Assembly (NCBI GenBank): GCA_949296115.1
Contig: CASFNR010000019.1
Span: 1 to 35,398 of the forward strand
Length of the DNA stretch: 35,398 nucleotides
Direction: 5' to 3'
Source of the DNA: an uncultured Eubacteriales bacterium
GTDB lineage: Bacteria; Bacillota; Clostridia; Oscillospirales; Oscillospiraceae
The notes under the pieces: model-generated
Told to the model about the DNA's origin: nothing
The model's database searches: none
Seen by the model: only the letters and a program-made list of their open reading frames with translations
Part shown: one piece after another, positions 1 through 35,398 of the stretch
Numbering within the stretch: position 1 is the first letter of the stretch
How the letters are laid out: every line of letters starts with the position of its first letter
Program-made: the position numbers and the translations under genes

Positions 1-52
1 CCTCCAGCGGCTGCTGGGGATTGACGCTCCCAAGGTGGAGTTCTGGGTGGGC
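1..52. repeat. Terminal direct repeat, copy 1 (identical to 35347-35398)
   Basis: The first 52 bases match the last 52 bases of the window exactly. They lie within a surface-protein coding sequence and in the same reading frame at both ends. The simplest reading is a circularised assembly of about 35,346 bp. A repeat-driven false closure of a chromosomal contig is equally possible. Confidence 0.95.
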
Positions 53-349
53 AATACCAAACTGGGCGAAGTGAAGGTGGAAGAGGGCAAGACCTCCACT
101 TTTGCCTACGACACCGACAAGGGCGGCCTGAAGCTGGGCAAGAACACGGTGACCGCCAAGTTCACCGGCTCCGGGAACCTTCAGGGCTGTGAGGAATCCC
201 TGGTGATTTACCTCCACGACAGCACCACCAGCGCCCCCACCGGGGACACCAGCAACATCGGGCTGTGGACGGCGGCTCTGGTCGTCAGCGCCCTGGCCCT
301 GATCGGCCTGGGCGTGGGCACGGTGCTCTACCGGAAGAAGCGGAAATAA
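1..349 (+). CDS. C-terminal end of a cell-surface Ig-like protein (partial)
   Basis: The reading frame is open from base 1, so the protein starts outside the window, or at 34002 if the contig is circular. The visible part is a beta-rich Ig-like module (KVEFWVGNTKLGEVKVEEG), then a Ser/Thr/Pro linker, then SAPTGDTSNIG, a hydrophobic segment of about 22 residues and the basic tail YRKKRK. This is the layout of a sortase-type cell-wall anchor, although the sorting motif is not a canonical LPXTG: only the TG and the following D fit. The internal GTG at 35 is not a real start. The product would be displayed on the outer face of the cell. A terminator-like hairpin follows 8 bases after the stop. 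The exact binding role is unknown. Confidence 0.8.
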   Translation, partial: LQRLLGIDAPKVEFWVGNTKLGEVKVEEGKTSTFAYDTDKGGLKLGKNTVTAKFTGSGNLQGCEESLVIYLHDSTTSAPTGDTSNIGLWTAALVVSALALIGLGVGTVLYRKKRK

Positions 350-356
350 TCATCAG

Positions 357-383
357 AACACCCCGGGTAACCCCCGGGGTGTT
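357..383 (+). terminator. Hairpin terminator after the surface protein gene
   Basis: An 11-bp inverted repeat (AACACCCCGGG / CCCGGGGTGTT) with a 5-base loop lies just after the stop codon at 347-349. The following sequence, GGTTTGT, is only weakly T-rich. Confidence 0.65.
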
Positions 384-464
384 GGTTTGTCAGAGGGCCT
401 TGGGAAATTGCCCCTTTGGGCCGGAAGTGGGGAAGCATCCCCCCCGGGGGGCAAACGAAAAAAG

Positions 465-493
465 GTCGGGAAACCCCAAAGGGGATTCCCGAC
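465..493. repeat. Hairpin GTCGGGAAACCCC-AAA-GGGGATTCCCGAC, copy A
   Basis: This is a 13-bp inverted repeat with one mismatch and a 3-base loop, in the 244-base gap between the surface protein and the amidohydrolase. A closely related hairpin sits at 1735-1758 on the other side of the amidohydrolase gene. It may be a small dispersed palindromic repeat or act as a terminator. The rest of the gap (384-593) holds one further weak inverted repeat (GAAATCCC / GGGATTTC, about 550-573) and no convincing gene. Confidence 0.6.
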
Positions 494-593
494 AGCGGCT
501 GCCTGCTGCAAACCGGACGACATTGGTTTCTTTCTTATAATTCAGCGGCAGAAATCCCAAGTCAATCGGGATTTCCACCGCTTTTTCTCAATT

Positions 594-1706
594 TCAGGAG
601 AGAGAGTCGCTCTGCTCCCCCGGATAGCACGCCCGGCCCAGCATGGTCAGGCAGGGCACAAACTGCCGGGGACATACCATGGGCTCGCCATCGCTGTCCG
701 GAAGCGTCAGAGGCGTATCCTCCACCCGGAACAGCACCAGGTCCGCCGGTTTTCCCGGCTGAACCGTGATCTGCTTTTCCTGCAGGCCCAGCATGGCGGC
801 GGGTTCCGCCGTTACCTTGCGGAGCACGGCCGTCAGCTCCATGCCGCAGGCCATGGCCTTGCCCATGGTCATGGCCAGGCTCTTGACGCGGCCCAGACTG
901 CGCTCATGGATGTCCGTGGAGATGGCATCGCAGAAGAAGCCCTGCCGGAAGGCCTCCCTGGCCACGGCGTAGGAGAAATTGCCGTTGCCGTGGGCCAGCT
1001 CAAATTTCACCCCCCGCCGCTGGGCATCCCAGACGCAGGCTTTCACCCTGCCGGATTCATCCAGCAGGCCGGGCAGCTTTTTGGCGTAGATGTGGGCGAA
1101 AATATCCCCGGCCTGCAGCATGGAGAGGATGTCCTCCATGGACTCGCCGCACCGGCTGGCGTGTACCACTACAGGCACCCCCACCCGGTCCGCCGCTTCC
1201 CTGGCCATGGCCAGGGCCTTCAGCGGCTCGTAGCACACCCGGGGGTCAATGCGCAGCTTCACGCCCCGGATCACCTGGGCATACTGCCGATAAACCTGCT
1301 CCCAGGCATCCAGATCCACCAGGGACAGGTCCTGAAGCTCATGCTCCGGCTCAATGCCCCAGGGCGCCAGGTACAGGTAGGAGCGGATGTTGATTTTGCT
1401 GGGCTTGATAACGGTCTCGTAAAACTGTGCAAAGTTCACCGGGCCGGTGCTGCCTGCCTCCTGCACCCAGGTGACGCCTTGGCGGAGCATGGCATCTGCG
1501 CTGACGCCGTTGGCCAGATGGACATGGGAGTCGATCCAGCCGGCGGTGAGGTACATCCCCTCCGCCTGGATGACCTGGGCGTCCTCCGGGCAGACCAGGG
1601 TCGGCCCCATGGCCTCCACCATTCCGTCCCGCACCAGCACGTCCTGAACTTCCGTGGTCCCGGACAGCACATCCACATATGCCGCCCGATGAATGAAATA
1701 GGTCAT
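594..1706 (-). CDS. Amidohydrolase/deacetylase-family metal-dependent hydrolase
   Basis: This 370-residue TIM-barrel amidohydrolase is predicted to hydrolyse an amide or cyclic amide in the cytoplasm. Visible metal-site residues in family order are HVH at 61-63, Lys150 (GVKLRI, the usual carbamylated lysine position), His182 (VVHASR), His205 (AHIY) and Asp265 (AISTDIH). The N-terminal beta strands and the C-terminal QPGKPADLVLF motif are typical of the dihydroorotase/hydantoinase-like superfamily; the closest group I recognise is the EF_0837/AHA_3915 type of unproven substrate. The ATG at 1706 follows AGAAGGAAATTC. The gene lies 126 bases downstream of an SLC13-type permease on the same strand, so the permease may import its substrate or export its product. 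The substrate cannot be read from sequence. Confidence 0.85.
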   Translation of the reverse strand: MTYFIHRAAYVDVLSGTTEVQDVLVRDGMVEAMGPTLVCPEDAQVIQAEGMYLTAGWIDSHVHLANGVSADAMLRQGVTWVQEAGSTGPVNFAQFYETVIKPSKINIRSYLYLAPWGIEPEHELQDLSLVDLDAWEQVYRQYAQVIRGVKLRIDPRVCYEPLKALAMAREAADRVGVPVVVHASRCGESMEDILSMLQAGDIFAHIYAKKLPGLLDESGRVKACVWDAQRRGVKFELAHGNGNFSYAVAREAFRQGFFCDAISTDIHERSLGRVKSLAMTMGKAMACGMELTAVLRKVTAEPAAMLGLQEKQITVQPGKPADLVLFRVEDTPLTLPDSDGEPMVCPRQFVPCLTMLGRACYPGEQSDSLS

Positions 1707-1734
1707 GAATTTCCTTCTTTCTCGGGAATATGTC

Positions 1735-1758
1735 CGGGGAACCCCAAGGGGATTCCCG
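1735..1758. repeat. Hairpin CGGGGAACCCC-AA-GGGGATTCCCG, copy B
   Basis: An imperfect inverted repeat sharing the CCCCAAGGGGATTCCCG core with the hairpin at 465-493. It lies in the intercistronic gap between the permease and the amidohydrolase, just upstream of the latter's ribosome binding site. Confidence 0.6.
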
Positions 1759-1788
1759 CCTTCTTGCCGATCTGCGCTGGGAAGAGCA

Positions 1789-1816
1789 GCAGGCCCCGGG
1801 TATCTGCGGGGCCTGC
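1789..1816 (-). terminator. GC-rich intercistronic hairpin downstream of the permease
   Basis: Arms GCAGGCCCCG and CGGGGCCTGC (10 bp, perfect) flank an 8-base loop, 17 bases past the permease stop. There is no clear U-run on the minus strand. It could be an attenuator or an mRNA-stabilising structure that sets the permease to amidohydrolase ratio. Confidence 0.5.
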
Positions 1817-1832
1817 CGCCTGAACAACGATC

Positions 1833-3134
1833 TCAGAACAGAGGGAACAGGGTCATGGTCCACAGCACCGTCACAACACAGGTAATCAGCGCAATGGGCA
1901 GAGACTGCTTGATCATGCTCATCTGGTCATAGCCGCCGGTGGACATGATGTAGGGAACCGCAGCGGTGGCCAGGGGAGTCATGAATGCGGCCAGGCAGCC
2001 CGCCTGGATGATGATCATCAGGCCGATGGGGTTGGCGCCCAGCGTATTGCAGGTGGCAATGGCAATGGGATGGAAAATCAGCATACAGCCCCGGTTGGAC
2101 ATGAACTGGGTCAGAATAAAGGGAATCACAAAGAAGATCAGGCCTACCACATAGCTGTTTCCGCCTACGCCGGTTACCACGCCGGCGATTCCCTGACCGA
2201 TCAGCTCACCGGCGCCGGTGGAGGACAGGGCACCGGCCATGGCCAGAGCGCCCACAATCAGGAACAGCATATCCAGGGGCAGCGCCTTCAGGGCTTCGTT
2301 GGGGGTGATGACCAGGTAGCTCATGAGAACGGCGCCCGCCAGGCAGATCTGCCAGGTCTCCATGTGCAGCTGGTCGGCGAACATCATGCCCACGGCAGTG
2401 GCGAAGAAGATGAGGATGCCTGCCCACTCGGCGAAGGGCTTCAGGGGCTTGGGAGCTTCCTTGGCCTTCATTTCTTTGACTTCGGCGGTGGAGGTATCCG
2501 GGGTGAACCGAACGGCCACCAGTCCGCAGTACAGCACGCACAGCACCAGCATGGGCAGACGGGCCAGCATGGCGTCAAACATGCCCACGGTGTAGGGGGA
2601 GGTCATGCTCAGGCCTTCGTAATAGCTGTCCAGGTAGCCCTGCAGCTCGCCGGCCACGGTGGCGCCGGCGCCCAGGGGCAGGGTGCAGCAGGTGACGATG
2701 GTGGCAACGCCCACGGGGAAAACCACCTTGCTGGGACTGGCGCCCAGGGACTTGGCGGTGGAAACCAGCATGGGCGCCACGATGCTGAACACCGTAACCG
2801 GGCTCTGGATGAACTGGCTGAGAATCACGCCGATCACCGTGTAGCCCATGACCACGGCTACCAGGCTGCCCTTGGCAACTCCGGCGATGGCGTTGGCCAC
2901 GTTGGTGCAGAAGGCCGTGCGCTGGAAGCCTGCCGCCACCACGCACATGGCGGCGATCATAATGACGTTGCTGTTTGCGAAGTTGGACAGGGCACTCTTG
3001 GCGTCCAGGCAGCCCGTCACAGACAGCAGGAACAGGGATGTCATTGCCACCAGACCAAGCTTGAACTTACCGGAGCAGTAAGTCACGATGGTGCAGGCGA
3101 AAATGATCAGACAGATAATGAGTTGTGGTGTCAT
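1833..3134 (-). CDS. SLC13-type (DASS-like) anion permease
   Basis: This is a polytopic membrane protein of 433 residues with about 10-12 hydrophobic segments. Two similar halves carry the short polar re-entrant-like stretches of the divalent-anion:sodium symporter group (for example SPVTVFSIVAPM in the first half and FMSNRGCMLIFHPIAIATCN in the second). Family members move dicarboxylates, citrate or sulfate into the cell with sodium. I start it at the ATG at 3134 because GAGGAGG lies 9 bases upstream; a TTG at 3152 would place that ribosome binding site inside the gene. It is transcribed with the amidohydrolase and lies downstream of, and parallel to, a LysR gene. Substrate is unknown; an organic acid linked to the amidohydrolase is an inference. 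Confidence 0.85.
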   Translation of the reverse strand: MTPQLIICLIIFACTIVTYCSGKFKLGLVAMTSLFLLSVTGCLDAKSALSNFANSNVIMIAAMCVVAAGFQRTAFCTNVANAIAGVAKGSLVAVVMGYTVIGVILSQFIQSPVTVFSIVAPMLVSTAKSLGASPSKVVFPVGVATIVTCCTLPLGAGATVAGELQGYLDSYYEGLSMTSPYTVGMFDAMLARLPMLVLCVLYCGLVAVRFTPDTSTAEVKEMKAKEAPKPLKPFAEWAGILIFFATAVGMMFADQLHMETWQICLAGAVLMSYLVITPNEALKALPLDMLFLIVGALAMAGALSSTGAGELIGQGIAGVVTGVGGNSYVVGLIFFVIPFILTQFMSNRGCMLIFHPIAIATCNTLGANPIGLMIIIQAGCLAAFMTPLATAAVPYIMSTGGYDQMSMIKQSLPIALITCVVTVLWTMTLFPLF

Positions 3135-3265
3135 CGCGTAAATCCTCCTCAAAGACGTTTATCTCTATCAAAGGCGCCGGCTGGGGTTCAGCCGCACCCT
3201 TATCCAGACGAGGGAAGCGCCGTCTCATGCTTACACGTTTATCCTACCACACTCTGATTTTTTGT

Positions 3266-3294
3266 CTAATATGAAGAAATCATGAACCAATCAA
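3266..3294 (-). promoter_or_regulatory. Putative promoter of the permease-amidohydrolase unit
   Basis: On the minus strand TTGATT and TATTAG are separated by 17 bases (-35 at 3289-3294, -10 at 3266-3271). Transcription would start about 125 bases before the permease ATG, which explains most of the 3135-3366 gap. The -10 match is only 4 of 6. Confidence 0.45.
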
Positions 3295-3366
3295 GAATTC
3301 AAATGCCCCAGTGAAAATGCTGAGAAACAAAGCGATTTTTCTGTGCAGCTCGTACAAAAACCGGGC

Positions 3367-4302
3367 TTAACGCCCCAATTGCCCGGAAAATTCTTCTTTT
3401 GCGATGGCAATCAGCTCCTGGACCAGACCCTCTCTGGCGCAGTCCGTCCGGCAGCAGGCCGTGGAGTAGCGCTTCAGGGGCGGGTCGGACAGGGTGCAGT
3501 AGACAAGGCCGGGAACCGACCGCTCTTCCTTGCGCTGGAGGAAATCGTCTGTGATGAATACAGCCCCCAGCCCCTCGGCGGCCAGGTAGTAGGCCGTGTC
3601 CAGGGAGCCGTGGGTGTGGGTAACGCTGGGCCGCAGCTTATGCCGCTCAATCTGGGAGGAGATGGTGCGGTAAAAATCCGAGGTGCTGCGGGGAAGAAAG
3701 AAGGGGATGCCGGACAGGGCTGCCCCGTCGATCCGGCAGGGCTTTTCCGCAGTTCCCTCCCACAATGGAATGCCGCTGACGCAGGGGAACCGCCGGGGCA
3801 CCGCAACCAGAATGGTCTCCGCAGAGACGGGGGTATAGGACAGTTCCGAATAAATGCCGGAGAATACCCCGAATCCCACGTCCAGACTGCGGCCCCGGAT
3901 GGCCCGCTCCAGCCGGTCGTCCTCAGTCTGCTGAATGCAGATGGCCACGTCCGGATGGTTCCGGCAGAATCTGGGCAGAAGTCTGGGGAGCCACCGCCGG
4001 CCCCGGCTGGTGCCGATGCCGATGTTCAGCGTTGGCTTTGTGCTGCCCATCTGCCGCAGCTGGGCGGCAAGGAGGACGGAGGACTCCCGGATGGCCTTCA
4101 TCTCCTGAACGTACAGGGTGCCGGCCTTTGTGATCCGGATGGGGGATACGCTTCGGTCAAAAAGCTTGACCCCCAGTTCATCCTCCAGCTTGTTGATGTA
4201 GTTGGTCAGGGTTGGCTGACTGATGTAGAGCAGCTTGGCTGCCCGGGTGAGATTCTGGGTTTCCACCACCGCCAGAATATAGTCAAATTTATCCAGATCC
4301 AC
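3367..4302 (-). CDS. LysR-family transcriptional regulator
   Basis: The protein has 311 residues, the usual LysR length. The N-terminal winged HTH is clear at about residues 4-62 (NLTRAAKLLYISQPTLTNYI, then LEDELGVKLFDRS). The C-terminal part is the periplasmic-binding-like effector domain. It starts with GTG at 4302, preceded by GGGAG at a spacing of 8; no ATG competes nearby. It is convergent to nothing: it reads towards the permease-amidohydrolase pair and away from the CHR transporter genes, so it could control either neighbour. LysR proteins usually need a small-molecule co-inducer, here perhaps the permease substrate. The effector is not deducible. Confidence 0.92.
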   Translation of the reverse strand: MDLDKFDYILAVVETQNLTRAAKLLYISQPTLTNYINKLEDELGVKLFDRSVSPIRITKAGTLYVQEMKAIRESSVLLAAQLRQMGSTKPTLNIGIGTSRGRRWLPRLLPRFCRNHPDVAICIQQTEDDRLERAIRGRSLDVGFGVFSGIYSELSYTPVSAETILVAVPRRFPCVSGIPLWEGTAEKPCRIDGAALSGIPFFLPRSTSDFYRTISSQIERHKLRPSVTHTHGSLDTAYYLAAEGLGAVFITDDFLQRKEERSVPGLVYCTLSDPPLKRYSTACCRTDCAREGLVQELIAIAKEEFSGQLGR

Positions 4303-4410
4303 GCAAACACTCCCTTCCGCAATCCGCAGCCTCCGGCAGAGAAAACGTCCCTTTTCCCGCAGGGAAGGGGAATCCTTCGGCGCTGCCCTTTTCCTGATTC
4401 GTACAGATTT

Positions 4411-4439
4411 ATTATGTCATAACCCAAAATTCTTGTCAA
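4411..4439 (-). promoter_or_regulatory. Strong sigma-A-like promoter for the LysR gene
   Basis: On the minus strand a perfect TTGACA (4434-4439) and CATAAT (4411-4416) are separated by 17 bases, about 110 bases upstream of the GTG start. The divergent CHR promoter lies some 120 bases away, so one LysR site could affect both. The interval 4440-4500 is very GC-rich and contains no gene. Confidence 0.75.
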
Positions 4440-4559
4440 CCGTCCGCCCCCCCGACGCCGGCCCGATGGGGGGCGTCCCCGCCCCTCCGGCCCCCGGAAA
4501 AAAGGACAAGATTTTGGGGAAGAAACGCAAAGATTCTACTTTCCCTTGGGGGACAATTT

Positions 4560-4568
4560 TGATATAAT
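4560..4568 (+). promoter_or_regulatory. Extended -10 promoter for the CHR transporter-sulfatase unit
   Basis: TGATATAAT, a TG-extended perfect -10 hexamer, lies about 30 bases before the GTG start of the first CHR gene. The -35 region (around 4540-4545, TTTCCC) is poor, as is common for extended -10 promoters. Confidence 0.65.
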
Positions 4569-4596
4569 AGGGAAAAAATCAAGGGAGGATTTCTGC

Positions 4597-5172
4597 GTGA
4601 ATAAAAAGACGGACGGTCAGACACTGGCGAAGCTGTTTTTTGGGATGCTCTACATCAGCGCATTTACCTTTGGCGGCGGCTTTGTCATCATTACCTTTAT
4701 GAAGCGGAAGTTTGTGGACGGCCTGCACTGGCTGGACGATCAGGAGATGCTGGACCTGGCGGCGCTGGCCCAGTCCTCCCCCGGCGCCATCGCCGTGAAC
4801 GCCGCCATTCTGGTGGGCTGGAAAGTGGGCGGATTTCTGGGGATGGTGGCTGCGGTCATCGGAACCATTCTGCCCCCGCTGTTGATTCTGACGGTGATCT
4901 CCTTCTTCTACGCCGCCTTCGCCACCAACCCCTATGTGGCCCTGGTGCTCAAGGGAATGCAGTCCGGCGTGGCAGCGGTGATTCTGGACGTGGTGTGCGG
5001 CCTGGGTTTGGACGTGCTCAAAAAGAAGTCGGCAATCCACATTCTGGTGATGATCGCCGCCTTCTGCGCCACCTGGTTCTTCGGGGTCAACGTGATTTAC
5101 ATCATCCTGGCGGCAGGTGCCCTGGGGATTGTCCTGGCCCTGGCCCAGCATAAGAAAGGAGAGGCGGCATGA
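4597..5172 (+). CDS. CHR (chromate/sulfate) transporter subunit, first half
   Basis: This 191-residue membrane protein is one half of a short-chain CHR transporter, a family that moves chromate and probably sulfate or related oxyanions, usually outwards. The family hallmarks are visible: FTFGGGFVIITFMKRKFV near the N-terminus, then AALAQSSPGAIAVNAAILVGW. About five to six membrane spans follow. The GTG at 4597 has AAGGGAGG 8 bases upstream; upstream in-frame codons lie in the promoter. Its stop overlaps the ATG of the second half (ATGA), so the two are translationally coupled and should form a heterodimer. The sulfatase downstream makes sulfate the attractive natural substrate, by inference. 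Confidence 0.88.
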   Translation: MNKKTDGQTLAKLFFGMLYISAFTFGGGFVIITFMKRKFVDGLHWLDDQEMLDLAALAQSSPGAIAVNAAILVGWKVGGFLGMVAAVIGTILPPLLILTVISFFYAAFATNPYVALVLKGMQSGVAAVILDVVCGLGLDVLKKKSAIHILVMIAAFCATWFFGVNVIYIILAAGALGIVLALAQHKKGEAA

Positions 5173-5711
5173 TTTACTTACAGCTTTTCTGGAGCTTTTT
5201 GCAGATCGGTCTGTTTTCCATCGGCGGCGGCTACGCTGCCATTCCTCTGATTCAGGCCCAGGTGGTGCAGGCCCATCCCTGGCTGAGCATGAGCGAATTC
5301 ACAGACCTGGTGACCATTGCCGAAATGACCCCCGGTCCTATCGCCGTGAACTCGGCCACCTTCGTGGGCACCCGGATCGCCGGATTCCCCGGGGCGCTGG
5401 TTGCCACCTTCGGGTGCATTCTGCCCTCGCTGTTTATCGTGTCCCTGCTGGCGTTCATCTACTACCGGTATAAGAAACTGTCGGTGCTGCAAAGCGTGCT
5501 GGCCAGCCTGCGGCCTGCGGTGGTGGCCCTGATCGCCTCGGCGGGACTGTCCATTCTGGTCCAGGTGGGCATGACGGGAGAAACGCTGAATTATGTGGGA
5601 CTGATCCTGTTTGCCCTGGCCTTCCTGCTGCTGCGCAAGTTCAAGTGGAATCCCATTCTGGTGATGTGCCTGTGCGGCGTGGGCAACCTGCTTGTGGGAC
5701 TGATTCTGTAG
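5169..5711 (+). CDS. CHR (chromate/sulfate) transporter subunit, second half
   Basis: This 180-residue partner overlaps the preceding gene by 4 bases. The same family motifs recur: FSIGGGYAAIPLIQAQVV near residues 15-32, then EMTPGPIAVNSATFVGTRIAGFPGA, which carries the PGP signature. Five to six hydrophobic segments follow and the protein ends in a membrane span. Short-chain CHR proteins work as pairs inserted in opposite orientation in the membrane. The sulfatase starts 55 bases downstream with no terminator between, so all three genes are probably co-transcribed. Chromate resistance itself would need testing. Confidence 0.88.
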   Translation: MIYLQLFWSFLQIGLFSIGGGYAAIPLIQAQVVQAHPWLSMSEFTDLVTIAEMTPGPIAVNSATFVGTRIAGFPGALVATFGCILPSLFIVSLLAFIYYRYKKLSVLQSVLASLRPAVVALIASAGLSILVQVGMTGETLNYVGLILFALAFLLLRKFKWNPILVMCLCGVGNLLVGLIL

Positions 5712-5766
5712 GAAAATCAAACCGGAAGGAAATTTTGCATACACTGCCGATTGAAGGGGAATTGTT

Positions 5767-7200
5767 ATGGACAAACGACCGAATATTATTCTGCTGATGG
5801 CGGATCAGATGCGGGCGGACTGCATGGGCATCGTGGGTCACCCGGATGTGAAAACGCCCTACCTGGACGCCCTGGCCGCCGACGGCGTGATCTACCCCAA
5901 CGCCTATGCCGCCTGCCCCACCTGCGTTCCCGCCCGGGCCGCCCTGTACACCGGCATGAGCCAGGAGCACACCGGACGGGTGGGCTATGAGGACCGGGTG
6001 CCCTGGAACTACGCCCACACCCTGGCCGGGGAACTGAGCAAGGCGGGCTATTATACCCAGTGCGTGGGCAAGATGCACGTCCACCCCCTGCGCAACAATC
6101 TGGGCTTCCACGATGTGCGCCTCCATGACGGCTACCTCCACGCCTACCGCTACCCCGACACCCCCAGCTATGAGGACCAGCGGGTGGCGGACGACTACTA
6201 CTGGTGGCTGAAGCAGGAGCTGGGGGTGGCGGCGGACCCGGTGGACAACGGCACCGACTGCAACAGCTGGGTGGCCCGCCCCTGGATGTATGAGGAGAAG
6301 TACCACCCCACCAACTGGGTGGCCAATGAGTGCCTGGACTTCCTCCGCCGCCGGGACCGAAGCATGCCCTTCTTCCTGATGGCCAGCTTTGTCCGGCCCC
6401 ATCCCCCGGTGGACGCCCCGGAGTATTATTTCAATCTGTACAAGGACAAAGACCTGGCGCCTCCCTACCGGGGGGACTGGAACGACGAGGAGCGGATGTA
6501 CCGGGACGGGCACCGCTACAACGCCCAGTCCGCCCCCAGCGACCCGGCGTATATCCGCCAGCTGCGGGAGGGCTACTACGGCGCCATCACCCACATGGAC
6601 CACCAGATCGGCCGGCTGATCTCCGCCCTGGTGGAGCAGCGGCTCATGGACAACACGGTGATTCTCTTCTGCTCCGACCACGGGGAAATGCTGGGGGATC
6701 ACCTGATGTTCATGAAGGCAAAGCCCTATCAGGGCAGCGCCCGGGTGCCCATGTTCCTGTCCGGCCCGGAGAAGTATGTGGGCGGGCACCGGCGGCTGTG
6801 CGGCGACCTGGTGGAGCTGCGGGACGTGATGCCCACCCTGCTGGAGCTGGCGGGAGCCCCCATCCCGGACACCGTGGACGGGGTGAGCATGCTCCATCCG
6901 GTGGAGCGGGAGTGGCTCCACGGGGAGCACACCCTGGGCCAGGATTCCATGCACTACATTGTCACCAAGCAGGATAAATACATCTGGTACTCCCAGACGG
7001 GGAAGGAGCTGTACTTCGATCTGGAGAAGGACCCCCACGAAACCCACAACGCCATCGGCGACGGGGACTGCCAGAGCCGGATTGCCCAGCTCCGGGACTG
7101 CCTGATCCAGGCCCTGGCGGGCCGGGAGGAGGGCTACTCCGACGGAAGACACCTGATTGTGGGAAGACCCCCGCTGACGGTGCTCTCCTGCGCCCGATAA
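5767..7200 (+). CDS. Cys-type sulfatase
   Basis: This 477-residue alkaline-phosphatase-superfamily sulfatase hydrolyses sulfate esters. The core signature CVPAR is at 53-57, so Cys53 should become the catalytic formylglycine. Metal ligands are expected at Asp13 (LLMADQ) and at Asp304-His305 (CSDHGEMLGDH). The C-terminal LYFDLEKDPHETHN motif is typical of the family. No signal peptide is present, so the enzyme should act in the cytoplasm on imported sulfated sugars, which also fits maturation by a cytoplasmic radical-SAM enzyme; such an enzyme lies at 16031. The start ATG follows a weak GGGGAATTGTT. The exact substrate (GlcNAc-6-sulfate, Gal-sulfate or another) cannot be told from sequence. 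Confidence 0.92.
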   Translation: MDKRPNIILLMADQMRADCMGIVGHPDVKTPYLDALAADGVIYPNAYAACPTCVPARAALYTGMSQEHTGRVGYEDRVPWNYAHTLAGELSKAGYYTQCVGKMHVHPLRNNLGFHDVRLHDGYLHAYRYPDTPSYEDQRVADDYYWWLKQELGVAADPVDNGTDCNSWVARPWMYEEKYHPTNWVANECLDFLRRRDRSMPFFLMASFVRPHPPVDAPEYYFNLYKDKDLAPPYRGDWNDEERMYRDGHRYNAQSAPSDPAYIRQLREGYYGAITHMDHQIGRLISALVEQRLMDNTVILFCSDHGEMLGDHLMFMKAKPYQGSARVPMFLSGPEKYVGGHRRLCGDLVELRDVMPTLLELAGAPIPDTVDGVSMLHPVEREWLHGEHTLGQDSMHYIVTKQDKYIWYSQTGKELYFDLEKDPHETHNAIGDGDCQSRIAQLRDCLIQALAGREEGYSDGRHLIVGRPPLTVLSCAR

Positions 7201-7215
7201 CCATCCCAAACGAAC

Positions 7216-7253
7216 AATCCCCGGTTCCGTGAAAACGGAACCGGGGATTTTTT
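7216..7253. terminator. Intrinsic terminator between the sulfatase and the nucleotidyltransferase
   Basis: A perfect 15-bp stem (AATCCCCGGTTCCGT / ACGGAACCGGGGATT) with a GAAA tetraloop is followed by TTTTTT on the plus strand. It ends sulfatase transcription and may also serve the convergent minus-strand unit. Confidence 0.9.
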
Positions 7254-7269
7254 GCGCTGTTTTGGGTTT

Positions 7270-8190
7270 TCAGCCCCACAGGCCGTCGGGGTACAGGCCC
7301 TTCTGGGTCATGTCCTTCAGGGCGGCCATAACCACAGGCTTGTCTGCGGCGTAGGTCACGCCGTACCACCGGTCGGGAGAGGTGAGGACCTTCACGGTGG
7401 CCTTGCCCTCGGAAATCAGCTGCGATACGGGCAGGGGGAGGAAATATTCGCCCTTCAGGGGGTTCTGAACCAGGGTGGTGTTCAGGAAGGTGACGAACCG
7501 CTTCTCGATTTCCGCCAGGAAGGAGGGCATAAAGCCCCACATGTTCATGGACACGATGGTGTCCGCCGCCACATCCACCCAGTTTTCGCCGTCCTCGGTG
7601 AAGTGGATGCCGCCCTCATACTGCTCGATCCGGGTCCGCTCGGTGACCTCGGTGAGATAGCCGTTTTCGTCGGTGACGCAGATGCCCCGGGCCACGGAGC
7701 CATTCTCGGTGACGGTCTTGCTCATCTCGTAGCCAACCATGCAGTAGCCGTAGGGGTCCTGGGTTTTGGACAGCTGGTCGTAGATTACCTGGAAGGCGTG
7801 CTTGCCGTAGTAGTCGTCGGCGTTGATGACGGCGAAGGGAGCGCCGTCAATGGCCTCCTTGGCGCACAGCACGGCGTGGCCGGTGCCGAAGGGCTTGGTC
7901 CGGCCTTCGGGGATGGAATAGCCTTCGGGGATGGCGGTAAGCTCCTGGTAGGCGTAGCGGATTTCCACCGGGGCCTTCTTCAGCCGGGCGCCCACGGTGC
8001 TCAGGAAGTCGTCCTTGATGGCCTCCTTGATGATGATGACCACGGTGTCAAATCCGGCCTGGTGGGCGTCATAGATGGAGTAGTCCAGAATGGCCTCACC
8101 CTGGCTGCCCACGGGGTCGATCTGCTTCAGTCCGCCGTAGCGGCTTCCCATGCCGGCGGCCATTACAACGAGAACAGGTTTCTTTGCCAT
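7270..8190 (-). CDS. Sugar-1-phosphate nucleotidyltransferase
   Basis: This 306-residue enzyme has a Rossmann-like NTP-transferase fold. The nucleotide-binding loop MAAGMGSRYGGLKQIDPVG is at about 9-27, with a later INADDYYG motif (metal-binding Asp). Such enzymes join a sugar-1-phosphate to an NTP and release pyrophosphate. It is the last gene of the AraC-kinase-transferase unit, 49 bases after the kinase, with AAGGGAGATAATATC before the ATG. In bifidobacteria the equivalent step of the lacto-N-biose pathway uses a Gal-1-P/GlcNAc-1-P uridylyltransferase. By context this protein probably converts HexNAc-1-P or Gal-1-P to the UDP-sugar. Preference for UTP is an inference. Confidence 0.85.
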   Translation of the reverse strand: MAKKPVLVVMAAGMGSRYGGLKQIDPVGSQGEAILDYSIYDAHQAGFDTVVIIIKEAIKDDFLSTVGARLKKAPVEIRYAYQELTAIPEGYSIPEGRTKPFGTGHAVLCAKEAIDGAPFAVINADDYYGKHAFQVIYDQLSKTQDPYGYCMVGYEMSKTVTENGSVARGICVTDENGYLTEVTERTRIEQYEGGIHFTEDGENWVDVAADTIVSMNMWGFMPSFLAEIEKRFVTFLNTTLVQNPLKGEYFLPLPVSQLISEGKATVKVLTSPDRWYGVTYAADKPVVMAALKDMTQKGLYPDGLWG

Positions 8191-8239
8191 GATATTATCT
8201 CCCTTATTTCCCCTGGGGGAATGATGTTTTGATGTTGGC

Positions 8240-9364
8240 TCAGCGGGCGTACTTGCTGACCACGTCGTGCATGGCCTGGAACTGCTCCTCCATGTCCTTC
8301 ACCAGCTTGAACTGGGTGCGGCAGCGGTCCAGATTCTGACCGGGGTAGCGGGTGTGGAAGTAGTGGTCGCCCTCCAGATAGTCGGTGAGGAAGCGGATGC
8401 CGCATTCCAGTGTCATCAGCCGGGCGCCCCAGGGCAGGTATTCCAGCTCTGCGGGGGTCAGCGCACCCTGGCAGCCCTCCAGGAAGCCCCGGGTGTAGAC
8501 CTCATACAGGCCAATGTCAAAATTCACCTTGGTCAGATCCTTTTCGTCCTCGGCGCTGTGGTTGGCGCCGAAGCGGATGGAGTCGCCGAAGTCGTAGATG
8601 GACAGGCCCGGCATGGTGGTGTCCAGGTCAATGACGCAGATGCCTTCCCCGGTGGTCCGGTCGATGAGGATGTTGTTCAGCTTGGTGTCGTTGTGGGTGA
8701 CCCGCAGGGGCAGCTTGCCCTGACGCAGGGCCTCCATGGCCACGGAGCAGTCCGCCCGGCGGGCCAGGACGAAGTCCACCTCCGCCCGGCAGGTGTCCAG
8801 AATGGCCTGGGGGGCGGCGGCCAGGGCGGCGTCGAATTTCCGCAGCCGGTCCTCGGTGTTGTGGAAGTTCACGATGGTCTCGTGGAGGGTGTGGGCGGGG
8901 TAGTCCTTCAGCATGCTCTGGAAGTGGCCGAAGGACCGGGCGGAGGCTTCAAACAGCGCCGGCGTGGCGGACTGGAAGCAGTCGGTGCCCTCAATGAAGG
9001 GCATCATCCGCCAGACCTTGCCGGTTTCGTCGGTGTAGTAGTCCTTTCCGTCCCGGGTTTTCACCAGGCTCAGGGTCTCCCGCAGGGGATCGCCGCCCTT
9101 GGCGATGATCTGGCTGCGCAGGTAGGACGTAATGCCCACAAAATTCTCCATCAGCTCCTCCGGGTGGGGGAAGGCGGCCAGGGACATGCCCTGGAGAATG
9201 AAGCGGACGGCGTCCCCTTCCTGGGGCTGGCAGACCACGCAGAAGGTGTCGTTGATGTGGCCCTGGCCGTAGCGGACGGCGCCCAGAACGGTGGCGGGCA
9301 GGTCGTAGGCTTCCAGCACCTTGCGGAGCACGGGAGCTTCCTGGGGAATGTTGACAGTGTTCAT
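8240..9364 (-). CDS. nahK: N-acetylhexosamine 1-kinase (NahK/LnpB-like phosphotransferase)
   Basis: This 374-residue protein belongs to the aminoglycoside-phosphotransferase-like kinase fold. The catalytic segment VTHNDTKLNNILIDRTTG and the metal-binding segment VIDLDTTMPGLSIYDFGD match, as I recall them, those of bifidobacterial NahK, which phosphorylates GlcNAc or GalNAc at O1. It would act on the free N-acetylhexosamine released by the GH112 phosphorylase encoded at 13791. Its ATG overlaps the stop of the AraC gene (ATGA), and GGAGGAATCAAT lies directly upstream, so kinase and regulator are translationally coupled. Related kinases of unknown specificity exist, so the exact sugar should be treated as predicted. 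Confidence 0.82.
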   Translation of the reverse strand: MNTVNIPQEAPVLRKVLEAYDLPATVLGAVRYGQGHINDTFCVVCQPQEGDAVRFILQGMSLAAFPHPEELMENFVGITSYLRSQIIAKGGDPLRETLSLVKTRDGKDYYTDETGKVWRMMPFIEGTDCFQSATPALFEASARSFGHFQSMLKDYPAHTLHETIVNFHNTEDRLRKFDAALAAAPQAILDTCRAEVDFVLARRADCSVAMEALRQGKLPLRVTHNDTKLNNILIDRTTGEGICVIDLDTTMPGLSIYDFGDSIRFGANHSAEDEKDLTKVNFDIGLYEVYTRGFLEGCQGALTPAELEYLPWGARLMTLECGIRFLTDYLEGDHYFHTRYPGQNLDRCRTQFKLVKDMEEQFQAMHDVVSKYAR

Positions 9365-10245
9365 ATTGATTCCTCCGTATTTGTCTCGGACGTTTCTTCC
9401 GCGTCCTGGGTTTTATAATTTTTCCGGAACTCCGCCGGGCTGATGCCCTCCGCCTGCCGGAAGCGCTGGGAGAAGTAGCTGGGGGAGGAGAAGCCGCAGG
9501 TCCGGGCGATGTGACTCAGGGAATAGTTGGTGGTGCGCAGCAGCTCCCGGCTTTCCTGAATCCGCAGCTTCTGGATGTAATTGATGGGGGAGATGCCGAA
9601 CTCCCGGCTGAAGGTGTGGGCCAAGTGGAACTTGTTGATGTGTACCTGCTGGGCCAGGGAATCCAGGGTGAGCGGTTCCCGGAAATGGCCCTCGATGTAG
9701 CGCCGGACGGCCACGGTGTTGGCGCTGAGCTGCTCCTGGGAGGAGGCGAGAATTTTGGAGAAGTTGGTCCGGCGCAGCAGCTTGATCAGCAGAATGTCCA
9801 GCAGGTCCTGGCACACCGTCTCGAATCCCGGGTGTTTGCGCTCGATTTCCATGAGCATATGATTCAGATAGAACTGCATATCGTTCATGGAGTCCTGGAA
9901 ATTGACAATGCAGAAGGAATTGTCGGAGGCGTCGTCCATGCTCAGCTCCAGTCCGTCGATGCCCATGACGATGTACTCCAGGGGATTGGCGGACAGGCTT
10001 GTTTCCGTATGCTCCACATGGGGGTTGACGATGACCATATCCCCCTCCTCAATGGTGAAGGCGTTCTCCCGGACCCGGAACTGCCCTTTTCCGCCGATGA
10101 CATAGAAGATTTCCGCACAGGCGTGGGTGTGCAGGGTGCTGAACCAGTCGCCGCCGTACTTGGCGGTGCTGACATACAGCAGCCGGGCTTTGTCGCTGTC
10201 GGTGCGGATGTTTTTCGCATTCAGATCATATCGGATTGCACTCAT
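9361..10245 (-). CDS. AraC-family regulator of the glycan locus
   Basis: This 294-residue protein has an N-terminal cupin-type sensing domain (LHTHACAEIFYVIGGKGQFRV at about 37-57, then NPHVEHTETS) and a C-terminal double HTH. Both recognition units are visible: LDSLAQQVHINKFHLAHTF and LSHIARTCGFSSPSYFSQRF. I choose the ATG at 10245, preceded by AAAGG; an upstream ATG at 10368 would cover the promoter. It is divergent from the ABC transporter-phosphorylase genes and overlaps the kinase gene. It therefore probably senses a sugar from this pathway and controls both arms from the shared 340-base intergenic region. Confidence 0.9.
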   Translation of the reverse strand: MSAIRYDLNAKNIRTDSDKARLLYVSTAKYGGDWFSTLHTHACAEIFYVIGGKGQFRVRENAFTIEEGDMVIVNPHVEHTETSLSANPLEYIVMGIDGLELSMDDASDNSFCIVNFQDSMNDMQFYLNHMLMEIERKHPGFETVCQDLLDILLIKLLRRTNFSKILASSQEQLSANTVAVRRYIEGHFREPLTLDSLAQQVHINKFHLAHTFSREFGISPINYIQKLRIQESRELLRTTNYSLSHIARTCGFSSPSYFSQRFRQAEGISPAEFRKNYKTQDAEETSETNTEESI

Positions 10246-10264
10246 ATTGCTATAACCTTTATAA

Positions 10265-10280
10265 ATATTGCGATATTGCG
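10265..10280. repeat. Direct repeat ATATTGCG x2 in the AraC leader
   Basis: Two adjacent 8-base copies of ATATTGCG lie 20-35 bases upstream of the AraC start codon, between its promoter and its ATG. Tandem half-sites are the usual operator form of AraC-family proteins, so autoregulation is possible. Only the repeat itself is seen. Confidence 0.45.
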
Positions 10281-10314
10281 GCTTCAAAAACGGAAACTTT
10301 ATAGATTCAGCTTC

Positions 10315-10342
10315 ATTATAACATGAATGAAGGGAAAAACAA
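10315..10342 (-). promoter_or_regulatory. Promoter of the AraC-kinase-nucleotidyltransferase unit
   Basis: On the minus strand TTGTTT (10337-10342) and TATAAT (10315-10320) are separated by 16 bases, with a TG extension just before the -10. The 5' leader would be about 65 bases. Confidence 0.65.
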
Positions 10343-10505
10343 TAGGGAAAATTAAAATATTTTACCAAAAAAGAAAAGAGAAAAAAGGAAAATTCTGTGC
10401 AATTCCCAGTAGTCGAAGTCTATAAAAAAGGAGGTGTTTTTTTGTCACCATTTACCAAATCGAATAGCGGGAGCAAAATATATAAAAAACAACACAAGAT
10501 TTATG

Positions 10506-10534
10506 TTGTGCGTTGGATAAAAAAATTATATAGT
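10506..10534 (+). promoter_or_regulatory. Putative promoter of the sugar ABC transporter-phosphorylase genes
   Basis: TTGTGC (10506-10511), a 17-base spacer and TATAGT (10529-10534) lie 55 bases before the lipoprotein ATG. A small inverted repeat (CACAA at 10493-10497, TTGTG at 10506-10510) overlaps the -35 box and could be an operator. Confidence 0.5.
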
Positions 10535-10588
10535 ATTAGCAGATTGTGGCGAAGCTGCATCAATACACAACAACTGGAGGAATTTCAA

Positions 10589-11893
10589 ATGAAGAAGATC
10601 ATTGCCCTTCTGCTGGCTCTGGTCATGGTTCTGGGCCTGGCTGCCTGCGGCGGCACCGAGACCACTGAGACCACAGAAGCTGCCGCCGGCACCGAGGCTG
10701 CCGCCGGTACAGAGGCCGCTGCCGGCACAGAAGCTGCCGCTGCTGCCAACTATGACGGTGTGGAGCTGACCATGTGGTCCATGTGGAGCTCCGGCGAGCC
10801 CCAGGCTACCGTCATCGAAGAAGCCGCCGCTGCTTTCGGCGAGGCCACCGGCGCCACTGTGAATGTGGAGTTCAAGGGCCGTGAAATCAACCAGATCCTG
10901 ACCGCTTCTCTGGAAGCCGGTGAGAAGATCGACATCTTTGAGGACGACCACTCCCGGATCGCCCAGGTCTACGTGGATTACACCGCTGACCTGACCGAGA
11001 TGGCGGAAGCCGCCGGCTATGTCGGCTATCCCGCTCTGAACGACCGGGTTGTGGAACTGGCCGGTTACCTGAACTCCATCGTGGAGCAGCCCCAGGTCGG
11101 CGGCATCTTCTATGACAAGGATGCGTTCGCCGCTGCCGGTATTGAGAGCGAGCCCACCACCTGGGCGGAGTTCCTGGATGTCTGCCAGCAGCTGAAGGAC
11201 GCCGGCATTGCGCCTCTGGCTCTGGACACTGCTTACACCAACTTCACCTTCTACTATCACCTGGTTCGTCACCTGGGTGAGGACGGCGTGAAGGAACTGG
11301 CCCTGAACGGCGGCTGGTCCGACAGCGAGGGCGCTGTTGCCGCTGCCCAGGAGATCGCGGATCTGGTCAGCGCCGGCTACCTGGTGGAAGGCGCTCCCGA
11401 TGAATATCCCTCTTCTCAGAACAAGATCGGCATGGGCCAGGCTGCCATGATCGTGCTGGCCAACTATGTCACCGCCGAGGTGAACAGCACCATGGGCGTG
11501 GAGATCAACTGGGGCCTGTTCAACTATCCCGCTGTTGACGGCGGTGCGGACAACACCTGCATCTACGGCGGCGCCAACTCCCTGGCTGTCTCCTCCTACT
11601 CCGAGAACCAGCAGGCTGCCTTTGACTTCATCATGTTCCTGACCACCGGCGAGTGGGACCAGAAGATGGCGGATACCGCCGCTCAGATCCCCGCTGATCC
11701 CACCAATGTCTGCAACTCCCTGCCCGGCGCCATCGAGACCCTGTCCGCCGGCGAGAACCTGATGTCCTGGTGCGACAGCATCAACGCCAATCCTGACCTG
11801 ATGAGCAGCTTCAAGACCCTGACTGCCGAGCTGTACGAGGGCAAGATCACCACCGGCGCCGACTTCTGCGCCGCCATGGACGCCCTGTACTAA
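10589..11893 (+). CDS. ABC transporter sugar-binding lipoprotein
   Basis: This 434-residue extracytoplasmic binding protein of the family-1 sugar type is the capture subunit of the importer. A lipoprotein signal ends in LAAC, giving lipidated Cys20. A low-complexity spacer of Gly-Thr-Glu-Ala-Ala repeats (about 23-53) separates the anchor from the binding lobes, which begin at VELTMWSMWSSGEPQ. The ATG at 10589 has CTGGAGGAATTTCAA upstream. By context the ligand is probably Gal-beta-1,3-GlcNAc or Gal-beta-1,3-GalNAc, as in bifidobacterial loci. A terminator hairpin right after the stop should give more of this subunit than of the permeases. No ATPase subunit is encoded here, so a shared MsiK-type ATPase elsewhere is likely. 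Confidence 0.92.
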   Translation: MKKIIALLLALVMVLGLAACGGTETTETTEAAAGTEAAAGTEAAAGTEAAAAANYDGVELTMWSMWSSGEPQATVIEEAAAAFGEATGATVNVEFKGREINQILTASLEAGEKIDIFEDDHSRIAQVYVDYTADLTEMAEAAGYVGYPALNDRVVELAGYLNSIVEQPQVGGIFYDKDAFAAAGIESEPTTWAEFLDVCQQLKDAGIAPLALDTAYTNFTFYYHLVRHLGEDGVKELALNGGWSDSEGAVAAAQEIADLVSAGYLVEGAPDEYPSSQNKIGMGQAAMIVLANYVTAEVNSTMGVEINWGLFNYPAVDGGADNTCIYGGANSLAVSSYSENQQAAFDFIMFLTTGEWDQKMADTAAQIPADPTNVCNSLPGAIETLSAGENLMSWCDSINANPDLMSSFKTLTAELYEGKITTGADFCAAMDALY

Positions 11894-11904
11894 GCCTATC
11901 CCTC

Positions 11905-11940
11905 ACAGGCGGCACCCCGGCTGGTGCCGCCTGTTTTTTA
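11905..11940 (+). terminator. Terminator/attenuator after the binding-protein gene
   Basis: Perfect 12-bp arms ACAGGCGGCACC / GGTGCCGCCTGT and a 6-base loop are followed by TTTTTTA. The permease genes continue downstream on the same strand, so partial read-through is likely. Confidence 0.88.
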
Positions 11941-11969
11941 CAAAGCACAGATGAAAGGGGATTCGGACA

Positions 11970-12863
11970 TTGAAGAAAAATAAGACTATGATTTTTCTGT
12001 TCATTCTCCCCACGATTTTGACCCTGCTCATTACCTATGTGTACCCGGTGATTCGGACGGTGGTTATGAGCTTCTTCAAAGTGGAGAGTCTGACATCCAC
12101 CACCGCGGACTGGTCTTTCTATGGGCTGTCGAACTATGGAAAGGTTCTGACCAGTACCACCTTCCTCACCTCCATGCAGAATATGCTGCTGATCTGGATT
12201 GTGGGCGGCATCATCACCCTGGCTCTGTCCATGCTGATGGCTGTGGTGCTCACCAGCGGCATCCGGGGAGCAAAGTTCTTCCGGGCTGCCATTTATATGC
12301 CCAACATCATCAGCGCCGTGGCCCTGGCCACCATGTGGATTCAGTACATTTTCAACTATGATTACGGCCTGCTCAACAACCTGGTCACCGCTCTGGGACT
12401 GGAGCGGGTGAAGTGGCTGGGCACCGATGCCAAGTTCTGGGCCATGATGGGCGCTTTCATCTTCGGCAGCGTGGGCTACTATATGTTGATTTTCATCAGC
12501 GGCATTGAGGGCATTCCCGCCGACCTGTATGAGGCGGCCACCCTGGACGGCGCCACCAAGGTCGACCAGTTCTCCAAGATTACCCTGCCTCTGATGAAGG
12601 GCATCATCAAGACCACCATCACCTTCTGGAGCATCAATGCCACCACATTCTTCCTGTGGTCCAAGATGTTCTCCCCCATTGATACGGAAGCATCCACCAT
12701 TGTGCCGGTCATCTACCTATATGATATGGTGTTCGGCGGCAAGGGCGTCTCGGTCCGGGATGCCGGTGCCGGCGCTGCGGTGGGCGTGCTGCTGACCTTG
12801 ATTATCATTGCCATCTACGCTGTTATGAACCTGCTGCTCAAAGACAGCGATCTGGAATACTAA
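11970..12863 (+). CDS. Sugar ABC transporter permease, MalF type
   Basis: This 297-residue inner-membrane permease has six hydrophobic spans. The cytoplasmic coupling loop EAATLDGATKVDQFSKITLP is the standard EAA motif that docks the ATPase. The start is TTG at 11970 with AAAGGGG 9 bases upstream; the first ATG (residue 7) lies inside the basic N-terminus and has no better site. It pairs with the following MalG-type permease, 12 bases downstream. Confidence 0.92.
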   Translation: MKKNKTMIFLFILPTILTLLITYVYPVIRTVVMSFFKVESLTSTTADWSFYGLSNYGKVLTSTTFLTSMQNMLLIWIVGGIITLALSMLMAVVLTSGIRGAKFFRAAIYMPNIISAVALATMWIQYIFNYDYGLLNNLVTALGLERVKWLGTDAKFWAMMGAFIFGSVGYYMLIFISGIEGIPADLYEAATLDGATKVDQFSKITLPLMKGIIKTTITFWSINATTFFLWSKMFSPIDTEASTIVPVIYLYDMVFGGKGVSVRDAGAGAAVGVLLTLIIIAIYAVMNLLLKDSDLEY

Positions 12864-12875
12864 GGGGGGTCTGGC

Positions 12876-13718
12876 ATGAGAATTAACTGGAAAAAAGAGG
12901 CAAAATTCCTCCCCGGCTATCTGATCGTGGGCATTTGGGTTCTGTTCACCGCCGTCATGATCGGCTGGATTTTCAGCGCCAGCCTGTCCACCTCCCGGGA
13001 AATCTTCACCGGCACGGTTCTGCAATTCAAGTCCGGCATCCACTTTGAGAACTACGCCACCGCCTGGAATAACCAGAACGTGTCCGTGTTCTTCGGCAAC
13101 TCCCTGCTCTACTCCACCATTTCCTGCTTCGGCGTGCTGGCCGTTGCGGCGCCTGCCGCCTACGTCCTGTCCCGGTGGAACTTCACGGGCAGCAAAACCC
13201 TGCGGCTGGGCCTGGTCATTGCCATGAGCGTGCCCACCATCATGATCATCATGCCCCTGTACAGCCTGACGGTTGCCTGGGGCCTGAAGGGCCGGATCGT
13301 GCTGATTCTGCTCTACATCATGCTGCGGGTGCCCTATACCGCCATTTACCTGCTGGACTTCTTCGGCACCCTGTCCCGTTCCTATGAGGAGGCTGCCTAT
13401 CTGGACGGCTGCTCCGCCTCCAATACGTTTGTGAAGATTATGCTGCCGCTGGTGCAGCCTGCGGTTATCACCGTGACCATCTTCAACTTCCTGTCCGTGT
13501 GGAATGAATTCTTCATGGCTTTGATCTTCACCTCTTCCGAGAGCATGACCCCCGTTGGCGTGGGACTGCTGCAGATCATCAACGCCATGAAGTACACCGG
13601 CAACTACGGCGGCCTGTTCGCTGCGGTTATCATTGTATTCCTGCCCACCTTCCTGCTGTACATCTTCATGTCTGAAAAGATCATTGCGGGTGTTACCGGC
13701 GGCGGTGTGAAGGGCTAA
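12876..13718 (+). CDS. Sugar ABC transporter permease, MalG type
   Basis: This 280-residue permease has six spans and the EAA loop EEAAYLDGCSASNTFVKIML. The C-terminus ends with the usual short cytoplasmic tail of MalG-like proteins (SEKIIAGVTGGGVKG). The ATG follows AAGGGGGG at a spacing of 6. With the MalF-type protein and the lipoprotein it forms the importer; the missing ATPase is presumably encoded elsewhere. Confidence 0.92.
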   Translation: MRINWKKEAKFLPGYLIVGIWVLFTAVMIGWIFSASLSTSREIFTGTVLQFKSGIHFENYATAWNNQNVSVFFGNSLLYSTISCFGVLAVAAPAAYVLSRWNFTGSKTLRLGLVIAMSVPTIMIIMPLYSLTVAWGLKGRIVLILLYIMLRVPYTAIYLLDFFGTLSRSYEEAAYLDGCSASNTFVKIMLPLVQPAVITVTIFNFLSVWNEFFMALIFTSSESMTPVGVGLLQIINAMKYTGNYGGLFAAVIIVFLPTFLLYIFMSEKIIAGVTGGGVKG

Positions 13719-13730
13719 AAAGTTCACAAA

Positions 13731-13760
13731 ACATAAGGGAATCGCAAGATTCCCTTATGT
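13731..13760 (+). terminator. Hairpin between permease and phosphorylase genes
   Basis: A perfect 13-bp stem (ACATAAGGGAATC / GATTCCCTTATGT) with a GCAA tetraloop has no T-run after it. It is more likely an attenuator, or a barrier to 3'-5' RNA decay, than a full stop, since the phosphorylase follows 31 bases later. Confidence 0.6.
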
Positions 13761-13790
13761 TCTGCAATCATTTCAAATTGGAGATTTTCT

Positions 13791-15953
13791 ATGGATAAGA
13801 AAAATTACGGCCGCGTGACCATCCCCACCGACCTGGATGTGGTCCCCGAGACCCTGGAGGTCATGAAGAAGTGGGGCGCCGATGCCATCCGGGACTGCGA
13901 CGGCACCGACTTCCCCGAAGCCCTGAGCAAGACCGACGCCAAGATCTACTCCACCTACTATACCACCCGCAAGGACAACGCCTGGGCCAAGGCCAACCCC
14001 GATGAGGTGCAGCAGTGCTACATTATGACCGGCTTCTACCCCGCCACCGGCGACACCCTGGCCATCCCCCTGATGAAGGGCATCTCCCAGGAGCTGCTGG
14101 AGGTGAACACCCGGGACGACATCCGCCGCTGGTGGGAGGTCATGGACCGCACCGCCGGCACCGTGGTGCCCACCGACCGCTGGAGCTACAACCAGGAGAC
14201 CGGCTGTGTGGAGATCACCGGCTGCACTCCCTATCACGAGTATACCGTCTCCTTCTTGGCCTACCTGATCTGGGACCCGGTGCATATGTACAACGCCGTC
14301 ACCAACAACTGGCAGAACTTTGAGCACCAGATCACCTTCGACGTCCGCCAGCCCAAGACCCACAAGTTCACCATGGAGCGGCTGCGCAAGTTCATCGCCG
14401 ACCATCCCTATGTGAACGTCATCCGCTACACCACCTTCTTCCACCAGTTTACCCTGGTGTTCGACGAGCTGAAGCGGGAGAAGTATGTGGACTGGTACGG
14501 CTACTCCGCCTCCGTGTCTCCCTACATCCTGGAGCAGTTCGAGAAGGAAGTGGGCTACAAGTTCCGCCCCGAGTACATCATCGACCAGGGCTACTACAAC
14601 AACCAGTACCGCATCCCCTCCAAGGAGTTCAAGGACTTCCAGGCCTTCCAGCGCCGGGAGGTGGCCAAGCTGGCCAAGGAGATGGTGGACATCACCCATG
14701 AACTGGGCAAGGAAGCCATGATGTTCCTGGGCGACCACTTCATCGGCACCGAGCCCTTCATGGACGAGTTCAAGACCATCGGCCTGGACGCAGTGGTAGG
14801 CTCCGTGGGCAACGGCGCCACCCTGCGGCTGATCTCCGACATCCCCGGAGTCAAGTACACCGAGGGCCGGTTCCTGCCCTACTTCTTCCCCGATACCTTC
14901 CACGAGGGCGGCGACCCGGTGAAGGAAGGCAAGGAGAACTGGGTCACCGCCCGGCGGGCCATTCTCCGCAAGCCCATCGACCGGATCGGCTACGGCGGCT
15001 ACCTGAAGCTGGCTCTCCAGTTCCCGGAGTTCATGGACTACATTGAGTCCGTGTGCAACGAGTTCCGGGAGCTGTACGAGAACATCAAGGGCACCACCCC
15101 CTACTGCGTCAAGACCGTGGCGGTTCTGAACAGCTGGGGCAAGGCCCGTTCCTGGGGCTGCCACATGGTTCACCATGCCCTGTACCAGAAGCAGAACTAC
15201 TCCTATGCGGGCGTTATTGAGGCTCTGTCCGGCGCGCCCTTTGACGTGAAGTTCATCTCCTTCGACGACATCCGCCAGAACCCCGACATCCTGAAGGACA
15301 TCGACGTGCTCATCAACGTGGGCGACGGCGACACCGCCCACACCGGCGGGTACGAGTGGGAAGATCCCGCTGTGGCGGCGGCGGTCCGGGGCTTTGTCCA
15401 CAACGGCGGCGGCTTCATCGGCGTGGGCGAGCCTTCCGGCCACCAGTACCAGGGCCACTACTTCCAGCTGGCAGGGGTGCTGGGCGTGGAGAAGGAAACC
15501 GGCTTCACCCTGGGTTATGACAAGTACAACTGGGAGCAGCATCCCGACCACTTCATCCTGGAGGATGTTCAGGATCAGGTGGACTTCGGCGAGGGCAAGA
15601 AGAGCATCTACGCCCTGGCAGGCACCACCATCCTGAACCAGAAGGACAAGGAGGTGCAGATGGCGGTGAACAGCTACGGCGACGGCCGCAGCGTGTACAT
15701 CTCCGGCCTGCCCTACTCCTTCGAGAACAGCCGGGTGCTGTACCGGGCCATTCTGTGGTCCGCCCACGGGGAGGACCTGCTCCACAAGTGGTTCTCCACC
15801 AATTACAACGTGGAGGTCCACGCCTTTGTGGCCAACGGCAAATACTGCGTGGTGAACAACACCTACGTTCCCCAGGATACCACGGTCTACACCGACAACG
15901 GCTCCTTCGATCTGCATCTGGACGCCAACGAGATCAAGTGGTACGAAATCTGA
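13791..15953 (+). CDS. lnpA: GH112 1,3-beta-galactosyl-N-acetylhexosamine phosphorylase
   Basis: This 720-residue enzyme has the length and sequence of GH112 phosphorylases, which split Gal-beta-1,3-GlcNAc (lacto-N-biose) and Gal-beta-1,3-GalNAc (galacto-N-biose) with phosphate to Gal-1-P and the free N-acetylhexosamine. Long stretches resemble the bifidobacterial enzyme as I remember it: GADAIRDCDGT near the start, TVSFLAYLIWDPVHMYN, GKEAMMFLGDHFIGTEPF, and GVKYTEGRFLPYFFPDTFH. Asp315 in the FLGD motif sits where the family's general acid (about Asp313) is expected. The protein is cytoplasmic, with no signal peptide. GH112 also includes galactosyl-rhamnose phosphorylases, so rhamnose specificity is not fully excluded; the HexNAc kinase nearby favours the HexNAc role. 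Confidence 0.93.
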   Translation: MDKKNYGRVTIPTDLDVVPETLEVMKKWGADAIRDCDGTDFPEALSKTDAKIYSTYYTTRKDNAWAKANPDEVQQCYIMTGFYPATGDTLAIPLMKGISQELLEVNTRDDIRRWWEVMDRTAGTVVPTDRWSYNQETGCVEITGCTPYHEYTVSFLAYLIWDPVHMYNAVTNNWQNFEHQITFDVRQPKTHKFTMERLRKFIADHPYVNVIRYTTFFHQFTLVFDELKREKYVDWYGYSASVSPYILEQFEKEVGYKFRPEYIIDQGYYNNQYRIPSKEFKDFQAFQRREVAKLAKEMVDITHELGKEAMMFLGDHFIGTEPFMDEFKTIGLDAVVGSVGNGATLRLISDIPGVKYTEGRFLPYFFPDTFHEGGDPVKEGKENWVTARRAILRKPIDRIGYGGYLKLALQFPEFMDYIESVCNEFRELYENIKGTTPYCVKTVAVLNSWGKARSWGCHMVHHALYQKQNYSYAGVIEALSGAPFDVKFISFDDIRQNPDILKDIDVLINVGDGDTAHTGGYEWEDPAVAAAVRGFVHNGGGFIGVGEPSGHQYQGHYFQLAGVLGVEKETGFTLGYDKYNWEQHPDHFILEDVQDQVDFGEGKKSIYALAGTTILNQKDKEVQMAVNSYGDGRSVYISGLPYSFENSRVLYRAILWSAHGEDLLHKWFSTNYNVEVHAFVANGKYCVVNNTYVPQDTTVYTDNGSFDLHLDANEIKWYEI

Positions 15954-15965
15954 TTCCAGCGAAAG

Positions 15966-15992
15966 CGCCGCGGCACGAACAGTGCCGCGGCG
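15966..15992 (+). terminator. GC-rich hairpin between phosphorylase and maturase genes
   Basis: Perfect 11-bp arms CGCCGCGGCAC / GTGCCGCGGCG and a GAACA loop lie 12 bases after the phosphorylase stop. No T-run follows, so it may only reduce transcription into the maturase gene. Confidence 0.6.
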
Positions 15993-16030
15993 TACTGCCG
16001 TAAGAAAAGAGGTGCGTTTCCCTGCTTACC

Positions 16031-17152
16031 GTGATGCTCAAACCCAGTTCCGGGGCCTGCAATATGCGCTGCCGGTACTGCTTCTACGCCGACGAGACCC
16101 GGAAACGGGAGACGGAGAACTACGGCTTCATGTCCGGGGAAACCCAGGAGGCGGTGGTGCGCAAAACCCTGGCCCAGGCCCGGGACGGCTGCACCTTTGC
16201 CTTCCAGGGGGGCGAGCCCACCCTGGCGGGACTGGACTTCTACCGGCGGCAGGCCCGGCTGGAGGCCCAATACAACCTCAACCGGGTGCCCATCCACCAC
16301 GCCATCCAGACCAACGGACTGGTGATCGACGACCAGTGGGGGGCGTTCTTCGCCCGGGAAAAGTACCTGGTGGGGGTGTCCCTGGACGGCCCACGGGAAA
16401 TTCACGACGCCTACCGGCTGGATGCCCGGGGAGAGGGGACCTTCCACCGGGTGATGGGGGCCATCCGGATTTTGCAGAAGCACCGGGTGGACTTCAACAT
16501 CCTGGTCACCCTGACCCAACCCTGCGCCCGGAGCAGCCGGAAGGTCTACAGCTTTTTCCGGAAGCAGGGCTTTGCCTACCAGCAGTACATCCCCTGCCTG
16601 GACCCTCTGGGAGAGGAGCGGGGGGGCTATGACTACTCCCTGACCCCGGAGGGATTCGCCTATTACCTCAAATCCGTGTTTGACCTGTGGTATCAGGACT
16701 GCCGAAAGGGGGAGATGCCCTACCACCGGTACTTCTATAACCTGCTGGCCATTCTCCAGGGCCAGCGGCCGGAGGCCTGCGATTTGCGGGGGGTCTGCGG
16801 GGTGCAGTATGTGGTGGAGGCGGACGGCAGCGTCTATCCCTGCGACTTCTATATGCTGGATCAGTGGCGGCTGGGAAATCTTGTCACCGACTCTTTTGAG
16901 CAGATTGACCGCCGCCGGCAGGAGCTGGGGTTCCTCCAGCGCTCCCAGAAGGCCCTGGAGCGCTGTCGGGGGTGCCGGTGGCTGCCCTTGTGCCGGGGCG
17001 GCTGCTGCCGGGACCGGGAGGGAGCGGCGGGGGCGCCACTGGGGGAGAATTATTTCTGCCCGGCCTATCAGGAATTCTTCGCTTACGCCTACCCCCGGCT
17101 GGAGGAGCTGTGCTGCCTGCTGGCCCAGGGGAAGATCCGGCCCAAGACCTGA
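16031..17152 (+). CDS. Anaerobic sulfatase-maturating enzyme (radical SAM, SPASM)
   Basis: This enzyme of about 373 residues converts the active-site Cys of sulfatases to formylglycine without oxygen. The radical-SAM cluster motif CNMRCRYC (CX3CX2C) is near the N-terminus, followed by FQGGEPTL. The C-terminal SPASM cysteines appear as CGVQYVVEADGSVYPCDFY and CRGCRWLPLCRGGCC. Its client is most simply the Cys-type sulfatase at 5767. The start is uncertain: GTG 16031 and ATG 16034 lie about 17-20 bases from the best ribosome site (AGAGGTG, 16008-16014), whereas a CTG at 16022 lies 7 bases from it and would give a family-like N-terminus LLTVMLKPSSG. Transcription probably continues from the phosphorylase. 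Confidence 0.92.
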   Translation: MMLKPSSGACNMRCRYCFYADETRKRETENYGFMSGETQEAVVRKTLAQARDGCTFAFQGGEPTLAGLDFYRRQARLEAQYNLNRVPIHHAIQTNGLVIDDQWGAFFAREKYLVGVSLDGPREIHDAYRLDARGEGTFHRVMGAIRILQKHRVDFNILVTLTQPCARSSRKVYSFFRKQGFAYQQYIPCLDPLGEERGGYDYSLTPEGFAYYLKSVFDLWYQDCRKGEMPYHRYFYNLLAILQGQRPEACDLRGVCGVQYVVEADGSVYPCDFYMLDQWRLGNLVTDSFEQIDRRRQELGFLQRSQKALERCRGCRWLPLCRGGCCRDREGAAGAPLGENYFCPAYQEFFAYAYPRLEELCCLLAQGKIRPKT

Positions 17153-17240
17153 ATCGGGGAAGAGCACCCGGAAATTGCCGCCTGGGGAAAATCATCGAAG
17201 TTGCAGTGCGGAACAACCAATCGGAATCAAAAGAAACGAA

Positions 17241-17284
17241 ACGGGAGGATTGCCAGGGAAACGGCAATCCTCCCGTTTTTTTCG
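17241..17284 (+). terminator. Intrinsic terminator after the sulfatase maturase
   Basis: A perfect 14-bp stem (ACGGGAGGATTGCC / GGCAATCCTCCCGT) with an 8-base loop is followed by TTTTTTT. It ends the glycan region. Confidence 0.9.
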
Positions 17285-17401
17285 TTGGAACGGCAGTTGT
17301 GGTCCGGTATCTCAACGGATCATGGCCTCAGTCCGCTCCCGGAGAATGTCTTTCAGGGTACTCATCTGCCCAGGGGGAAGAGCGGCTGCGGTCAAGAAAC
17401 A

Positions 17402-17430
17402 TTGTGAAAACACAAGATTTCTGCTACAAT
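17402..17430 (+). promoter_or_regulatory. Promoter upstream of the decayed HTH gene and the acetyltransferase
   Basis: TTGTGA (17402-17407), a 17-base spacer and TACAAT (17425-17430) make a good sigma-A-like promoter 44 bases before the ATG of the HTH remnant. With that gene broken, it may now drive the acetyltransferase. The preceding stretch 17285-17400 shows no gene. Confidence 0.6.
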
Positions 17431-17473
17431 GGTTACAGAATGCTTGATGATGGGAAGAGGGGGCGGGACGCCT

Positions 17474-17711
17474 ATGCACGTCAGCTATCAGCCACTATGG
17501 AACACCTGAAAGAGCGTAACATGAGGAAAGAGGACTTGCGGCTTGCTGCCGGTCTGACCACCAACATGATTGCAAACATGGGTAAGGGAAAATATATCAG
17601 CATGGAAACACTCCTGTGAATTTGAAAAACTCTGGATTGTGGTATCGCTGATGTAATTGAATTGGAAGGAGAGCACGAAAATGGTAAAATCAGCAGGAGT
17701 TAATGATTTGG
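17474..17711 (+). pseudogene. Decayed small Cro/CI-type HTH regulator
   Basis: Translation in shifting frames rebuilds a typical 70-80 residue HTH_26-type regulator. ATG 17474 gives MHVSYQPLWNT and then stops. One base back, the frame from 17506 reads LKERNMRKEDLRLAAGL and TTNMIANMGKGKYISMETLL. The same frame then passes two TGA codons (17617 and 17623) and continues KTLDCGIADVIELEGEHENG. So one frameshift and two nonsense codons disable it. Intact relatives usually read LEKICKALDCGI at this point. Such small regulators are often companions of mobile or plasmid-derived genes, which fits the AT-rich neighbour and the transposase remnant. Confidence 0.8.
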
Positions 17712-18115
17712 AAGTGTTGGCAGATCTGGCGGCGTTATTGTGGCAGAATCATTCCGCAGAAGATTTATTTCACGAGTTTTCCAAGATTATGTCCAATGGA
17801 GAATCTCAGTTTTTCTTAAAGTATGAGAAGGATATGCCAGTTGGTTTTGCACAATGTCAACTGCGCCATGATTATGTGGAAGGAACTGAAACAACGCCCG
17901 TTGGATATTTGGAGGGCATTTTTGTGAAAGAAGGTTATCGCAATAAAGGATATGCCAAAGAATTATTGGCTGAGTGCGAGGCATGGGCAAAAAGAAATGG
18001 CTGCCATGAATTTGCCAGCGATTGCGAAATAGATAACATCAGTAGTTTTCGTTTCCATAAAGCTATGAATTTTACAGAAGCAAATCGTATCATTTGCTTT
18101 ACAAAAAGGCTGTGA
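17681..18115 (+). CDS. GNAT acetyltransferase resembling aminoglycoside 6'-N-acetyltransferases
   Basis: This 144-residue GNAT enzyme transfers acetyl from acetyl-CoA. The segment YVEGTETTPVGYLEGIFV, the acetyl-CoA loop EGYRNKGYAKELL and the tail HEFASDCEIDNISSFRFHKA follow the pattern of the AAC(6') subgroup (enzymes such as AAC(6')-Ic/-Ig), which acetylate kanamycin, tobramycin and amikacin at N6'. The ATG at 17681 follows GGAAGGAG at 8 bases; the upstream ATG at 17657 lacks a site and overlaps the HTH remnant. Base composition is clearly more AT-rich than the flanking genes, and it is bounded by a dead HTH gene and a transposase remnant, which suggests horizontal gain. Resistance itself is a prediction. 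Confidence 0.83.
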   Translation: MVKSAGVNDLEVLADLAALLWQNHSAEDLFHEFSKIMSNGESQFFLKYEKDMPVGFAQCQLRHDYVEGTETTPVGYLEGIFVKEGYRNKGYAKELLAECEAWAKRNGCHEFASDCEIDNISSFRFHKAMNFTEANRIICFTKRL

Positions 18116-18213
18116 AAATAGACACAAGCAAATATTCGAACAGGTTTTAGGAAAACGAAAAGGATAATAAAATGATCGAAACAGAACAGCCGGGTTCCGC
18201 AGAGAATTTTGTG

Positions 18214-18480
18214 TCAGCGAGTTTCGACAAAAGCAAGAATATCACATATATGCTGTGCATGATTGGGCTTGTTCTTCGTGATCTGCCGGAACTGCCGGTT
18301 CAGTCCCTCGATGATACTCATCGTGTATATGATTTTCCGAATCTCCGCCGGGTATTCAAAGAAGGTGCTCAGAACTTCCCGGCTTTCTTCCCGGGCCTTG
18401 ACACAGGCGGGGTACTGCTTCGGCCGGGGATCTCCAAACCGGCGCAGATTTTCCTCCGCCTCGTCCAGGGTGACGGCGGC
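18214..18480 (-). pseudogene. C-terminal remnant of an IS256-family (Mutator-type) transposase
   Basis: The minus-strand frame reads AAVTLDEAEENLRRFGD, then KQYPACVKAREESREVLSTF, then FEYPAEIRKIIYTMSIIEGLNRQFRQITKNK, and decays afterwards until TGA at 18214. The YP..IRK.IYT..IEGLNRQ.R..TK core is characteristic of IS256-type transposases. The DDE catalytic region and the inverted repeats are missing, so it is inactive. It begins directly after the stop of the cohesin-like gene and in the same frame, marking an old insertion or deletion boundary. A short AT-rich stub with a ribosome site and ATG at 18172 precedes it on the other strand and is probably the broken 5' end of another gene. Confidence 0.8.
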
Positions 18481-19380
18481 CTATGCCGCATACCAGGCAA
18501 TGCCCTCTAAAATCCAGCCAAAACCTACCAGCATCTCAATTTCCTCGCTGGATATGGTATAGTGATGGTAATTTTTGAATTCATAGGGATTGAATAACCG
18601 GTAGATCGGCGTACCGGTGCTGGGGGCGCTGTAGCTGACGACGCCGTCCATCATCCATCCAAGCGGCAGCAGGCTGTCAACCTCCTCACGGGATCCGGTG
18701 TAAAAATGGCCGTCGCTGTAGGGATTGTACAGCCGATAAATGGGAGATCCCGTTGTGGGAGCGCTCCAGGCGACGCCCTCATAAATCCATCCCGCATTGG
18801 GCAGATTGTCCTTCTCCCATTCGCCGTTGGTGAACAGGTGTTCCAGGGTGTAGGGATTGTACAGCCGATACATGGGGGTGCTCTCAGGCGGTGTCACCGG
18901 CTGGGTAACCTGGATGCCCCCGTCCACAAGATCGAAGTGGACATTTTCGTTTTTTCCATTGATGATGTTATAATCCTCATAGGAAAGGGTAACCGCCGCA
19001 AAACCGGCGGCGGCTGTCTCCAGCACCTTAAACTGCAGAGTCGCAAACGCTCCGTCAAGCACAACATCGGCGGTGTTCCCCCAAGCCAATCCGGAGCCGT
19101 TTGAACTGACAAGGCCTGTGCCGCCGAAAGCCGGAGAAACCGTGCCGCTGCCCGCTATGAATTCCAGTCTGCTGTGGTCGTAGTCAATTGAAAGAGTCAT
19201 GCCGATAATGCCGGGATTGTTTTCCAAGCGGATGGTCAGGGCAACCACGTCCTCTCCCGGAGCCGCAGACGCAGAACTGACCCGTAATGTGGGGACACCT
19301 GCGGCGGAAGCCCGGCCAACGTACCCAGGGCTCAAAAGCAAAAGAATGATAGCTCCAAACCACGCCAAACCTCTTCTCAT
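18481..19380 (-). CDS. Exported cohesin-domain protein with C-terminal DUF5648-like repeats
   Basis: This 299-residue protein has an N-terminal signal peptide (about 1-28, ending ASAAG). A cohesin-type beta-sandwich follows (about 31-160: ALTIRLENNPGIIGMTLSID, then FATLQFKVL and DGGIQV at the end). The C-terminus holds three units starting MYRLYNP, IYRLYNP and IYRLFNP (about 170, 214, 259), each ending in GW..(E/D)GV or G(I/V)AW; this matches DUF5648-type modules. The product should sit outside the cell and could bind a dockerin partner or a glycan; neither is shown. I use the ATG at 19380, which has GAGGGGG 7 bases upstream; the ATG at 19398 would bury that site. It is divergent from the FHA operon and abuts a transposase remnant. 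Confidence 0.82.
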   Translation of the reverse strand: MRRGLAWFGAIILLLLSPGYVGRASAAGVPTLRVSSASAAPGEDVVALTIRLENNPGIIGMTLSIDYDHSRLEFIAGSGTVSPAFGGTGLVSSNGSGLAWGNTADVVLDGAFATLQFKVLETAAAGFAAVTLSYEDYNIINGKNENVHFDLVDGGIQVTQPVTPPESTPMYRLYNPYTLEHLFTNGEWEKDNLPNAGWIYEGVAWSAPTTGSPIYRLYNPYSDGHFYTGSREEVDSLLPLGWMMDGVVSYSAPSTGTPIYRLFNPYEFKNYHHYTISSEEIEMLVGFGWILEGIAWYAA

Positions 19381-19430
19381 ATTGTTCCCCCTCATCATCT
19401 CTGACGGTAATCCCCGTTTCTATACTGTGG

Positions 19431-19458
19431 ATTATACCATACATTTCAATGAAATCAA
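19431..19458 (-). promoter_or_regulatory. Promoter of the cohesin-like gene
   Basis: On the minus strand TTGATT (19453-19458) and TATAAT (19431-19436) are separated by 16 bases, with a TG-extended -10. It lies about 50 bases before the chosen ATG. Confidence 0.7.
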
Positions 19459-19670
19459 TGCGTCCCGGGGAAAATATAAAATTTTTATCAGTACATCAAT
19501 CTGACGGGACGGGAGGAACCGAAGAGGGGCGCACCCAACCTGCGGCTCCGCAGTGCTGACATCCTCTGGCCGGAAACAAAATGCAAGTCCATGGGTAACC
19601 TTGGGATATGATTTCCCCGTAAAACATAACCGGTCATTTTTCGGGAAAACTGCGGTTCGGATTCACCCTC

Positions 19671-19740
19671 TGGATTTTCAGCTTTGGTTTAAAATATAAT
19701 TCTGATTATACTTGATTATATTTTTTATTTCATGTAAAAT
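19671..19740 (+). promoter_or_regulatory. Tandem promoters of the FHA/kinase/phosphatase operon
   Basis: The downstream promoter is TTGATT (19712-19717), 17 bases, TAAAAT (19735-19740). A second candidate uses a perfect TATAAT at 19695-19700 with TGGATT at 19671-19676 (spacer 18). Either would give a leader of about 160-200 bases. The leader holds a short hairpin GCCTGC-ATCC-GCAGGC near 19860-19875 and no riboswitch that I recognise. The stretch 19460-19670 holds no gene or clear signal. Confidence 0.65.
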
Positions 19741-19909
19741 GTCATATTATCAGACTTTGTGTTTGTATCAGGGTCAATCATCTGCGTACAAGAGACATTG
19801 GAAGCTTCTCCGAAGGTGTGAAAGAGCGCAGGTTTGACTGGGAGGGCCGGTTTCCTGCGCTGCCTGCATCCGCAGGCGCCGGTACAACAATTGCATGAGG
19901 GGCGAAGAA

Positions 19910-21232
19910 ATGAAGAACACGGATTTTTTTAATGAAGTCTTGACTGACAGTGCTTCCATTACATGGAAGGATATCTTTTCGGAATCCTTTCGCAAACACG
20001 ATCAGTCAGACATTGACCGGGCGATGCGTGTGGGGACGACCTTGCGTCAGGTTCCCGAGAGCCAGATGCTTCAGCGGTGGCACCGCCCCTGGCTGTGGTG
20101 GGTACTGGCCAAATATGGGGTTGGGCTGGTGATAGTCCTGTACCTGGTGAATGATGCGCTGCTCACCGTCCTGCACTTCAGCGCCAATTCCCTGATCCAC
20201 ATGGTCATGATTATCCCGCCGATTGTTATCCCTTTTGTCATCATGATTTTCATGTGGGAGCTGAATGTTCCCCAAAATATATCCCTGCTCTCTCTGATCT
20301 CCTACTTCCTCGCCGGCGGCATCATCAGCTTCGCCCTGACGACGCTTCTGTTCCTTCCCGTTCCGGAACAGGCGGCAACTTATGCGGCGCTCCGGGAGGA
20401 ACCCGCCAAGCTGGGCGCCTGTCTGGTGATCCTGCTGTACATCCAGCGGGTAAAAAAGCAGAAGCTTTATGGGCTGACCGGTCTGGTGGTGGGCGCCGCT
20501 GTGGGAGCAGCCTTCTCCGGAATTGAGTCCGTCAGCTACGCCATTGACTTCTCCGGTGAATACAACACCATGATAGACGTCCAGTTTCAGCGTGCGATGT
20601 TTGCCATTGCCGGCCACATAACCTACTGCCTGCCCTATGCCACCGCAATTGCCTGCAATACCGTAGACGGAAAAATAACCGTATCCAGTATCCTGAACCC
20701 ATACACCATAGGGTCCTTCCTTTTTTCCACCCTGATGCACGCTGTTTGGAACGGCAACGGCGGCAACATGATCATCCTGCTTATCCTTGTGGGCATCAGC
20801 CCGGTCATTTTGCTGTATTGGATTCGGAAGGCCCTCAAGGACATTGTCCGGATCTGCTCACGCGGCGGCGGGAAGCAGGCGTCTGCCGAGGGATGGGAAA
20901 AGGTCCCCGCCCGGGCGGCGGCTTCTCCCATTGCCCTGTACTGCCAATCCGGCGCCCTGGCGGGAACCCGCTGGGAGAGCAGCGGAAATCCCCTTGTCCT
21001 GGGGCGGGACCCGGGAACCTGCGGAATCTGCTTCCCCGATGGTTCTCACGGCGTCAGCCGGCAGCACTGCAGGATTGCCCGTTCTTCCAACGGCTGGTAT
21101 ATCCAGGATCTGCACTCTACATACGGCACCTATGTGGGCGGCCACAGGCTGGCGCCCAATGAATGCTATCCGCTGCGTGGAGGGGAAATCATCTATCTTG
21201 GCTCCAAAAATACCTGTATTGCGATTTTATAG
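19910..21232 (+). CDS. PrsW-type intramembrane metalloprotease fused to a C-terminal FHA domain
   Basis: This 440-residue membrane protein has about eight hydrophobic spans between residues 62 and 306. It carries PrsW-family active-site signatures: EEPAK (163-167), GIES with Glu206, GHITY with His235 and HAVW with His277. PrsW proteases cut membrane proteins; in Bacillus subtilis PrsW makes the first cut in anti-sigma factor RsiW. The C-terminal cytosolic part (about 341-440) is an FHA domain with GRD at 365-367, SRQH at 383-386 and STYGTYV near 403. Fusion to FHA suggests that proteolysis is steered by threonine phosphorylation from the operon's kinases. ATG 19910 has GAGGGG 7 bases upstream. 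It is the first gene of the ten-gene operon. Confidence 0.88.
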   Translation: MKNTDFFNEVLTDSASITWKDIFSESFRKHDQSDIDRAMRVGTTLRQVPESQMLQRWHRPWLWWVLAKYGVGLVIVLYLVNDALLTVLHFSANSLIHMVMIIPPIVIPFVIMIFMWELNVPQNISLLSLISYFLAGGIISFALTTLLFLPVPEQAATYAALREEPAKLGACLVILLYIQRVKKQKLYGLTGLVVGAAVGAAFSGIESVSYAIDFSGEYNTMIDVQFQRAMFAIAGHITYCLPYATAIACNTVDGKITVSSILNPYTIGSFLFSTLMHAVWNGNGGNMIILLILVGISPVILLYWIRKALKDIVRICSRGGGKQASAEGWEKVPARAAASPIALYCQSGALAGTRWESSGNPLVLGRDPGTCGICFPDGSHGVSRQHCRIARSSNGWYIQDLHSTYGTYVGGHRLAPNECYPLRGGEIIYLGSKNTCIAIL

Positions 21233-21249
21233 ACGAGGAAGGAAACGAT

Positions 21250-22482
21250 ATGAGAAACAGAAAGCGTTTAACCTGCACCGTCCTTGCACTGATTCTGGCA
21301 ATTTTCCTGCTGGCGCCTTCGGTCACCTGCGCAACGGCCGCAACCGGTGCCGCCCCGGTATTCTGCGGCATGGTAGAGGACAATCAATTTGTGGCCCTCC
21401 GGATCGGCATCCCCCTTTTGCTGGACGATACGCCCTGTGTGCTGGTTTCTCCGGATCTATACTACGCCTCTGAGGAACCCCTCGTGGTTCTGGGGGATAC
21501 TTTGACCCGCATGGCATTCAGCACAACCCTTTCCTGTGAAATGGATGTTTATCAGGTATCCACGGATCAGACGAGCCTGTTCTACAAAACGGCCGCATTT
21601 ACCCAGGGGGCGGATTACACGCTTGTGGGAGTCAGCAGCGAGATGGAACTTGTTGCCGTTTCCGCTGCCATCACGGATTCCTCCGACGAGGCGAACACGG
21701 ACGGCTTCTATGTGCTGACCGTGGAACTGAATGAGCAGACCTCGGACGACATCTATCTCCCGGTTGCTCTGGTAAACCAGCGCAATGAATGCGTTGGCTT
21801 CGGCATATCGGGCATGTCCTTTTACGGGTTCGCCCCGACAGAAAATGTCCGGGAGACAGCGCCCGCCGCTGATCCCGATGATGCTGCCGATCCTGCACCC
21901 ACACGCTCTGCTCCCGGCGGCGATGCCGGCGATGAGGGCCAGTCCATGGACACACGGTATCTGTATTTCGGAATCGGCGCCGCTGCGGTGCTCCTGGCGG
22001 TTTGGGCTGCAAGGTTCCTGTCCCGCAAAAACCAATCCGGCGGGTCCCATCGCCCTGCCGCTGACCAGACACCGTCCGATTTTCCGGAAACCATGCCTTT
22101 CGGATCCGCTCCTGCGGGACAGCCGGCCCACACGGGGTGGGAGAGCGTTTCTGCGCCTCCGCAGGGCGCCGGCGTATACCTGGAATGCACCGGCGGCGGG
22201 TTCCAGGGGACACGGTATCCCTTCTCGGGCCGCAGTGTGCTGATCGGCCGCGCAGAGGACGCTGCGATTCGCTACCCTGCCAATACGAAGGGAGTCAGCC
22301 GCAGGCACTGCCAAATTGTCCTGCAGAACGGAGCGCTTCTTCTTACCGACCTTGGCTCAACTTCCGGCACCTATCTGGGAAGAACCGGGCGGCTGTCTCC
22401 CAATTCCCCGGTGCCCCTCTCCGACGGAGACACGTTCTACCTCGGCTCCAGGAATATCTCTGTAACGGTGCGGATCCGCTAG
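21250..22482 (+). CDS. Membrane protein: unknown external domain, TM, cytosolic FHA
   Basis: This 410-residue protein has a signal peptide (1-32), an external domain (about 35-200), an acidic Pro/Ala linker, one membrane span (237-257) and a cytosolic FHA domain (309-410) with LIGRAED, SRRHC and SGTYLG. I do not recognise the external domain by name. Its end, PVALVNQRNECVGFGISG, resembles the strand after the active serine in trypsin-like proteases (compare GPLINDAGAVVGINTQ in the next gene), while no GNSGG or NCHVV motif is present, so it may be an inactive protease-like fold. The ATG at 21250 follows AGGAAGG; the upstream ORF start overlaps the previous gene. The gap to that gene is 17 bases. 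Confidence 0.82.
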   Translation: MRNRKRLTCTVLALILAIFLLAPSVTCATAATGAAPVFCGMVEDNQFVALRIGIPLLLDDTPCVLVSPDLYYASEEPLVVLGDTLTRMAFSTTLSCEMDVYQVSTDQTSLFYKTAAFTQGADYTLVGVSSEMELVAVSAAITDSSDEANTDGFYVLTVELNEQTSDDIYLPVALVNQRNECVGFGISGMSFYGFAPTENVRETAPAADPDDAADPAPTRSAPGGDAGDEGQSMDTRYLYFGIGAAAVLLAVWAARFLSRKNQSGGSHRPAADQTPSDFPETMPFGSAPAGQPAHTGWESVSAPPQGAGVYLECTGGGFQGTRYPFSGRSVLIGRAEDAAIRYPANTKGVSRRHCQIVLQNGALLLTDLGSTSGTYLGRTGRLSPNSPVPLSDGDTFYLGSRNISVTVRIR

Positions 22483-22529
22483 GCGGCAAGCCCCGGAGCG
22501 CATCAATTCCCCATAAAACAGGAGGAATC

Positions 22530-23768
22530 ATGGTGAAAAGAGTCTTGATATATCTTGCTGTGCTTTTGGTATGTGCCGTTAACGGCCTCCTGCTTCCGGT
22601 TTCTGCGGCCGGGGACAATCCGGTCCCCCGGGCCAAGCAAGGTGTGGTGCGGATCTATTCCGGAATCTACTTTGACGGGAATGACCACGTTCAGGTTTAC
22701 GATGACGGCTACGCCTCAGGAACCGGTTTCGCAATCGGTGCGGCGGGTACGGATTCCAGTTATTTTCTCACAAACTGCCATGTTGTCTCGGATGGGAACT
22801 GGGAGACATATGAGACGGTGTACATTGCGCTGGACGGCTCCAGCGTGGGCAACCGTTCCTCTCTGGTTCCCTGCGAAGTGGTCTATGCCGACCCGCATGT
22901 GGACCTGGCAGTCATATGCGCCTCCAGTCCGATAAAAGGCGTTCCGCCGCTTGTGCTCAGCTCCCAGGACAGCATCCAGACGGGCGAGCATGTCTATGCG
23001 CTGGGATTCCCCGGAATTGCGGATGCCATTACAGGTTCCGCAGATTCTTCGGCCGAGGACATTACGGTCACGGACGGCATCCTGTCCCGGAAATTGACCG
23101 GAAAGGACAACATTGCATATCTGGCGCATACCGCGGATGTGAATCATGGCAACTCCGGCGGCCCGCTGATCAATGATGCCGGCGCTGTCGTTGGAATCAA
23201 CACCCAGATTCGCATTGACGCCGAAACCACGGACATTCGGTTTTACGCCATTCCCATTGATTACGCCACGGAAGTGCTGGATGCGCTTTCCATTGACTAC
23301 TGCAGCGAATCCGACGGCTCCGCCGGCGGCTCGCAGCAGGTTCTGCTCCTTGCTGCTGCGGCGGGCGGTGTGCTTGTTCTCGGTGCGGGCGTGCTGATGT
23401 GGTTCCGGAGCCGATCGGGACGGCGCTCGGGTTCTCCCGCCGCAGAGAAAATCCATTACACCCTGATCTCCGCGGATTTGGGCCAGTCCTGGCAGGTTAC
23501 GAAGCCGCTGCGCATCGGCCGGGACCCCTCCGGCGATATTGTGTTTCCGGCAGCCACCAACGGGGTCAGCCGTGTCCATTGCCGGATAGAACCGGATGGG
23601 GATTCGGTTTTGGTTACCGACGCAGGGTCCGCCTACGGAACCATTGTACGCGGGCAGAAGCTGCCCCCGCATTACCCCGTGCGGATCTCCGGCGATGCGG
23701 CCATTTTCCTGGGAAGCAATCATGTTGCCTTGATGCTGCGCAAGGCTGGGAAAGGAGGTTCTGATTGA
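22530..23768 (+). CDS. External trypsin-like serine protease with TM and cytosolic FHA
   Basis: This 412-residue protein has a signal peptide (1-27), then an S1/HtrA-like protease domain (about 35-255) with a complete triad: His84 in NCHVV, Asp125 in HVDLAVI and Ser209 in GNSGGP. No PDZ domain is present. One membrane span (about 270-292) and a cytosolic FHA domain (308-405; RIGRD, SRVHC, SAYGT) follow. Export with a membrane stop implies that the protease faces outwards and the FHA inwards. It could cleave external ligands or its neighbours' ectodomains while the FHA docks it to phosphorylated partners; this is inference. GGAGG lies 4 bases before ATG 22530 and 7 before the adjacent GTG, so either may be used. 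Confidence 0.9.
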   Translation: MVKRVLIYLAVLLVCAVNGLLLPVSAAGDNPVPRAKQGVVRIYSGIYFDGNDHVQVYDDGYASGTGFAIGAAGTDSSYFLTNCHVVSDGNWETYETVYIALDGSSVGNRSSLVPCEVVYADPHVDLAVICASSPIKGVPPLVLSSQDSIQTGEHVYALGFPGIADAITGSADSSAEDITVTDGILSRKLTGKDNIAYLAHTADVNHGNSGGPLINDAGAVVGINTQIRIDAETTDIRFYAIPIDYATEVLDALSIDYCSESDGSAGGSQQVLLLAAAAGGVLVLGAGVLMWFRSRSGRRSGSPAAEKIHYTLISADLGQSWQVTKPLRIGRDPSGDIVFPAATNGVSRVHCRIEPDGDSVLVTDAGSAYGTIVRGQKLPPHYPVRISGDAAIFLGSNHVALMLRKAGKGGSD

Positions 23769-23778
23769 GGTGAACAGT

Positions 23779-24378
23779 ATGCGAATTGAGCTGCTTCAAT
23801 GCAGCCGGGGGCATTACTATGCCAGCACCTATCCCACCTGTCCGTTCTGCCACAATGACTCTGTGTCCCCGATTGTGGAGTCGGAAATGCCCGTTTCGTC
23901 CCCGTGGGCAAGGGAGACGGGTGTTCCGGGCTTCCAGCCGGCCCCGCCTGCTTTTGATTCGGCAAAGGAGGCTTTTGCCGAGGATTACGGTCCCACCCAG
24001 GCTGTCCCGCTGGCGGGACAGCTGAGCGACATTGACCCGGTTGTAGGGTGGCTGGTCGGTATCCGGGGGCCATACCGCGGTATGGCGTTCCGGCTTCACT
24101 CCGGGTCCAATTTCCTGGGGCGCAGCAGCCAAATGGACATATCCCTTCCCGAAGATCCGGCGGTCAGCACAGAGCGGGCCGCAGCCGTCTCCTATGATGC
24201 GCGGACGAATATCTTTTTCCTGGAACGCGGCGAGGGCCGCAATCAACTCTATCTCAACGGAAACGCAGTCCGGCAATCGGAGGACCTGCACGCCAACGAC
24301 CGTCTTTCGCTGGGCAGCTGCGAATTCCTCTTCTATCCTTTGTGCGGAGAGGCGTTCAACTGGAACACCACCCCGTAG
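23779..24378 (+). CDS. Zinc-ribbon plus FHA adaptor protein, copy 1
   Basis: This 199-residue soluble protein begins with a small metal-binding knuckle (CSRGH at 8-12 and CPFC at 21-24). A linker containing EDYGPTQAVP follows, then an FHA-like domain (about 90-190) with FLGRSSQMD and LYLNGN. The usual His of the SxxH phosphopeptide loop is not conserved (STERA). There is no signal or membrane span, so it is cytosolic. The next gene is a paralogue. The ATG at 23779 follows GAGGTG at 6 bases; a GTG at 23770 is the alternative. A likely role is an adaptor or kinase substrate, similar in spirit to GarA/FhaA-type proteins. No enzymatic motif is visible. Confidence 0.82.
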   Translation: MRIELLQCSRGHYYASTYPTCPFCHNDSVSPIVESEMPVSSPWARETGVPGFQPAPPAFDSAKEAFAEDYGPTQAVPLAGQLSDIDPVVGWLVGIRGPYRGMAFRLHSGSNFLGRSSQMDISLPEDPAVSTERAAAVSYDARTNIFFLERGEGRNQLYLNGNAVRQSEDLHANDRLSLGSCEFLFYPLCGEAFNWNTTP

Positions 24379-24428
24379 ATCCCCTTCCAAATTTTTCAAA
24401 GAATTGACACACAGGGAGGTTGCTTACA

Positions 24429-25172
24429 ATGGCAATGATGAAATGCAGCAGAGGGCATATCTATGACAGTTCTCTGGGCTACTGTCCGGTCTGCAATCGG
24501 GAGGCCGGCAGTTTCTCCGCGGCGAATGATGTCGGCGCCACCATGCCGGGCACCGTGGGCGGCCCGGACAGTATCGGACCTACCATGCCGGGAAACATGG
24601 GGGCTTTTGCGCCGGACAACATTGGGCCGACCATGCCCACCGACGATGCCTACGGCCATACCATGGGCAGTCCCGCCGCCGGCGCCTATTCCTTCGACGG
24701 CGGTGTCGGCAGAACCGAGCCTGCCACGGACCCTGGATTCACAGAAATGTTCGGCGGGCGGAAGTCCTCCGCCGGGGCCGAGGACTATGGCCCGACCATG
24801 CCGGACCCCATCAACGGGGTGACGGGTTTTGATCCCATCGTGGGTTGGCTGGTTTGCGTGAAGGGCCCCAACCGCGGAAAGGATTACCGTCTGCACAGCG
24901 GAACCAATTTCATTGGGAGAAGCCCGGAAATGGATGTGTGCATACAAAATGACGACGCCATCAGCAAGCGCAATGCGGCATCCATTTCCTATGACGACCG
25001 CACCCGCTCCTTCTTCATTCAGAAAGGAGAAGTACGGAACCTGCTCTATCTGAACGGCAAGCCCGTTCGGTCCGATGCGGACCTGGTGAAGTACGACAGA
25101 ATTGAGATCGGCTCAACCGAACTGCTGTTTGTCCCGCTGTGCGGGGAAGGCTTCTCCTGGCAGGAAATTTAA
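24429..25172 (+). CDS. Zinc-ribbon plus FHA adaptor with repeated Thr-Met-Pro motifs, copy 2
   Basis: This 247-residue soluble paralogue of the previous protein carries CSRGH (6-10) and CPVC (19-22). A long flexible linker holds five near-identical motifs around Thr38, Thr52, Thr68, Thr78 and Thr122 (GATMPG, GPTMPG, GPTMPT, GHTMGS, GPTMPD). An FHA-like domain (about 138-240) follows with FIGRSPEMD and LYLNGK; SxxH is again replaced (SKRN). Regularly spaced Thr in a disordered linker, beside kinases and FHA proteins, looks like a multi-site phosphorylation scaffold; this is inference. GGGAGGTT lies 8 bases before ATG 24429. The gene ends 2 bases before the next start. Confidence 0.85.
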   Translation: MAMMKCSRGHIYDSSLGYCPVCNREAGSFSAANDVGATMPGTVGGPDSIGPTMPGNMGAFAPDNIGPTMPTDDAYGHTMGSPAAGAYSFDGGVGRTEPATDPGFTEMFGGRKSSAGAEDYGPTMPDPINGVTGFDPIVGWLVCVKGPNRGKDYRLHSGTNFIGRSPEMDVCIQNDDAISKRNAASISYDDRTRSFFIQKGEVRNLLYLNGKPVRSDADLVKYDRIEIGSTELLFVPLCGEGFSWQEI

Positions 25173-25174
25173 GT

Positions 25175-26800
25175 ATGAAAAACGAACGTAAAAAGGACCT
25201 GCAAAGGACCCTGAGAAGGCTGAAACGGATTCGCCTGTGGCTGATCCTATTGGCGGTTGGCCTGGCTGTATCCTCCGTTTTCCTGTATACACAGGCCTAC
25301 CCGGAGCTGCTTCCTTTCCAATCGGTCCCCTCCGGGGCCCATCCCGTCAGCACGAAGCAGGATGCCACGGCAACGGGAGCGCCTGCTGAATCCCTCTCGC
25401 CAATCCTGCTGCCCGCCCAGCCCACCCCGACCGAGACGGGGCCGTCACAAGAAACCTCTGATCCCGGGACGAATCTAACGGAAGGGAACGCTACTGCTGA
25501 GGTGGAGACGCAATCGGAGGAAAATACCAATTCCGGGACGGACCCAACGGAAGGGAATGCCGCTGCTGAGGTGGAGACGCAATCGGAGGAAAATACCAAT
25601 TCCGGGACGGACCCAACGGAAGGGAACGCCGCCACCGAGGTGGAGACACAATCGGAGGAAAATACTGATCTCGGGATGGACGCAACGGGAGGGGAGGATG
25701 CCCTTTCTGACGCAGAGCTGACCCAGGAGAAGTCGGATGCCGATTTGAACCGGACATCGGCTGATCAGGAATTTGCCCAGGCAGAAGAAGTCCTTTCCGC
25801 AAACGAGGGCAGGGAGGAAACGGGCGCACCTGCCAGTACCGAAACGACTTCCGCCGCTGGGACGGCGGACGATGTTTCCGCCCCTGCTTCCAGCAGCACC
25901 CTGTTTTTTCGGGTCCTGTTTTGGGCGGCGATCTTTCTGCTGTCCCTGGACGGGCTAGGGATTGTCCTTGTGTCTTTGCTTGTTTCCAGAGTGTGTCATG
26001 CTGCGGCTGATGACGGAGCCGGACAGTCCTCTGCTGCCGGTACCCAGGCGCCTGCAGCCGCCGCTTCTGATGTGCGGGTAGGTACCCTCCATCAGATTGG
26101 CGCCCGCCCGTATCAGGAGGACTCCTACGGAGTGCTTCAGCTCCATGACGGCCTGCTTGCCATTGTGGCGGACGGTATGGGGGGACTTTCCGGAGGCGAC
26201 CGCGTCAGCCAGAAGATTGTTCAGACAATGGCGCAGAATGGGGCGGCGCTCCGTCCGGAAGAAATGGACCGTGCCCTGGAATTTTTGCTTCAGGCTGCGA
26301 ATTACGAGGTCAACCAGATGCTGGGACCGGACGGCATCTACAAAAGCGGATCAACGCTGCTTTCCGTACTGGTATCTCAGGGACGATTCCAATGGATCTC
26401 TGTGGGGGACAGCCGGATTTATTTCTTCCACCGAGGTGTGCTTACCCAGCTCAATCAGGAGCACACCGTGGGCCAGGAGCTGATGCGCAAGGCAATGCGC
26501 GGTCTGATAACCTATGAAGAAGCCAAATCCGCCCCCAATAAAAATCGGGTAACCAGCTTCGTCGGAATGGGGGAGCTGAAGTATGTGGACAAGAGCCGCA
26601 GCAGCATTCCCCTGGAGCCGGGAGACCGGATTCTCCTGATGTCCGACGGTGTTTTCAACACCGTTGCGCCGGATGTAATCCAGGCAATTCTGGCCCGAAT
26701 CTCCGACCCCCAGGAGGCCGCCGACCAGATCTGCCGCCAGGTAATGCAGGCCGCAAATCCCAGACAGGACAATTTCACGGCGGTGATTCTGGGCATTTGA
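25175..26800 (+). CDS. Receptor-like transmembrane PP2C phosphatase with an external repeat region
   Basis: This 541-residue protein has a basic cytosolic N-terminus, TM1 (about 20-38), an external acidic low-complexity region of about 200 residues, TM2 (about 240-272) and a cytosolic PP2C domain (about 302-541). The external region includes a 23-residue unit repeated three times (98-166, of the type GTDPTEGNAAAEVETQSEEN). The phosphatase has all metal-binding motifs: YQEDSYG, VADGMGG, GDSRIY, SDGVFN and RQDNF. It should remove phosphate from Ser/Thr targets of the operon's kinases. The ATG at 25175 lies 2 bases after the previous stop, so translation is probably coupled. This topology differs from the usual soluble bacterial PP2C (Stp/PrpC). 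Confidence 0.9.
   Translation: MKNERKKDLQRTLRRLKRIRLWLILLAVGLAVSSVFLYTQAYPELLPFQSVPSGAHPVSTKQDATATGAPAESLSPILLPAQPTPTETGPSQETSDPGTNLTEGNATAEVETQSEENTNSGTDPTEGNAAAEVETQSEENTNSGTDPTEGNAATEVETQSEENTDLGMDATGGEDALSDAELTQEKSDADLNRTSADQEFAQAEEVLSANEGREETGAPASTETTSAAGTADDVSAPASSSTLFFRVLFWAAIFLLSLDGLGIVLVSLLVSRVCHAAADDGAGQSSAAGTQAPAAAASDVRVGTLHQIGARPYQEDSYGVLQLHDGLLAIVADGMGGLSGGDRVSQKIVQTMAQNGAALRPEEMDRALEFLLQAANYEVNQMLGPDGIYKSGSTLLSVLVSQGRFQWISVGDSRIYFFHRGVLTQLNQEHTVGQELMRKAMRGLITYEEAKSAPNKNRVTSFVGMGELKYVDKSRSSIPLEPGDRILLMSDGVFNTVAPDVIQAILARISDPQEAADQICRQVMQAANPRQDNFTAVILGI
25466..25672 (+). repeat. 69-bp tandem repeat, three copies, inside the receptor-like PP2C gene
   Basis: Units start at 25466, 25535 and 25604, each 69 bases (23 codons), nearly identical in DNA, with a degenerate fourth partial unit afterwards. 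They encode an external Thr/Glu-rich spacer. High DNA identity implies recent expansion and a likely variable copy number between strains. Confidence 0.92.
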
Positions 26801-26861
26801 TGGGTGAAAGGGCATCTTTTTCCCCGGAATACGTCGTGCGAAGGAATGCAAGGAGGGAAAC

Positions 26862-28262
26862 ATGAGCGATTCTGCAAATACCTGTACGCTGTGCTGGCAG
26901 GGTTCCTACATAAACGGCATCTGCAGCCACTGCGGTGCGTCCAGCGTCTCTTCTGAGAATCGCCGTGCCGATGCGCTTCCTTTGGGCAGCGTGCTGAACA
27001 ACCGCTACCTGATCGGGGACGTCCTGGGAAAGGGAGGCTTCGGCGTTACATACTCGGCCTGGGATAATGCGGCGGGGAAGCGGGTGGCGCTGAAGGAACT
27101 TTTTCCCAGCACCAGTGTCTACCGGGCTGCCGACCGCAGCACCGTGGGCGTAATCGCCGCCCACAAGGACTATGTGGACGCCTTGAAGCAAAAGTTTGAA
27201 GAAGAGGCACGGCTGCTGGAGATGCTCCATGGCAGCTGTAATGTGTCGACCGTTTACGACTGTTTCTCCTGCAACAATACGGTCTACTACACCATGGAGT
27301 TTCTGGAGGGCTGTGACCTGAAGGCGCTGCGGAAACGCTATGGCCCGCTGAACTGGCCCACCATGGAGCCGATTCTGATCGATCTGCTGGAAACGCTGGA
27401 TCAGCTGCACGAGAAAAATCTGATTCACCGGGATATCAGCCCCGATAATATTTTCCTGACCAAGGACCGACGGGTCATTCTCATCGATTTTGGATCGGCC
27501 AGGACCTACCAGGGCATGCAGAATTTCACGGTCCAGAAGAAAGACGGCTTCACGCCTTGGGAGCAGATCGGCTCCACCCGCAAGCAGGGGCCCGGCACCG
27601 ATTTTTACGCATTGAGCGCCACGGTGTATTTCCTTTTGACCGGGGAACTGCCGCCCAAGGCCGAGGACCGTGTCCTGAACCGCAAGCAGCTGAAGCCGCT
27701 GAAATCCCTGTGCCCCAGCGTTCCGGAAGCGGCGGCAGCAGCCATTGAAAAAGGCATGAATGTCCGGATCGAAGACCGATTCCATTCCGCCAAGGAGTAT
27801 CTGGCAGCGCTTTCGGCCTCTGCGTCCGGCAGGGAAAAGAAGGTGCCGGACACCAGGGATCTTCCGGCAGAGCCGAGGCGTGAGCCCACCGTGAAAACCC
27901 CGGAACCAATCCCCGTCTCCAGCCATGTTTCCGGCCAGGATGTCTGGCTCTATGGGCTGGAGGGACACTACGCCGGGGAGCGCAGACGGCTGAAGCCCGG
28001 CGAACGGCTGCTGTTCGGCAGACTGGATTCCAACACAATCTCCTTTCCGGTTCAGACCGCAGGCGTCAGCAAAGTCCATTGTGAACTGTACTGGGACACG
28101 GGCTCCGGCTCCGTCTATATCCGGGACTCCGGTTCTACCTTCGGAACCTATCTCAATGAGCGCCGGATCGGGCGGGAATGGAATGTTCTTCGTCCCGGCA
28201 GCAGACTTCGAATCGGAAATCAGGTGTTTTTTCTGGCCGCAACAAGAAAGGAATCCCTATGA
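26862..28262 (+). CDS. Zinc-ribbon Ser/Thr protein kinase with C-terminal FHA
   Basis: This 466-residue cytosolic kinase has an N-terminal zinc ribbon (Cys8, 11, 21, 24) and a Hanks-type kinase domain (about 48-320). Catalytic elements are complete: glycine loop LGKGGFG (55-61), Lys78, HRDISPDN (189-196), IDFG (Asp209) and GFTPWEQ in the activation segment. A C-terminal FHA domain (about 361-462; LFGRLD, SKVHC, STFGTYLN) follows. It lacks a membrane span and PASTA repeats, unlike PrkC. The FHA probably recruits phosphorylated membrane partners encoded alongside it. ATG 26862 has AAGGAGGG upstream, and its stop overlaps the start of the soluble PP2C (ATGA), so an opposing kinase/phosphatase pair is translationally coupled. 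Confidence 0.93.
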   Translation: MSDSANTCTLCWQGSYINGICSHCGASSVSSENRRADALPLGSVLNNRYLIGDVLGKGGFGVTYSAWDNAAGKRVALKELFPSTSVYRAADRSTVGVIAAHKDYVDALKQKFEEEARLLEMLHGSCNVSTVYDCFSCNNTVYYTMEFLEGCDLKALRKRYGPLNWPTMEPILIDLLETLDQLHEKNLIHRDISPDNIFLTKDRRVILIDFGSARTYQGMQNFTVQKKDGFTPWEQIGSTRKQGPGTDFYALSATVYFLLTGELPPKAEDRVLNRKQLKPLKSLCPSVPEAAAAAIEKGMNVRIEDRFHSAKEYLAALSASASGREKKVPDTRDLPAEPRREPTVKTPEPIPVSSHVSGQDVWLYGLEGHYAGERRRLKPGERLLFGRLDSNTISFPVQTAGVSKVHCELYWDTGSGSVYIRDSGSTFGTYLNERRIGREWNVLRPGSRLRIGNQVFFLAATRKESL

Positions 28263-28981
28263 GAATATGTAAGGCCGCATTCTCCCAAGCCGGAGGCAGG
28301 CAGGAAAATGAGGACCGTTTCAGCTGCGAGTTGTCTCAGGGGCGGCGGGGCTACGCAGTGGTGGCGGACGGACTGGGCGGACATGGCGACGGCGCATTGG
28401 CGGCTGAAATTGTGGTTGCTCATTTTTCACGCTGCGGCGGATGCGAAGATCTTCCCACGCCGTCTCAGATCGAGGACTGGTTCCAGTCCGCCAATGCCGA
28501 AATTCAATCCAGACGAACATCCCAAAACAGGATGAAAAGCACCGTGGTTTTCCTGGCGCTTTTTCAGGACAAAGCCATCTGGGCGCACGCCGGGGACTCC
28601 CGCCTGTACCACTTCTGCAATGGCGTGCTTCAGGATGTCACCTATGACCACAGCGTTCCCCAGGTCGAGGTTCTGCTGGGGGAGCTGACCCGGGAGCAGA
28701 TTCCCCTGAGCCCGGACCGAAACAAGCTTTTACAGGCAGTTGGCTCGGAAGACCTGCAGCCGGAAATACACATTCCCATGCCCCTGCAGCCGGGACGGCA
28801 CGCCTTTCTCCTGTGCAGCGATGGATGCTGGGAATATCTGTCCGACGAGGAAATTGCCCTGGATCTGGTCAGGGCGGATACCCCGGAGATGTGGCTCCGC
28901 AATCTCCGGCGCCGCATGGAATCCCGCCAGTCGGACGATGCCGACAACTGCACCGCAGTTGCGCTGTACGCAGAAGTGTGA
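28259..28981 (+). CDS. Soluble PP2C-family Ser/Thr phosphatase
   Basis: This 240-residue cytosolic phosphatase, the normal size for bacterial PP2C, carries the metal-binding set QENEDRFS, VADGLGGHGDG (Asp37), GDSRLYHF, CSDGCWE and DADNCT. It overlaps the kinase-FHA gene by 4 bases and should counter it. The ATG at 28259 follows AAGAAAGGA at 6 bases. The long in-frame extension upstream lies within the kinase gene and is not used. It is the second phosphatase of the operon; the first is membrane-bound. Confidence 0.92.
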   Translation: MRICKAAFSQAGGRQENEDRFSCELSQGRRGYAVVADGLGGHGDGALAAEIVVAHFSRCGGCEDLPTPSQIEDWFQSANAEIQSRRTSQNRMKSTVVFLALFQDKAIWAHAGDSRLYHFCNGVLQDVTYDHSVPQVEVLLGELTREQIPLSPDRNKLLQAVGSEDLQPEIHIPMPLQPGRHAFLLCSDGCWEYLSDEEIALDLVRADTPEMWLRNLRRRMESRQSDDADNCTAVALYAEV

Positions 28982-28991
28982 GGAACGGAAT

Positions 28992-30602
28992 ATGAGACGT
29001 CTACTATGTATCTTATCCGCCTGGCTGACGGTGCTGCCTTTGCTGCTGTCCGCTCAGGCAGCACAGCAGTCCGAAATCATTCAGTATACCCGAATTGAGG
29101 GCACGCAGCTGACGGTGGCCTGCGCCAATATGGAATCCGGCGGTACCTACCATGTTTCACTGAACGGCACGGAACTTCCGGTACAGGCGCAGGCGCTGGA
29201 AAGCACGCAGGCGCCGGTTACCATATTCTGTCTTGTGGATACGTCCGGCAGTATGAGCTACTACAAAAAGAAGCTGCTTCAGGAGACGCTGCTGACCCTG
29301 AGCCAGTCTCTGCGCCAGGATGACACCATGGTGATTGCCACCATTGACAATCACCTGGAAGTCAGTGACCCCCTTCCCGCATCCTCAGACTGGGAAAGCG
29401 TGATCGGCCGGATTCAGCCCGGAAATCTGGACACGGATCTGTATACGGGGATCGTTTCCTGTCTGGAGCTGCTTTCCAGCGACCAGCGCTACAGCCAGGA
29501 CCGGTGCCTTGTGGTGCTTTCAGACGGTGACGACTGCCAGTCCAACGGCATGACCGATACGGAAGTCCTGGAGGCGGTGAAGCGCAGCCGAATTCCGGTT
29601 TATACCGTAGCGCTGGTTCAGAAATCCAGCGAACAGGAAGGCGGGAAGATACTGGGGAGCTTTTCCAGAGCCTCCTACGGGGGAATCCACCAGACTACCG
29701 TTGCAGAGGGCGGCGGCTATATGCTGCGTACCGACGTATCCGGGGCGGATTTTGCCGGCGGGATCTGGGAGAACATGATGGCAACTTCCATTTTGCAGAT
29801 TGATCTTTCTCAGGCTGCGGTTTCCCGCCAGAATCCGGAGGTTACGCTGTATCTCACCTATGAGGTGGATGCGCGGACCTATTCCGATGAAATTGCGCTG
29901 AAGACGGAGGATTTTCCGCCTCCGCCTGTTCAGGAAACCACGGAAGCAGCCATCCCGGAGACCACCGTCGGCACAACGGTTCCCGCTGCGCGCAAAGAAA
30001 GCACGTCTCCGCTTCTTCCTGCGGCGGCTGGGGTGGCTGCGGTCATCGTTCTTGCGGCGGTTGTGGTATGGTGCGTTGTCCGGAGAAAGAAGAAGGCCGG
30101 AACGGAGGCGGCTCCTGCCCCGGAATCTCCGCCTGACCCGCTGGCTCCCACATCCCCCGGGCTGACCCCGCCGGAATCGGCAACCGACGCCCCTGCCTCG
30201 TCAGAACCGGATGTGCCCCGGGGCAGGCAATATCGTGTCACCCTGGTAGACATCCCCCACGGCAGACGGACCGTCCAATTCACCGTCCCGGAAAATGTGC
30301 CTGCCACATTCGGGCGAACGCCGCGCTCAGCCTGTATCCTCAATCCGGAGGACAGCACCCTGTCCGGTGTGCATTTCTCCGTGATTATCCGGGAAAACGG
30401 CAGCCTTCTCCAGGACGAGGGATCGCAGAACGGTACGTTCCTGAACGGAATTCCCATCCCGCGGAAAAGCTGGGTCGCGCTGCACAGCCACGATAAAATT
30501 CGGGCTGGGGGATATGAATATCGAATTACCATTACTCCCGCATCCATGGACGGGTCAGGCGCCGCATGGAACCGGGGGGCTGAAAAGGAGAGATCGGAAT
30601 GA
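28992..30602 (+). CDS. External von Willebrand A-domain protein with TM and cytosolic FHA
   Basis: This 536-residue protein has a signal peptide (1-24), then an external vWA domain (about 75-270) with a MIDAS metal site (DTSGS, 83-87; further SDGDD near 177-181). A Pro/Thr linker, one membrane span (about 340-362) and a cytosolic FHA domain (about 411-515) follow; the FHA is canonical with FGRTP, SGVHF and SQNGTFLNG. vWA domains bind protein or matrix ligands through a metal ion, so this could be an adhesion or ligand sensor. vWA, PP2C and kinase also form the TerY-P triad, but there the vWA is cytosolic. ATG 28992 has GAGGAACGGAAT upstream. Its stop overlaps the next ATG. Confidence 0.92.
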   Translation: MRRLLCILSAWLTVLPLLLSAQAAQQSEIIQYTRIEGTQLTVACANMESGGTYHVSLNGTELPVQAQALESTQAPVTIFCLVDTSGSMSYYKKKLLQETLLTLSQSLRQDDTMVIATIDNHLEVSDPLPASSDWESVIGRIQPGNLDTDLYTGIVSCLELLSSDQRYSQDRCLVVLSDGDDCQSNGMTDTEVLEAVKRSRIPVYTVALVQKSSEQEGGKILGSFSRASYGGIHQTTVAEGGGYMLRTDVSGADFAGGIWENMMATSILQIDLSQAAVSRQNPEVTLYLTYEVDARTYSDEIALKTEDFPPPPVQETTEAAIPETTVGTTVPAARKESTSPLLPAAAGVAAVIVLAAVVVWCVVRRKKKAGTEAAPAPESPPDPLAPTSPGLTPPESATDAPASSEPDVPRGRQYRVTLVDIPHGRRTVQFTVPENVPATFGRTPRSACILNPEDSTLSGVHFSVIIRENGSLLQDEGSQNGTFLNGIPIPRKSWVALHSHDKIRAGGYEYRITITPASMDGSGAAWNRGAEKERSE

Positions 30603-33600
30603 TAGTCAACCGCTGTTGGAATTGCATGGAGGATGTGGGCGACAATGTAATTTGCCCCCACTGCGGTTTCAACCCACAGACGGCGCAGCCGAATCCCTAT
30701 GCGCTGCAGCCCAATACCATTCTGCACGGCAAATACCTGGTGGGCAGCGTCCTGGGCCAGGGGGGATTCGGCATCACCTACATCGGGCTGGATTTGACGC
30801 TGGAGATGAAGGTCGCCATCAAGGAATATTTCCCGATGAACCAGGCCACCCGCAACAGCCAGTTCAGCAGCGCACTTCAATGGAAGGAGCAGGATGGTTC
30901 CCAGACAAATTGGAGAACCGGCTGCAGCCAGTTCCTGGCCGAGGCGCGAAAGATGGCCAAGATAAACGCCATCCCGGAAATTGTGGGCGTCCGTGACACC
31001 TTTGAGGAGAACAATACGGCGTATATTGTGATGGACTATGTTCCGGGCGTTACGCTTAAGGAATACGTCCGCAAGAACGGCTGCCTGAGTTTTTCGGAAT
31101 GTGTGGAATTGCTGCTTCCGGTCATCGCCGGATTGGACGGCCTGCATCACCAGGGAATCATTCACAGGGACATCAGTCCGGACAATCTGATGATAACGCC
31201 TGAGGGCAAGGTATATCTTCTGGACCTGGGTGCGGCCAAGGATATGAAAGACGCCGCTGCCGGTGCAGCGCCCGCCTCCAAAATCGGGTTCAGCCCTCTG
31301 GAGCAGAACGCCGGCGGCAACAACATCGGTGCGTGGACCGACGTATACGCCCTTGCGGCGTCCATCTATTACTGCGTGTTCGGCAAGCTGGTTCCGCCCG
31401 CCATGGAACGGCTGGAGGAAGATACCCTGAGTTTCTCCCACAAGACCAAGAAGCCGCTGACGAAAGAACAGATTGAGGTGATGAAGAAGGCCCTGGCGGT
31501 AACCCGGGAGCTGCGCTATCAGAATGCCATGTATTTCTACATGGCGCTCCGGGACAGCATCCAGAGCAAGAAAAATACGTTCTGGTGGAAAATTGCCGGG
31601 GCTGTGGGCGGTGCGCTTCTGGTGGCAGCCGGCATTGCGGCCCTTCTGGTATACAAGCCCTGGCTTCCCTCTGTGGTTGAGTGGGGAGACCCTGCCCATG
31701 GTTCCTTCTTCGACTCGGATTTTGTGACCATCAAAGAGGAATATCTGTACTATGTGGATTTGGACGCTTCCCTGGTGCAGTGCGTATATGACAGTGTGGA
31801 TCAGACATTCTATGTAGACAACTACCGTGTCATCTTCTCCCAGGATGAGGACATTGCGGGAGATGGTGTGTGCGGCCTGTACCGCACGGAGGACAAGCTG
31901 ATTTTCTCCTATTCCGGCGGCACCAACAGTCAGGGGGAACTTCTGAGCAGCTATGTATACACCATGGACTACGACGGAGGAAATATCTCCCGGCTTTTTG
32001 AGATTGACACAGAGTCCAGCATCCCCCAGTATGTGCGCTTGTCCAACAACACGGAATACCTGTATTTCCTGAAAAGCCTCAACACGAAAAAATCCGATGA
32101 TGAGGCCCTTGTTCTGAGCCTTTACCGGTACAACATTCAGGAGGACACCCTGGAGCAGATTCTGGAAGACCCTGTTATGTGGTACACCATTGCCGAAAAA
32201 TGGATTTATTTCAATTATTGGGATGAGGAAGCGGAGCATTATGTTCTTTGCCGGGCCTCCTTGGACGGCGATGATATTACGGTCCTGGACACCATTCACT
32301 CCTATTGGAATGGATTCTACCGGGACGGCCAGCTGTACCTGATTCAGAACCTGAATGCCTCCGGTGTATACAGCCCGGGACTGGTTGCCTGTGACGCGGA
32401 TGCTCAGCCGCTTCAGGAAGAAAAGGGCATCTTCGGAGTCGACTGGAATACGGTCCAGTGGACAGAAGGGGGCGGATGGATTTTCTATTCCAACGAAGGC
32501 AGTCAGGAAATCAGCAGAATTCGTCTGGACGGCACGGAAAACAGCACCATTCTCACCGGCTACACCTGCGGCTCCCTGAACTACCAAAACGGCTGGCTGT
32601 ATTTCACGGACGGAATGCTGGGAGAAGATGGAAGCTTTACTCCTTATCAGGCCTACTTTGCCGGAGAGGACGGCAGCTGGGTAATCAGCTGCGGCTTTGA
32701 ACCCAAGACGCTGGTGGACAGCCAGGGGATGCACTATGTTGTCCGGGACGGGCAGGCGCAGATTGTGGGCTATACCGGCACCGCCACGGATGTAATTATC
32801 CCGCTGGAATTCAATGGCTATCCTTTGAACGATGCTGTGGACTGGGATACCTTCACCTGGGGCGTCACCAGCAATGTTCAGTTCTATGCCCAGATGGATC
32901 CGTCTGAGCTGACCTGCATCAGAAATGCGGACGGCATAACCATTACCGGGTACACCGGCATGAAAACCGGGGCCTACTCCTTCGTTGCTGTTCCCTCGAC
33001 GATTGAGGGCACGCCGGTTGTTCGGATTGATGACGGCGTTTTTGCGGATTGCACCTTCACGGGGGTGTATCTGCCGAAGCAGCTGGAAGAAATTGGAGTG
33101 GAGGCTTTCGATTCCTGCCCGAATCTGTCTCATGTGGTTTTCCCGGACACCCTTCGGCTGATTGATGACTATGCGTTCTTTAACTGTCCCTTTGAAGACG
33201 TTGAAATCGTCCTGCCGGACGGCCTGACCCATATGGGCAAGGGTGTGTTCATGTTCTCCGAGCCAAAGAGCGTATACCTGCCGGCCTCCCTGACCAATAT
33301 TTCCGGCGGCTTCCTCGCCATGTGCGGCGGAGAGTACATTGTGGATCCCAACCACAAGCAGATGAAGTCCGAGTACAGCGTAATTTTCTCCAAGGACAGT
33401 ACCGTTTTGTATGCGTTCCCCTATGACTGCGCCGGCAACTATGTAGTGCCCGACACGGTCAAGAAAATCTACAGCGGGACCTTCTACGGCAGTCTGCTGG
33501 TGAATGTGAAATTGCCGGAAGGACTTACCACCATCGGCTCCAGCGCGTTTATGTACAGCACCGAACTGGAAAAGATCAACATACCCAGGAGTGTAAAGGA

Positions 33601-33715
33601 AATTGGCGATCAGGCTTTTTACAATACCAGCCTGAAGCAAGTTACCATTCCCCGTGGAATCGTTGACCGGGATGATGCCTTCGATGCGGATACCAACGTC
33701 TATTTCTACAAGTGA
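30599..33715 (+). CDS. Transmembrane Ser/Thr kinase with external propeller-like and leucine-rich repeat domains
   Basis: This 1038-residue protein has an N-terminal zinc ribbon (Cys6, 9, 19, 22) and a Hanks-type kinase (about 46-322) with LGQGGFG, Lys75, HRDISPDN (189-196), LDLG (DFG variant, Asp209) and GFSPLEQ. One membrane span (about 329-352) follows. The external part has a DUF5050-like stretch of repeated WIYFxN/LYFxD beta units (about 360-690) and BspA-type leucine-rich repeats (LRR_5, about 790-1030; for example LPKQLEEIGVEAFDSCPNL). The kinase thus faces the cytosol and its sensor the outside, taking the role PASTA repeats have in PrkC. It overlaps the vWA gene by 4 bases and is the last gene before the terminator. 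The ligand is unknown. Confidence 0.93.
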   Translation: MIVNRCWNCMEDVGDNVICPHCGFNPQTAQPNPYALQPNTILHGKYLVGSVLGQGGFGITYIGLDLTLEMKVAIKEYFPMNQATRNSQFSSALQWKEQDGSQTNWRTGCSQFLAEARKMAKINAIPEIVGVRDTFEENNTAYIVMDYVPGVTLKEYVRKNGCLSFSECVELLLPVIAGLDGLHHQGIIHRDISPDNLMITPEGKVYLLDLGAAKDMKDAAAGAAPASKIGFSPLEQNAGGNNIGAWTDVYALAASIYYCVFGKLVPPAMERLEEDTLSFSHKTKKPLTKEQIEVMKKALAVTRELRYQNAMYFYMALRDSIQSKKNTFWWKIAGAVGGALLVAAGIAALLVYKPWLPSVVEWGDPAHGSFFDSDFVTIKEEYLYYVDLDASLVQCVYDSVDQTFYVDNYRVIFSQDEDIAGDGVCGLYRTEDKLIFSYSGGTNSQGELLSSYVYTMDYDGGNISRLFEIDTESSIPQYVRLSNNTEYLYFLKSLNTKKSDDEALVLSLYRYNIQEDTLEQILEDPVMWYTIAEKWIYFNYWDEEAEHYVLCRASLDGDDITVLDTIHSYWNGFYRDGQLYLIQNLNASGVYSPGLVACDADAQPLQEEKGIFGVDWNTVQWTEGGGWIFYSNEGSQEISRIRLDGTENSTILTGYTCGSLNYQNGWLYFTDGMLGEDGSFTPYQAYFAGEDGSWVISCGFEPKTLVDSQGMHYVVRDGQAQIVGYTGTATDVIIPLEFNGYPLNDAVDWDTFTWGVTSNVQFYAQMDPSELTCIRNADGITITGYTGMKTGAYSFVAVPSTIEGTPVVRIDDGVFADCTFTGVYLPKQLEEIGVEAFDSCPNLSHVVFPDTLRLIDDYAFFNCPFEDVEIVLPDGLTHMGKGVFMFSEPKSVYLPASLTNISGGFLAMCGGEYIVDPNHKQMKSEYSVIFSKDSTVLYAFPYDCAGNYVVPDTVKKIYSGTFYGSLLVNVKLPEGLTTIGSSAFMYSTELEKINIPRSVKEIGDQAFYNTSLKQVTIPRGIVDRDDAFDADTNVYFYK

Positions 33716-33833
33716 TGACTCCGGTGTGAACAGGAGGCTTCCTTTGGGAAGCATGCACAGCGCCTTGGGCGCAGCCATGTCCTGTGACAGCCCTTTGGCA
33801 ATTTTTCAGCGCAGCGGCGTTAATTCCATCATG

Positions 33834-33868
33834 AGCAAAGCCCTTGGCAATCCGCCAAGGGCTTTGCT
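33834..33868 (+). terminator. Terminator at the end of the FHA operon
   Basis: A perfect 15-bp stem (AGCAAAGCCCTTGGC / GCCAAGGGCTTTGCT) with an AATCC loop lies about 120 bases after the last stop. It is followed by GTTAGAG, so the T-run is poor. A partial echo of its left arm (AGCCCTTTGGCAATTTTTC) lies at about 33789-33808. No gene is visible in 33716-34001. Confidence 0.7.
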
Positions 33869-33883
33869 GTTAGAGAAAAGACG

Positions 33884-33912
33884 TTGCAATTTCTGCCGAA
33901 ATCTTTTATAAA
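33884..33912 (+). promoter_or_regulatory. Promoter of the cysteine-repeat surface protein gene
   Basis: TTGCAA (33884-33889), a 17-base spacer and TATAAA (33907-33912) lie about 90 bases before the ATG at 34002. Confidence 0.65.
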
Positions 33913-34001
33913 GGATGATGAGAGAGACTGCGGCAATCGGCCTGGCGTGATTTTTGCCTTGGGTTGCGGTTTTGTTTTTTGTCCCAAATGGAGGTAAGCT
34001 T

Positions 34002-34868
34002 ATGAAGAAACGTGTATTGAGCCTGCTGATGGCGGCGGTGCTGGTGCTGTCGTTGGTACCGGCGGGGGCATTGGCCGCTGAGGGCACCCCGGATGGGCAG
34101 AATCTTTCTGCCTGCATCTGTGAAAGCAAGTGTACCGAGGGGAATGTGAATTCTGAGTGCCCGGTGTGCGGTGCCGAGGGTGCAGACCTTTCCGCCTGTC
34201 AGGGCAAGGAGCCGGAGCAGTCCCAGGAGAATGAGAATTCCCCGGCGGAGTCGGAGAAATCCACCTGTATCTGCACCACGAAATGCGCCGAGGGCAGCGT
34301 GAATCCTGACTGCCCGGTGTGCAGCGCAGCAGGTGCCGACTTGGCGGTCTGCGTGGGCGAAGCGTCCCAGCCGGAGCCGCCCCAGGTAACCACCATCAAG
34401 ACCTGGAACTGGATCGGCGGAGACAACCTCAACAATGGCGTCCTGTCCCTGATCGGCGCTGGCGCAGAGAACCCCGTGGACTTTGCCACAGTGGTCTCCC
34501 TGCTGCCCACCGGTATCACTGCCGCGGTGGAGGGCAGCGCCGACCCGGTGGAGTTGATTCTGACCTGGTCCTGCGGGGACTTCCCCAAACAGGCCACCGA
34601 GGGTACATACACCTTTACGGCTGCCCTGCCCGAGGGTTATGCCCTGGGCGAGGAAACAGCGGCCCTCACCGTGCCGGTCATTCTGGGCGGGGCGCAGTTG
34701 CAGGCGGCAGAAGGTGCGCCTAATAGTCTTTATGTTGGCAATTACCAGATTACAAGCGGTGATACGCCAACCTACTTAAAAGCAGGTACAACAGAAGGTA
34801 GCCTGGCAGATGGCAGTGAAAACGATTGGACTGTCAAATACGACCCAGCCACCGTCACCCTGGCCTGA
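34002..34868 (+). CDS. Secreted cysteine-repeat surface protein, N-terminal part (frame ends early)
   Basis: The 288 residues start with a clear signal peptide (1-26, MKKRVLSLLMAAVLVLSL, cleavage near ALAA). Two tandem cysteine-rich units follow (about 36-66 and 87-117; pattern CIC..KC.EG.VN..CPVC...GADL..C), separated by a Glu/Ser spacer. An Ig-like stretch and a module beginning SLYVGNYQITSGDTPTYLKAG come next. The frame stops at TGA 34866-34868 in the middle of what should be a repeat domain. Homologous-looking sequence continues one base out of frame. ATG 34002 follows GGAGG at a spacing of about 8. The protein would be wall-anchored if it continues into the sequence at 1-349. Confidence 0.8.
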   Translation: MKKRVLSLLMAAVLVLSLVPAGALAAEGTPDGQNLSACICESKCTEGNVNSECPVCGAEGADLSACQGKEPEQSQENENSPAESEKSTCICTTKCAEGSVNPDCPVCSAAGADLAVCVGEASQPEPPQVTTIKTWNWIGGDNLNNGVLSLIGAGAENPVDFATVVSLLPTGITAAVEGSADPVELILTWSCGDFPKQATEGTYTFTAALPEGYALGEETAALTVPVILGGAQLQAAEGAPNSLYVGNYQITSGDTPTYLKAGTTEGSLADGSENDWTVKYDPATVTLA

Positions 34869-35398
34869 CCATTACCTCTGACGCCAATTTCAGCTGGTTT
34901 GTGGAAGTTCGGGTGGATGGCAAGGTTCTGACAAAGGACGTGGACTACACCGTCCGGGAAGGCAGCACCATTGTGACCCTGAAACCGGCGTTCCTGCGCA
35001 CCCTGTCCGCGGGGTCCCACACCATTTCCATTGTTTCCCAGAACGGCACGGCGGAAACCAGTTTCAACATTTCCGCTGACATCGCCAGCGCCAAGGTCAC
35101 CCTGGACACTTCTCTGACCTACAACGGCGGCACCCAGACCCAGACCATTGCCTCCGTCACTCTGAACGGCCAGCCCCTGACGGAAGGGAAGGACTACACC
35201 CTGACCACCGCCGGATTCTCCGCCACGGCGGACATCGCCGCTGCTCCCTCCAAGCTGGACTTCAAGGCGGACCGGACCAAGCCCATCAAGGGGCAGGTGG
35301 TCACCTTCTCCGTGACGCCTCAGCTCAAAGGAGATAACCGGTCCTTCCTCCAGCGGCTGCTGGGGATTGACGCTCCCAAGGTGGAGTTCTGGGTGGGC
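34862..35398 (+). pseudogene. Out-of-frame continuation of the surface protein (Ig-like modules)
   Basis: From about 34862 another frame is open to the window end and reads LTITSDANFSWFVEVRVDG, then DYTVREGSTIVTL, then SLTYNGGTQTQTIASVTLNG. These are Ig-like and bacterial repeat modules common in Bacillota surface proteins. It has no start of its own. A single added base near 34865 would join it to the preceding 288 residues. Its frame matches that of bases 1-349 across the terminal overlap, so the full gene would be about 1.7 kb with one break. A sequencing or assembly error in repeats, a collapsed repeat, or a real phase-variable frameshift are all possible. Confidence 0.75.
35347..35398. 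repeat. Terminal direct repeat, copy 2 (identical to 1-52)
   Basis: This is the exact copy of the window's first 52 bases, in the same coding frame. See the entry at 1-52. Confidence 0.95.

Follow-up and report, generated by a model that had tools for sequence, protein, structure and literature searches.

A candidate membrane phosphothreonine-signalling cassette of kinases, phosphatases and FHA-tailed proteases in a gut-type bacterium

Bacteria commonly encode Hanks kinases, PP2C phosphatases and FHA proteins, but to our knowledge complete circuits from receptor to output have been described in few cases beyond the Actinobacteria and the type VI secretion system (T6SS). GarA and OdhI act on metabolic enzymes, and PpkA, of the T6SS pathway, has a vWA part; kinase, PP2C and vWA genes also stand together in the TerY-P triad, which is associated with Ter proteins. 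The window analysed here, the whole 35,398-nucleotide stretch of contig CASFNR010000019.1 from an uncultured Eubacteriales bacterium, contains ten genes (g1 to g10) that share something with each of several described systems.

The zinc-ribbon FHA protein that we call the hub (g5) resembles GarA/OdhI in having a threonine in the N-terminal tail that precedes its single FHA domain (94 of 94 hubs) and in the hydrophobic +3 residue of its T-x-P-[LVI] motif, ligands with such a residue being known for GarA, OdhI and DgcB (available part of PMC6733907). It differs from them in its zinc ribbon, its many T-x-P sites and its place in a gene cluster that also encodes PP2Cs and FHA-bearing membrane proteases, and against the NCBIfam OdhI model g5 scored 30.2 bits, below the orthology cut-off of 200. 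ArnA-ArnB of Sulfolobus similarly pairs a zinc-finger and FHA protein with a phosphorylated vWA protein, but this is an archaeal pair that represses motility, the accessible part of its description names no protease-FHA fusion (PMC6509490), and ArnA was absent among hub-profile matches up to E 5. The PpkA/PppA/Fha1 pathway of T6SS has the same logic of kinase, PP2C and FHA read-out (PMC6213207, available part); in the cassette, however, the vWA domain sits on an FHA protein and not on a kinase, and there are protease-FHA proteins and a zinc-ribbon hub. In the GAP1-N2 neighbourhoods kinase (often zinc-ribbon), PP2C and vWA genes also occur together, but these are GTPase-associated, and the part of that report open to us names neither an FHA-protease fusion nor a hub (PMC7159879). 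With PrkC/Stp the locus shares a Hanks kinase with an ectodomain and a PP2C, but the window kinases carry LRR/DUF5050 or FHA domains in place of PASTA repeats: no PASTA model matched g7 or g10 at E <= 0.5 (Pfam), and a separate PASTA kinase is encoded on another contig (C26) of the same genome, which bears out an earlier statement that this system is not PrkC/Stp.

A PrsW-FHA fusion of the same architecture as g1 was already noted in 2012, with the suggestion that such proteins are signalling peptidases, and the accessible text does not describe the gene cassette (PMC3482391). The initial annotation, which knew of no named system of this composition, needs amending for that fusion; for the cassette as such it stands, since we found no description of it in the literature searched (few subscription journals covered, papers available in part). 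The cassette is apparently unnamed and is found in several bacterial phyla.

The ten genes of the window locus

The ten genes occupy 19910-33715, all on the plus strand, with gaps between successive ORFs of 17, 47, 1, 41, 2, 61, -4, 10 and -4 bases. Pfam finds two Hanks kinases (g7, g10), two PP2C phosphatases (g6, g8) and seven FHA domains (g1, g2, g3, g4, g5, g7 and g9; E 1.4e-16 to 6.5e-6), the last carried by PrsW, trypsin, vWA, kinase and zinc-ribbon proteins. Both the layout, with its gaps of -4 to 61, and this inventory agree with the initial annotation.

g1, 19910..21232, plus strand: PrsW intramembrane protease domain and C-terminal FHA, 440 aa (Pfam PrsW 7e-11, FHA 1.4e-16)
g2, 21250..22482, plus strand: signal peptide, orphan ectodomain of ~215 aa, TM, cytosolic FHA; 410 aa (FHA 9e-15)
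g3, 22530..23768, plus strand: signal peptide, trypsin/HtrA-like domain, TM, cytosolic FHA; 412 aa (Trypsin_2 1e-27, FHA 7e-13)
g4, 23770..24378, plus strand: zinc ribbon-FHA protein, a diverged hub paralogue, 202 aa; GTG 23770 or ATG 23779 (FHA 6.5e-6)
g5 (hub), 24420..25172, plus strand: zinc ribbon, linker, FHA; up to 250 aa; TTG 24420 or start 24429 (FHA 3e-6)
g6, 25175..26800, plus strand: membrane PP2C with presumed extracytoplasmic linker (PP2C_2 9e-15, hydrophobic segments)
g7, 26862..28262, plus strand: soluble zinc ribbon-Hanks kinase-FHA protein, 466 aa (Pkinase 7e-29, FHA 8e-15)
g8, 28259..28981, plus strand: soluble PP2C phosphatase, 240 aa, overlapping g7 by 4 bp (PP2C_2 2e-10)
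g9, 28992..30602, plus strand: signal peptide, vWA, TM, cytosolic FHA; 536 aa (VWA_2 3e-8, FHA 2e-9)
g10, 30599..33715, plus strand: zinc ribbon-Hanks kinase-TM-DUF5050-BspA-type LRR_5 ectodomain, 1038 aa, overlapping g9 by 4 bp (Pkinase 4e-28, DUF5050 3e-11, LRR_5 6e-39)

The starts of g4 and g5 can be placed only to within 3-5 codons. By hydropathy, g2, g3 and g9 each have a signal-peptide-like segment and one central hydrophobic segment, g1 has four such segments, g6 has them at 19-37 and 238-276, and g10 has a strong one at 332-350 and a weak one within the kinase domain; none was seen in g4, g5, g7 or g8. The g6 linker contains a 69-bp tandem repeat of 3.3 copies (25464-25693). The zinc ribbon, HRD and DFG of g7 and the DxSxS of the g9 vWA domain could be read by eye. 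Also by eye, the FHA domains of g1, g2, g3 and g7 have Y, S or F where canonical FHAs have Asn, so their phosphothreonine binding may be altered. We considered whether the contig is a circular element and rejected this: its 52-bp identical ends recur on contigs C7 and C57, and are better explained by an assembly that broke within a repeat.

Distribution of the cassette, secretion and defence

Searching a species-level genome set with the conserved hub motif gave 432 confirmed stretches. Among the 80 best-scoring, in which near relatives are counted separately and some loci look to be identical with contigs among L034-L051 (judging by length, L101 with L042 and L062 with L046), 77 have a PP2C, 65 two or more, 71 a kinase and 70 both PP2C and kinase. 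As the loci were fetched through the hub motif alone, this clustering is not chance; the genes form one unit, whose homologues are clustered and not scattered, the outcome that the initial annotation had staked its proposal on. Trypsin-FHA proteins occur in 48 of the 80, PrsW-FHA in 9 and vWA in 41 (the vWA model misses some proteins that Pfam recognises, at L056, L092 and L127). Either protease fusion is found in 55 loci and neither in 25; some of the latter are cut by contig ends, and some have M48 or other FHA-TM proteins. Because we used a gene caller of our own and HMMs derived from sequences of the window, in several cases from one sequence each, the domain counts are probably lower bounds; the neighbourhood counts also exclude weaker family matches (G006, G025, G035, G093, G142, G162). 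By record titles, which are the submitters' own and in many cases name metagenome bins, the 80 loci span six phyla; among the hosts are Oscillospiraceae and Lachnospiraceae as well as purple sulphur bacteria available as named strains. Named hosts include Allochromatium palmeri DSM 15591, Oscillibacter valericigenes and Brevibacillus dissolubilis. Carriage is patchy: 23 of 200 family genomes and 17 of 398 across the phylum.

The flanks are unrelated from locus to locus: among 94 flanking proteins, chosen after dropping 17 near-duplicate loci and neighbours <90 or >700 aa, no Pfam family occurs in more than 3, and the scan found no conserved extra partner outside the cassette. No anti-sigma factor, the kind of substrate found in PrsW/RsiW regulated proteolysis, is among the 25 most frequent of the 114 families in these neighbours, a scan confined to the flanks.

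The initial annotation also excluded a regulator of type VI or VII secretion. For type VII this holds for the window and its genome, and for both types it holds as a rule, but not for every relative. In the window's proteins the TagH model TIGR03354 reaches <=45.1 bits against a cut-off of 120.25, and the genome (assembly 89.6% complete) has no WXG100 match. Two loci look different: at L092 an EssC-like FtsK/SpoIIIE-FHA gene, YukD and two WXG100 genes adjoin a vWA-FHA/hub/PP2C/PP2C/kinase set, and at L132 an EssC-like gene stands by the cassette. WXG100 proteins are also above cut-off in 6/23 hub-positive family genomes vs 6/177 hub-negative ones. These observations, together with the resemblance of the kinase/PP2C/FHA logic to the T6SS threonine phosphorylation pathway, would fit a cassette that serves as accessory regulator to a T7SSb or T6SS-like secretion machine, comparable to PpkA/PppA/Fha1 of P. 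aeruginosa. We nevertheless judge this quite improbable, and reject membership in such a system as a rule: EssC matched in 2 of 100 sources scanned (the model coming from a single sequence), WXG100 gave no match in 16 of the 22 hub-positive family genomes other than the window's, the six genomes with both carry hub and WXG100 on different contigs, TssC/VipB was found in 4 and not found in 13 of 17 non-Bacillota genomes with a hub (17 of 21 such loci), and no family recurs in more than 3 of the 94 flanking proteins.

A very improbable explanation, in our estimate, is an anti-phage or inter-bacterial conflict system in which kinase/phosphatase signalling triggers membrane proteases. PADLOC models do match window genes (mad6 and PD-T4-6 for the kinases, PDC-M21C for the PP2Cs, and RT-Protease_XI at 3e-15 and LmuA at 4e-14 over the protease part of g3), but these are matches to generic kinase, phosphatase and protease domains, and the NCBIfam MAD6 scores of 129 (g7) and 103 (g10) are under the cut-off of 460, so that we rejected the locus as a defence system on this basis. 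The patchy spread would suit such a role, as would an Azospirillum cassette that lies on a plasmid between an integrase gene and transposase genes, and an FRG-domain gene inside the cassette at L110. Against it, no phage record with the hub was found, and in the Pfam scan of the flanking proteins the 25 most frequent of 114 families include AAA_21, with three proteins, and N6_Mtase, with one.

Kinases, hub and FHA-tailed proteases

Of 125 kinases in related loci, 96 have an N-terminal zinc-ribbon pattern like that of the hub, a count into which self-training gene calls with wrong strands (L039, L044, L048, L052) enter. The 54 ectodomains scanned (53 of 62 listed, and the window's own) match 41 Pfam families, PASTA in 2 of the 54.

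In the hub, a zinc ribbon (CxxGHxYD..CPxC) is followed by a linker with repeated T-x-P, an acceptor-like threonine, the motif PIVGWLVC and the FHA domain. The solved-structure relatives of its profile are 2kkl ('Uncharacterized protein Mb1858', 3e-8), GarA (6e-8) and OdhI (5e-6). A threonine lies at -14..-10 of P[VI]VGW in 94 of 94 hub copies, against an expectation of 0.35 per copy from linker composition, and at exactly -12 in 78; these copies all have a recognisable zinc ribbon, for want of which 4 of 98 frames bearing the motif were dropped. In the linkers of 71 non-redundant hubs T-x-P occurs 178 times vs 51.6 in shuffled sequence (z 20), often extended to T-x-P-[LVI]; 62 hubs have at least one (32.2 when shuffled) and 9 have none. 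Control linkers from vWA-FHA proteins and kinases have no such excess (z -0.8, -1.2), trypsin-FHA linkers have a small one (z 3.0), and vWA-FHA linkers have a GKTVAV-like motif (4 occurrences vs 0.1 expected). This pattern suggests a chemistry in which several hub threonines are phosphorylated, and the hub may also have non-FHA partners. By sequence g4 and g5 are tandem sisters, g4 being the diverged one (support 100/93, g4 end branch 2.03), in a tree of few columns and long branches that we use only for this relation and for phylum spread, and its linker has no T-x-P; the seven FHAs of the window are therefore not seven independent adaptors.

The g3 triad (H84, D125, S209) is invariant across 14 aligned proteins, g3 included, and the closest solved structures to g3 are HtrA/Deg proteases; Pfam lists no PDZ, the usual companion in HtrA/DegS, and an FHA is present instead. 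Of 60 trypsin-FHAs, 53 have the His motif (N.HV) and 56 the Ser motif, so a few may be inactive, judging by absent motifs. In g1 the PrsW motifs EEPAK, GIE, GH and LMHAVWN are all there when aligned with 12 relatives, and the Pfam score is 42.4 bits (cut-off 23.5). The catalytic Glu and His motifs are lost in 5 of the 13 aligned PrsW rows, so proteolysis is not universal, and with PrsW-FHA so much rarer than trypsin-FHA in the 80 loci, the earlier proposal that signalling ends in PrsW proteolysis is too strong. In 76 loci, subject to the same strand errors, the space between the first two PP2C genes is filled by trypsin-FHA alone in 37, trypsin-FHA with others in 3, PrsW-FHA alone in 1 and nothing in 23, and an M48-FHA takes it at L083 (Pfam) and L077 (HMM). 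Three unrelated proteases, each fused to FHA, are thus exchangeable at the same position in the gene order.

The g2 ectodomain has one weak match (E 0.007), with internal stops, among 199 other family genomes, and its AlphaFold model (pLDDT 34.6) is unusable for fold comparison. The idea, formed by eye, that it is a dead trypsin is not claimed: comparison with the trypsin-FHA profile gave a probability of 0.2%, no match, and there are no useful relatives.

These proteins could instead be sensors, with ligand binding to vWA, trypsin-fold or LRR domains recruiting kinase and phosphatase through FHA-phosphothreonine contacts, and with cytosolic phosphoproteins of metabolism or transcription as the output, as for actinobacterial GarA/OdhI. 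The hub's likeness to those controllers of metabolic enzymes is consistent with this, as are the pseudo-PrsW proteins of five loci, which keep a membrane FHA without catalytic motifs, and a g2 ectodomain with no recognised catalytic domain. Against it stand the invariant trypsin triad, the prevalence of the Ser motif, and the recurrence of three protease folds on FHA, the last of which sensing alone does not predict; we consider this reading unlikely.

Proposed mechanism and meaning

On balance we favour, with modest confidence, a self-contained membrane phosphothreonine-signalling cassette that leads from receptor kinases through a multivalent hub to FHA-tailed membrane proteins, with the PP2Cs resetting it. 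The sequences themselves show the cassette with its domains and their conservation, the fixed threonine positions and the exchange of proteases; from them we infer the phosphorylation sites, binding, direction of signalling and regulated proteolysis of the following scheme. Transmembrane Hanks kinases with highly variable ectodomains would sense something outside the cytoplasm and phosphorylate threonines in the g5 linker. The hub would be a GarA/OdhI-like build made multivalent, by the repeated T-x-P and the one threonine 10-14 residues before the FHA-side motif. Once phosphorylated, hubs would draw together vWA proteins and the three kinds of protease (trypsin-like, PrsW and M48) by their cytosolic FHA tails, switching or clustering these outputs at the membrane, and the hub's own FHA would close either on partners or on its phosphorylated threonine. 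The phosphorylation state would be reset by two PP2Cs, of which one is membrane-bound in some cases. Since HtrA/DegS, PrsW and the M48 peptidase HtpX are established proteases of the cell envelope, our leading guess is that the physiological role may be envelope surveillance.

More tentatively, and with somewhat less confidence than for the scheme above, the loci may represent an unnamed class of receptor-kinase signalosome in six phyla or more, in which kinases with variable ectodomains would place phosphothreonines at several points of a multivalent zinc-ribbon/FHA scaffold, and the scaffold would cluster FHA-tailed membrane proteases of unrelated folds. If so, proteolysis outside the membrane or within it would be controlled from the inside out and would depend on phosphorylation.

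In summary, this ten-gene set of a gut-type bacterium probably serves to convert external signals into regulated proteolysis or the assembly of membrane complexes. In several phyla a single gene cluster combines a receptor, an eraser, a scaffold and an output, the conserved hub motif provides a simple marker for further copies, and the whole poses a sharp question: could intracellular phosphorylation switch a protease outside the cell?

The gene set and its surroundings in the window

The ten plus-strand genes from 19910 to 33715 are spaced by -4 to +61 bp and lie on a 35,398-bp contig (C19) of a 2.42-Mb assembly (85 contigs, 89.6% complete). A Pfam scan of these genes returned seven FHA domains, two kinases, two PP2Cs, PrsW, trypsin, vWA, LRR_5 and DUF5050; every domain named in the initial annotation was recovered, and DUF5050 is additional. 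Promoter-like sites (6 vs 6.5 in shuffled sequence) and terminator-like sites (15 vs 13.7) were not in excess inside the region, and thus neither back nor break its reading as an operon. The membrane PP2C, g6, carries a 69-bp tandem repeat (25464-25693, 3.3 copies) in its presumed extracytoplasmic linker. Outside this contig, the genome yielded one FHA match at E <= 0.001, a protein of 575 aa with numerous TM segments (L052, contig C11), at a threshold that also missed g5, the soluble zinc-ribbon/FHA hub, and its tandem paralogue g4, so weaker matches may exist.

Features around the cassette
1-52 and 35347-35398: identical 52-bp repeat at both contig ends, found again in this genome at C7:16-67 and C57:1-52
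10589-17152: lacto-N-biose phosphorylase and radical SAM/SPASM protein, after sugar ABC transporter-like genes (by eye)
18481-19398, minus strand: protein with cohesin domain and DUF5648, just upstream of the cassette and divergent
33954-35398: surface-protein ORFs with CD1107-like and CBM_X2 domains, downstream of the cassette

The end repeat is probably surface-protein gene sequence common to these contigs, at which the assembly broke, and the 10589-17152 region is perhaps a cluster for host-glycan use. By eye, the downstream ORFs may be a single gene in two frames near 34868-34901.

Recurrence and distribution of the cassette

Of 200 family genomes, 19 were matched in a search with g1, the PrsW-FHA gene; the window's own is one of them. 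FHA, PP2C and kinase genes occur together in 13 of the 18 regions from the other 18 genomes (L034, L037, L038, L039, L041, L042 and L044-L050, with the L045 kinase cut at a contig end); the remaining five comprise three on short contigs (L035, L036 and L040), one in which no kinase was annotated (L043) and one showing a lone FHA gene (L051). Alignment revealed a near-invariant stretch directly N-terminal of the hub FHA core, and the motif [DE]PVVGWL[VIA]C alone found 436 stretches in one-genome-per-species contigs, 432 of which were confirmed by tblastn. Within up to 10 kb on each side of the best 80 of these 432 hub loci, PP2C genes were present in 77 (two or more in 65), a kinase in 71, three or more FHA genes in 56, vWA in 41, trypsin-FHA in 48 and PrsW-FHA in 9 (at least one of the two in 55). 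The single system proposed from this stretch alone accordingly has clustered homologues, with kinase and PP2C together in 70 of those 80 loci.

Hub-tree labels span Bacillota, Pseudomonadota, Synergistota, Thermodesulfobacteriota, Bdellovibrionota and Myxococcota (a single row), and the spread is patchy at E <= 1e-20 (23/200 family genomes, 17/398 phylum genomes). No match was found in the phage records searched, and 19 plasmid records matched; in the two examined, the genes bear nothing beyond generic names. On the Azospirillum lipoferum 4B plasmid, two FHA, two PP2C, trypsin-like, DUF805 and kinase genes are flanked by an integrase gene and transposase genes, and on a Leisingera plasmid kinase, FHA and PP2C genes adjoin dynamin-family genes. 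No Pfam family was common to more than three of 94 proteins from the outer cluster edges; the cassette is thus a self-contained unit with unrelated neighbours. The window's g4/g5 pair (23770-25172) falls, in a hub tree of few columns and long branches, with a mostly Lachnospiraceae set and not in the main Oscillibacter clade, a placement that may point to transfer. The cassette is almost certainly real; it is widespread and built of known domain types.

Hub linkers, protease slot and kinases

A profile search of solved structures with the hub returned first 2kkl, the uncharacterised protein Mb1858 (3e-8), and then its best named relatives, GarA (6e-8) and OdhI (5e-6). A zinc ribbon is recognisable in 94 of 98 motif-bearing frames, and each of these has a Thr between 10 and 14 residues ahead of P[VI]VGW (exactly -12 in 78; -13 in g5 and -14 in g4), the chance of a Thr in such a five-residue span being 0.35 from linker composition. 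Between zinc ribbon and FHA, the linkers of 71 non-redundant hubs hold 178 T-x-P (51.6 shuffled) and 138 T[MAEVIL]P (17.1 shuffled). With each hub counted once to discount internal repeats, at least one T-x-P occurs in 62/71 (32.2 shuffled) and T-x-P-[ILV] in 45/71 (6.7 shuffled). Neither S-x-P nor T-P was enriched there, and control linkers of vWA-FHA proteins and kinases (Pro 9.5% and 14.9%; hub 11.4%) had no T-x-P excess; those of trypsin-FHA were weakly enriched (z 3.0). A GKTVAV-like motif appears 46 times in hub linkers (0.8 expected) and four times in vWA-FHA linkers (0.1 expected). The 19 non-redundant non-Bacillota hubs have T-x-P in 12 and the pre-FHA Thr in all 19. In DgcB, GarA and OdhI, the tail Thr has at +3 a hydrophobic residue, which is read by the FHA cleft (PMC6733907), and hub linkers likewise favour T..[IVL] (156 vs 63.4 shuffled).

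Where a locus has two or more PP2C genes (76 loci), the slot between the first two holds trypsin-FHA alone in 37, trypsin-FHA together with others in 3, PrsW-FHA alone in 1, other genes in 12 and nothing in 23. The 12 include an M48 peptidase-FHA (L083, Pfam M48 1e-21) and its homologue in L077, both with AHExAHH, and a TM198-like-FHA (L132). The trypsin triad is invariant across 14 aligned proteins, and the window and seven further rows retain the PrsW EExxK motif (later motifs of L091 lie outside the aligned piece, and the FHA part of L036 beyond its contig end). In five PrsW-FHA rows (L057, L061, L066, L069 and L098, the last PrsW motif of L098 lying outside the aligned piece) the Glu pair is gone, and so are the Glu and His motifs after it; these rows form an apparent pseudoprotease lineage, so that scaffold use exists too.

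The 125 kinases keep HRD (122), a DFG-like motif (109) and a VAxKE-like motif (105), and in 96 the N-terminus shows a zinc-ribbon pattern. Their ectodomains are extremely diverse (41 Pfam families in 54, including LRR, TPR, Sel1, DUF5050, FGE-sulfatase and YARHG). Together with the exchangeable slot proteins, they thus give a constant core both a variable sensor and a variable output. Six non-Bacillota loci (L068 at 12442-13245, L071, L082, L084, L110 and L120) have a MotA/ExbB-type gene, so assigned by Pfam on L068 alone, immediately 3' of a small FHA gene, a possible energy-coupled output. The cassette of L116 includes an ABC transporter (12142-14460) that has a pair of FHA domains at its N-terminus, a layout known from mycobacterial Rv1747.

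Relation to known systems and proposed mechanism

As the initial annotation held, the cassette is something other than PrkC/Stp, since the genome has a separate PASTA kinase on contig C26. The claimed lack of a secretion-system link held as a rule for type VI (TssC in 4/17 genomes) and, for T7SSb, in the window's genome, where a search did not find it; it failed in L092, with T7SSb genes beside the cassette, and in L132, with an EssC-like gene there. WXG100 is also commoner in family genomes with the hub (6/23) than in those without (6/177), never on the same contig as the hub, and some lineages may thus have wired the cassette to a T7SS. Kinase-PP2C-vWA neighbourhoods have been reported (PMC7159879), and archaeal ArnA-ArnB pairs a zinc-finger-FHA protein with a vWA partner (PMC6509490). 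The view that no named system has this composition stands for the whole cassette, which apparently lacks a name and a description in the literature searched; PrsW-FHA fusions were already in print as likely signalling peptidases (PMC3482391).

Building on the genes, domains, conservation and motif enrichment shown here, we propose that a kinase would act on the hub, the hub would act on FHA tails, proteases would thereby be switched, and PP2C would reset the state; we lean slightly towards this hub mechanism. With the topology predicted as signal peptide, ectodomain, TM and FHA, the trypsin and vWA domains would lie on the outer side and FHA on the inner. Signals could thus pass through the membrane either way, with the inside-out direction perhaps mildly favoured for the proteases. 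A role in envelope surveillance is a tentative and rather doubtful suggestion. Within Hanks-kinase/FHA signalling the cassette is a new version, set apart by two uncommon features: its hub is multivalent and its FHA-tailed proteases are exchangeable.
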